DNA of 64,000 nucleotides from Muricea muricata (Eukaryota; Cnidaria; Anthozoa; Malacalcyonacea; Plexauridae). Made by a program: the position numbers and the translations under genes. The notes below the pieces were generated by a model, which saw nothing but the letters and a program-made list of their open reading frames with translations, searched no databases and had not been told where the DNA came from. The stretch covers positions 5,807,195 through 5,871,194 of the forward strand of contig OY979721.1 of the NCBI GenBank assembly GCA_963855995.1, given 5' to 3'. Of the stretch, positions 1-64,000 are shown piece after piece (the stretch's first letter is position 1; each line of letters starts with the position of its first letter).

Positions 1-107
1 TGAGCGAAATGACATGTTGAAATGAGAAACCTATAACTTGGTTGTAAACTGAAAAGAAACGATCTTAGAACCATCAAAATCACGTTTTAGGCGTTCTAGA
101 AGCGATT
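1..107 (+). repeat. Subrepeat 1 of the trimeric monomer
   Basis: First third of the monomer, 107 bp, starting TGAGCGAAATGACATG. Set column by column against the next two thirds it needs only one gap near its end. About 61 of 108 columns match subrepeat 2 and about 58-60 match subrepeat 3, where chance would give roughly a quarter. It carries most of the class-defining variation: the TGAGCG word itself (TGATAGG in class B, AGAGCAA in class C), the CACG/TGCG/CGTG/CGCG site at 81-84, and the TTCTAGAA palindrome. Confidence 0.85.
94..101. promoter_or_regulatory. Recurrent TTCTAGAA palindrome
   Basis: An 8-bp perfect palindrome present once in nearly every monomer. A TTTTAGAA variant occurs near 4,937, 11,718, 13,655, 33,360, 34,652 and 35,298. 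It contains an XbaI site, so a 323-bp ladder is expected on digestion. It also has the TTCnnGAA form of two inverted heat-shock-factor half-sites, but no third half-site lies at the right spacing on either side, so a regulatory role is only a possibility. Confidence 0.35.
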
Positions 108-215
108 TGAGCGTAAAAACATGCTCAAATAACCAACTTAAAATTGCCGTTTTAAATCGATCAGGGCGACGTTTTAGAGCTTAAAATGAGGTTTTCAGTG
201 CTAAAGTGAACGAGT
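108..215 (+). repeat. Subrepeat 2 of the trimeric monomer
   Basis: Second third, 108 bp, starting TGAGCGTAAAAACATGC. It contains the downstream arm of the inverted repeat and three GTTTT runs beginning at subrepeat positions 42, 64 and 84, about two helical turns apart. It matches subrepeat 3 at 61 of 108 columns with no gaps. Common variants are AATAACCAACTTAAAATTG versus AATCACCAACTAAAAATCG, CAGGGCGACG versus CAGAGCGACG or CAGGGCAACG, and GTGCTAAAG versus GTGCTAATG or GGGCAAAAG. Confidence 0.85.
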
Positions 216-323
216 TGAGCGCAATGATGTACTGCAATCACGGACCTAAAAGAGACTTTCTAAATGGAAATTGCAGAACTTAGCATGTCGGGAATCATGT
301 TTTCGTCGCTCAAACCATCGAGA
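216..323 (+). repeat. Subrepeat 3 of the trimeric monomer
   Basis: Last third, 108 bp, starting TGAGCGCAATGATGTACTG. It shares with the other two the TGAGCGNAA start, an A-rich stretch at columns 21-25, an ACNTANAA stretch near columns 29-36, and GTTTT at columns 84-88. Common variants are TACTGC versus TACAGC or TACGC (1 bp shorter), GGACCTAAAAGAGACTTTC versus GGACCTAACCCAGACCTTC, TTGCAGAAC versus TAGCAGAAG, and TTTTCGTCGCTC versus TTTTCGGCGCTC or TTTTCGGCACTC. Confidence 0.85.
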
Positions 324-426
324 TGAGCGAAATGACATGTTGAAATGAGAAACCTGTAACTTGGTTGTAAACTGAAAAGAAACGATCTTAGAACCATCAA
401 AATTGCGTTTTAAGCGTTCTAGAAGC

Positions 427-454
427 GATTTGAGCGTAAAAACATGCTCAAATC
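427..454. repeat. Inverted repeat, 9-bp arms, 10-base spacer
   Basis: GATTTGAGC at 427-435 and GCTCAAATC at 446-454 are exact reverse complements around the spacer GTAAAAACAT. The element recurs once per monomer at the junction of subrepeats 1 and 2. In monomers with AAATAACC the arms shorten to 8 bp (105-112 and 123-130 in the first unit). Arms are broken in a minority: GATTTAAGC in one class C subtype, GCTTAAATC near 25,640, GATCAAAT near 23,380, GCTCTAATC near 57,600. It could extrude as a cruciform or fold in a transcript. Whether it does anything is unknown, and none of the breaks noted is compensated on the other arm. Confidence 0.8.
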
Positions 455-3230
455 ACCAACTAAAAATTGCCGTTTTAAATCGATCAGGGCGACGTTTTAG
501 AGCTTAAAATGAGGTTTTCAGTGCTAAAGTGAACGAGTTGAGCGCAATGATTTACGCAATCACGGACTTAAAAGAGACCTTCTAAATGAAAATAGCAGAA
601 GTTAGCAAGTCGGGAATCATGTTTTCGGCGCTCAAACCATCGAGATGAGCGAAAAAACACGTCGACATTAGAAACCTATAAATTGCTTGTAGACTGAAAA
701 GAAACGATCTTAGAACCATCAAAATTGCGTTTTAAGCGTTCTAGAAGCGATTTGAGCGTAAAAACATGCTCAAATCACCAACTAAAAATTGCCGTTTTAA
801 ATCGATCAGGGCGACGTTTTAGAGCTTAAAATGAGGTTTTCAGGGCAAAAGTGAACGAGTTGAGCGCAATGATGTACTGCAATCACGGACCTAAAAGAGA
901 CTTTCTAAATGGAAATTGCAGAACTTAGCAAGTCGGGAATCATGTTTTCAGCGCTCAAACCATCGAGATGAGCGAAATGACATGTTGAAATGAGAAACCT
1001 ATAACTTGCTTGTAAACTGAAAAGAAACGATCTTAGAACCATCAAAATCACGTTTTAGGCGTTCTAGAAGCGATTTGAGCGTAAAAACATGCTCAAATCA
1101 CCAACTAAAAATCGCCGTTTTAAATCGATCAGAGCGACGTTTTAGAGCTTAAAATGAGGTTTTCATTGCTAAAGTGAACGAGTTGAGCGCAATGATGTAC
1201 TGCAATCACGGACCTAAAAGAGACTTTCTAAATGGAAATTGCAGAACTTAGCATGTCGGGAATCATGTTTTCGGCGGTCAAACCATCGACATGAGCGAAA
1301 GTACATGTTGAAATGAGAAACCTATAACTTGCTTGTAGACTGAAAAGAAACGATCTTAGAACCATAAAAATCGCGTTTTAAGCGTTCTAGAAGCGATTTG
1401 AGCGTAAAAACATGCTCAAATCACCAACTAAAAATCGCCGTTTTAAATCGATCAGGGCGACGTTTTAGAGCTTTAAATGAGGTTTTCAATGCTAAAGTGA
1501 ACGAGTTGAGCGCAATGATGTACTGCAATCACGGACCTAAAAGAGACTTTCTAAATGGAAATTGCAGAACTTAGCAAGTCGGGAATCATGTTTTCGGCGC
1601 TCAAACCATCGACATGAGCGAAATAACACGTTGACATGAGAAACCTATAACTTGCTTGTAGACTGAACAGAAACGATCTTAGAACCATCAAAATTGCGTT
1701 TTAAGCGTTCTAGAAGCGATTTGAGCGTAAAAACATGCTCAAATCACAAACTAAAAATTGCCGTTTTAAATCGATCAGGGCAACGTTTTAGAGCTTGAAA
1801 TGACGTTTTCAGTGCTAAAGTGAAAGAGTTGAGCGCAATGATGTACTGCAATCACGGACCTAAAAGAGACTTTCTAAATGGAAATTGCAGAACTTAGCAT
1901 GCCGGAAATCATGTTTTCGTCGCTCAAACCATCGAGATGAGCGAAATGACATGTTGAAATGAGAAACCTATAACTTGGTTGTAAACTGAAAAGAAACGAT
2001 CTTAGAACCATCAAAATCACGTTTTAGGCGTTCTAGAAGCGATTTGAGCGTAAAAACATGCTCAAATAACCAACTTAAAATTGCCGTTTTAAATCGATCA
2101 GGGCGACGTTTTAGAGCTTAAAATGAGGTTTTCAGTGCTAAAGTGAACGAGTTGAGCGCAATGATGTACTGCAATCACGGACCTAAAAGAGACTTTCTAA
2201 ATGGAAATTGCAGAACTTAGCAAGTCGGGAATCATGTTTTCGGCGCTCAAACCATCGACAAGAGCAAAATAACACGTTGACATTAAAAACCTATAACTTG
2301 CTTGTAGACTGAAAAGAAACGATCTTAGAACCATCAAAATTGCGTTTTAAGCCTTCTAGAAGCGATTTAAGCGTAAAAACATGCTCAAATCACCAACTAA
2401 AAATCGCCGTTTTAAATCGATCAGGGCGACGTTTTAGAGCTTAAAATGAAGTTTTCAGTGCTAAAGTGAACGAGTTGAGCGCAATGATGTACTGCAATCA
2501 CGGACCTAAAAGAGACTTTCTAAATGGAAATTGCAGAACTTAGCATGTCGGGAATCATGTTTTCGGCGCTCAAACCATCGAGATGATAGGAATGACATGT
2601 TGAAATGAGAAACCTATAACTTGGTTGTAAACTGAAAAGAAACGATCTTAGAACCATCAAAATCACGTTTTAGGCGTTCTAGAAGCGATTTGAGCGTAAA
2701 AACATGCTCAAATAACCAACTAAAAATTGCCGTTTTAAATCGATCAGGGCGACGTTTTAGAGCTTAAAATGAGGTTTTCAGTGCTAATGTGAACGAGTTG
2801 AGCGCAATGATGTACAGCAATCACGGACCTAAAAGAGACTTTCTAAATGGAAATAGCAGAACTTAGCAAGTCGGGAATAATGTTTTCGGCGCTCAAACCA
2901 TCGACAAGAGCAAAATAACACGTTGACATTAAAAACCTATAACTTGCTTGTAGACTGAAAAGAAACGATCTTAGAACAATCAAAATTGCGTTTTAAGCGT
3001 TCTAGAAGCGATTTGAGCGTAAAAACATGCTCAAATCACCAAACTAAAAATTGCCGTTTTAAATCGATCAGGGCAACGTTTTAGAGCTTGAAATGACGTT
3101 TTCAGTGCTAAAGTGAAAGAGTTGAGCGCAATGATGTACTGCAATGACGGACCTAAAAGAGACTTTCTAAATGGAAATTGCAGAACTTAGCATGTCGGGA
3201 ATCATGTTTTCGTCGCTCAAACCATCGAGA

Positions 3231-6200
3231 TGAGCGAAATGACATGTTGAAATGAGAAACCTATAACTTGGTTGTAAACTGAAAAGAAACGATCTTAGAA
3301 CCATCAAAATCACGTTTTAGGCGTTCTAGAAGCGATTTGAGCGTAAAAACATGCTCAAATAACCAACTTAAAATTGCCGTTTTAAATCGATCAGGGCGAC
3401 GTTTTAGAGCTTAAAATGAGGTTTTCAGTGCTAAAGTGAACGAGTTGAGCGCAATGATGTACTGCAATCACGGACCTAAAAGAGACTTTCTAAATGGAAA
3501 TTGCAGAACTTAGCAAGTCGGGAATCATGTTTTCGGCGCTCAAACCATCGACAAGAGCAAAATAACACGTTGACATTAAAAACCTATAACTTGCTTGTAG
3601 ACTGAAAAGAAACGATCTTAGAACCATCAAAATTGCGTTTTAAGCCTTCTAGAAGCGATTTAAGCGTAAAAACATGCTCAAATCACCAACTAAAAATCGC
3701 CGTTTTAAATCGATCAGGGCGACGTTTTAGAGCTTAAAATGAAGTTTTCAGTGCTAAAGTGAACGAGTTGAGCGCAATGATGTACTGCAATCACGGACCT
3801 AAAAGAGACTTTCTAAATGGAAATTGCAGAACTTAGCATGTCGGGAATCATGTTTTCGGCGCTCAAACCATCGAGATGAGAGGAATGACATGTTGAAATG
3901 AGAAACCTATAACTTGGTTGTAAACTGAAAAGAAACGATCTTAGAACCATCAAAATCACGTTTTAGGCGTTCTAGAAGCGATTTGAGCGTAAAAACATGC
4001 TCAAATAACCAACTAAAAATTGCCGTTTTAAATCGATCAGGGCGACGTTTTAGAGCTTAAAACGAGGTTTTCAGTGCTAATGTGAACGAGTTGAGCGCAA
4101 TGATGTACAGCAATCACGGACCTAAAAGAGACTTTCTAAATGGAAATAGCAGAACTTAGCAAGTCGGGAATCATGTTTTCGGCGCTCAAACCATCGACAA
4201 GAGCAAAATAACACGTTGACATTAAAAACCTATAACTTGCTTGTAGACTGAAAAGAAACGATCTTAAAACAATCAAAATTGCGTTTTAAGCGTTCTAGAA
4301 GCGATTTGAGCGTAAAAACATGCTCAAATCACCAACTAAAAATCGCCGTTTTAAATCGATCAGGGCGACGTTTTAGAGCTTAAAATGAGGTTTTCAGGGC
4401 AAAAGTGAACGAGTTGAGCGCAATGATGTACTGCAATCACGGACCTAACCCAGACCTTCTAAATGGAAATAGCAGAAGTTAGCAAGTCGGGAATCATGTT
4501 TTCGGCGCTCAAACCATCGAGATGAGCGAAAAAACACGTTGACATGAGAAACCTATAACTTGCTTGTAGACTGAAAAGAAACGATCTTAGAACCATCAAA
4601 ATTGCGTTTTAAGCGTTCTAGAAGCGATTTGAGCGTAAAAACATGCTCAAATCACCAACTAAAAATTGCCGTTTTAAATCGATCAGGGCGACGTTTTAGA
4701 GCTTAAAATGAGGTTTTCAGTGCTAAAGTGAACGAGTTGAGCGCAATGATGTACGCAATCACGGACTTAAAAGAGACCTTCTAAATGAAAATAGCAGAAG
4801 TTAGCAAGTTGGGAATCATGTTTTCGGCGCTCAAACCATCGAGATGAGCGAAAAAACACGTTGACATTAGAAACCTATAAATTGCTTGTAGACTGAAAAG
4901 AAACGATCTTAGAACCATCAAAATTGCGTTTTAAGCGTTTTAGAAGCGATTTGAGCGTAAAAACATGCTCAAATCACCAACTAAAAATTGCCGTTTTAAA
5001 TCGATCAGGGCGACGTTTTAGAGCTTAGAATGAGGTTTTCAGGGCAAAAGTGAACGAGTTGAGCGCAATGATGTACTGCAATCACGGACCTAAAAGAGAC
5101 TTTCTAAATGGAAATTTGCAGAACTTAGCAAGTCGGGAATCATGTTTTCGGCGCTCAAACCATCGAGATGAGCGAAATGACATGTTGAAATGAGAAACCT
5201 ATAACTTGGTTGTAAACTGAAAAGAAACGATCTTAGAACCATCAAAATCACGTTTTAGGCGTTCTAGAAGCGATTTGAGCGTAAAAACATGCTCAAATAA
5301 CCAACTTAAAATTGCCGTTTTAAATCGATCAGGGCGACGTTTTAGAGCTTAAAATGAGGTTTTCAGTGCTAAAGTGAACGAGTTGAGCGCAATGATGTAC
5401 TGCAATCACGGACCTAAAAGAGACTTTCTAAATGGAAATTGCAGAACTTAGCAAGTCGGGAATCATGTTTTCGGCGCTCAAACCATCGAGAAGAGCAAAA
5501 TAACACGTTGACATTAAAAACCTATAACTTGCTTGTAGACTGAAAAGAAACGATCTTAGAACCATCAAAATTGCGTTTTAAGCCTTCTAGAAGCGATTTA
5601 AGCGTAAAAACATGCTCAAATCACCAACTAAAAATCGCCGTTTTAAATCGATCAGGGCGACGTTTTAGAGCTTAAAATGAAGTTTTCAGTGCTAAAGTGA
5701 ACGAGTTGAGCGCAATGATGTACTGCAATCACGGACCTAAAAGAGACTTTCTAAATGGAAATTGCAGAACTTAGCATGTCGGGAATCATGTTTTCGGCGC
5801 TCAAACCATCGAGATGATAGGAATGACATGTTGAAATGAGAAACCTATAACTTGGTTGTAAACTGAAAAGAAACGATCTTAGAACCATCAAAATCACGTT
5901 TTAGGCGTTCTAGAAGCGATTTGAGCGTAAAAACATGCTCAAATAACCAACTAAAAATTGCCGTTTTAAATCGATCAGGGCGACGTTTTAGAGCTTAAAA
6001 TGAGGTTTTCAGTGCTAATGTGAACGAGTTGAGCGCAATGATGTACAGCAATCACGGACCTAAAAGAGACTTTCTAAATGGAAATAGCAGAACTTAGCAA
6101 GTCGGGAATCATGTTTTCGGCGCTCAAACCATCGACAAGAGCAAAATAACACGTTGACATTAAAAACCTATAACTTGCTTGTAGACTGAAAAGAAACGAT

Positions 6201-6690
6201 CTTAGAACAATCAAAATTGCGTTTTAAGCGTTCTAGAAGCGATTTGAGCGTAAAAACATGCTCAAATCACCAACTAAAAATCGCCGTTTTAAATCGATCA
6301 GGGCGACGTTTTAGAGCTTAAAATGAGGTTTTCAGGGCAAAAGTGAACGAGTTGAGCGCAATGATGTACTGCAATCACGGACCTAACCCAGACCTTCTAA
6401 ATGGAAATAGCAGAAGTTAGCAAGTCGGGAATCATGTTTTCGGCGCTCAAACCATCGAGATGAGCGAAAAAACACGTTGACATGAGAAACCTATAACTTG
6501 CTTGTAGACTGAAAAGAAACGATCTTAGAACCATCAAAATTGCGTTTTAAGCGTTCTAGAAGCGATTTGAGCGTAAAAACATGCTCAAATCACCAACTAA
6601 AAATTGCCGTTTTAAATCGATCAGGGCGACGTTTTAGAGCTTAAAATGAGGTTTTCAGTGCTAAAGTGAACGAGTTGAGCGCAATGATGT
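3231..6690 (+). repeat. 6-monomer tandem duplication inside copy 1
   Basis: 3,231-5,168 (A C B C D E) is followed by 5,169 onward (A C B C D) at a spacing of 1,938 bp. CTAACCCAGACC recurs near 4,444 and 6,382. The same nested structure is present in copy 2 at about 10,013-13,472, so the 6-mer duplication predates the larger one. A shorter A-C-B-C module begins at 1,938, 3,231 and 5,169, showing that this tetramer is the basic block here. Confidence 0.75.
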
Positions 6691-7480
6691 ACTGCAATCA
6701 CGGACCTAAAAGAGACTTTCTAAATGGAAATTGCAGAACTTAGCATGTCGGGAATCATGTTTTCGTCGCTCAAACCATCGAGATGAGCGAAATGACATGT
6801 TGAAATGAGAAACCTGTAACTTGGTTGTAAACTGAAAAGAAACGATCTTAGAACCATCAAAATTGCGTTTTAGGCGTTCTAGAAGCGATTTGAGCGTAAA
6901 AACATGCTCAAATAACCAACTTAAAATTGCCGTTTTAAATCGATCAGGGCGACGTTTTAGAGCTTAAAATGAGGTTTTCAGTGCTAAAGTGAACGAGTTG
7001 AGCGCAATGATGTACTGCAATCACGGACCTAAAAGAGACTTTCTAAATGGAAATTGCAGAACTTAGCATGTCGGGAATCATGTTTTCGGCGCTCAAACCA
7101 TCGAGATGATAGGAATGACATGTTGAAATGAGAAACCTATAACTTGGTTGTAAACTGAAAAGAAACGATCTTAGAACCATCAAAATCACGTTTTAGGCGT
7201 TCTAGAAGCGATTTGAGCGTAAAAACATGCTCAAATAACCAACTAAAAATTGCCGTTTTAAATCGATCAGGGCGACGTTTTAGAGCTTAAAATGAGGTTT
7301 TCAGTGCTAATGTGAACGAGTTGAGCGCAATGATGTACTGCAATCACGGACCTAACCCAGACCTTCTAAATGGAAATAGCAGAAGTTAGCAAGTCGGGAA
7401 TCATGTTTTCGGCGCTCAAACCATCGAGATGAGCGAAAAAACACGTTGACATGAGAAACCTATAACTTGCTTGTAGACTG

Positions 7481-10400
7481 AAAAGAAACGATCTTAGAAC
7501 CATCAAAATTGCGTTTTAAGCGTTCTAGAAGCGATTTGAGCGTAAAAACATGCTCAAATCACCAACTAAAAATTGCCGTTTTAAATCGATCAGGGCGACG
7601 TTTTAGAGCTTAAAATGAGGTTTTCCGTGTTAAAGTGAACGAGTTGAGCGCAATGATTTACGCAATCACGGACTTAAAAGAGACCTTCTAAATGAAAATA
7701 GCAGAAGTTAGCAAGTCGGGAATCATGTTTTCGGCGCTCAAACCATCGAGATGAGCGAAAAAACACGTCGACATTAGAAACCTATAAATTGCTTGTAGAC
7801 TGAAAAGAAACGATCTTAGAACCATCAAAATTGCGTTTTAAGCGTTCTAGAAGCGATTTGAGCGTAAAAACATGCTCAAATGACCAACTAAAAATTGCCG
7901 TTTTAAATCGATCAGGGCGACGTTTTAGAGCTTAAAATGAGGTTTTCAGGGCAAAAGTGAACGAGTTGAGCGCAATGATGTACTGCAATCACGGACCTAA
8001 AAGAGACTTTCTAAATGGAAATTGCAGAACTTAGCAAGTCGGGAATCATGTTTTCAGCGCTCAAACCATCGAGATGAGCGAAATGACATGTTGAAATGAG
8101 AAACCTATAACTTGCTTGTAAACTGAAAAGAAACGATCTTAGAACCATCAAAATCACGTTTTAGGCGTTCTAGAAGCGATTTGAGCGTAAAAACATGCTG
8201 AAATCACCAACTAAAAATCGCCGTTTTAAATCGATCAGAGCGACGTTTTAGAGCTTAAAATGAGGTTTTCATTGCTAAAGTGAACGAGTTGAGCGCAATG
8301 ATGTACTGCAATCACGGACCTAAAAGAGACTTTCTAAATGGAAATTGCAGAACTTAGCAAGTCGGGAATCATGTTTTCGGCGCTCAAACCATCGAGATGA
8401 GCGAAATAACACGTTGACATGAGAAACCTATAACTTGCTTGTAGACTGAACAGAAACGATCTTAGAACCATCAAAATTGCGTTTTAAGCGTTCTAGAAGC
8501 GATTTGAGCGTAAAAACATGCTCAAATCACAAACTAAAAATTGCCGTTTTAAATCGATCAGGGCAACGTTTTAGAGCTTGAAATGACGTTTTCGGTGCTA
8601 AAGTGAAAGAGTTGAGCGCAATGATGTACTGCAATCACGGACCTAAAAGAGACTTTCTAAATGGAAATTGCAGAACTTAGCATGCCGGGAATCATGTTTT
8701 CGTCGCTCAAACCATCGAGATGAGCGAAATGACATGTTGAAATGAGAAACCTATAACTTGGTTGTAAACTGAAAAGAAACGATCTTAGAACCATCAAAAT
8801 CACGTTTTAGGCGTTCTAGAAGCGATTTGAGCGTAAAAACATGCTCAAATAACCAACTTAAAATTGCCGTTTTAAATCGATCAGGGCGACGTTTTAGAGC
8901 TTAAAATGAGGTTTTCAGTGCTAAAGTGAACGAGTTGAGCGCAATGATGTACTGCAATCACGGACCTAAAAGAGACTTTCTAAATGGAAATTGCAGAACT
9001 TAGCAAGTCGGGAATCATGTTTTCGGCGCTCAAACCATCGACAAGAGCAAAATAACACGTTGACATTAAAAACCTATAACTTGCTTGTAGACTGAAAAGA
9101 AACGATCTTAGAACCATCAAAATTGCGTTTTAAGCCTTCTAGAAGCGATTTAAGCGTAAAAACATGCTCAAATCACCAACTAAAAATCGCCGTTTTAAAT
9201 CGATCAGGGCGACGTTTTAGAGCTTAAAATGAAGTTTTCAGTGCTAAAGTGAACGAGTTGAGCGCAATGATGTACTGCAATCACGGACCTAAAAGAGACT
9301 TTCTAAATGGAAATTGCAGAACTTAGCATGTCGGGAATCATGTTTTCGGCGCTCAAACCATCGAGATGATAGGAATGACATGTTGAAATGAGAAACCTAT
9401 AACTTGGTTGTAAACTGAAAAGAAACGATCTTAGAACCATCAAAATCACGTTTTAGGCGTTCTAGAAGCGATTTGAGCGTAAAAACATGCTCAAATAACC
9501 AACTAAAAATTGCCGTTTTAAATCGATCAGGGCGACGTTTTAGAGCTTAAAATGAGGTTTTCAGTGCTAATGTGAACGAGTTGAGCGCAATGATGTACAG
9601 CAATCACGGACCTAAAAGAGACTTTCTAAATGGAAATAGCAGAACTTAGCAAGTCGGGAATAATGTTTTCGGCGCTCAAACCATCGACAAGAGCAAAATA
9701 ACACGTTGACATTAAAAACCTATAACTTGCTTGTAGACTGAAAAGAAACGATCTTAGAACAATCAAAATTGCGTTTTAAGCGTTCTAGAAGCGATTTGAG
9801 CGTAAAAACATGCTCAAATCACAAACTAAAAATTGCCGTTTTAAATCGATCAGGGCAACGTTTTAGAGCTTGAAATGACGTTTTCAGTGCTAAAGTGAAA
9901 GAGTTGAGCGCAATGATGTACTGCAATGACGGACCTAAAAGAGACTTTCTAAATGGAAATTGCAGAACTTAGCATGTCGGGAATCATGTTTTCGTCGCTC
10001 AAACCATCGAGATGAGCGAAATGACATGTTGAAATGAGAAACCTATAACTTGGTTGTAAACTGAAAAGAAACGATCTTAGAACCATCAAAATCACGTTTT
10101 AGGCGTTCTAGAAGCGATTTGAGCGTAAAAACATGCTCAAATAACCAACTTAAAATTGCCGTTTTAAATCGATCAAGGCGACGTTTTAGAGCTTAAAATG
10201 AGGTTTTCAGTGCTAAAGTGAACGAGTTGAGCGCAATGATGTACTGCAATCACGGACCTAAAAGAGACTTTCTAAATGGAAATTGCAGAACTTAGCAAGT
10301 CGGGAATCATGTTTTCGGCGCTCAAACCATCGACAAGAGCAAAATAACACGTTGACATTAAAAACCTATAACTTGCTTGTAGACTGAAAAGAAACGATCT

Positions 10401-13400
10401 TAGAACCATCAAAATTGCGTTTTAAGCCTTCTAGAAGCGATTTAAGCGTAAAAACATGCTCAAATCACCAACTAAAAATCGCCGTTTTAAATCGATCAGG
10501 GCGACGTTTTAGAGCTTAAAATGAAGTTTTCAGTGCTAAAGTGAACGAGTTGAGCGCAATGATGTACTGCAATCACGGACCTAAAAGAGACTTTCTAAAT
10601 GGAAATTGCAGAACTTAGCATGTCGGGAATCATGTTTTCGGCGCTCAAACCATCGAGATGAGAGGAATGACATGTTGAAATGAGAAACCTATAACTTGGT
10701 TGTAAACTGAAAAGAAACGATCTTAGAACCATCAAAATCACGTTTTAGGCGTTCTAGAAGCGATTTGAGCGTAAAAACATGCTCAAATAACCAACTAAAA
10801 ATTGCCGTTTTAAATCGATCAGGGCGACGTTTTAGAGCTTAAAATGAGGTTTTCAGTGCTAATGTGAACGAGTTGAGCGCAATGATGTACAGCAATCACG
10901 GACCTAAAAGAGACTTTCTAAATGGAAATAGCAGAACTTAGCAAGTCGGGAATCATGTTTTCGGCGCTCAAACCATCGACAAGAGCAAAATAACACGTTG
11001 ACATTAAAAACCTATAACTTGCTTGTAGACTGAAAAGAAACGATCTTAAAACAATCAAAATTGCGTTTTAAGCGTTCTAGAAGCGATTTGAGCGTAAAAA
11101 CATGCTCAAATCACCAACTAAAAATCGCCGTTTTAAATCGATCAGGGCGACGTTTTAGAGCTTAAAATGAGGTTTTCAGGGCAAAAGTGAACGAGTTGAG
11201 CGCAATGATGTACTGCAATCACGGACCTAACCCAGACCTTCTAAATGGAAATAGCAGAAGTTAGCAAGTCGGGAATCATGTTTTCGGCGCTCAAACCATC
11301 GAGATGAGCGAAAAAACACGTTGACATGAGAAACCTATAACTTGCTTGTAGACTGAAAAGAAACGATCTTAGAACCATCAAAATTGCGTTTTAAGCGTTC
11401 TAGAAGCGATTTGAGCGTAAAAACATGCTCAAATCACCAACTAAAAATTGCCGTTTTAAATCGATCAGGGCGACGTTTTAGAGCTTAAAATGAGGTTTTC
11501 AGTGCTAAAGTGAACGAGTTGAGCGCAATGATGTACGCAATCACGGACTTAAAAGAGACCTTCTAAATGAAAATAGCAGAAGTTAGCAAGTTGGGAATCA
11601 TGTTTTCGGCGCTCAAACCATCGAGATGAGCGAAAAAACACGTTGACATTAGAAACCTATAAATTGCTTGTAGACTGAAAAGAAACGATCTTAGAACCAT
11701 CAAAATTGCGTTTTAAGCGTTTTAGAAGCGATTTGAGCGTAAAAACATGCTCAAATCACCAACTAAAAATTGCCGTTTTAAATCGATCAGGGCGACGTTT
11801 TAGAGCTTAGAATGAGGTTTTCAGGGCAAAAGTGAACGAGTTGAGCGCAATGATGTACTGCAATCACGGACCTAAAAGAGACTTTCTAAATGGAAATTTG
11901 CAGAACTTAGCAAGTCGGGAATCATGTTTTCGGCGCTCAAACCATCGAGATGAGCGAAATGACATGTTGAAATGAGAAACCTATAACTTGGTTGTAAACT
12001 GAAAAGAAACGATCTTAGAACCATCAAAATCACGTTTTAGGCGTTCTAGAAGCGATTTGAGCGTAAAAACATGCTCAAATAACCAACTTAAAATTGCCGT
12101 TTTAAATCGATCAGGGCGACGTTTTAGAGCTTAAAATGAGGTTTTCAGTGCTAAAGTGAACGAGTTGAGCGCAATGATGTACTGCAATCACGGACCTAAA
12201 AGAGACTTTCTAAATGGAAATTGCAGAACTTAGCAAGTCGGGAATCATGTTTTCGGCGCTCAAACCATCGAGAAGAGCAAAATAACACGTTGACATTAAA
12301 AACCTATAACTTGCTTGTAGACTGAAAAGAAACGATCTTAGAACCATCAAAATTGCGTTTTAAGCCTTCTAGAAGCGATTTAAGCGTAAAAACATGCTCA
12401 AATCACCAACTAAAAATCGCCGTTTTAAATCGATCAGGGCGACGTTTTAGAGCTTAAAAAGAATTTTTCAGTGCTAAAGTGAACGAGTTGAGCGCAATGA
12501 TGTACTGCAATCACGGACCTAAAAGAGACTTTCTAAATGGAAATTGCAGAACTTAGCATGTCGGGAATCATGTTTTCGGCGCTCAAACCATCGAGATGAT
12601 AGGAATGACATGTTGAAATGAGAAACCTATAACTTGGTTGTAAACTGAAAAGAAACGATCTTAGAACCATCAAAATCACGTTTTAGGCGTTCTAGAAGCG
12701 ATTTGAGCGTAAAAACATGCTCAAATAACCAACTAAAAATTGCCGTTTTAAATCGATCAGGGCGACGTTTTAGAGCTTAAAATGAGGTTTTCAGTGCTAA
12801 TGTGAACGAGTTGAGCGCAATGATGTACAGCAATCACGGACCTAAAAGAGACTTTCTAAATGGAAATAGCAGAACTTAGCAAGTCGGGAATCATGTTTTC
12901 GGCGCTCAAACCATCGACAAGAGCAAAATAACACGTTGACATTAAAAACCTATAACTTGCTTGTAGACTGAAAAGAAACGATCTTAGAACAATCAAAATT
13001 GCGTTTTAAGCGTTCTAGAAGCGATTTGAGCGTAAAAACATGCTCAAATCACCAACTAAAAATCGCCGTTTTAAATCGATCAGGGCGACGTTTTAGAGCT
13101 TAAAATAAGGTTTTCAGGGCAAAAGTGAACGAGTTGAGCGCAATGATGTACTGCAATCACGGACCTAACCCAGACCTTCTAAATGGAAATAGCAGAAGTT
13201 AGCAAGTCGGGAATCATGTTTTCGGCGCTCAAACCATCGAGATGAGCGAAAAAACACGTTGACATGAGAAACCTATAACTTGCTTGTAGACTGAAAAGAA
13301 ACGATCTTAGAACCATCAAAATTGCGTTTTAAGCGTTCTAGAAGCGATTTGAGCGTAAAAACATCCTCAAATCACCAACTAAAAATTGCCGTTTTAAATC

Positions 13401-13472
13401 GATCAGGGCGACGTTTTAGAGCTTAAAATGAGGTTTTCAGTGCTAAAGTGAACGAGTTGAGCGCAATGATGT
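7481..13472 (+). repeat. Higher-order unit, copy 2 (one monomer shorter)
   Basis: Second copy of 375-6,690. Monomer starts are 7,752, 8,075, 8,398, 8,721, 9,044, 9,367, 9,690, 10,013, 10,336, 10,659, 10,982, 11,305, 11,627, 11,951, 12,274, 12,597, 12,920 and 13,243, in class order E A G A C B C A C B C D E A C B C D. Relative to copy 1 it lacks the F monomer between 8,397 and 8,398 and one inserted base near 9,820. It has private changes such as AAAAAGAATTTTTCAG near 12,458. The two copies otherwise differ at only scattered bases, so the duplication is recent. Confidence 0.85.
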
Positions 13473-16400
13473 ACGCAATCACGGACTTAAAAGAGACCTT
13501 CTAAATGAAAATAGCAGAAGTTAGCAAGTTGGGAATCATGTTTTCGGCGCTCAAACCATCGAGATGAGCGAAAAAACACGTTGACATTAGAAACCTATAA
13601 ATTGCTTGTAGACTGAAAAGAAACGATCTTAGAACCATCAAAATTGCGTTTTAAGCGTTTTAGAAGCGATTTGAGCGTAAAAACATGCTCAAATCACCAA
13701 CTAAAAATTGCCGTTTTAAATCGATCAGGGCGACGTTTTAGAGCTTAGAATGAGGTTTTCAGGGCAAAAGTGAACGAGTTGAGCGCAATGATGTACTGCA
13801 ATCACGGACCTAAAAGAGACTTTCTAAATGGAAATTTGCTGAACTTAGCAAGTCGGGAATCATGTTTTCGGCGCTCAAACCATCGAGATGAGCGAAATGA
13901 CATGTTGAAATGAGAAACCTATAACTTGGTTGTAAACTGAAAAGAAACGATCTTAGAACCATCAAAATCACGTTTTAGGCGTTCTAGAAGCGATTTGAGC
14001 GTAAAAACATGCTCAAATCACCAACTAAAAATCGCCGTTTTAAATCGATCAGAGCGACGTTTTAGAGCTTAAAATGAGGTTTTCATTGCTAAAGTGAACG
14101 AGTTGAGCGCAATGATGTACTGCAATCACGGACCTAAAAGAGACTTTCTAAATGGAAATTGCAGAACTTAGCATGTCGGGAATCATGTTTTCGGCGGTCA
14201 AACCATCGACATGAGCGAAAGTACATGTTGAAACGAGAAACCTATAACTTGCTTGTAGACTGAAAAGAAACGATCTTAGAACCATAAAAATCGCGTTTTA
14301 AGCGTTCTAGAAGCGATTTGAGCGTAAAAACATGCTCAAATCACCAACTAAAAATCGCCGTTTTAAATCGATCAGGGCGACGTTCTAGAGCTTTAAATGA
14401 GGTTTTCAGTGCTAAAGTGAACGAGTTGAGCGCAATGATGTACTGCAATCACGGACCTAAAAGAGACTTTCTAAATGGAAATTGCAGAACTTAGCAAGTC
14501 GGGAATCATGTTTTCGGCGATCAAACTATCGACATGAGTGAAATAACACGTTGACATGAGAAACCTATAACTTGCTTGTAGACTGAACAGAAACGATCTT
14601 AGAACCATCAAAATTGCGTTTTATGCGTTCTAGAAGCGATTTGAGCGTAAAAACATGCTCAAATCACAAACTAAAAATTGCCATTTTAAATCGATCAGGG
14701 CAACGTTTTAGAGCTTGAAATGACGTTTTCAGTGCTAAAGTGAAAGAGTTGAGCGCAATGATGTACTGCAATCACGGACCTAAAAGACACTTTCTAAATG
14801 GAAATTGCAGAACTTAGCATGTCGGGAATCATGTTTTCGTCGCTCAAACCATCGAGATGAGCGAAATGACATGTTGAAATGAGAAACCTATAACTTGGTT
14901 GTAAACTGAAAAGAAACGATCTTAGAACCATCAAAATCACGTTTTAGGCGTTCTAGAAGCGATTTGAGCGTAAAAACATGCTCAAATAACCAACTTAAAA
15001 TTGCCGTTTTAAATCGATCAGGGCGACGTTTTAGAGCTTAAAATGAGGTTTTCAGTGCTAAAGTGAACGAGTTGAGCGCAATGATGTACTGCAATCACGG
15101 ACCTAAAAGAGACTTTCTAAATGGAAATTGCAGAACTTAGCATGTCGGGAATCATGTTTTCGGCGCTCAAACCATCGAGATGATAGGAATGACATGTTGA
15201 AATGAGAAACCTATAACTTAGTTGTAAACTGAAAAGAAACGATCTTAGAACCATCAAAATAGCGTTTTAAGCGTTCTAGAAGCGATTTGAGCGTAAAAAC
15301 ATGCTCAAATCACCCACTAAAAATCGCCGTTTTAAATCGATCAGGGCGACGTTTTAGAGCTTAAAATGAAGTTTTCAGTGCTAAAGTGAACGAGTTGAGC
15401 GCAATGATGTACTGCAATCACGGATTTAAAAGAGACCTTCTAAATGGAAATAGCAGAAGTTAGCAAGTCGGGAATCATGTTTTCTGGCGCTCAAACCATC
15501 GAGATGAGCGAAATAACACGTTGACATGAGAAACCTATAACTTGCTTGTAAACTGAAAAGAAACGATCTTAGAACCATCAAAATTGCGTTTTAAGCGTTC
15601 TAGAAGCGATTTGAGCGTAAAAACATGCTCAAATCACCAACTAAAAATCGCCGTTTTAAATCGATCAGGGCGACGTTTTAGAGCTTAAAATGAGGTTTTC
15701 AGATCAAAAGTGAACGAGTTGAGCGATATGATGTACTGCAATCACGGACCTAACCCAGACCTTCTAAATGGAAATAGCAGAAGTTAGCAAGTTGGGAATC
15801 ATGTTTTCGGCGCTCAAACCATCGAGATGAGCGAAAAACACACGTTGACATGAGAAACCTATAACTTGCTTGTAGACTGAAAAGAAACGATCTTAGAACC
15901 ATCAAAATTGCGTTTTAAGCGTTCTAGAAGCGATTTGAGCGTAAAAACATGCTCAAATCACCAACTAAAATCGCCGTTATAAATCGATCAGGGCGACGTT
16001 TTAGAGCTTGAAATGAGGTTTTCAGTGCTAAAGTGAACGAGTTGAGCGCAATGATGTACTGCAATCACGGACTTAAAAGAGACCTTCTAAATGAAAATAG
16101 CAGAAGTTAGCAAGTCGGGAATCATGTTTTCGGCGCTCAAACTATCCAGATGAGCGAAATAAAACGTTGACATGAGAAACCTATAACTTGCTTGTAGACT
16201 GAACAGAAACGATCTTAGAACCATCAAAATTGCGTTTTAAGCGTTCTAGAAGCGATTTGAGCGTAAAAACATGCTCAAATCACCAACTAAAAATCGCCGT
16301 TTTAAATCGATCAGGGCGACGTTTTAGAGCTTGAAATGAGGTTTTCAGTGCTAAAGTGAACGAGTTGAGCGCAATGATGTACTGCAATCACGGACTTAAA

Positions 16401-16730
16401 AGAGACCTTCTAAATGAAAATAGCAGAAGTTAGCAAGTCGGGAATCATGTTTTCGGCGCTCAAACCATCGAGATGATAGGAATGACATGTTGAAATGAGA
16501 AACCTATAACTTGGTTGTAAACTGAAAGGAAACGATCTTAGAACCATCAAAATCACGTTTTAGGCGTTCTAGAAGCGATTTGAGCGTAAAAACATGCTCA
16601 AACAACCAACTAAAAATCGCCGTTTTAAATCGATCAGGGCGACGTTTTAGAGCTTAAAATGAGGTTTTCAGTGCTAATGTGAACGAGTTGAGCGCAATGA
16701 TGTACAGCAATCACGGACCTAAAAGAGACT
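13472..16730 (+). repeat. Satellite: repeat of early module, then diverse monomers
   Basis: 13,472-13,889 continues a 6-mer spacing (1,938 bp) from 11,534. About 13,889-15,180 (A F G A) matches 969-2,260 at a spacing of 12,920 bp, exactly 40 monomers, and here the F monomer (14,212-14,534) is retained. From 15,181 to 16,730 monomers are less regular: an extra base in TTTTCTGGCGC near 15,484, GAGCGATATG near 15,723, an extra base in GAAAAACACACG near 15,831, and one A fewer in CTAAAATCGCC near 15,966. No gene or other element is visible. Confidence 0.75.
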
Positions 16731-19700
16731 TTCTAAATGGAAATTGCAGAACTTAGCATGTCGGGAATCATGTTTTCGGCGCTCAAACCATCGAGATGAC
16801 AGGAATGACATGTTGAAATGAGAAACCTATAACTTAGTTGTAAACTGAAAAGAAACGATCTTAGAACCATCAAAATCACGTTTTAGGCGTTCTAGAAGCG
16901 ATTTGAGCGTAAAAACATGCTCAAATAACCAACTAAAAATTGCCGTTTTAAATCGATCAGGGCGACGTTTTAGAGCTTAAAATGAGGTTTTCAGTGCTAA
17001 TGTGAACGAGTTGAGCGCAATGATGTACTGCAATCACGGACCTAAAAGAGACTTTCTAAATGGAAATAGCAGAACTTAGCAAGTCGGGAATCATGTTTTC
17101 GGCGCTCAAACCATCGACAAGAGCAAAATAACACGTTGACATTAAAAACCTATAACTTGCTTGTAGACTGAAAAGAAACGATCTTAGAACCATCAAAATT
17201 GCGTTTTAAGCGTTCTAGAAGCGATTTGAGCGTAAAAACATGCTCAAATCACCAACTAAAAATCGCCGTTTTAAATCGATCAGGGCGACGTTTTAGAGCT
17301 TGAAATGAGGTTTTCAGTGCTAAAGTGAACGAGTTGAGCGCAATGATGTACTGCAATCACGGACTTAAAAGAGACCTTCTAAATGAAAATAGCAGAAGTT
17401 AGCAAGTCGGGAATCATGTTTTCGGCGCTCAAACCATCGAGATGATAGGAATGACATGTTGAAATGAGAAACGTATAACTTGGTTGTAAACTGAAAGGAA
17501 ACGATCTTAGAACCATCAAAATCACGTTTTAGGCGTTCTAGAAGCGATTTGAGCGTAAAAACATGCTCAAACAACCAACTAAAAATCGCCGTTTTAAATC
17601 GATCAGGGCGACGTTTTAGAGCTTAAAATGAGGTTTTCAGTGCTAATGTGAACGAGTTGAGCGCAATGATGTACAGCAATCACGGACCTAAAAGAGACTT
17701 TCTAAATGGAAATAGCAGAACTTAGCAAGTCGGGAATCATGTTTTCGGCGCTCAAACCATCGACAAGAGCAAAATAACACGTTGACATTAAAAACCTATA
17801 ACTTGCTTGTAGACTGAAAAGAAACGATCTTAGAACAATCAAAATTGCGTTTTAAGCGTTCTAGAAGCGATTTGAGCGTAAAAACATGCTCAAATCACCA
17901 ACTAAAAATCGCCGTTTTAAATCGATCAGGGCGACGTTTTAGAGCTTAAAATGAGGCTTTCAGGGCAAAAGTGAACGAGTTGAGCGCAATGATGTACTGC
18001 AATCACGGACCTAACCCAGACCTTCTAAATGGAAATAGCAGAAGTTAGCAAGTCGGGAATCATGTTTTCGGCGCTCAAACCATCGAGATGAGCGAAATGA
18101 CATGTTGAAATGAGAAACCTATAACTTGGTTGTAAACTGAAAAGAAACGATCTTAGAACCATCAAAATCACGTTTTAGGCGTTCTAGAAGCGATTTGAGC
18201 GTAAAAACATGCTCAAATCACCAACTAAAAATCGCCGTTTTAAATCGATCAGAGCGACGTTTTAGAGCTTAAAATGAGGTTTTCATTGCTAAAGTGAACG
18301 AGTTGAGCGCAATGATGTACTGCAATCACGGACCTAAAAGAGACTTTCTAAATGGAAATTGCAGAACTTAGCATGTCGGGAATCATGTTTTCGGCGCTCA
18401 AACCATCGAGATGACAGGAATGACATGTTGAAATGAGAAACCTATAACTTAGTTGTAAACTGAAAAGAAACGATCTTAGAACCATCAAAATCACGTTTTA
18501 GGCGTTCTAGAAGCGATTTGAGCGTAAAAACATGCTCAAATAACCAACTAAAAATTGCCGTTTTAAATCGATCAGGGCGACGTTTTAGAGCTTAAAATGA
18601 GGTTTTCAGTGCTAATGTGAACGAGTTGAGCGCAATGATGTACTGCAATCACGGACCTAAAAGAGACTTTCTAAATGGAAATAGCAGAACTTAGCAAGTC
18701 GGGAATCATGTTTTCGGCGCTCAAACCATCGACAAGAGCAAAATAACACGTTGACATTAAAAACCTATAACTTGCTTGTAGACTGAAAAGAAACGATCTT
18801 AGAACCATCAAAATTGCGTTTTAAGCGTTCTAGAAGCGATTTGAGCGTAAAAACATGCTCAAATCACCAACTAAAAATCGCCGTTTTAAATCGATCAGGG
18901 CGACGTTTTAGAGCTTGAAATGAGGTTTTCAGTGCTAAAGTGAACGAGTTGAGCGCAATGATGTACTGCAATCACGGACTTAAAAGAGACCTTCTAAATG
19001 AAAATAGCAGAAGTTAGCAAGTCGGGAATCATGTTTTCGGCGCTCAAACCATCGAGATGATAGGAATGACATGTTGAAATGAGAAACGTATAACTTGGTT
19101 GTAAACTGAAAGGAAACGATCTTAGAACCATCAAAATCACGTTTTAGGCGTTCTAGAAGCGATTTGAGCGTAAAAACATGCTCAAACAACCAACTAAAAA
19201 TCGCCGTTTTAAATCGATCAGGGCGACGTTTTAGAGCTTAAAATGAGGTTTTCAGTGCTAATGTGAACGAGTTGAGCGCAATGATGTACAGCAATCACGG
19301 ACCTAAAAGAGACTTTCTAAATGGAAATAGCAGAACTTAGCAAGTCGGGAATCATGTTTTCGGCGCTCAAACCATCGACAAGAGCAAAATAACACGTTGA
19401 CATTAAAAACCTATAACTTGCTTGTAGACTGAAAAGAAACGATCTTAGAACAATCAAAATTGCGTTTTAAGCGTTCTAGAAGCGATTTGAGCGTAAAAAC
19501 ATGCTCAAATCACCAACTAAAAATCGCCGTTTTAAATCGATCAGGGCGACGTTTTAGAGCTTAAAATGAGGCTTTCAGGGCAAAAGTGAACGAGTTGAGC
19601 GCAATGATGTACTGCAATCACGGACCTAACCCAGACCTTCTAAATGGAAATAGCAGAAGTTAGCAAGTCGGGAATCATGTTTTCGGCGCTCAAACCATCG

Positions 19701-19960
19701 AGATGAGCGAAATGACATGTTGAAATGAGAAACCTATAACTTGGTTGTAAACTGAAAAGAAACGATCTTAGAACCATCAAAATCACGTTTTAGGCGTTCT
19801 AGAAGCGATTTGAGCGTAAAAACATGCTCAAATCACCAACTAAAAATCGCCGTTTTAAATCGATCAGAGCGACGTTTTAGAGCTTAAAATGAGGTTTTCA
19901 TTGCTAAAGTGAACGAGTTGAGCGCAATGATGTACTGCAATCACGGACCTAAAAGAGACT
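16730..19960 (+). repeat. 5-monomer tandem duplication (1,615 bp)
   Basis: About 16,730-18,344 and 18,345-19,960 are near-identical. Markers at exactly 1,615 bp include ATGACAGGAATG (16,797/18,412), GAGAAACGTATAAC (near 17,466/19,081) and TGAGGCTTTCAGGGC (near 17,951/19,566). Breakpoints lie in the conserved last third, between about 16,715-16,800, 18,330-18,395 and 19,945-20,010. Open frames of 69 codons at 17,365-17,574 and 18,980-19,189 on the minus strand are the same stretch duplicated and are not genes. Confidence 0.85.
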
Positions 19961-20026
19961 TTCTAAATGGAAATTGCAGAACTTAGCATGTCGGGAATCA
20001 TGTTTTTGGCGGTCAAACCATCGACA

Positions 20027-20672
20027 TGAGCGAAAGTACATGTTGAAATGAGAAACCTATAACTTGCTTGTAGACTGAAAAGAAACGATCTTAGAACCAT
20101 AAAAATCGCGTTTTAAGCGTTCTAGAAGCGATTTGAGCGTAAAAACATGCTCAAATCACCAACTAAAAATCGCCGTTTTAAATCGATGAGGGCGACGTTT
20201 TAGAGCTTTAAATGAGGTTTTCAGTGCTAAAGTGAACGAGTTGAGCGCAATGATGTACTGCAATCACGGACCTAAAAGAGACTTTCTAAATGGAAATTGC
20301 AGAACTTAGCAAGTCGGGAATCATGTTTTCGGCGCTCAAACCATCGACATGAGCGAAAGTACATGTTGAAATGAGAAACCTATAACTTGCTTGTAGACTG
20401 AAAAGAAACGATCTTAGAACCATAAAAATCGCGTTTTAAGCGTTCTAGAAGCGATTTGAGCGTAAAAACATGCTCAAATCACCAACTAAAAATCGCCGTT
20501 TTAAATCGATCAGGGCGACGTTTTAGAGCTTTAAATGAGGTTTTCAGTGCTAAAGTGAACGAGTTGAGCGCAATGATGTACTGCAATCACGGACCTAAAA
20601 GAGACTTTCTAAATGGAAATTGCAGAACTTAGCAAGTCGGGAATCATGTTTTCGGCGCTCAAACCATCGACA
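20027..20672 (+). repeat. Single-monomer tandem duplication (class F)
   Basis: Two adjacent class F monomers begin at 20,027 and 20,350, both with TGAGCGAAAGTACATG and CCATAAAAATCGCG. They differ at very few bases, for example ATCGATGAGGG near 20,183 against the usual ATCGATCAGGG. Elsewhere in the window F is usually followed directly by G, so this is the clearest one-unit duplication. Confidence 0.75.
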
Positions 20673-22280
20673 TGAGCGAAATAACACGTTGACATGAGAA
20701 ACCTATAACTTGCTTGTAGACTGAACAGAAACGATCTTAGAACCATCAAAATTGCGTTTTAAGCGTTCTAGAAGCGATTTGAGCGTAAAAACATGCTCAA
20801 ATCACCAAACTAAAAATTGCCGTTTTAAATCGATCAGGGCAACGTTTTAGAGCTTGAAATGACGTTTTCAGTGCTAAAGTGAAAGAGTTGAGCGCAATGA
20901 TGTACTGCAATCACGGACCTAAAAGAGACTTTCTAAATGGAAATTGCAGAACTTAGCATGTCGGGAATCATGTTTTCGTCGCTCAAACCATCGAGATGAG
21001 CGAAATGACATGTTGAAATGAGAAATCTATAACTTGGTTGTAAACTGAAAAGAAACGATCTTAGAACCATCAAAATCACGTTTTAGGCGTTCTAGAAGCG
21101 ATTTGAGCGTAAAAACATGCTCAAATCACCAACTAAAAATCGCCGTTTTAAATCGATCAGAGCGACGTTTTAGAGCTTAAAATGAGGTTTTCATTGCTAA
21201 AGTGAACGAGTTGAGCGCAATGATGTACTGCAATCACGGACCTAAAAGAGACTTTCTAAATGGAAATTGCAGAACTTAGCATGTCGGGAATCATGTTTTC
21301 GTCGCTCAAACCATCGAGATGAGCGAAATGACATGTTGAAATGAGAAACCTATAACTTGGTTGTAAACTGAAAAGAAACGATCTTAGAACCATCAAAATC
21401 ACGTTTTAGGCGTTCTAGAAGCGATTTGAGCGTAAAAACATGCTCAAATAACCAACTAAAAATTGCCGTTTTAAATCGATCAGGGCGACGTTTTAGAGCT
21501 TAAAATGAGGTTTTCAGTGCTAATGTGAACGAGTTGAGCGCAATGATGTACTGCAATCACGGACCTAAAAGAGACTTTCTAAATGGAAATAGCAGAACTT
21601 AGCAAGTCGGGAATCATGTTTTCGGCGCTCAAACCATCGACAAGAGCAAAATAACACGTTGACATTAAAAACCTATGACTTGCTTGTAGACTGAAAAGAA
21701 ACGATCTTAGAACCATCAAAATTGCGTTTTAAGCGTTCTAGAAGCGATTTGCGCGTAAAAACATGCTTAAATCACCAACTAAAAATCGCCGTTTTAAATC
21801 GATCAGGGCGACGTTTTAGAGCTTAAAATGATGTTTTCAGTGCTAAAGTGAACGAGTTGAGCGCAATGATGTATTGCAATCACGGACTTAAAAGAGACCT
21901 TCTAAATGGAAATAGCAGAAGTTAGCAAGTCGGGAATCATGTTTTTGGCGCTCAAGCCATCGAGATGAGCGAAATAACACGTTGACAAGAGAAACCTATA
22001 ACTTGCTTGTAAACTGAAAAGAAACGATCTTAGAACCATCAAAATCGTGTTTTAGGCGTTCTAGAAGCGATTTGAGCGTAAAAACATGCTCAAATAACCA
22101 ACTTAAAATTGCCGTTTTAAATCGATCAGGGCGACGTTTTAGAGCTTAAAATGAGGTTTTCAGTGCTAAAGTGAACGAGTTGAGCGCAATGATGTACTGC
22201 AATCACGGACCTAAAAGAGACTTTCTAAATGGAAATTGCAGAACTTAGCCAGTCGGGAATCATGTTTTCGGCGCTCAAAC
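20673..22280 (+). repeat. Satellite monomers without local tandem duplication
   Basis: Five monomers starting with G at 20,673 (with an extra A in CACCAAACTAAAAATTG near 20,807), then A, A, C and H. Private changes include GAAATCTATAAC near 21,024, CCTATGACTTGC near 21,674, and GATTTGCGCG with GCTTAAATC near 21,748-21,773, which breaks the inverted repeat. No gene is visible. Confidence 0.7.
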
Positions 22281-25200
22281 CATCGACAAGAGCAAAATAA
22301 CACGTTGACATTAAAAACCTATAACTTGCTTGTAGACTGAAAAGAAACGATCTTAAAACAATTAAAATTGCGTTTTAAGCGTTCTAGAAGCGATTTGAGC
22401 GTAAAAACATGCTCAAATCACCAACTAAAAATCGCCGTTTTAAATCGATCAGGGCGACGTTTTAGAGCTTAAAATGAGGTTTTCAGTGCTAAAGTGAACG
22501 AGTTGAGCGCAATGATGTACTGCAATCACGGACCTAAAAGAGACTTTCTAAATGGAAATTGCAGAACTTAGCAAGTCGGGAATCATGTTTTCGGCGCTCA
22601 AACCATCGACAAGAGCAAAATAACACGTTGACATTAAAAACCTATAACTTGCTTGTAGACTGAAAAGAAACGATCTTAGAACCATCAAAATTGCGTTTTA
22701 AGCCTTCTAGAAGCGATTTAAGCGTAAAAACATGCTCAAATCACCAACTAAAAATCGCCGTTTTAAATCGATCAGGGCGACGTTTTAGAGCTTAAAATGA
22801 AGTTTTCAGTGCTAAAGTGAACGAGTTGAGCGCAATGATGTACTGCAATCACGGACCTAAAAGAGACTTTCTAAATGGAAATTGCAGAACTTAGCATGTC
22901 GGGAATCATGTTTTCGGCGCTCACACCATCGAGATGATAGGAATGACATGTTGAAATGAGAAACCTATAACTTGGTTGTAAACTGAAAAGAAACGACCTT
23001 AGAACCATCAAAATCACGTTTTAGGCGTTCTAGAAGCGATTTGAGCGTAAAAACATGCTCAAATAACCAACTAAAAATTGCCGTTTTAAATCGATCATGG
23101 CGACGTTTTAGAGCTTAAAATGAGGTTTTCAGTGCTAATGTGAACGAGTTGAACGCAATGATGTACAGCAATCACGGACCTAAAAGAGACTTTCTAAATG
23201 GAAATAGCAGAACTTAGCAAGTCGGGAATCATGTTTTCGGCGCTCAAACCATCGACAAGAGCAAAATAACACGTTGACATTAAAAACCTATAACTTGCTT
23301 GTAGACTGAAAAGAAACGATCTTAGAACAATCAAAATTGCGTTTTAAGCGTTCTAGAAGCGATTTGAGCGTAAAAACATGATCAAATAACCAACTAAAAA
23401 TTGCCGTTTTAAATCGATCAGGGCGACGTTTTAGAGCTTAAAATGAGGTTTTCAGGGCAAAAGTGAACGAGTTGAGCGCAATGATGTACTGCAATCACGG
23501 ACCTAACCCAGACCTTCTAAATGGAAATAGCAGAAGTTAGCAAGTCGGGAATCATGTTTTCGGCGCTCAAACCATCGAGATGAGCGAAAAAACACGTTGA
23601 CATGAGAAACCTATAAGTTGCTTGTAGACTGAAAAGAAACGATCTTAGAACAATCAAAATTGCGTTTTAAGCGTTCTAGAAGCGATTTGAGCGTAAAAAC
23701 ATGCTCAAATCACCAACTAAAAATTGCCGTTTTAAATCGATCAGGGCGACGTTTTAGAGCTTAAAATGAGGTTTTCAGTGCTAAAGTGAACGAGTTGAGC
23801 GCAATGATGTACGCAATCACGGACTTAAAAGAGACCTTCTAAATGAAAATAGTAGAAGTTAGCAAGTCGGGAATCATGTTTTCGGCGCTCAAACCATCGA
23901 GATGAGCAAAAAAACACGTTGACATTAGAAACCTATAAATTGCTTGTAGACTGAAAAGAAACGATCTTAGAACCATCAAAATTGCGTTTTAAGCGTTCTA
24001 GAAGCGATTTGAGCGTAAAAACATGCTCAAATCACCAACTAAAAATTGCCGTTTTAAATCGATCAGGGCGACGTTTTAGAGCTTAAAATGAGGTTTTCAG
24101 GGCAAAAGTGAACGAGTTGAGCGCAATGATGTACTGCAATCACGGACCTAAAAGAGACTTTCTAAATGGAAATTGCAGAACTTAGCATGTCGGGAATCAT
24201 GTTTTCGTCGCTCAAACCATCGAGATGAGCGAAATGACATGTTGAAATGAGAAACCTATAACTTGGTTGTAAACTGAAAAGAAACGATCTTAGAACCATC
24301 AAAATCACGTTTTAGGCGTTCTAGAAGCGATTTGAGCGTAAAAACATGCTCAAATAACCAACTAAAAATTGCCGTTTTAAATCGATCAGGGCGACGTTTT
24401 AGAGCTTAAAATGAGGTTTTCAGTGCTAATGTGAACGAGTTGAGCGCAATGATGTACAGCAATCACGGACCTAAAAGAGACTTTCTAAATGGAAACAGCA
24501 GAACTTAGAAGTCGGGAATCATGTTTTCGGCGCTCAAACCATCGACAAGAGCAAAATAACACGTTGACATTAAAAACCTATAACTTGCTTGTAGACTGAA
24601 AAGAAACGATCTTAGAACAATCAAAATTGCGTTTTAAGCGTTCTAGAAGCGATTTGAGCGTAAAAACATGCTCAAATCACCAACTAAAAATCGCCGTTTT
24701 AAATCGATCAGGGCGACGTTTTAGAGCTTAAAATGAGGTTTTCAGTGCTAAAGTGAACGAGTTGAGCGCAATGATGTACTGCAATCACGGACCTAAAAGA
24801 GACTTTCTAAATGGAAATTGCAGAACTTAGCAAGTCGGGAATCATGTTTTCGGCGCTCAAACCATCGACAAGAGCAAAATAACACGTTGACATTAAAAAC
24901 CTATAACTTGCTTGTAGACTGAAAAGAAACGATCTTAGAACCATCAAAATTGCGTTTTAAGCCTTCTAGAAGCGATTTAAGCGTAAAAACATGCTCAAAT
25001 CACCAACTAAAAATCGCCGTTTTAAATCGATCAGGGCGACGTTTTAGAGCTTAAAATGAAGTTTTCAGTGCTAAAGTGAACGAGTTGAGCGCAATGATGT
25101 ACTGCAATCACGGACCTAAAAGAGACTTTCTAAATGGAAATTGCAGAACTTAGCATGTCGGGAATCATGTTTTCGGCGCTCAAACCATCGAGATGATAGG

Positions 25201-26445
25201 AATGACATGTTGAAATGAGAAACCTATAACTTGGTTGTAAACTGAAAAGAAACGATCTTAGAACCATCAAAATCACGTTTTAGGCGTTCTAGAAGCGATT
25301 TGAGCGTAAAAACATGCTCAAATAACCAACTAAAAATTGCCGTTTTAGATCGATCAGGGCGACGTTTTAGAGCTTAAAATGAGGTTTTCAGTGCTAACGT
25401 GAACGAGTTGAACGCAATGATGTACAGCAATCACGGACCTAAAAGAGACTTTCTAAATGGAAATAGCAGAACTTAGCAAGTCGGGAATCATGTTTTCGGC
25501 GCTCAAACCATCGACAAGAGCAAAATAACACGTTGACATTAAAAACCTATAACTTGCTTGTAGACTGAAAAGAAACGATCTTAGAACAATCAAAATTGCG
25601 TTTTAAGCGTTCTAGAAGCGATTTGAGCGTAAAAACATGCTTAAATCACCAACTAAAAATCGCCGTTTTAAATCGATCAGGGCGACGTTTTAGAGCTTAA
25701 AATGAGGTTTTCAGGGCAAAAGTGAACGAGTTGAGCGCAATGATGTACTGCAATCACGGACCTAACCCAGACCTTCTAAATGGAAATAGCAGAAGTTAGC
25801 AAGTCGGGAATCATGTTTTCGGCGCTCAAACCATCGAGATGAGCGAAAAAACACGTTGACATGAGAAACCTATAAGTTGCTTGTAGACTGAAAAGAAACG
25901 ATCTTAGAACCATCAAAATTGCGTTTTAAGCGTTCTAGAACCGATTTGAGCGTAAAAACATGCTCAAGTCACCAACTAAAAATTGCCGTTTTAAATCGAT
26001 CAGGGCGACGTTTTAGAGCTTAAAATGAGGTTTTCAGTGCTAAAGTGAACGAGTTGAGCGCAATGATGTACGCAATCACGGACTTAAAAGAGACCTTCTA
26101 AATGAAAATAGCAGAAGTTAGCAAGTCGGGAATCATGTTTTCGGCGCTCAAACCATCGAGATGAGCGAAAAAACACGTTGACATTAGAAACCTATAAATT
26201 GCTTGTAGACTGAAAAGAAACGATCTTAGAACCATCAAAATTGCGTTTTAAGCGTTCTAGAAGCGATTTGAGCGTAAAAACATGCTCAAATCACCAACTA
26301 AAAATTGCCGTTTTAAATCGATCAGGGCGACGTTTTAGAGCTTAAAATGAGGTTTTCAGGGCAAAAGTGAACGAGTTGAGCGCAATGATGTACTGCAATC
26401 ACGGACCTAAAAGAGACTTTCTAAATGGAAATTGCAGAACTTAGC
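22280..26445 (+). repeat. 7-monomer tandem duplication (2,259-2,261 bp)
   Basis: About 22,280-24,185 recurs as about 24,540-26,445. Markers at a 2,259-bp spacing include TTGAACGCAATG (near 23,149/25,408), CCTATAAGTTGC (near 23,611/25,870) and the TACGC monomers. The spacing is 2 bp short of seven monomers because of one missing base in TACGC (about 23,812) and one in TTAGAAGTCGG (about 24,506). Copies differ by scattered changes such as CTCACACCATCG near 22,921 and ATGATCAAATAACC near 23,378. Confidence 0.8.
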
Positions 26446-29400
26446 AAGTCGGGAATCATGTTTTCGGCGCTCAAAATATCGAGATGAGCGAAATGACATG
26501 TTGAAATGAGAAACCTATAACTTGGTTGTAAACTGAAAAAAAACGATCTTAGAACCATCAAAATCACGTTTTAGGCGTTCTAGAAGCGATTTGAGCGTAA
26601 AAACATGCTCAAATCACCAACTAAAAATCGCCGTTTTAAATCGATCAGAGCGACGTTTTAGAGCTTAAAATGAGGTTTTCATTGCTAAAGTGAACGAGTT
26701 GAATGCAATGATGTACTGCAATCACGGACCTAAAAGAGACTTTCTAAATGGAAATTGCAGAACTTAGCATGTCGGGAATCATGTTTTCGGCGGTCAAACC
26801 ATCGACATGAGCGAAAGTACATGTTGAAATGAGAAACCTATAACTTGCTTGTAGACTGAAAAGAAACGATCTTAGAACCATAAAAATGGCGTTTTAAGCG
26901 TTCTAGAAGCGATTTGAGCGTAAAAACATGCTCAAATCACCAACTAAAAATCGCCGTTTTAAATCGATCAGGGCGACGTTTTAGAGCTTTAAATGAGGTT
27001 TTCAGTGCTAAAGTGAACGAGTTGAGCGCAATGATGTACTGCAATCACGGACCTAAAAGAGACTTTCTAAATGGAAATTGCAGAACTTAGCAAGTCGAGA
27101 ATCATGTTTTCGGCGCTCAAACCATCGACATGAGCGAAATAACACGTTGACATTAGAAACCTATAACTTGCTTGTAGACTGAACAGAAACGATCTTAGAA
27201 CCATCAAAATTGCGTTTTAAGCGTTCTAGAAGCGATTTGAGCGTAAAAACATGCTCAAATCACAAACTAAAAATTGCCGTTTTAAATCGATCAGGGCGAC
27301 GTTTTAGAGCTTAAAATGAGGTTTTCAGTGCTAATGTGAACGAGTTGAGCGCAATGATGTACTGCAATCACGGACCTAAAAGAGACTTTCTAAATGGAAA
27401 TAGCAGAAGTTAGCAAGTCGGGAATCATGTTTTCGGCGCTCAAACCATCGAGATGAGCGAAAAAACACGTTGACATGAGAAACCTATAAGTTGCTTGTAG
27501 ACTGAAAAGAAACGATCTTAGAACCATCAAAATTGCGTTTTAAGCGTTCTAGAACCGATTTGAGCGTAAAAACATGCTCAAGTCACCAACTAAAAATTGC
27601 CGTTTTAAATCGATCAGGGCGACGTTTTAGAGCTTAAAATGAGGTTTTCAGTGCTAAAGTGAACGAGTTGAGCGCAATGATGTACGCAATCACGGACTTA
27701 AAAGAGACCTTCTAAATGAAAATAGCAGAAGTTAGCAAGTCGGGAATCATGTTTTCGGCGCTCAAACCATCGAGATGAGCGAAAAAACACGTTGACATTA
27801 GAAACCTATAAATTGCTTGTAGACTGAAAAGAAACGATCTTAGAACCATCAAAATTGCGTTTTAAGCGTTCTAGAAGCGATTTGAGCGTAAAAACATGCT
27901 CAAATCACCAACTAAAAATTGCCGTTTTAAATCGATCAGGGCGACGTTTTAGAGCTTAAAATGAGGTTTTCAGGGCAAAAGTGAACGAGTTGAGCGCAAT
28001 GATGTACTGCAATCACGGACCTAAAAGAGACTTTCTAAATGGAAATTGCAGAACTTAGCAAGTCGGGAATCATGTTTTCGGCGCTCAAAATATCGAGATG
28101 AGCGAAATGACATGTTGAAATGAGAAACCTATAACTTGGTTGTAAACTGAAAAAAAACGATCTTAGAACCATCAAAATCACGTTTTAGGCGTTCTAGAAG
28201 CGATTTGAGCGTAAAAACATGCTCAAATCACCAACTAAAAATCGCCGTTTTAAATCGATCAGAGCGACGTTTTAGAGCTTAAAATGAGGTTTTCATTGCT
28301 AAAGTGAACGAGTTGAATGCAATGATGTACTGCAATCACGGACCTAAAAGAGACTTTCTAAATGGAAATTGCAGAACTTAGCATGTCGGGAATCATGTTT
28401 TCGGCGGTCAAACCATCGACATGAGCGAAAGTACATGTTGAAATGAGAAACCTATAACTTGCTTGTAGACTGAAAAGAAACGATCTTAGAACCATAAAAA
28501 TGGCGTTTTAAGCGTTCTAGAAGCGATTTGAGCGTAAAAACATGCTCAAATCACCAACTAAAAATCGCCGTTTTAAATCGATCAGGGCGACGTTTTAGAG
28601 CTTTAAATGAGGTTTTCAGTGCTAAAGTGAACGAGTTGAGCGCAATGATGTACTGCAATCACGGACCTAAAAGAGACTTTCTAAATGGAAATTGCAGAAC
28701 TTAGCAAGTCGAGAATCATGTTTTCGGCGCTCAAACCATCGACATGAGCGAAATAACACGTTGACATTAGAAACCTATAACTTGCTTGTAGACTGAACAA
28801 AAACGATCTTAGAACCATCAAAATTGCGTTTTAAGCGTTCTAGAAGCGATTTGAGCGTAAAAACATGCTCAAATCACAAACTAAAAATTGCCGTTTTAAA
28901 TCGATCAGGGCGACGTTTTAGAGCTTAAAATGAGGTTTTCAGTGCTAATGTGAACGAGTTGAGCGCAATGATGTACTGCAATCACGGACCTAAAAGAGAC
29001 TTTCTAAATGGAAATAGCAGAACTTAGCAAGTCGGGAATCATGTTTTCGGCGCTCAAACCATCGACAAGAGCAAAATAACACGTTGACATTAAAAACCTA
29101 TAAGTTGCTTGTAGACTGAAAAGAAACGATCTTAGAACCATCAAAATTGCGTTTTAAGCGTTCTAGAACCGATTTGAGCGTAAAAACATGCTCAAATCAC
29201 CAACTAAAAATTGCCGTTTTAAATCGATCAGGGCGACGTTTTAGAGCTTAAAATGAGGTTTTCAGTGCTAAAGTGAACGAGTTGAGCGCAATGATGTACG
29301 CAATCACGGACTTAAAAGAGACCTTCTAAATGAAAATAGCAGAAGTTAGCAAGTCGGGAATCATGTTTTCGGCGCTCAAACCATCGAGATGAGCGAAAAA

Positions 29401-29970
29401 ACACGTTGACATTAGAAACCTATAAATTGCTTGTAGACTGAAAAGAAACGATCTTAGAACCATCAAAATTGCGTTTTAAGCGTTCTAGAAGCGATTTGAG
29501 CGTAAAAACATGCTCAAATCACCAACTAAAAATTGCCGTTTTAAATCGATCAGGGCGACGTTTTAGAGCTTAAAATGAGGTTTTCAGGGCAAAAGTGAAC
29601 GAGTTGAGCGCAATGATGTACTGCAATCACGGACCTAAAAGAGACTTTCTAAATGGAAATTGCAGAACTTAGCAAGTCGGGAATCATGTTTTCGGCGCTC
29701 AAAATATCGAGATGAGCGAAATGACATGTTGAAATGAGAAACCTATAACTTGGTTGTAAACTGAAAAGAAACGATCTTAGAACCATCAAAATCACGTTTT
29801 AGGCGTTCTAGAAGCGATTTGAGCGTAAAAACATGCTCAAATCACCAACTAAAAATCGCCGTTTTAAATCGATCAGAGAGACGTTTTAGAGCTTAAAATG
29901 AGGTTTTCATTGCTAAAGTGAACGAGTTGAATGCAATGATGTACTGCAATCACGGACCTAAAAGAGACTT
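25785..29970 (+). repeat. 5-monomer unit repeated about 2.5 times (1,614 bp)
   Basis: Unit 1 is about 25,785-27,398, unit 2 about 27,399-29,012, and a partial unit 3 runs about 29,095-29,970. The rare marker TCAAAATATCG occurs at 26,471, 28,085 and 29,699, exactly 1,614 bp apart. CCTATAAGTTGC and TTGAATGCAATG are also triplicated. The unit is 1,614 rather than 1,615 bp because one monomer has TACGC for TACTGC. The unusual CTGAAAAAAAACG (26,533/28,147) is present in units 1 and 2 and absent from unit 3. TCTAGAACCGATT, just downstream, also recurs. Confidence 0.85.
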
Positions 29971-31945
29971 TCTAAATGGAAATAGCAGAACTTAGCAAGT
30001 CGGGAATCATGTTTTCGGCGCTCCAACCATCAACAAGAGCAAAATAACACGTTGACATTAAAAACCTATAACTTGCTTGTAGACTGAAAAGAAACGATCT
30101 TAGAACCATCAAAATTGCGTTTTAAGCGTTCTAGAAGCGATTTGAGCGTAAAAACATGCTCAAATCACCAACTAAAAATCGCCGTTTTAAATCGATCAGG
30201 GCGACGTTTTAGAGCTTAAAATGATGTTTTCAGTGCTAAAGTGAACGAGTTGAGCGCAATGATGTACTGCAATCACGGACTTAAAAGAGACCTTCTAAAT
30301 GGAAATAGCAGAAGTTAGCAAGTCGGGAATCATGTTTTCGGCACTCAAACCATCGAGATGAGCGAAATAACACGTTGACAAGAGAAACCTATAACTTGCT
30401 TGTAAACTGAAAAGAAACGATCTTAGAACCATCAAAATCGTGTTTTAAGCGTTCTAGAAGCGATTTGAGCGTAAAAACATGCTCAAATAACCAACTTAAA
30501 ATTGCCGTTTTAAATCGATCAGGGCGACGTTTTAGAGCTTAAAATGAGGTTTTCAGTGCTAAAGTGAACGAGTTGAGCGCAATGATGTACTGCAATCACG
30601 GACCTAAAAGAGACTTTCTAAACGGAAATTGCAGAACTTAGCATGTCGGGAATCATGTTTTCGTCGCTCAAACCATCGAGATGAGCGAAATGACATGTTG
30701 AAATGAGAAACCTATAACTTGGTTGTAAACTGAAAAGAAACGATCTTAGAACCATCAAAATCACGTTTTAGGCGTTCTAGAAGCGATTTGAGCGTAAAAA
30801 CATGCTCAAATCACCAACTAAAAATCGCCGTTTTAAATCGATCAGAGCGACGTTTTAGAGCTTAAAATGAGGTTTTCATTGCTAAAGTGAACGAGTTGAG
30901 CGCAATGATGTACTGCAATCACGGACCTAAAAGAGACTTTCTAAATGGAAATTGCAGAACTTAGCAAGTCGGGAATCATGTTTTCGGCGCTCAAACCATC
31001 GACATGAGCGAAATAACACGTTGACATTAGAAACCTATAACTTGCTTGTAGACTGAACAGAAACGATCTTAGAACCATCAAAATTGCGTTTTCAGCGTTC
31101 TAGAAGCGATTTGAGCGTAAAAACATGCTCAAATCACAAACTAAAAATTGCCGTTTTAAATCGATCAGGGCAACGTTTTAGAGCTTAAAATGATGTTTTC
31201 AGTGCTAAAGTGAACGAGTTGAGCGCAATGATGTACTGCAATCACGGACTTAAAAGAGACCTTCTAAATGGAAATAGCAGAAGTTAGCAAGTCGGGAATC
31301 ATGTTTTCGGCGCTCAAACCATCGAGATGAGCGAAATAACACGTTGACAAGAGAAACCTATAACTTGCTTGTAAACTGAAAAGAAACGATCTTAGAACCA
31401 TCAAAATCGTGTTTTAAGCGTTCTAGAAGCGATTTGAGCGTAAAAACATGCTCAAATAACCAACTTAAAATTGCCGTTTTAAATCGATCAGGGCGACGTT
31501 TTAGAGCTTAAAATGAGGTTTTCAGTGCTAAAGTGAACGAGTTGAGCGCAATGATGTACTGCAATCACGGACCTAAAAGAGACTTTCTAAATGGAAATTG
31601 CAGAACTTAGCATGTCGGGAATCATGTTTTCGTCGCTCAAACCATCGAGATGAGCGAAATGACATGTTGAAATGAGAAACCTATAACTTGGTTGTAAACT
31701 GAAAAGAAACGATCTTAGAACCATCAAAATCACGTTTTAGGCGTTCTAGAAGCGATTTGAGCGTAAAAACATGCTCAAATCACCAACTAAAAATCGCCGT
31801 TTTAAATCGATCAGAGCGACGTTTTAGAGCTTAAAATGAGGTTTTCATTGCTAAAGTGAACGAGTTGAGCGCAATGATGTACTGCAATCACGGACCTAAA
31901 AGAGACTTTCTAAATGGAAATTGCAGAACTTAGCAAGTCGGGAAT
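29970..31945 (+). repeat. 3-monomer duplication carrying class H (969 bp)
   Basis: About 30,200-30,965 recurs as 31,170-31,935. TTAAAATGATGTTTTCAG is marked by ATGATG at 30,221 and 31,190, followed by class H (GACAAGAGAAACC, AATCGTGTTTTAAGCG) and class A. The same H module occurs again at 32,482 and 34,097, four and five monomers further on. Between the copies lies a G monomer at about 30,985-31,185 with TTTTCAGCG for TTTTAAGCG. Confidence 0.75.
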
Positions 31946-34390
31946 CATGTTTTCGGCGCTCAAACCATCGAGATGATAGGAATGACATGTTTAAATGAGA
32001 AACCTATAACTTGGTTGTAAACTGAAAAGAAACGATCTTAGAACCATCAAAATCACGTTTTAGGCGTTCTAGAAGCGATTTGAGCGTAAATACATGCTCA
32101 AATAACCAACTAAAAATTGCCGTTTTAAATCGATCAGGGCGACGTTTTAGAGCTTGAAATGAGGTTTTCAGTGCTAATGTGAACGAGTTGAGCGCAATGA
32201 TGTACTGCAATCACGGACCTAAAATAGACTTTCTAAATGGAAATAGCAGAACTTAGCAAGTCGGGAATCATGTTTTTGGCGCTCAAACCATCGACAAGAG
32301 CAAAATAACACGTTGACATTAAAAACCTATAACTTGCTTGTAGACTGAAAAGAAACGATCTTAGAACCATCAAAATTGCGTTTTAAGCGTTCTAGAAGCG
32401 ATTTGAGCGTAAAAACATGCTCAAATCACCAACTAAAAATCGCCGTTTTAAATCGATCAGGGCGACGTTTTAGAGCTTAAAATGATGTTTTCAGTGCTAA
32501 AGTGAACGAGTTGAGCGCAATGATGTACTGCAATCACGGACTTAAAAGAGACCTTCTAAATGGAAATAGCAGAAGTTAGCAAGTCGGGAATCATGTTTTC
32601 GGCACTCAAACCATCGAGATGAGCGAAATAACACGTTGACAAGAGAAACCTATAACTTGCTTGTAAACTGAAAAGAAACGATCTTGGAACCATCAAAATC
32701 GTGTTTTAAGCGTTCTAGAAGCGATTTGAGCGTAAAAACATGCTCAAATAACCAACTTAAAATTGCCGTTTTAAATCGATCAGGGCGACGTTTTAGAGCT
32801 TAAAATGAGGTTTTCAGTGCTAAAGTGAACGAGTTGAGCGCAATGATGTACTCCAATCACGGACCTAAAAGAGACTTTCTAAATGGAAATTGCAGAACTT
32901 AGCATGTCGGGAATCATGTTTTCGTCGCTCAAACCATCGAGATGAGCGAAATGACATGTTGAAATGAGAAACCTATAACTTGGTTGTAAACTGAAAAGAA
33001 ACGATCTTAGAACCATCAAAATCACGTTTTAGGCGTTCTAGAAGCGATTTGAGCGTAAAAACATGCTCAAATCACCAACTAAAAATCGCCGTTTTAAATC
33101 GGTCAGAGCGACGTTTTAGAGCTTAAAATGAGGTTTTCATTGCTAAAGTGAACGAGTTGAGCGCAATGATGTACTGCAATCACGGACCTAAAAGAGACAT
33201 TCTAAATGGAAATTGCAGAACTTAGCATGTCGGGAATCATGTTTTCGGCGGTCAAACCATCGACATGAGCGAAAGTACATGTTGAAATGAGAAACCTATA
33301 ACTTGCTTGTAGACTGAAAAGAAACGATCTTAGAACCATAAAAATCGCGTTTTAAGCGTTTTAGAAGCGATTTGAGCGTAAAAACATGCTCAAATAACCA
33401 ACTTAAAATTGCCGTTTTAAATCGATCAGGGCGACGTTTTAGAGCTTAAAATGAGGTTTTCAGTGCTAAAGTGAACGAGTTGAGCGCAATGATGTACTGC
33501 AATCACGGACCTAAAAGAGACTTTCTAAATGGAAATTGCAGAACTTAGCATGTCGGGAATCATCTTTTCGGCGCTCAAACCATCGAGATGATAGGAATGA
33601 CATGTTTAAATGAGCAACCTATAACTTGGTTGTAAACTGAAAAGAAACGATCTTAGAACCATCAAAATCACGTTTTAGGCGTTCTAGAAGCGATTTGAGC
33701 GTAAAAACATGCTCAAATAACCAACTAAAAATTGCCGTTTTAAATCGATCAGGGCGACGTTTTAGAGCTTGAAATGAGGTTTTCAGTGCTAATGTGAACG
33801 AGTTGAGCGCAATGATGTACTGCAATCACAGACCTAAAATAGACTTTCTAAATGGAAATAGCAGAACTTAGCAAGTCGGGAATCATGTTTTTGGCGCTCA
33901 AACCATCGACAAGAGCAAAATAACACGTTGACATTAAAAACCTATAACTTGCTTGTAGACTGAAAAGAAACGATCTTAGAACCATCAAAATTGCGTTTTA
34001 AGCGTTCTAGAAGCGATTTGAGCGTAAAAACATGCTCAAATCACCAACTAAAAATCGCCGTTTTAAATCGATCAGGGCGACGTTTTAGAGCTTAAAATGA
34101 TGTTTTCAGTGCTAAAGTGAACGAGTTGAGCGCAATGATGTACTGCAATCACGGACTTAAAAGAGACCTTCTAAATGGAAATAGCAGAAGTTAGCAAGTC
34201 GGGAATCATGTTTTCGGCACTCAAACCATCGAGATGAGCGAAATAACACGTTGACAAGAGAAACCTATAACTTGCTTGTAAACTGAAAAGAAACGATCTT
34301 AGAACCATCAAAATCACGTTTTAGGCGTTCTAGAAGCGATTTGAGCGTAAAAACATGCTCAAATCACCAACTAAAAATCGCCGTTTTAAA
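31945..34390 (+). repeat. 5-monomer spacing with a monomer lost at a chimeric junction
   Basis: About 31,945-32,697 matches 33,560-34,312 at 1,615 bp; markers include CATGTTTAAATGAG, CTAAAATAGAC and TTTTTGGCGC. After 34,313 the match shifts to 33,021 onward (1,292 bp). The monomer starting at 34,235 is therefore a hybrid: class H at its left end (ACAAGAGAAACC) and class A from AATCACGTTTTAGG. The crossover lies in the shared stretch between about 34,286 and 34,312. The minus-strand open frames at 32,004-32,210 and 33,619-33,825 are copies of one non-coding stretch. Confidence 0.75.
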
Positions 34391-35690
34391 TCGGTCAGAG
34401 CGACGTTTTAGAGCTTAAAATGAGGTTTTCATTGCTAAAGTGAACGAGTTGAGCGCAATGATGTACTGCAATCACGGACCTAAAAGAGACATTCTAAATG
34501 GAAATTGCAGAACTTAGCATGTCGGGAATCATGTTTTCGGCGGTCAAACCATCGACATGAGCGAAAGTACATGTTGAAATGAGAAACCTATAACTTGCTT
34601 GTAGACTGAAAAGAAACGATCTTAGAACCATAAAAATCGCGTTTTAAGCGTTTTAGAAGCGATTTGAGCGTAAAAACATGCTCAAATCACCAACTAAAAA
34701 TCGCCGTTTTAAATCGATCAGGGCGACGTTTTAGAGCTTTAAATGAGGTTTTCAGTGCTAAAGTGAACGAGTTGAGCGCAATGATGTACTGCAATCACGG
34801 ACCTAAAAGAGACTTTCTAAATGGAAATTGCAGAACTTAGCAAGTCGGGAATCATGTTTTCGGCGCTCAAACCATCGACATGAGCGAAATAACACGTTGA
34901 CATTAGAAACCTATAACTTGCTTGTAGACTGAACAGAAACGATCTTAGAACCATCAAAATTGCGTTTTAAGCGTTCTAGAAGCGATTTGAGCGTAAAAAC
35001 ATGCTCAAATCACCAACTAAAAATCGCCGTTTTAAATCGGTCAGAGCGACGTTTTAGAGCTTAAAATGAGGTTTTCATTGCTAAAGTGAACGAGTTGAGC
35101 GCAATGATGTACTGCAATCACGGACCTAAAAGAGACATTCTAAATGGAAATTGCAGAACTTAGCATGTCGGGAATCATGTTTTCGGCGGTCAAACCATCG
35201 ACATGAGCGAAAGTACATGTTGAAATGAGAAACCTATAACTTGCTTGTAGACTGAAAAGAAACGATCTTAGAACCATAAAAATCGCGTTTTAAGCGTTTT
35301 AGAAGCGATTTGAGCGTAAAAACATGCTCAAATCACCAACTAAAAATCGCCGTTTTAAATCGATCAGGGCGACGTTTTAGAGCTTTAAATGAGGTTTTCA
35401 GTGCTAAAGTGAACGAGTTGAGCGCAATGATGTACTGCAATCACGGACCTAAAAGAGACTTTCTAAATGGAAATTGCAGAACTTAGCAAGTCGGGAATCA
35501 TGTTTTCGGCGCTCAAACCATCGACATGAGCGAAATAACACGTTGACATTAGAAACCTATAACTTGCTTGTAGACTGAACAGAAACGATCTTAGAACCAT
35601 CAAAATTGCGTTTTAAGCGTTCTAGAAGCGATTTGAGCGTAAAAACATGCTCAAATCACAAACTAAAAATTGCCGTTTTAAATCGATCAG
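34390..35690 (+). repeat. 2-monomer duplication (646 bp)
   Basis: The rare word CGGTCAGAGCG is marked by GGTCAG at 34,393 and 35,039, 646 bp apart, and also occurs at 33,101 and 37,300. Between them AGACATTCTAAATGG and the class F TTTTAGAAGCG (34,652 and 35,298) repeat in step, so an A-F-G stretch was duplicated by two monomers. Confidence 0.75.
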
Positions 35691-37300
35691 GGCAACGTTT
35701 TAGAGCTTGAAATGACGTTTTCAGTGCTAAAGTGAAAGAGTTGAGCGCAATGATGTACTGCAATCACGGACCTAAAAGAGACTTTCTAAATGGAAATTGC
35801 AGAACTTAGCATGTCGGGAATCATGTTTTCGTCGCTCAAACCATCGAGATGAGCGAAATGACATGTTGAAATGAGAAACCTATAACTTGGTTGTAAACTG
35901 AAAAGAAACGATCTTAGAACCATCAAAATCACGTTTTAGGCGTTCTAGAAGCGATTTGAGCGTAAAAACATGCTCAAATAACCAACTTAAAATTGCCGTT
36001 TTAAATCGATCAGGGCGACGTTTTAGAGCTTAAAATGAGGTTTTCAGTGCTAAAGTGAACGAGTTGAGCGCAATGATGTACTGCAATCACGGACCTAAAA
36101 GAGACTTTCTAAATGGAAATTGCAGAACTTAGCATGTCGGGAATCATGTTTTCGGCGCTCAAACCATCGAGATGATAGGAATGACATGTTGAAATGAGAA
36201 ACCTATAACTTGGTTGTAAACTGAAAAGAAACGATCTTAGAACCATCAAAATCACGTTTTAGGCGTTCTAGAAGCGATTTGAGCGTAAAAACATGCTCAA
36301 ATAACCAACTAAAAATTGCCGTTTTAAATCGATCAGGGCGACGTTTTAGAGCTTAAAATGAGGTTTTCAGTGCTAATGTGAACGAGTTGAGCGCAATGAT
36401 GTACTGCAATCACGGACCTAAAAGAGACTTTCTAAATGGAAATAGCAGAACTTAGCAAGTCGGGAATCATGTTTTCGGCGCTCAAACCATCGACAAGAGC
36501 AAAATAACACGTTGACATTAAAAACCTATAACTTGCTTGTAGACTGAAAAGAAACGATCTTAGAACCATCAAAATTGCGTTTTAAGCGTTCTAGAAGCGA
36601 TTTGAGCGTAAAAATATGCTCAAATCACCAACTAAAAATCGCCGTTTAAAATCGATCAGGGCGACGTTTTAGAGCTTAAAATGATGTTTTCAGTGCTAAA
36701 GTGAACGAGTTGAGCGCAATGATGTACTGCAATCACGGACTTAAAAGAGACCTTCTAAATGGAAATAGCAGAAGTTAGCAAGTCGGGAATCATGTTTTCG
36801 GCACTCAAACCATCGAAATGAGCAAAATAACACGTTGACAAGAGAAACCTATAACTTGCTTGTAAACTGAAAAGAAACGATCTTAGAACCATCAAAATCG
36901 TGTTTTAAACGTTCTAGAAGCGATTTGAGCGTAAAAACATGCTCAAATAACCAACTTAAAATTGCCGTTTTAAATCGATCAGGGCGACGTTTTAGAGCTT
37001 AAAATGAGGTTTTCAGTGCTAAAGTGAACGAGTTGAGCGCAATGATGTACTGCAATCACGGACCTAAAAGAGACTTTCTAAATGGAAATTGCAGAACTTA
37101 GCATGTCGGGAATCATGTTTTCGTCGCTCAAACCATCGAGATGAGCGAAATGACATGTTGAAATGAGAAACCTATAACTTGGTTGTAAACTGAAAAGAAA
37201 CGATCTTAGAACCATCAAAATCACGTTTTAGGCGTTCTAGAAGCGATTTGAGCGTAAAAACATGCTCAAATCACCAACTAAAAATTGCCGTTTTAAATCG
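35690..37300 (+). repeat. Satellite: A-B-C-H-A run without local duplication
   Basis: Ordinary monomers in the order A, B, C, H, A starting near 35,850. The C and H monomers recur about 2,584 bp downstream (C near 36,493 and 39,077), eight monomers away. Minor private changes include AAAATATGC near 36,612, CGTTTAAAATCG near 36,644 and TTTTAAACG near 36,903. No gene or insertion is visible. Confidence 0.7.
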
Positions 37301-38400
37301 GTCAGAGCGACGTTTTAGAGCTTAAAATGAGGTTTTCATTGCTAAAGTGAACGAGTTGAGTGCAATGATGTACTGCAATCACGGACGTAAAAGAGACTTT
37401 CTAATTGGAAATTGCAGAACTTAGCATGTCGGGAATCATGTTTTAGGCGGTCAAACCATCGACATGAGCGAAAGTACATGTTGAAATGAGAAACCTATAA
37501 CTTGCTTGTAGACTGAAAAGAAACGATCTTAGAACCATAAAAATCGCGTTTTAAGCGTTCTAGAAGCGATTTGAGCGTAAAAACATGCTCAAATCACCAA
37601 CTAAAAATCGCCGTTCTAAATCGATCAGGGCGACGTTTTAGAGCTTTAAATGAGGTTTTCAGTGCTAAAGTGAACGAGTTGAGCGCAATGATGTACTGCA
37701 ATCACGGACCTAAAAGAGACTTTCTAAATGGAAATTGCAGAACTTAGCATGTCGGGAATCATGTTTTCGTCGCTCAAACCATCGAGATGAGCGAAATGAC
37801 ATGTTGAAATGAGAAACCTATAACTTGGTTGTAAACTGAAAAGAAACGATCTTAGAACCATCAAAATCACGTTTTAGGCGTTCTAGAAGCGATTTGAGCG
37901 TAAAAACATGCTCAAATCACCAACTAAAAATTGCCGTTTTAAATCGATCAGAGCGACGTTTTAGAGCTTAAAATGAGGTTTTCATTGCTAAAGTGAACGA
38001 GTTGAGTGCAATGATGTACTGCAATCACGGACGTAAAAGAGACTTTCTAATTGGAAATTGCAGAACTTAGCATGTCGGGAATCATATTTTAGGCGGTCAA
38101 ACCATCGACATGAGCGAAAGTACATGTTGAAATGAGAAACCTATAACTTGCTTGTAGACTGAAAAGAAACGATCTTAGAACCATAAAAATCGCGTTTTAA
38201 GCGTTCTAGAAGCGATTTGAGCGTAAAAACATGCTCAAATCACCAACTAAAAATCGCCGTTCTAAATCGATCAGGGCGACGTTTTAGAGCTTTAAATGAG
38301 GTTTTCAGTGCTAAAGTGAACGAGTTGAGCGCAATGATGTACTGCAATCACGGACCTAAAAGAGACTTTCTAAATGGAAATTGCAGAACTTAGCAAGTCG
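37300..38400 (+). repeat. 2-monomer tandem duplication (646 bp)
   Basis: Rare words repeat exactly 646 bp apart: ACGGACGTAAAAG at 37,381 and 38,027, TTTCTAATTGG, TTTTAGGCGGTC near 37,441/38,087, and CCGTTCTAAATCG at 37,611/38,257. The copies differ only at scattered bases, for example ATCATGTTTTAGG against ATCATATTTTAGG. Confidence 0.8.
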
Positions 38401-41400
38401 GGAATCATGTTTTCGGCGCTCAAACCATCGACATGAGCGAAATAACACGTTGACATTAGAAACCTATAACTTGGTTGTAAACTGAAAAGAAACGATCTTA
38501 GAACCATCAAAATCACGTTTTAGGCGTTCTAGAAGCGATTTGAGCGTAAAAACATGCTCAAATAACCAACTTAGAATTGCCGTTTTAAATCGATCAGGGC
38601 GACGTTTTAGAGCTTAAAATGAGGTTTTCAGTGCTAAAGTGAACGAGTTGAGCGCAATGATGTACTGCAATCACGGACCTAAAAGAGACTTTCTAAATGG
38701 AAATTGCAGAACTTAGCATGTCGGGAATCATGTTTTCGGCGCTCAAACCATCGAGATGATAGGAATGACATGTTGAAATTAGAAACCTATAACTTGGTTG
38801 TAAACTGAAAAGAAACGATCTTAGAACCATCAAAATCACGTTTTAGGCGTTCTAGAAGCGATTTGAGCGTAAAAACATGCTCAAATAACCAACTAAAAAT
38901 TGCCGTTTTAAATCGATCAGGGCGACGTTTTAGAGCTTAAAATGAGGTTTTCAGTGCTAATGTGAACGAGTTGAGCGCAATGATGTACTGCAATCACGGA
39001 CCTAAAAGAGACTTTCTAAATGGAAATAGCAGAACTTAGCAAGTCGGGAATCATGTTTTCGGCGCTCAAACCATCGACAAGAGCAAAATAACACGTTGAC
39101 ATTAAAAACCTATAACTTGCTTGTAGACTGAAAAGAAACGATCTTAGAACCATCAAAATTGCGTTTTAAGCCTTCTAGAAGCGATTTGAGCGTAAAAACA
39201 TGCTCAAATCACCAACTAAAAATCGCCGTTTTAAATCGATCAGGGCGACGTTTTAGAGCTTAAAATGATGTTTTCAGTGCTAAAGTGAACGAGTTGAGCG
39301 CAATGATGTACTGCAATCACGGACTTAAAAGAGACCTTCTAAATGGAAATAGCAGAAGTTAGCAAGTCGGGAATCATGTTTTCGGCACTCAAACCATCGA
39401 GATGAGCGAAATAACACGTTGACAAGAGAAACCTATAACTTGCTTGTAAACTGAAAAGAAACGATCTTAGAACCATCAAAATCGTGTTTAAAGCGTTCTA
39501 GAAGCGATTTGAGCGTAAAAACATGCTCAAATAACCAACTTAAAATTGCCGTTTTAAATCGATCAGGGCGACGTTTTAGAGCTTAAAATGAGGTTTTCAG
39601 TGCTAAAGTGAACGAGTTGAGCGCAATGATGTACTGCAATCACGGACCTAAAAGAGACTTTCTAAATGGAAATTGCAGAACTTAGCATGTCGGGAATCAT
39701 CTTTTCGTCGCTCAAACCATCGAGATGAGCGAAATGACATGTTTAAATGAGAAACTTATAACTTGGTTGTAAACTGAAAAGAAACGATCTTAGAACCATA
39801 AAAATCGCGTTTTAAGCGTTCTAGAAGCGATTTGAGCGTAAAAACATGCTCAAATCACCAACTAAAAATCGCCGTTTTAAATCGATCAGGGCGACGTTTT
39901 AGAGCTTTAAATGAGGTTTTCAGTGCTAAAGTGAACGAGTTGAGCGCAATGATGTACTGCAATCACGGACCTAAAAGAGACTTTCTAAATGGAAATTGCA
40001 GAACTTTGCAAGTCGGGAATCATGTTTTCGGCGCTCAAACCATCGACATGAGCGAAATAACACGTTGACATTAGAAACCTATAACTTGCTTGTCGACTGA
40101 ACAGAAACGATCTTAGAACCATCAAAATTGCGTTTTAAGCGTTCTAGAAGCGATTTGAGCGTAAAAACATGCTCAAATCACAAACTAAAAATTGCCGTTT
40201 TAAATCGATCAGGGCAACGTTTTAGAGCTTGAAATGACGTTTTCAGTGCTAAAGTGAAAGAGTTGAGCGCAATGATGTACTGCAATCACGGACCTAAAAG
40301 AGACTTTCTAAATGGAAATTGCAGAACTTAGCATGTCGCGAATCATGTTTTCGTCGCTCAAACCATCGAGATGAGCGAAATGACATGTTGAAATGAGAAA
40401 CCTATAACTTGGTTGTAAACTGAAAAGAAACGATCTTAGAACCATCAAAATCACGTTTTAGGCGTTCTAGAAGCGATTTGAGCGTAAAAACATGCTCAAA
40501 TAACCAACTTAAAATTGCCGTTTTAAATCGATCAGGTCGACGTTTTAGAGCTTAAAATGAGGTTTTCAGTGCTAAAGTGAACGAGTTGAGCGCAATGATG
40601 TACTGCAATCACGGACCTAAAAGAGACTTTCTAAATGGAAATTGCAGAACTTAGCATGTCGGGAATCATGTTTTCGTCGCTCAAACCATCGAGATGAGCG
40701 AAATGACATGTTGAAATGAGAAACCTATAACTTGGTTGTAAACTGAAAAGAAACGATCTTAGAACCATCAAAATCACGTTTTAGGCGTTCTAGAAGCGAT
40801 TTGAGCGTAAAAACATGCTCAAATAACCAACTTAAAATTGCCGTTTTAAATCGATCAGGGCGACGTTTTAGAGCTTAAAATGAGGTTTTCAGTGCTAAAG
40901 TGAACGAGTTGAGCGCAATGATGTACTGCAATCACGGACCTAAAAGAGACTTTCTAAATGGAAATTGCAGAACTTAGCATGTCGGGAATCATGTTTTCGG
41001 CGCTCAAACCATCGAGATGATAGGAATGACATGTTGAAATGAGAAACCTATAACTTGGTTGTAAACTGAAAAGAAACGATCTTAGAACCATCAAAATCAC
41101 GTTTTAGGCGTTCTAGAAGCGATTTAAGCGTAAAAACATGCTCAAATAACCAACTAAAAATTGCCGTTTTAAATCGATCAGGGCGACGTTTTAGAGCTTA
41201 AATTGAGGTTTTCAGTGCTAATGTGAACGAGTTGAGCGCAATGATGTACTGCAATCACGGACCTAAAAGAGACTTTCTAAATGGAAATAGCAGAACTTAG
41301 CAAGTCGGGAATCATGTTTTCGGCGCTCAAACCATCGACAAGAGCAAAATAACACGTTGACATTAAAAACCTATAACTTGCTTGTAGACTGAAAAGAAAC

Positions 41401-43020
41401 GATCTTAGAACCATCAAAATTGCGTTTTAAGCGTTCTAGAAGCGATTTGAGCGTAAAAACATGCTCAAATCACCAACTAAAAATCGCCGTTTTAAATCGA
41501 TCAGGGCGACGTTTTAGAGCTTAAAATGATGTTTTCAGTGCTAAAGTGAACGAGTTGAGCGCAATGATGTACTGCAATCACGGACTTAAAAGAGACCTTC
41601 TAAATGGAAATAGCAGAAGTTAGCAAGTCGGGAATCATGTTTTCGGCACTCAAACCATCGAGATGAGCGAAATAACACTTTGACAAAAGAAACCTATAAC
41701 ATGGTTGTAAACTGAAAGGAAACGATCTTAGAACCATCAAAATCACGTTTTAGGCGTTCTAGAAGCGATTTGAGCGTAAAAACATGCTCAAATAACCAAC
41801 TAAAAATTGCCGTTTTAAATCGATCAGGGCGACGTTTTAGAGCTTAAAATGAGGTTTTCAATGCTAATGTGAACGAGTTGAGCGCAATGATGTACAGCAA
41901 TAACGGACCTAAAAGAGACTTTCTAAATGGAAATTGCAGAACTTAGCATGTCGGGAATCATGTTTTCGTCGCTCAAACCATCGAGATGAGCGAAATGACA
42001 TGTTGAAATGAGAAACCTATAACTTGGTTGTAAACTGAAAAGAAACGATCTTAGAACCATCAAAATCACGTTTTAGGCGTTCTAGAAGCGATTTGAGCGT
42101 AAAAACATGCTCAAATCACCAACTAAAAATCGCCGTTTTAAATCGATCAGAGCGACGTTTTAGAGCTTAAAATGAGGTTTTCATTGCTAAAGTGAACGAG
42201 TTGAGCGCAATGATGTACTGCAATCACGGACCTAAAAGAGACTTTCTAAATGGAAATTGCGGAACTTAGCATGTCGGGAATCATGTTTTCGGCGGTCAAA
42301 CCATCGACATGAGCGAAAGTACATGTTGAAATGAGAAACCTATAACTTGCTTGTAGACTGAAAAGAAACGATCTTAGAACCATAAAAATGGCGTTTTAAG
42401 CGTTCTAGAAGCGATTTGAGCGTAAAAACATGCTCAAATCACCAACTAAAAATCGCCGTTTTAAATCGATCAGGGCGACGTTTTAGAGCTTTAAATGAGG
42501 TTTTCAGTGCTAAAGTGAACGAGTTGAGCGCAATGATGTACTGCAATCACGGACCTAAAAGAGACTTTCTAAATGGAAATTGCAGAACTTAGCAAGTCGG
42601 GAATCATGTTTTCGGCGCTCAAACCATCGACATGAGCGAAATAACACGTTGACATTAAAAACCTATAACTTGCTTGTAGACTGAACAGAAACGATCTTAG
42701 AACCATCAAAATTGCGTTTTAAGCGTTCTAGAAGCGATTTGAGCGTAAAAACATGCTCAAATCACAAACTAAAAATTGCCGTTTTAAATCGATCAGGGCA
42801 ACGTTTTAGAGCTTGAAATGACGTTTTCAGTGCTAAAGTGAAAGAGTTGAGCGCAATGATGTACTGCAATCACGGACCTAAAAGAGACTTTCTAAATGGA
42901 AATTGCAGAACTTAGCATGTCGGGAATCATGTTTTCGTCGCTCAAACCATCGAGATGAGCGAAATGACATGTTGAAATGAGAAACCTATAACTTGGTTGT
43001 AAACTGAAAAGAAACGATCT
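38400..43020 (+). repeat. Satellite with several chimeric monomers
   Basis: Class order by start: 38,434 G/A hybrid, 38,757 B, 39,080 C, 39,403 H, 39,726 A/F hybrid, 40,049 G, 40,372 A, 40,695 A, 41,018 B, 41,341 C, 41,664 H/B hybrid, 41,987 A, 42,310 F, 42,633 G, 42,956 A. The two adjacent A monomers at 40,372 and 40,695 correspond to a single A at 42,956 in the next module, a one-monomer length difference. The plus-strand open frame at 39,832-40,068 crosses the A/F hybrid and has no support as a gene. Confidence 0.7.
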
Positions 43021-46000
43021 TAGAACCATCAAAATCACGTTTTAGGCGTTCTAGAAGCGATTTGAGCGTAAAAACATGCTCAAATAACCAACTTAAAATT
43101 GCCGTTTTAAATCGATCAGGGCGACGTTTTAGAGCTTAAAATGAGGTTTTCAGTGCTAAAGTGAACGAGTTGAGCGCAATGATGTACTGCAATCACGGAG
43201 CTAAAAGAGACTTTCTAAATGGAAATTGCAGAACTTAGCATGTCGGGAATCATGTTTTCGGCGCTCAAACCATCGAGATGATAGGAATGACATGTTGAAA
43301 TGAGAAACCTATAACTTGGTTTTAAACTGAAAAGAAACGATCTTAGAACCATCAAAATCACGTTTTAGGCGTTCTAGAAGCGATTTGAGCGTAAAAACAT
43401 GCTCAAATAACCAACTAAAAATTGCCGTTTTAAATCGATCAGGGCGACGTTTTAGAGCTTAAAATGAGGTTTTCAGTGCTAATGTGAACGAGTTGAGCGC
43501 AATGATGTACTGCAATCACGGACCTAAAAGAGACTTTCTAAATGGAAATAGCAGAACTTAGCAAGTCGGGAATCATGTTTTCGGCGCTCAAACCATCGAC
43601 AAGAGCAAAATAACACGTTGACATTAAAAACCTATAACTTGCTTGTAGACTGAAAAGAAACGATCTTAGAACCATCAAAATTGCGTTTTAAGCGTTCTAG
43701 AAGCGATTTGAGCGTAAAAACATGCTCAAATCACCAACTAAAAATCGCCGTTTTAAATCGATCAGGGCGACGTTTTAGAGCTTAAAATGATGTTTTCAGT
43801 GCTAAAGTGAACGAGTTGAGCGCAATGATGTACTGCAATCACGGACTTAAAAGAGACCTTCTAAATGGAAATAGCAGAAGTTAGCAAGTCGGGAATCATG
43901 TTTTCGGCACTCAAACCATCGAGATGAGCGAAATAACACTTTGACAAAAGAAACCTATAACTTGGTTGTAAACTGAAAGGAAACGATCTTAGAACCATCA
44001 AAATCACGTTTTAGGCGTTCTAGAAGCGATTTGAGCGTAAAAACATGCTCAAATAACCAACTAAAAATTGCCGTTTTAAATCGATCAGGGCGACGTTTTA
44101 GAGCTTAAAATGAGGTTTTCAATGCTAATGTGAACGAGTTGAGCGCAATGATGTACAGCAATAACGGACCTAAAAGAGACTTTCTAAATGGAAATAGCAG
44201 AACTTAGCAAGTCGGGAATCATGTTTTCGGCGCTCAAACCATCGACAAGAGCAAAATAACACGTTGACATTAAAAACCTATAACTTGCTTGTAGACTGAA
44301 AAGAAACGATCTTAGAACAATCAAAATTGCGTTTTAAGCGTTCTAGAAGCGATTTGAGCGTAAAAACATGCTCAAATCACCAACTAAAAATCGCCGTTTT
44401 AAATCGATCAGGGCGACGTTTTAGAGCTTAAAATCAGGTTTTCAGGGCAAAAGTGAACGAGTTGAGCGCAATGATGTACTGCAATCACGGACCTAACCCA
44501 GACCTTCTAAATGGAAATAGCAGAAGTTAGCAAGTCGGGAATCATGTTTTCGGCGCTCAAACCATCGAGATGAGCGAAAAAACACGTTGACATGAGAAAC
44601 CTATAACTTGCTTGTAGACTGAAAAGAAACGATCTTAGAACCATCAAAATCGTGTTTTAAGCGTTCTAGAAGCGATTTGAGCGTAAAAACATGCTCAAAT
44701 AACCAACTTAAAATTGCCGTTTTAAATCGATCAGGGCGACGTTTTAGAGCTTAAAATGAGGTTTTCAGTGCTAAAGTGAACGAGTTGAGCGCAATGATGT
44801 ACTGCAATCACGGACCTAAAAGAGACTTTCTAAATGGAAATTGCAGAACTTAGCAAGTCGGGAATCATGTTTTCGGCGCTCAAACCATCGACAAGAGAAA
44901 AATAACACGTTGACATTAAAAACCTATAACTTGCTTGTAGACTGAAAAGAAACGATCTTAGAACCATCAAAATTGCGTTTTAAGCCTTCTAGAAGCGATT
45001 TAAGCGTAAAAACATGCTCAAATCACCAACTAAAAATCGCCGTTTTAAATCGATCAGGGCGACGTTTTAGAGCTTAAAATGAAGTTTTCACGAGTTGAGC
45101 GCAATGATGTACTGCAATCACGGACCTAAAAGAGACTTTCTAAATGGAAATTGCAGAACTTAGCATGTCGGGAATCATGTTTTCGGCGCTCAAACCATCG
45201 AGATGATAGGAATGACATGTTGAAATGAGAAACCTATAACTTGGTTGTAAACTGAAAGGAAACGATCTTAGAACCATCAAAATCACGTTTTAGGCGTTCT
45301 AGAAGCGATTTGAGCGTAAAAACATGCTCAAATAACCAACTAAAAATTGCCGTTTTAAATCGATCAGGGCGACGTTTTAGAGCTTAAAATGAGGTTTTCA
45401 GTGCTAATGTGAACGAGTTGAGCGCAATGATGTACAGCAATCACGGACCTAAAAGAGACTTTCTAAATGGAAATAGCAGAACTTAGCAAGTCGGGAATCA
45501 TGTTTTCGGCGCTCAAACCATCGACAAGAGCAAAATAACACGTTGACATTAAAAACCTATAACTTGCTTGTAGACTGAAAAGAAACGATCTTAGAACCAT
45601 CAAAATCACGTTTTAGGCGTTCTAGAAGCGATTTGAGCGTAAAAACATGCTCAAATAACCAACTTAAAATTGCCGTTTTAAATCGATCAGGGCGACGTTT
45701 TAGAGCTTAAAATGAGGTTTTCAGTGCTAAAGTGAACGAGTTGAGCGCAATGATGTACTGCAATCACGGACCTAAAAGAGACTTTCTAAATGGAAATTGC
45801 AGAACTTAGCATGTCGGGAATCATGTTTTCGGCGCTCAAACCATCGAGATGATAGGAATGACATGTTGAAATGAGAAACCTATAACTTGGTTTTAAACTG
45901 AAAAGAAACGATCTTAGAACCATCAAAATCACGTTTTAGGCGTTCTAGAAGCGATTTGAGCGTAAAAACATGCTCAAATAACCAACTAAAAATTGCCGTT

Positions 46001-48175
46001 TTAAATCGATCAGGGCGACGTTTTAGAGCTTAAAATGAGGTTTTCAGTGCTAATGTGAACGAGTTGAGCGCAATGATGTACTGCAATCACGGACCTAAAA
46101 GAGACTTTCTAAATGGAAATAGCAGAACTTAGCAAGTCGGGAATCATGTTTTCGGCGCTCAAACCATCGACAAGAGCAAAATAACACGTTGACATTAAAA
46201 ACCTATAACTTGCTTGTAGACTGAAAAGAAACGATCTTAGAACCATCAAAATTGCGTTTTAAGCGTTCTAGAAGCGATTTGAGCGTAAAAACATGCTCAA
46301 ATCACCAACTAAAAATCGCCGTTTTAAATCGATCAGGGCGACGTTTTAGAGCTTAAAATGATGTTTTCAGTGCTAAAGTGAACGAGTTGAGCGCAATGAT
46401 GTACTGCAATCACGGACTTAAAAGAGACCTTCTAAATGGAAATAGCAGAAGTTAGCAAGTCGGGAATCATGTTTTCGGCACTCAAACCATCGAGATGAGC
46501 GAAATAACACTTTGACAAAAGAAACCTATAACTTGGTTGTAAACTGAAAGGAAACGATCTTAGAACCATCAAAATCACGTTTTAGGCGTTCTAGAAGCGA
46601 TTTGAGCGTAAAAACATGCTCAAATAACCAACTAAAAATTGCCGTTTTAAATCGATCAGGGCGACGTTTTAGAGCTTAAAATGAGGTTTTCAATGCTAAT
46701 GTGAACGAGTTGAGCGCAATGATGTACAGCAATAACGGACCTAAAAGAGACTTTCTAAATGGAAATAGCAGAACTTAGCAAGTCGGGAATCATGTTTTCG
46801 GCGCTCAAACCATCGACAAGAGCAAAATAACACGTTGACATTAAAAACCTATAACTTGCTTGTAGACTGAAAAGAAACGATCTTAGAACAATCAAAATTG
46901 CGTTTTAAGCGTTCTAGAAGCGATTTGAGCGTAAAAACATGCTCAAATCACCAACTAAAAATCGCCGTTTTAAATCGATCAGGGCGACGTTTTAGAGCTT
47001 AAAATCAGGTTTTCAGGGCAAAAGTGAACGAGTTGAGCGCAATGATGTACTGCAATCACGGACCTAACCCAGACCTTCTAAATGGAAATAGCAGAAGTTA
47101 GCAAGTCGGGAATCATGTTTTCGGCGCTCAAACCATCGAGATGAGCGAAAAAACACGTTGACATGAGAAACCTATAACTTGCTTGTAGACTGAAAAGAAA
47201 CGATCTTAGAACCATCAAAATCGTGTTTTAAGCGTTCTAGAAGCGATTTGAGCGTAAAAACATGCTCAAATAACCAACTTAAAATTGCCGTTTTAAATCG
47301 ATCAGGGCGACGTTTTAGAGCTTAAAATGAGGTTTTCAGTGCTAAAGTGAACGAGTTGAGCGCAATGATGTACTGCAATCACGGACCTAAAAGAGACTTT
47401 CTAAATGGAAATTGCAGAACTTAGCAAGTCGGGAATCATGTTTTCGGCGCTCAAACCATCGACAAGAGAAAAATAACACGTTGACATTAAAAACCTATAA
47501 CTTGCTTGTAGACTGAAAAGAAACGATCTTAGAACCATCAAAATTGCGTTTTAAGCCTTCTAGAAGCGATTTAAGCGTAAAAACATGCTCAAATCACCAA
47601 CTAAAAATCGCCGTTTTAAATCGATCAGGGCGACGTTTTAGAGCTTAAAATGAAGTTTTCAGTGCTAAAGTGAACGAGTTGAGCGCAATGATGTACTGCA
47701 ATCACGGACCTAAAAGAGACTTTCTAAATGGAAATTGCAGAACTTAGCATGTCGGGAATCATGTTTTCGGCGCTCAAACCATCGAGATGATAGGAATGAC
47801 ATGTTGAAATGAGAAACCTATAACTTGGTTGTAAACTGAAAGGAAACGATCTTAGAACCATCAAAATCACGTTTTAGGCGTTCTAGAAGCGATTTGAGCG
47901 TAAAAACATGCTCAAATAACCAACTAAAAATTGCCGTTTTAAATCGATCAGGGCGACGTTTTAGAGCTTAAAATGAGGTTTTCAGTGCTAATGTGAACGA
48001 GTTGAGCGCAATGATGTACAGCAATCACGGACCTAAAAGAGACTTTCTAAATGGAAATAGCAGAACTTAGCAAGTCGGGAATCATGTTTTCGGCGCTCAA
48101 ACCATCGACAAGAGCAAAATAACACGTTGACATTAAAAACCTATAACTTGCTTGTAGACTGAAAAGAAACGATCT
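43020..48175 (+). repeat. 8-monomer tandem duplication (2,571 / 2,584 bp)
   Basis: About 43,020-45,590 and 45,591-48,175 are copies. Markers 2,571 bp apart: TTTTAAACTG at 43,320/45,891, AAATAACACTTTGAC at 43,931/46,502, AAATCAGGTTTTCAGG at 44,431/47,002, and ACAAGAGAAAAATAAC at 44,891/47,462. Copy 1 is 13 bp short of eight monomers because of the deletion at 45,090. Both ends of the duplication fall in the same conserved stretch, GAAAAGAAACGATCTTAGAAC. Confidence 0.85.
45090..45091 (+). other. 13-bp deletion in one monomer
   Basis: Between GAAGTTTTCA (ending at 45,090) and CGAGTTGAGC (starting at 45,091) the 13 bases GTGCTAAAGTGAA found in every comparable monomer are missing. This is the only indel over 1 bp I found in the window. 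The matching place in the second copy of the 8-mer, near 47,661, is intact. Confidence 0.9.
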
Positions 48176-51100
48176 TAGAACAATCAAAATTGCGTTTTAA
48201 GCGTTCTAGAAGCGATTTGAGCGTAAAAACATGCTCAAATCACCAACTAAAAATCGCCGTTTTAAATCGATCAGGGCGACGTTTTAGAGCTTAAAATGAG
48301 GTTTTCAGGGCAAAAGTGAACGAGTTGAGCGCAATGATGTACTGCAATCACGGACCTAACCCAGACCTTCTAAATGGAAATAGCAGAAGTTAGCAAGTCG
48401 GGAATCATGTTTTCGGCGCTCAAACCATCGAGATGAGCGAAAAAACACGTTGACATGAGAAACCTATAACTTGCTTGTAGACTGAAAAGAAACGATCTTA
48501 GAACCATCAAAATTGCGTTTTAAGCGTTCTAGAAGCGATTTGAGCGTAAAAACATGCTCAAATCACCAACTAAAAATTGCCGTTTTAAATCGATCAGTGC
48601 GACGTTTTAGAGCTTAAAATGAGGTTTTCAGTGCTAAAGTGAAAGAGTTGAGCGCAATGATGTACTGCAATCACGGACCTAAAAGAGACTTTCTAAATGG
48701 AAATTGCAGAACTTAGCATGTCGGGAATCATGTTTTCGGCGCTCAAACCATCGAGATGATAGGAATGACATGTTGAAATGAGAAACCTATAACTTGGTTG
48801 TAAACTGAAAAGAAACGATCTTAGAACCATCAAAATCACGTTTTAGGCGTTCTAGAAACGATTTGAGCGTAAAAACATGCTCAAATAACCAACTAAAAAT
48901 TTCCGTTTTAAATCGATCAGGGCGACGTTTTAGAGCTTAAAATGAGGTTTTCAGTGCTAATGTGAACGAGTTGAGCGCAATGATGTACTGCAATCACGGA
49001 CCTAAAAGAGACTTTCTAAATGGAAATTGCAGAACTTAGCATGTCGGGAATCATGTTTTCGGCGCTCAAACCATCGAGATGATAGGAATGACATGTTGAA
49101 ATGAGAAACCTATAACTTGGTTGTAAACTGAAAAGAAACGATCTTAGAACCATCAAAATCACGTTTTAGGCGTTCTAGAAGCGATTTGAGCGTAAAAACA
49201 TGCTCAAATAACCAACTAAAAATTGCCGTTTTAAATCGATCAGGGCGACGTTTTAGAGCTTAAAATGAGGTTTTCAGTGCTAATGTGAACGAGTTGAGCG
49301 CAATGATGTACTGCAATCACGGACCTAAAAGAGACTTTCTAGATGGAAATAGCAGAACTTAGCAAGTCGGGAATCATGTTTTCGGCGCTCAAACCATCGA
49401 CAAGAGAAAAATAACACGTTGACATTAAAAACCTATAACTTGCTTGTAGACTGAAAAGAAACGATCTTAGAACCATCAAAATTGCGTTTTAAGCCTTCTA
49501 GAAGCGATTTAAGCGTAAAAACATGCTCAAATCACCAACTAAAAATCGCCGTTTTAAATCGATCAGGGCGACGTTTTAGAGCTTAAAATGAAGTTTTCAG
49601 TGCTAAAGTGAACGAGTTGAGCGCAATGATGTACTGCAATCACGGACCTAAAAGAGACTTTCTAAATGGAAATTGCAGAACTTAGCATGTCGGGAATCAT
49701 GTTTTCGGCGCTCAAACCATCGAGATGATAGGAATGACATGTTGAAATGAGAAACCTATAACTTGGTTGTAAACTGAAAGGAAACGATCTTAGAACCATC
49801 AAAATCACGTTTTAGGCGTTCTAGAAGCGATTTGAGCGTAAAAACATGCTCAAATAACCAACTAAAAATTGCCGTTTTAAATCGATCAGGGCGACGTTTT
49901 AGAGCTTAAAATGAGGTTTTCAGTGCTAATGTGAACGAGTTGAGCGCAATGATGTACAGCAATCACGGACCTAAAAGAGACTTTCTAAATGGAAATAGCA
50001 GAACTTAGCAAGTCGGGAATCATGTTTTCGGCGCTCAAACCATCGACAAGAGCAAAATAACACGTTGACATTAAAAACCTATAACTTGCTTGTAGACTGA
50101 AAAGAAACGATCTTAGAACAATCAAAATTGCGTTTTAAGCGTTCTAGAAGCGATTTGAGCGTAAAAACATGCTCAAATCACCAACTAAAAATCGCCGTTT
50201 TAAATCGATCAGGGCGACGTTTTAGAGCTTAAAATGAGGTTTTCAGGGCAAAAGTGAACGAGTTGAGCGCAATGATGTACTGCAATCACGGACCTAACCC
50301 AGACCTTCTAAATGGAAATAGCAGAAGTTAGCAAGTCGGGAATCATGTTTTCGGCGCTCAAACCATCGAGATGAGCGAAAAAACACGTTGACATGAGAAA
50401 CCTATAACTTGCTTGTAGACTGAAAAGAAACGATCTTAGAACCATCAAAATTGCGTTTTAAGCGTTCTAGAAGCGATTTGAGCGTAAAAACATGCTCAAA
50501 TCACCAACTAAAAATTGCCGTTTTAAATCGATCAGTGCGACGTTTTAGAGCTTAAAATGAGGTTTTCAGTGCTAAAGTGAAAGAGTTGAGCGCAATGATG
50601 TACTGCAATCACGGACCTAAAAGAGACTTTCTAAATGGAAATTGCAGAACTTAGCATGTCGGGAATCATGTTTTCGGCGCTCAAACCATCGAGATGATAG
50701 GAATGACATGTTGAAATGAGAAACCTATAACTTGGTTGTAAACTGAAAAGAAACGATCTTAGAACCATCAAAATCACGTTTTAGGCGTTCTAGAAACGAT
50801 TTGAGCGTAAAAACATGCTCAAATAACCAACTAAAAATTGCCGTTTTAAATCGATCAGGGCGACGTTTTAGAGCTTAAAATGAGGTTTTCAGTGCTAATG
50901 TGAACGAGTTGAGCGCAATGATGTACTGCAATCACGGACCTAAAAGAGACTTTCTAAATGGAAATTGCAGAACTTAGCATGTCGGGAATCATGTTTTCGG
51001 CGCTCAAACCATCGAGATGATAGGAATGACATGTTGAAATGAGAAACCTATAACTTGGTTGTAAACTGAAAAGAAACGATCTTAGAACCATCAAAATCAC

Positions 51101-51335
51101 GTTTTAGGCGTTCTAGAAGCGATTTGAGCGTAAAAACATGCTCAAATAACCAACTAAAAATTGCCGTTTTAAATCGATCAGGGCGACGTTTTAGAGCTTA
51201 AAATGAGGTTTTCAGTGCTAATGTGAACGAGTTGAGCGCAATGATGTACTGCAATCACGGACCTAAAAGAGACTTTCTAGATGGAAATAGCAGAACTTAG
51301 CAAGTCGGGAATCATGTTTTCGGCGCTCAAACCAT
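47415..51335 (+). repeat. 6-monomer tandem duplication (1,938 bp)
   Basis: About 47,415-49,352 and 49,353-51,335 match. Markers 1,938 bp apart: CGATCAGTGCGACG (48,595/50,533), TCTAGAAACGATTTG (near 48,853/50,791) and TTTCTAGATGGAAATAG (near 49,336/51,274). The copies differ at single bases such as AAATTTCCG near 48,898 against AAATTGCCG. It overlaps the right end of the 8-mer duplication, so this event is the later one there. Confidence 0.85.
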
Positions 51336-52920
51336 CGACAAGAGCAAAATAACACGTTGACATTAAAAACCTATAACTTGCTTGTAGACTGAAAAGAAAC
51401 GATCTTAGAACCATCAAAATTGCGTTTTAAGCGTTCTAGAAGCGATTTGAGCGTAAAAACATGCTCAAATCACCAACTAAAAATCGCCGTTTTAAATCGA
51501 TCAGGGCGACGTTTTAGAGCTTAAAATGATGTTTTCAGTGCTAAAGTGAACGAGTTGAGCGCAATGATGTACTGCAATCACGGACTTAAAAGAGACCTTC
51601 TAAATGGAAATAGCAGAAGTTAGCAAGTCGGGAATCATGTTTTCGGCACTCAAACCATCGAGATGAGCGAAATAACACGTTGACAAGAGAAACCTATAAC
51701 TTGCGTGTAAACTGAAAAGAAACGATCTTAGAACCATCAAAATCGTGTTTTAAGCGTTCTAGAAGCGATTTGAGCGTAAAAACGTGCTCAAATAACCAAC
51801 TTAAAATTGCCGTTTTAAATCGATCAGGGCGACGTTTTAGAGCTTAAAATGAGGTTTTCAGTGCTAAAGTGAACGAGTTGAGCGCAATGATGTACTGCAA
51901 TCACGGACCTAAAAAAGACTTTCTCAATGGAAATTGCAGAACTTAGCAAGTCGGGAATCATGTTTTCGGCGCTCAAACCATCGAGATGATAGGAATGACA
52001 TGTTGAAATGAGAAACCTATAACTTGGTTGTAAACTGAAAAGAAACGATCTTAGAACCATCAAAATCACGTTTTAGGCGTTCTAGAAGCGATTTGAGCGT
52101 AAAAACATGCTCAAATAACCAACTAAAAATTGCCGTTTTAAATCGATCAGGGCGACGTTTTAGAGCTTAAAATGAGGTTTTCAGTGCTAATGTGAACGAG
52201 TTGAGCGCAATGATGTACTGCAATCACGGACCTAAAAGAGACTTTCTAGATGGAAATAGCAGAACTTAGCAAGTCGGGAATCATGTTTTCGGCGCTCAAA
52301 CCATCGACAAGAGCAAAATAACACGTTGACATTAAAAACCTATAACTTGCTTGTAGACTGAAAAGAAACGATCTTAGAACCATCAAAATTGCGTTTTAAG
52401 CGTTCTAGAAGCGATTTGAGCGTAAAAACATGCTCAAATCACCAACTAAAAATCGCCGTTTTAAATCGATCAGGGCGACGTTTTAGAGCTTAAAATGATG
52501 TTTTCAGTGCTAAAGTGGACGAGTTGAGCGCAATGATGTACTGCAATCACGGACTTAAAAGAGACCTTCTAAATGGAAATAGCAGAAGTTAGCAAGTCGG
52601 GAATCATGTTTTCGGCACTCAAACCATCGAGATGAGCGAAATAACACGTTGACAAGAGAAACCTATAACTTGCGTGTAAACTGAAAAGAAACGATCTTAG
52701 AACCATCAAAATCGTGTTTTAAGCGTTCTAGAAGCGATTTGAGCGTAAAAACGTGCTCAAATAACCAACTTAAAATTGCCGTTTTAAATCGATCAGGGCG
52801 ACGTTTTAGAGCTTAAAATGAGGTTTTCAGTGCTAAAGTGAACGAGTTGAGCGCAATGATGTACTGCAATCACGGACCTAAAAAAGACTTTCTAAATGGA
52901 AATTGCAGAACTTAGCAAGT
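50985..52920 (+). repeat. 3-monomer tandem duplication (969 bp)
   Basis: About 50,985-51,950 (B C H) recurs as 51,955-52,920. Markers 969 bp apart are CTAGATGGAAATAG, CTTGCGTGTAAAC, AAAACGTGCTCAAATAACC and CTAAAAAAGACTTTC. Single differences include TTTCTCAATGG near 51,922 and AAAGTGGACGAG near 52,512. The minus-strand open frame of 81 codons at 51,824-52,069 lies across the copy boundary and is not a gene. Confidence 0.8.
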
Positions 52921-55900
52921 CGGGAATCATGTTTTCGGCGCTCAAACCATCGACAAGAGCAAAATAACACGTTGACATTAAAAACCTATAACTTGCTTGT
53001 AGACTGAAAAGAAACGATCTTAGAACCATTAAAATTGCGTTTTAAGCCTTCTAGAAGCGATTTAAGCGTAAAAACATGCTCAAATCACCAACTAAAAATC
53101 GCCGTTTTAAATCGATCAGGGCGACGTTTTAGAGCTTAAAATGAAGTTTTCAGTGCTAAAGTGAACGAGTTGAGCGCAATGATGTACTGCAATCACGGAC
53201 CTAAAAGAGACTTTCTAAATGGAAATTGCAGAACTTAGCATGTCGGGAATCATGTTTTCGGCGCTCAAACCATCGAGATGATAGGATTGACATGTTGAAA
53301 TGAGAAACCTATAACTTGGTTGTAAACTGAAAAGAAACGATCTTAGAACCATCAAAATCACGTTTTAGGCGTTCTAGAAGCGATTTGAGCGTAAAAACAT
53401 GCTCAAATAACCAACTAAAAATTGCCGTTTTAAATCGATCAGGGCGACGTTTTAGAGCTTAAAATGAGGTTTTCAGTGCTAATGTGAACGAGTTGAGCGC
53501 AATGATGTACTGCAATCACGGACCTAAAAGAGACTTTCTAAATGGAAATAGCAGAACTTAGCAAGTCGGGAATCATGTTTTCGGCGCTCAAACCATCGAC
53601 AAGAGCAAAATAACACGTTGACATTAAAAACCTATAACTTGCTTGTACACTGAAAAGAAACGATCTTAGAACCATCAAAATTGCGTTTTAAGCGTTCTAG
53701 AAGCGATTTGAGCGTAAAAACATGCTCAAATCACCAACTAAAAATCGCCGTTTTAAATCGATCAGGGCGACGTTTTAGAGCTTAAAATGATGTTTTCAGT
53801 GCTAAAGTGAACGAGTTGAGCGCAATGATGTACTGCAATCACGGACTTAAAAGAGACCTTCTAAATGGAAATAGCAGAAGTTAGCAAGTCGGGAATCATG
53901 TTTTCGGCACTCAAACCATCGAGATGAGCGAAATAACACGTTGACAAGAGAAACCTATAACTTGCTTCTAAACTGAAAAGAAACGATCTTAGAAACATCA
54001 AAATCGTGTTTTAAGCGTTCTAGAAGCGATTTGAGCGTAAAAACATGCTCAAATAACCAACTTAAAATTGCCGTTTTAAATCGATCAGGGCGACGTTTTA
54101 GAGCTTAAAATGAGGTTTTCAGTGCTAAAGTGAACGAGTTGACCGCAATGATGTACTGCAATCACGGACCTAAAAGAGACTTTCTAGATGGAAATTGCAG
54201 ATTTTAGCATGTCGGGAATCATGTTTTCGTCGCTCAAACCATCGAGATGAGCGAAATGACATGTTGAAATGAGAAACCTATAACTTGGTTGTAAACTGAA
54301 AAGAAACGATCTTAGAACCATCAAAATCACGTTTTAGGCGTTCTAGAAGCGATTTGAGCGTAAAAACATGCTCAAATAACCAACTAAAAATCGCCGTTTT
54401 AAATCGATCAGAGCGACGTTTTAGAGCTTAAAATGAGGTTTTCATTGCTAAAGTGAACGAGTTGAGCGCAATGATGTACTGCAATCACGGACCTAAAAGA
54501 GACTTTCTAAATGGAAATTGCAGAACTTAGCATGTCGGGAATCATGTTTTCGGCGGTCAAACCATCGACATGAGCGAAAGTACATGTTGAAATGAGAAAC
54601 CTATAACTTGCTTGTAGACTGAAAAGAAACGATCTTAGAACCATAAAAATCGCGTTTTAAGCGTTCTAGAAGCGATTTGAGCGTAAAAACATGCTCAAAT
54701 CACCAACTAAAAATCGCCGTTTTAAATCGATCAGGGCGACGTTTTAGAGCTTTAAATGAGGTTTTCAGTGCTAAAGTGAACGAGTTGAGCGCAATGATGT
54801 ACTGCAATCACGGACCTAAAAGAGACTTTCTAAATGGAAATTGCAGATTTTAGCAAGTCGGGAATCATGTTTTCATCGCTCAAACCATCGACATGAGCGA
54901 AATAACACGTTGACATTAGAAACCTATAACTTGCTTGTAGACTGAACAGAAACGATCTTAGAACCATCAAAATTGCGTTTTAAGCGTTCTAGAAGCGATT
55001 TGAGCGTAAAAACATGCTCAAATCACAAACTAAAAATTGCCGTTTTAAATCGATCAGGGCAACGTTTTAGAGCTTGAAATGACGTTTTCAGTGCTAAAGT
55101 GAAAGAGTTGAGCGCAATGATGTACTGCAATCACGGACCTAAAAGAGACTTTCTAAATGGAAATTGCAGAACTTAGCATGTCGGGAATCATGTTTTCGTC
55201 GCTCAAACCATCGAGATGAGCGAAATGACATGTTGAAATGAGAAACCTATAACTTGGTTGTAAACTGAAAAGAAACGATCTTAGAACCATCAAAATCACG
55301 TTTTAGGCGTTCTAGAAGCGATTTGAGCGTAAAAACATGCTCAAATAACCAACTTAAAATTGCCGTTTTAAATCGATCAGGGCGACGTTTTAGAGCTTAA
55401 AATGAGGTTTTCAGTGCTAAAGTGAACGAGTTGAGCGCAATGATGTACTGCAATCACGGACCTAAAAGAGACTTTCTAAATGGAAATTGCAGAACTTAGC
55501 ATGTCGGGAATCATGTTTTCGGCGCTCAAACCATCGAAATGATAGGAATGACATGTTGAAATGAGAAACCTATAACTTGGTTGTAAACTGAAAAGAAACG
55601 ATCTTAGAACCATCAAAATCACGTTTTAGGCGTTCTAGAAGCGATTTGAGCGTAAAAACATGCTCAAATAACCAACTAAAAATTGCCGTTTTAAATCGAT
55701 CAGGGCGACGTTTTAGAGCTTAAAATGAGGTTTTCAGTGCTAATGTGAACGAGTTGAGCGCAATGATGTACTGCAATCACGGACCTAAAAGATACTTTCT
55801 AGATGGAAATAGCAGAACTTAGCAAGTCGGGAATCATGTTTTCGGCGCTCAAACCATCGACAAGAGCAAAATAACACGTTGACATTAAAAACCTATAACT

Positions 55901-56130
55901 TGCTTGTAGACTGAAAAGAAACGATCTTAGAACCATCAAAATTGCGTTTTAAGCGTTCTAGAAGCGATTTGAGCGTAAAAACATGCTCAAATCACCAACT
56001 AAAAATTGCCGTTTTAAATCGATCAGGGCAACGTTTTAGAGCTTAAAATGACGTTTTCAGTGCTAAAGTGAAAGAGTTGAGCGCAATGATGTACTGCAAT
56101 CACGGACCTAAAAGAGACTTTCTAAATGGA
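52600..56130 (+). repeat. Satellite; first part recurs 14 monomers downstream
   Basis: About 52,600-54,400 recurs as about 57,120-58,920 at a spacing of 4,522 bp (14 monomers). CTTGCGTGTAAAC is at 52,669 and 57,191, and CCATTAAAATTGCG near 53,027 and 57,549. From 54,400 to 56,130 the order is F, G, A, B, then a C monomer whose right part is class G (CAGGGCAACG, GAAAGAG). Private changes include GTACACTG near 53,645, GCTTCTAAAC near 53,964, TTGACCGCAATG near 54,140, and GCAGATTTTAGC near 54,198 and 54,844. Confidence 0.7.
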
Positions 56131-59100
56131 AATTGCAGAACTTAGCATGTCGGGAATCATGTTTTCGTCGCTCAAACCATCGAGATGAGCGAAATGACAT
56201 GTTGAAATGAGAAACCTATAACTTGGTTGTAAACTGAAAAGAAACGATCTTAGAACCATCAAAATCACGTTTTAGGCGTTCTAGAAGCGATTTGAGCGTA
56301 AAAACATGCTCAAATAACCAACTTAAAATTGCCGTTTTAAATCGATCAGGGCGACGTTTTAGAGCTTAAAATGAGGTTTTCAGTGCTAAAGTGAACGAGT
56401 TGAGCGCAATGATGTACTGCATCACGGACCTAAAAGAGACTTTCTAAATGGAAATTGCAGAACTTAGCATGTCGGGAATCATGTTTTCGGCGCTCAAACC
56501 ATCGAGATGATAGGAATGACATGTTGAAATGAGAAACCTATAACTTGGTTGTAAACTGAAAAGAAACGATCTTAGAACCATCAAAATCACGTTTTAGGCG
56601 TTCTAGAAGCGATTTGAGCGTAAAAACATGCTCAAATAACCAACTAAAAATTGCCGTTTTAAATCGATCAGGGCGACGTTTTAGAGCTTAAAATGAGGTT
56701 TTCAGTGCTAATGTGAACGAGTTGAGCGCAATGATGTACTGCAATCACGGACCTAAAAGAGACTTTCTAGATGGAAATAGCAGAACTTAGCAAGTCGGGA
56801 ATCATGTTTTCGGCGCTCAAACCATCGACAAGAGCAAAATAACACGTTGACATTAAAAACCTATAACTTGCTTGTAGACTGAAAAGAAACGATCTTAGAA
56901 CCATCAAAATGTCGTTTTAAGCGTTCTAGAAGCGATTTGAGCGTAAAAACATGCTCAAATCACCAACTAAAAATCGCCGTTTTAAATCGATCAGGGCGAC
57001 GTTTTAGAGCTTAAAATGAAGTTTTCAGTGCTAAAGTGAACGAGTTGAGCGCAATGATGTACTGCAATCACGGACTTAAAAGAGTACCTTCTAAATGGAA
57101 ATAGCAGAAGTTAGCAAGTCGGGAATCATGTTTTCGGCACTCAAACCATCGAGATGAGCGAAATAACACGTTGACAAGAGAAACCTATAACTTGCGTGTA
57201 AACTGAAAAGAAACGATCTTAGAACCATCAAAATCGTGTTTTAAGCGTTCTAGAAGCGATTTGAGCGTAAAAACGTGCTCAAATAACCAACTTAAAATTG
57301 CCGTTTTAAATCGATCAGGGCGACGTTTTAGAGCTTAAAATGAGGTTTTCAGTGCTAAAGTGAACGAGTTGAGCGCAATGATGTACTGCAATCACGGACC
57401 TAAAAAAGACTTTCTAAATGGAAATTGCAGAACTTAGCAAGTCGGGAATCATGTTTTCGGCGCTCAAACCATCGACAAGAGCAAAATAACACGTTGACAT
57501 TAAAAACCTATAACTTGCTTGTAGACTGAAAAGAAACGATCTTAGAACCATTAAAATTGCGTTTTAAGCCTTCTAGAAGCGATTTAAGCGTAAAAACATG
57601 CTCTAATCACCAACTAAAAATCGCCGTTTTAAATCGATCAGGGCGACGTTTTAGAGCTTAAAATGAAGTTTTCAGTGCTAAAGTGAACGAGTTGAGCGCA
57701 ATGATGTACTGCAATCACGGACCTAAAAGAGACTTTCTAAATGGAAATTGCAGAACTTAGCATGTCGGGAATCATGTTTTCGGCGCTCAAACCATCGAGA
57801 TGATAGGAATGACATGTTGAAATGAGAAACCTATAACTTGGTTGTAAACTGAAAAGAAACGATCTTAGAACCATCAAAATCACGTTTTAGGCGTTCTAGA
57901 AGCGATTTGAGCGTAAAAACATGCTCAAATAACCAACTAAAAATTGCCGTTTTAAATCGATCAGGGCGACGTTTTAGAGCTTAAAATGAGGTTTTCAGTG
58001 CTAATGTGAACGAGTTGAGCGCAATGATGTACTGCAATCACGGACCTAAAAGAGACTTTCTAAATGGAAATAGCAGAACTTAGCAAGTCGGGAATCATGT
58101 TTTCGGCGCTCAAACCATCGACAAGAGCAAAATAACACGTTGACATTAAAAACCTATAACTTGCTTGTAGACTGAAAAGAAACGATCTTAGAACCATCAA
58201 AATTGCGTTTTAAGCGTTCTAGAAGCGATTTGAGCGTAAAAACATGCTCAAATCACCAACTAAAAATCGCCGTTTTAAATCGATCAGGGCGACGTTTTAG
58301 AGCTTAAAATGATGTTTTCAGTGCTAAAGTGAACGAGTTGAGCGCAATGATGTACTGCAATCACGGACTTAAAAGAGACCTTCTAAATGGAAATAGCAGA
58401 AGTTAGCAAGTCGGGAATCATGTTTTCGGCACTCAAACCATCGAGATGAGCGAAATAACACGTTGACAAGAGAAACCTATAACTTGCTTGTAAACTGAAA
58501 AGAAACGATCTTAGAACCATCAAAATCGTGTTTTAAGCGTTCTAGAAGCGATTTGAGCGTAAAAACATGCTCAAATAACCAACTTAAAATTGCCGTTTTA
58601 AATCGATCAGGGCGACGTTTTAGAGCTTAAAATGAGGTTTTCAGTGCTAAAGTGAACGAGTTGAGCGCAATGATGTACTGCAATCACGGACCTAAAAGAG
58701 ACTTTCTAAATGGAAATTGCAGAACTTAGCATGTCGGGAATCATGTTTTCGTCGCTCAAACCATCGAGATGAGCGAAATGACATGTTGAAATGAGAAACC
58801 TATAACTTGGTTGTAAACTGAAAAGAAACGATCTTAGAACCATCAAAATCACGTTTTAGGCGTTCTAGAAGCGATTTGAGCGTAAAAACATGCTCAAATA
58901 ACCAACTAAAAATCGCCGTTTTAAATCGATCAGGGCGACGTTTTAGAGCTTTAAATGAGGTTTTCAGTGCTAAAGTGAACGAGTTGAGCGCAATGATGTA
59001 CTGCAATCACGGACCTAAAAGAGACTTTCTAAATGGAAATTGCAGATTTTAGCAAGTCGGGAATCATGTTTTCGGCGCTCAAACCATCGACATGAGCGAA

Positions 59101-61540
59101 ATAACACGTTGACATTAGAAACCTATAACTTGCTTGTAGACTGAACAGAAACGATCTTAGAACCATCAAAATTGCGTTTTAAGCGTTCTAGAAGCGATTT
59201 GAGCGTAAAAACATGCTCAAATCACAAACTAAAAATTGCCGTTTTAAATCGATCAGGGCGACGTTTTAGAGCTTAAAATGATGTTTTCAGTGCTAAAGTG
59301 AACGAGTTGAGCGCAATGATGTACTGCAATCACGGACCTAAAAAAGACTTTCTAAATGGAAATTGCAGAACTTAGCATGTCGGGAATCATGTTTTCGTCG
59401 CTCAAACCATCGAGATGAGCGAAATGACATGTTGAAATGAAAAACCTATAACTTGGTTGTAAACTGAAAAGAAACGATCTTAGAACCATCAAAATCACGT
59501 TTTAGGCGTTCTAGAAGCGATTTGAGCGTAAAAACATGCTCAAATAACCAACTTAAAATTGCCGTTTTAAATCGATCAGGGCGACGTTTTAGAGCTTAAA
59601 ATGAGGTTTTCAGTGCTAAAGTGAACGAGTTGAGCGCAATGATGTACTGCAATCACGGACCTAAAAGAGACTTTCTAAATGGAAATTGCAGAACTTAGCA
59701 TGTCGGGAATCATGTTTTCGGCGCTCAAACCATCGAGATGATAGGAATGACATGTTGAAATGAGAAACCTATAACTTGGTTGTAAACTGAAAAGAAACGA
59801 TCTTAGAACCATCAAAATCACGTTTTAGGCGTTCTAGAAGCGATTTGAGCGTAAAAACATGCTCAAATAACCAACTAAAAATTGCCGTTTTAAATCGATC
59901 AGGGCGACGTTTTAGAGCTTAAAATGAGGTTTTCAGTGCTAATGTGAACGAGTTGAGCGCAATGATGTACTGCAATCACGGACCTAAAAGAGACTTTCTA
60001 GATGGAAATAGCAGAACTTAGCAAGTCGGGAATCATGTTTTCGGCGCTCAAACCTTCGACAAGAGCAAAATAACACGTTGACATTAAAAACCTATAACTT
60101 GCTTGTAGACTGAAAAGAAACGATCTTAGAACCATCAAAATTGCGTTTTAAGCGTTCTAGAAGCGATTTGAGCGTAAAAACATGCTCAAATCACCAACTA
60201 AAAATCGCCGTTTTAAATCGATCAGGGCGACGTTTTAGAGCTTAAAATGATGTTTTCAGTGCTAAAGTGAACGAGTTGAGCGCAATGATGTACTGCAATC
60301 ACGGACTTAAAAGAGACCTTCTAAATGGAAATAGCAGAAGTTAGCAAGTCGGGAATCATGTTTTCGGCACTCAAACCATCGAGATGAGCGAAATAACACG
60401 TTGACAAGAGAAACCTATAACTTGCGTGTAAACTGAAAAGAAACGATATTAGAACCATCAAAATTGTGTTTTAAGCGTTCTAGAAGCGATTTGAGCGTAA
60501 AAACGTGCTCAAATAACCAACTTAAAATTGCCGTTTTAAATCGATCAGGGCGACGTTTTAGAGCTTAAAATGAGGTTTTCAGTGCTAAAGTGAACGAGTT
60601 GAGCGCAATGATGTACTGCAATCACGGACCTAAAAAAGACTTTCTAAATGGAAATTGCAGAACTTAGCAAATCGGGAATCATGTTTTCGGCGCTCAAACC
60701 ATCGACAAGAGCAAAATAACACGTTGACATTAAAAACCTATAACTTGCTTGTAGACTGAAAAGAAACGATCTTAGAACCATTAAAATTGCGTTTTAAGCC
60801 TTCTAGAAGCGATTTAAGCGTAAAAACATGCTCAAATCACCAACTAAAAATCGCCGTTTTAAATCGATCAGGGCGACGTTTTAGAGCTTAAAATGAAGTT
60901 TTCAGTGCTAAAGTGAACGAGTTGAGCGCAATGATGTACTGCAATCACGGACCTAAAAGAGACTTTCTAAATGGAAATTGCAGAACTTAGCATGTCGGGA
61001 ATCATGTTTTCGGCGCTCAAACCATCGAGATGATAGGAATGACATGTTGAAATGAGAAACCTATAACTTGGTTGTAAACTGAAAAGAAACGATCTTAGAA
61101 CCATCAAAATCACGTTTTAGGCGTTCTAGAAGCGATTTGAGCGTAAAAACATGCTCAAATAACCAAATAAAAATTGCCGTTTTAAATCGATCAGGGCGAC
61201 GTTTTAGAGCTTAAAATGAGGTTTTCAGTGCTAATGTGAACGAGTTGAGCGCAATGATGTACTGCAATCACGGACCTAAAAGAGACTTTCTAAATGGAAA
61301 TAGCAGAACTTAGCAAGTCGGGAATCATGTTTTCGGCGCTCAAACCATCGACAAGAGCAAAATAACACGTTGACATTAAAAACCTATAACTTGCTTGTAG
61401 ACTGAAAAGAAACGATCTTAGAACCATCAAAATTGCGTTTTAAGCGTTCTAGAAGCGATTTGAGCGTAAAAACATGCTCAAATCACCAACTAAAAATCGC
61501 CGTTTTAAATCGATCAGGGCGACGTTTTAGAGCTTAAAAT
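56130..61540 (+). repeat. 10-monomer spacing repeat (3,230 bp)
   Basis: About 56,130-58,310 recurs as 59,360-61,540 at a spacing of 3,230 bp. CTTGCGTGTAAAC is at 57,191 and 60,421, and CCATTAAAATTGCG near 57,549 and 60,779. Copy 1 has a 1-bp loss in ACTGCATCACGG (near 56,420), a 1-bp gain in GAGTACCTTC (near 57,084) and AAAATGTCG near 56,908, none shared with copy 2. Between the copies, the monomer at 58,770 is an A/F hybrid. Confidence 0.75.
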
Positions 61541-64000
61541 GAGGTTTTCAGGGCAAAAGTGAACGAGTTGAGCGCAATGATGTACTGCAATCACGGACCT
61601 AACCCAGACCTTCTAAATGGAAATAGCAGAAGTTAGCAAGTAGGGAATCATGTTTTCGGCGCTCAAACCATCGAGATGAGCGAAAAAACACGTTGACATG
61701 AGAAACCTATAACTTGCTTGTAGACTGAAAAGAAACGATCTTAGAACCATCAAAATTGCGTTTTAAGCGTTCTAGAAGCGATTTGAGCGTAAAAACATGC
61801 TCAAATCACCAACTAAAAATTGCCGTTTTAAATCGATCAGGGCGACGTTTTAGAGCTTAAAATGAGGTTTTCAGGGCAAAAGTGAACGAGTTGAGCGCAA
61901 TGATGTACTGCAATCACGGACCTAAAAGAGACTTTCTAAATGGAAATTGCAGAACTTAGCAAGTCGGGAATCATGTTTTCGGCGCTCAAACCATCGAGAT
62001 GAGCGAAATGACATGTTGAAATGAGAAACCTATAACTTGGTTGTAAACTGAAAAGAAACGATCTTAGAACCATCAAAATCACGTTTTAGGCGTTCTAGAA
62101 GCGATTTGAGCGTAAAAACATGCTCAAATCACCAACTAAAAATCGCCGTTTTAAATCGATCAGAGCGACGTTTTAGAGCTTAAAATGAGGTTTTCATTGC
62201 TAAAGTGAACGAGTTGAGCGCAATGATGTACTGCAATCACGGACCTAAAAGAGACTTTCTAAATGGAAATTGCAGAACTTAGCAAGTCGGGAATCATGTT
62301 TTCGGCGCTCAAACCATCCACATGAGCGAAATAACACGTTGACATGAGAAACCTATAACTTGCTTGTAGACTGAAAAGAAACGATCTTAGAACCATCAAA
62401 ATAGCGTTTTAAGCCTTCTAGAAGCGATTTGAGCGTAAAAACATGCTCAAATCACCAACTAAAAATCGCCGTTTTAAATCGATCAGGGCGACGTTTTAGA
62501 GCTTAAAATGATGTTTTCAGTGCTAAAGTGAACGAGTTGAGCGCAATGATGTACTGCAATCACGGACCTAAAAGAGACCTTCTAAATGGAAATAGCAGAA
62601 GTTAGCAAGTCGGGAATCATGTTTTCGGCGCTCAAACCATCGAGATGAGCGAAATAACACGTTGACAAGAGAAACCTATGACTTGCTTGTAAACTGAAAA
62701 GAAACGATCTTAGAACCATCAAAATCGTGTTTTAAGCGTTCTAGAAGCGATTTGAGCGTAAAAACATGCTCAAATAACCAACTAAAAAGTGCCGTTTTAA
62801 ATCGATCAGGGCAACGTTTTAGAGCTTGAAATGATGTTTTCAGTGCTAAAGTGAAAGAGTTGAGCGCAATGATGTACTGCAATCACGGACCTAAAAGAGA
62901 CCTTCTAAATGGAAATAGCAGAAGTTAACAAGTCGGGAATCATGTTTTCGGCGCTCAAACCATCGAGATAAGCGAAATAACACGTTGACAACAGAAACCT
63001 ATAACTTGCTTGTAAACTGAAAAGAAACGATCTTAGAACCATCAAAATCACGTTTTAGGTGTTCTAGAAGCGATTTGAGCGTAAAAACATGCTCAAATAA
63101 CCAACTTAAAATTGCTGTTGTAAATCGATCAGGGCGACGTTTTAGAGCTTAAAATGAGGTTGTCAGTGCTAATGTGAACGAGTTGAGCGCAATGATGTAC
63201 TGCAATCACGGACCTAAAAGAGACTTTCTAAATGGAAATTGCAGAACTTACCAAGTCGGGAATCATGTTTTCGGCGCTCAAACCATCGACATGAGCGAAA
63301 TAACACGTTTACATAAGAAACCTATAACTTGCTTGTAGACTGAAAAGAAACGATCTTAGAACCATCAAAATAGCGTTTTAAGCCTTCTAGAAGCGATTTG
63401 AGCGTAAAAACATGCTCAAATCACCAACTAAAAATCGCCGTTTTAAATCGATCAGGGCGACGTTTTAGAGCTTAAAATGAAGTTTTCAGTGCTAAAGTGA
63501 ACGAGTTGAGCGCAATGATGTACTGCAATCACGGACTTAAAAGAGACCTTCTAAATGGAAATAGCACAAGTTAGCAAGTCGGGAATCATGTTTTCGGCGC
63601 TCAAACCATCGACATGAGCAAAATAACACGTTGACATGAGAAACCTATAACTTGCTTGTAGACTGAACAGAAACGATCTTAGAACCATCAAAATTGCGTT
63701 TTAAGCGTTCTAGAAGCGATTTGAGCGTAAAAACATGCTCAAATCACAAACTAAAAATTGCCCTTTTAAATCGATCAGGGCAACGTTTTAGAGCTTGAAA
63801 TGACGTTTTCAGTGCTAAAGTGAAAGAGTTGAGCGCAATGATGTACTGCAATCACGGACCTAAAAGAGACTTTCTAAATGGAAATTGCAGAACTTAGCAT
63901 GTCGGGAATCATGTTTTCGTCGCTCAAACCATCAAGATGAGCGAAATGACATGTTGAAATGAGAAACCTATAACTTGGTTGTAAACTGAAAAGAAACGAT
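61540..64000 (+). repeat. Satellite with rising private variation; truncated by window end
   Basis: Seven full monomers plus the 63-bp partial unit at 63,938-64,000, in the order D, A, G-like, H, H-like, G-like, G. Between about 62,640 and 63,310 the monomers carry many unshared changes: AAAAGTGCCG, GTTAACAAGTC, GAGATAAGCG, GACAACAGAAACC, TTAGGTGTTC, TTGCTGTTGTAAATCG, GAGGTTGTCAG, CTTACCAAG and CACGTTTACATAAG. The last monomers return to typical sequence. No gene or other element is visible. Confidence 0.7.

Follow-up and report, generated by a model that had tools for sequence, protein, structure and literature searches.

In the mouse major satellite, diverged shorter units together make up a longer monomer, which is amplified whole. 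The sturgeon HindIII and wedge sole satellites are likewise longer monomers composed of diverged shorter units that are amplified as a whole (PMC5615363), and both the formation of higher-order repeats (HORs) by joint amplification of adjacent monomers and the building of monomers from shorter repeats are described (PMC5615363, PMC8122249). In human alpha-satellite HORs, several diverged units form a block and are amplified jointly, the blocks being far more alike than the units, and chromosome-specific subfamilies exist (PMC5615363). In the leaf beetle Chrysolina carnifex, 211-bp monomers form 633-bp trimers (PMC8122249).

The 323-bp satellite described here, from a probable octocoral, has the same hierarchical higher-order-repeat build, which is already known from other satellite DNAs, to which it adds a member. 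It resembles human alpha-satellite both in the amplification of a block of diverged units and in its chromosome-specific subfamilies, but the unit is 108 bp long here against about 170 bp there, the block holds three units, whose register is the same in all nine of the contigs read apart from C9, the thirds of the block are only 43–62% alike, and there is no excess of CENP-B boxes. With the sturgeon and wedge sole satellites, found in other hosts, it shares this organisation. As in C. carnifex, the amplified form is a trimer of a basic satellite unit; however, monomers, dimers and trimers coexist in that beetle (PMC8122249), whereas here we saw no single 108-bp arrays among the sequences read, and the unit on C9 is shortened.

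The window, by which we mean the whole stretch of 64,000 nucleotides analysed (C6:5,807,195-5,871,194, on a contig of 16.98 Mb in a genome of 453 Mb in 74 contigs), is a satellite array with a 323-bp monomer over positions 1..64000 of the + strand, as found by Tandem Repeats Finder and monomer parsing. We parsed 198 monomers over positions 1-63,937, all in a single orientation, of which 179 are exactly 323 bp long, 11 are 322, 7 are 324 and one is 310 bp, with a mean identity to the consensus of 96.2%. The 310-bp copy (44894-45203) is the sole clearly short monomer and also has the lowest consensus identity, 92.6%. Tandem Repeats Finder reports the period of 323 with 93% matches and, in addition, a period of 108 over positions 1-63,761 (592.4 copies, 57% matches). 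The long head-to-tail arrays and the non-coding unit mark this as satellite DNA: the 323-bp unit has stop codons in all six frames and its longest open run is 49 codons, and a coding origin of the unit was rejected. Rfam returned no match at gathering scores in window 1-20,000, plasmid and phage records none to window 1-1000, and six repeat strings of 21 to 24 letters matched no open-access paper.

Within the first monomer the three thirds occupy positions 1..107 (T1, 107 bp), 108..215 (T2, 108 bp) and 216..323 (T3, 108 bp), all on the + strand. An earlier, sequence-only reading had placed TGAGCG at 1, 108, 216 and 324, and all four positions were verified (window 1-323). Each third opens with a copy of the shared box TGAGCGNAA on the + strand, as that reading had also proposed: at 1..9 in T1 (the TGAGCGAAA form, kept in 106 of the 198 monomers and gone in the other 92), at 108..116 in T2 (the TGAGCGTAA form, in 182/198) and at 216..224 in T3 (the TGAGCGCAA form, in 189/198). 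GTTTT, expected at columns 84-88, is present in all three thirds, at 84..88, 191..195 and 299..303 (+). The pair identities of 55–57% claimed for an alignment with a terminal gap stood for T2/T3 (61/108 = 56.5%), and were slightly lower for T1/T2 (56/107 = 52.3%) and the remaining pair (58/107 = 54.2%); the 42 of 108 columns said to be identical across all three thirds were reproduced. With the gap moved to after column 99, the pairs reach 57.0 (T1/T2), 57.9 and 56.5%, and 46 columns are triple-identical.

These values are far from what chance gives. In 5,000 dinucleotide shuffles with the terminal gap, pair identity averaged 27.4% (maximum 37.0%), in agreement with the 25–28% per pair expected beforehand, and triple-identical columns numbered 9.1 ± 2.6 (maximum 20) against the 42 observed, so that the shuffled control named in the earlier reading comes out in its favour. 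When the best gap position was allowed in each of 500 shuffles, triple columns averaged 11.3 (maximum 21; observed 46). For the consensus thirds, the gapped pair scores have z = 6.5, 5.1 and 7.5, reached by 0 of 1,000 shuffles, and a three-way MAFFT alignment contains 43 triple columns against a mean of 17.8 and a maximum of 28 in 60 shuffles. Gapped percent identity by itself is not informative, since shuffled T1/T2 pairs already average 58.5% over their aligned columns; the discriminating measures are alignment scores and near-ungapped column counts. In the window autocorrelation, for lags up to 4,000 without multiples of 323, the top lags are 215 (0.472) and 108 (0.469) over an all-lag mean of 0.269, so the diagonal predicted at 108 is borne out, and the second, predicted at 216, lies at 215. 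The thirds are homologous far beyond chance, and the 323-bp monomer is confirmed as an old trimer in which the copies of a 108-bp unit have diverged.

Could the 108-bp periodicity instead be a functional spacing, of protein sites or through nucleosome phasing, laid over unrelated sequence? Triple-identical columns are indeed less variable within the window (2.3% vs 5.0% and 3.7%, P = 0.005), and the monomer carries a 10.8-bp W/S wave, both of which would suit such a spacing. Slow-mutating columns would, however, give the same picture, so lower variability does not prove function. When chromosomes are compared, the difference is only borderline (4.4% vs 6.4%, P = 0.054), the longest run of triple-identical columns, six, is not unusual (P = 0.20), and the 42–46 identical columns are scattered along the entire unit and keep one register with a single gap; the shuffle controls come close to refuting this reading, and we hold it to be extremely improbable. 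The wave has a power of 20.4 at 10.8 bp in the 323-bp consensus, against a maximum of 9.5 in 120 flanking windows, largely because of the threefold repetition. Single thirds peak at 10.8–11.0 bp, but of 460 flanking windows 6, 2 and 52, respectively, do as well, and 2 or 6 of the 460 match the masked majority unit; this background includes L011, itself with ~0.7 kb of satellite. At columns where the thirds differ, the W/S class showed no extra preservation (45/142, permutation P 0.62).

A related proposal, for which the 10.8-bp wave is the evidence, is that a trimer, and not a dimer or tetramer, was fixed since 3 x 108 bp has the length of two nucleosome repeats (~162 bp each, an assumed value), with some ten AT/GC-wave turns per unit. 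If this were true, the amplification unit in this early-branching animal would have been dictated by the chromatin geometry of its centromere. The proposal is at odds with the 266-bp unit on C9, and we consider it very improbable.

Symmetry and finer structure were examined on the same sequences. Dyad symmetry of the ancestral 108-bp unit beat all 500 shuffles only with arbitrarily filled letters and vanished with N columns (P 0.69, 0.78), and it was rejected. T1 matched the reverse complement of T2 with P 0.01, the other two pairs of thirds giving 0.55 and 0.30. Half against half, the 108-bp unit showed no finer sub-repeat (P = 0.30); its best circular offset is 42 (P = 0.018), obtained with the arbitrary letters filled in, and we claim no finer repeat from it. 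The 323-bp consensus does not align significantly with its own reverse complement in local alignment (P 0.17), has a mild excess of short inverted repeats, with 10 six-letter hits, several of them from one overlapping arm (shuffle mean 3.9, maximum 15), and in DNA folding is marginally more stable than its shuffles (-39.6 vs -33.4 ± 3.5).

How old is the trimer? A FastTree analysis of 36 thirds, representing 12 arrays on 10 contigs, each by its consensus or by a single monomer (C6core_left and C6inv being left out), yields a T1 clade with support 0.958 and a T3 clade with 0.993, T2 forming the remainder and C9_T2 being poorly placed (0.229). Between arrays, same-position thirds average 86–87% identity and different-position thirds 52–54%. 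Since the thirds group by position in the trimer and not by chromosome, the trimer had one origin and was fixed before the chromosome subfamilies diverged. This clustering across 10 contigs, together with the uniform 323-bp length of the window monomers, upholds the earlier claim that the trimer is the unit of amplification. Triple columns number 31–37 in the diverged arrays of C11, C12 and C15 against 42–47 in C6, C8, C10, C13, C14 and C16, as is expected if the thirds drift apart without mutual homogenisation.

The consensuses of C6, C8, C10, C13 and C14 (built from 3 monomers on C13, 5 on C14 and 7 on C8) have thirds that are 53–62% identical and about equidistant, while the trimer consensuses are 94–97.5% alike between these contigs. 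Blocks are thus far more alike than their diverged units, as in a higher-order repeat, monomers being 96.2% identical to the consensus. Such equidistance alongside alike trimers is also what we would see if the trimer had been captured from a pre-existing array of already diverged 108-bp monomers, as in a classic higher-order repeat, and not made by triplicating one unit. New variants fit this too, not copying other thirds beyond the mutation spectrum: singletons match another third in 27 of 65 cases (26.1 expected). Variants in 2–5 copies do so in 20/40 (16.4), those in 6–19 copies in 8/19 (8.7) and those in at least 20 copies in 11/21 (7.6). Counted per copy, 928 of 1,795 variant copies (51.7%) carry another third's letter, against 38.6% under equal mutation, an excess that might reflect exchange among the thirds; per variant and with the observed spectrum it is small or absent, and exchange finds no clear support. 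T1 holds 16 of the 29 variants found in at least 20 window copies; it also has the fewest single-copy variants (23, vs 39 and 31 in the other thirds).

Against capture stands the whole-genome search with a 107-base majority sequence, built from the thirds with C9 and C12b omitted, which found no monomeric 108-bp array among the best 40 of 1,678 candidates scored. Its 42 matches, at identities of at most 82%, lie on C3, C6, C10 and C13. On C10 (5.832-5.840 Mb) successive matches are 323 to 1,290 bp apart, in multiples of ~323, and two matches on C6 directly precede another, like neighbouring thirds. A 108-bp profile run over seven C6 loci gave, beyond the satellite stretches of L011 and L029, a single weak match (L028, E 0.063). 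We give capture an even chance. The homology of the thirds bears out the origin from a ~108-bp repeat put forward in the sequence-only reading; triplication of a single unit is indistinguishable from the joint amplification of three neighbouring, already diverged units.

A further, irregular level of repetition lies above the trimer. Adjacent window monomers are 93.8% alike, against 94.1–95.2% for monomers 2–40 apart, and neighbours of the same type are rarer than expected (21/197 vs 37.8). The monomer types stand in non-random order (A to B in 26/73), with local block duplications. There are 68 runs of at least three consecutive monomers at 98.5% identity or more, the longest comprising 15 consecutive monomers at 99.8% identity and an offset of 21 monomers, and no single HOR period was seen across the window.

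On C6, which begins with CCCTAA repeats, each of the 22 places sampled from 5.13 to 6.83 Mb contains the satellite, two of them together with a retrotransposon, and there was no match at 4.0, 4.8, 6.90, 7.0 and 8.0 Mb. A lone piece of ~0.7 kb lies within 10 kb at 5.105 Mb. Identity to the window consensus is 87–93% in single matches at 5.13–5.22 Mb, 90% on average at 5.25 Mb and 96–97% at 5.35–6.70 Mb, so that a more diverged left edge adjoins a homogeneous core; from 6.70 Mb on, the satellite strand is mostly reversed.

The array harbours a non-LTR retrotransposon at L017 7383-10000 (C6 from 5,607,382, truncated where the sequence read stops) and at L018 4459-8424 (C6:5,704,458-5,708,423); it has an RVT_1 domain (E 1.2e-35) and an endonuclease domain, and contains GVEQNPGP, which we take to be a 2A-like motif. 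The two copies, 97,076 bp apart, have a common left junction and are 99.8% identical over 2,676 bp, and so were probably copied along with the array. In the left flank, several frames of L011 (1704-8581) adjoin the array, one with a weak Transposase_21 match (24.8 bits, below the cut-off of 28.6); another frame beside the array has no Pfam match. Mobile-element sequence both beside and inside the array, and the knowledge that transposable-element parts seed other satellites (PMC5615363), would be in keeping with growth of the satellite from tandem subrepeats within such an element. The LINE inside the array, however, shares only a 19-bp stretch with the monomer, near its junction (E 0.002), and the stops in all six frames argue against a coding part, though only against that, which leaves this origin improbable in our view.

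Relatives of the satellite occur on 11 of the 16 chromosome-sized contigs, namely C3, C6 and C8–C16; the three largest of the 16 measure 124, 72 and 61 Mb, and the others range from 19.2 to 11.6 Mb. The genome search was positive on C6, C8, C10, C13 and C14, with at least 75 matches (best 40 of 4,336 candidates scored), and a search of C13 gave at least 116 (best 18 of 2,172 candidates scored). On C3, read only over its masked first 200 bases, relatives lie at 29.26–29.81 Mb of 60.7 Mb. Of 20 blind 400-bp probes, six matched: C9 at 79% over 213 bp, C11 at 85.5%, C12 at 85% (two points), C15 at 88% and C16 at 92.8%. The 14 without a match fell on C4 (2), C5 (2), C7 (3), C9 (2), C11 (2), and C12, C15 and C16 (1 each), the probe set covering C4, C5, C7, C9, C11, C12, C15 and C16. 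C9, C11, C15 and C16 match at one place each, and on C3, C6, C8, C10, C13 and C14 matches are spread over 0.26 to 1.7 Mb; as the searches scored just the best candidates, any contig may carry a further block. The relative at C9:7,000,000-7,001,399 (L086, L097), 79% identical, has a ~266-bp unit, which lacks parts of T2 and T3, and a 530-bp double period, so an intact trimer is not needed everywhere.

C74 (19,292 bp) reads as the mitochondrial genome, its first 3 kb containing nad1, followed on the minus strand by cob and then nad6, an octocoral gene order. The sizes of the large contigs are similar to the three-large pattern of the sea fan Gorgonia ventalina, with 16 chromosomes of which the first five measure 79.8, 39.8, 33.1, 19.0 and 18.9 Mb (PMC12856254); the assembly of Eunicella cavolini has 490 Mb in 17 pseudomolecules (PMC12759274). 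The mitochondrial contig and the contig sizes make an octocoral likely.

Because the unit is non-coding and its relatives occupy internal positions on 11 of 16 chromosome-sized contigs, the satellite is a candidate for a centromeric or pericentromeric role; judging by position and distribution alone, the array most likely belongs to the centromere or to the heterochromatin beside it. Alternatively, the blocks may be non-centromeric heterochromatin, with the true centromere elsewhere, as the five large contigs without a demonstrated copy (C1 and C2 unprobed; C4, C5 and C7 negative at 7 points) would allow. The internal position on 11 contigs, the spread of matches over 0.26 to 1.7 Mb on six of these, the contig-specific subfamilies and, on C6, the diverged left edge beside a homogeneous core make this somewhat unlikely. 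The monomer was also compared with NTTCGNNNNANNCGGGN, which we take to be the CENP-B box motif: the best site has 6 of 9 fixed letters, and 297 of 300 shuffles reach at least 6, i.e. there is no excess, and an alpha-satellite-like type with a CENP-B box was rejected.

We propose the following history. A 108-bp tandem unit would have existed first. Three adjacent units, identical or already diverged, then became the single 323-bp amplification unit, by a route that may have been either of those discussed above. In the arrays sampled, the trimer has come to many chromosomes and been homogenised within each into chromosome-specific subfamilies, and multi-trimer blocks continue to be duplicated locally, probably by unequal exchange or a similar process, giving the irregular third level of repetition. 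To this account as a whole, a fixed trimer of an old 108-bp unit that spread, formed subfamilies, underwent local block duplication and most likely serves as DNA of the centromere or flanking heterochromatin, we assign a probability of roughly 0.8.

In the titles and opening abstract lines of the open-access papers found on cnidarian or coral centromere satellites, PMC9005458 among them, no octocoral centromere satellite is described. The present array would provide a candidate for one, together with part of its ancestry, and the satellite sequences can be used for FISH and CENP-A tests. Its nested levels of 108 bp, 323 bp and multi-monomer blocks, along with the chromosome subfamilies, resemble the evolution of alpha-satellite, here in an early-branching animal.
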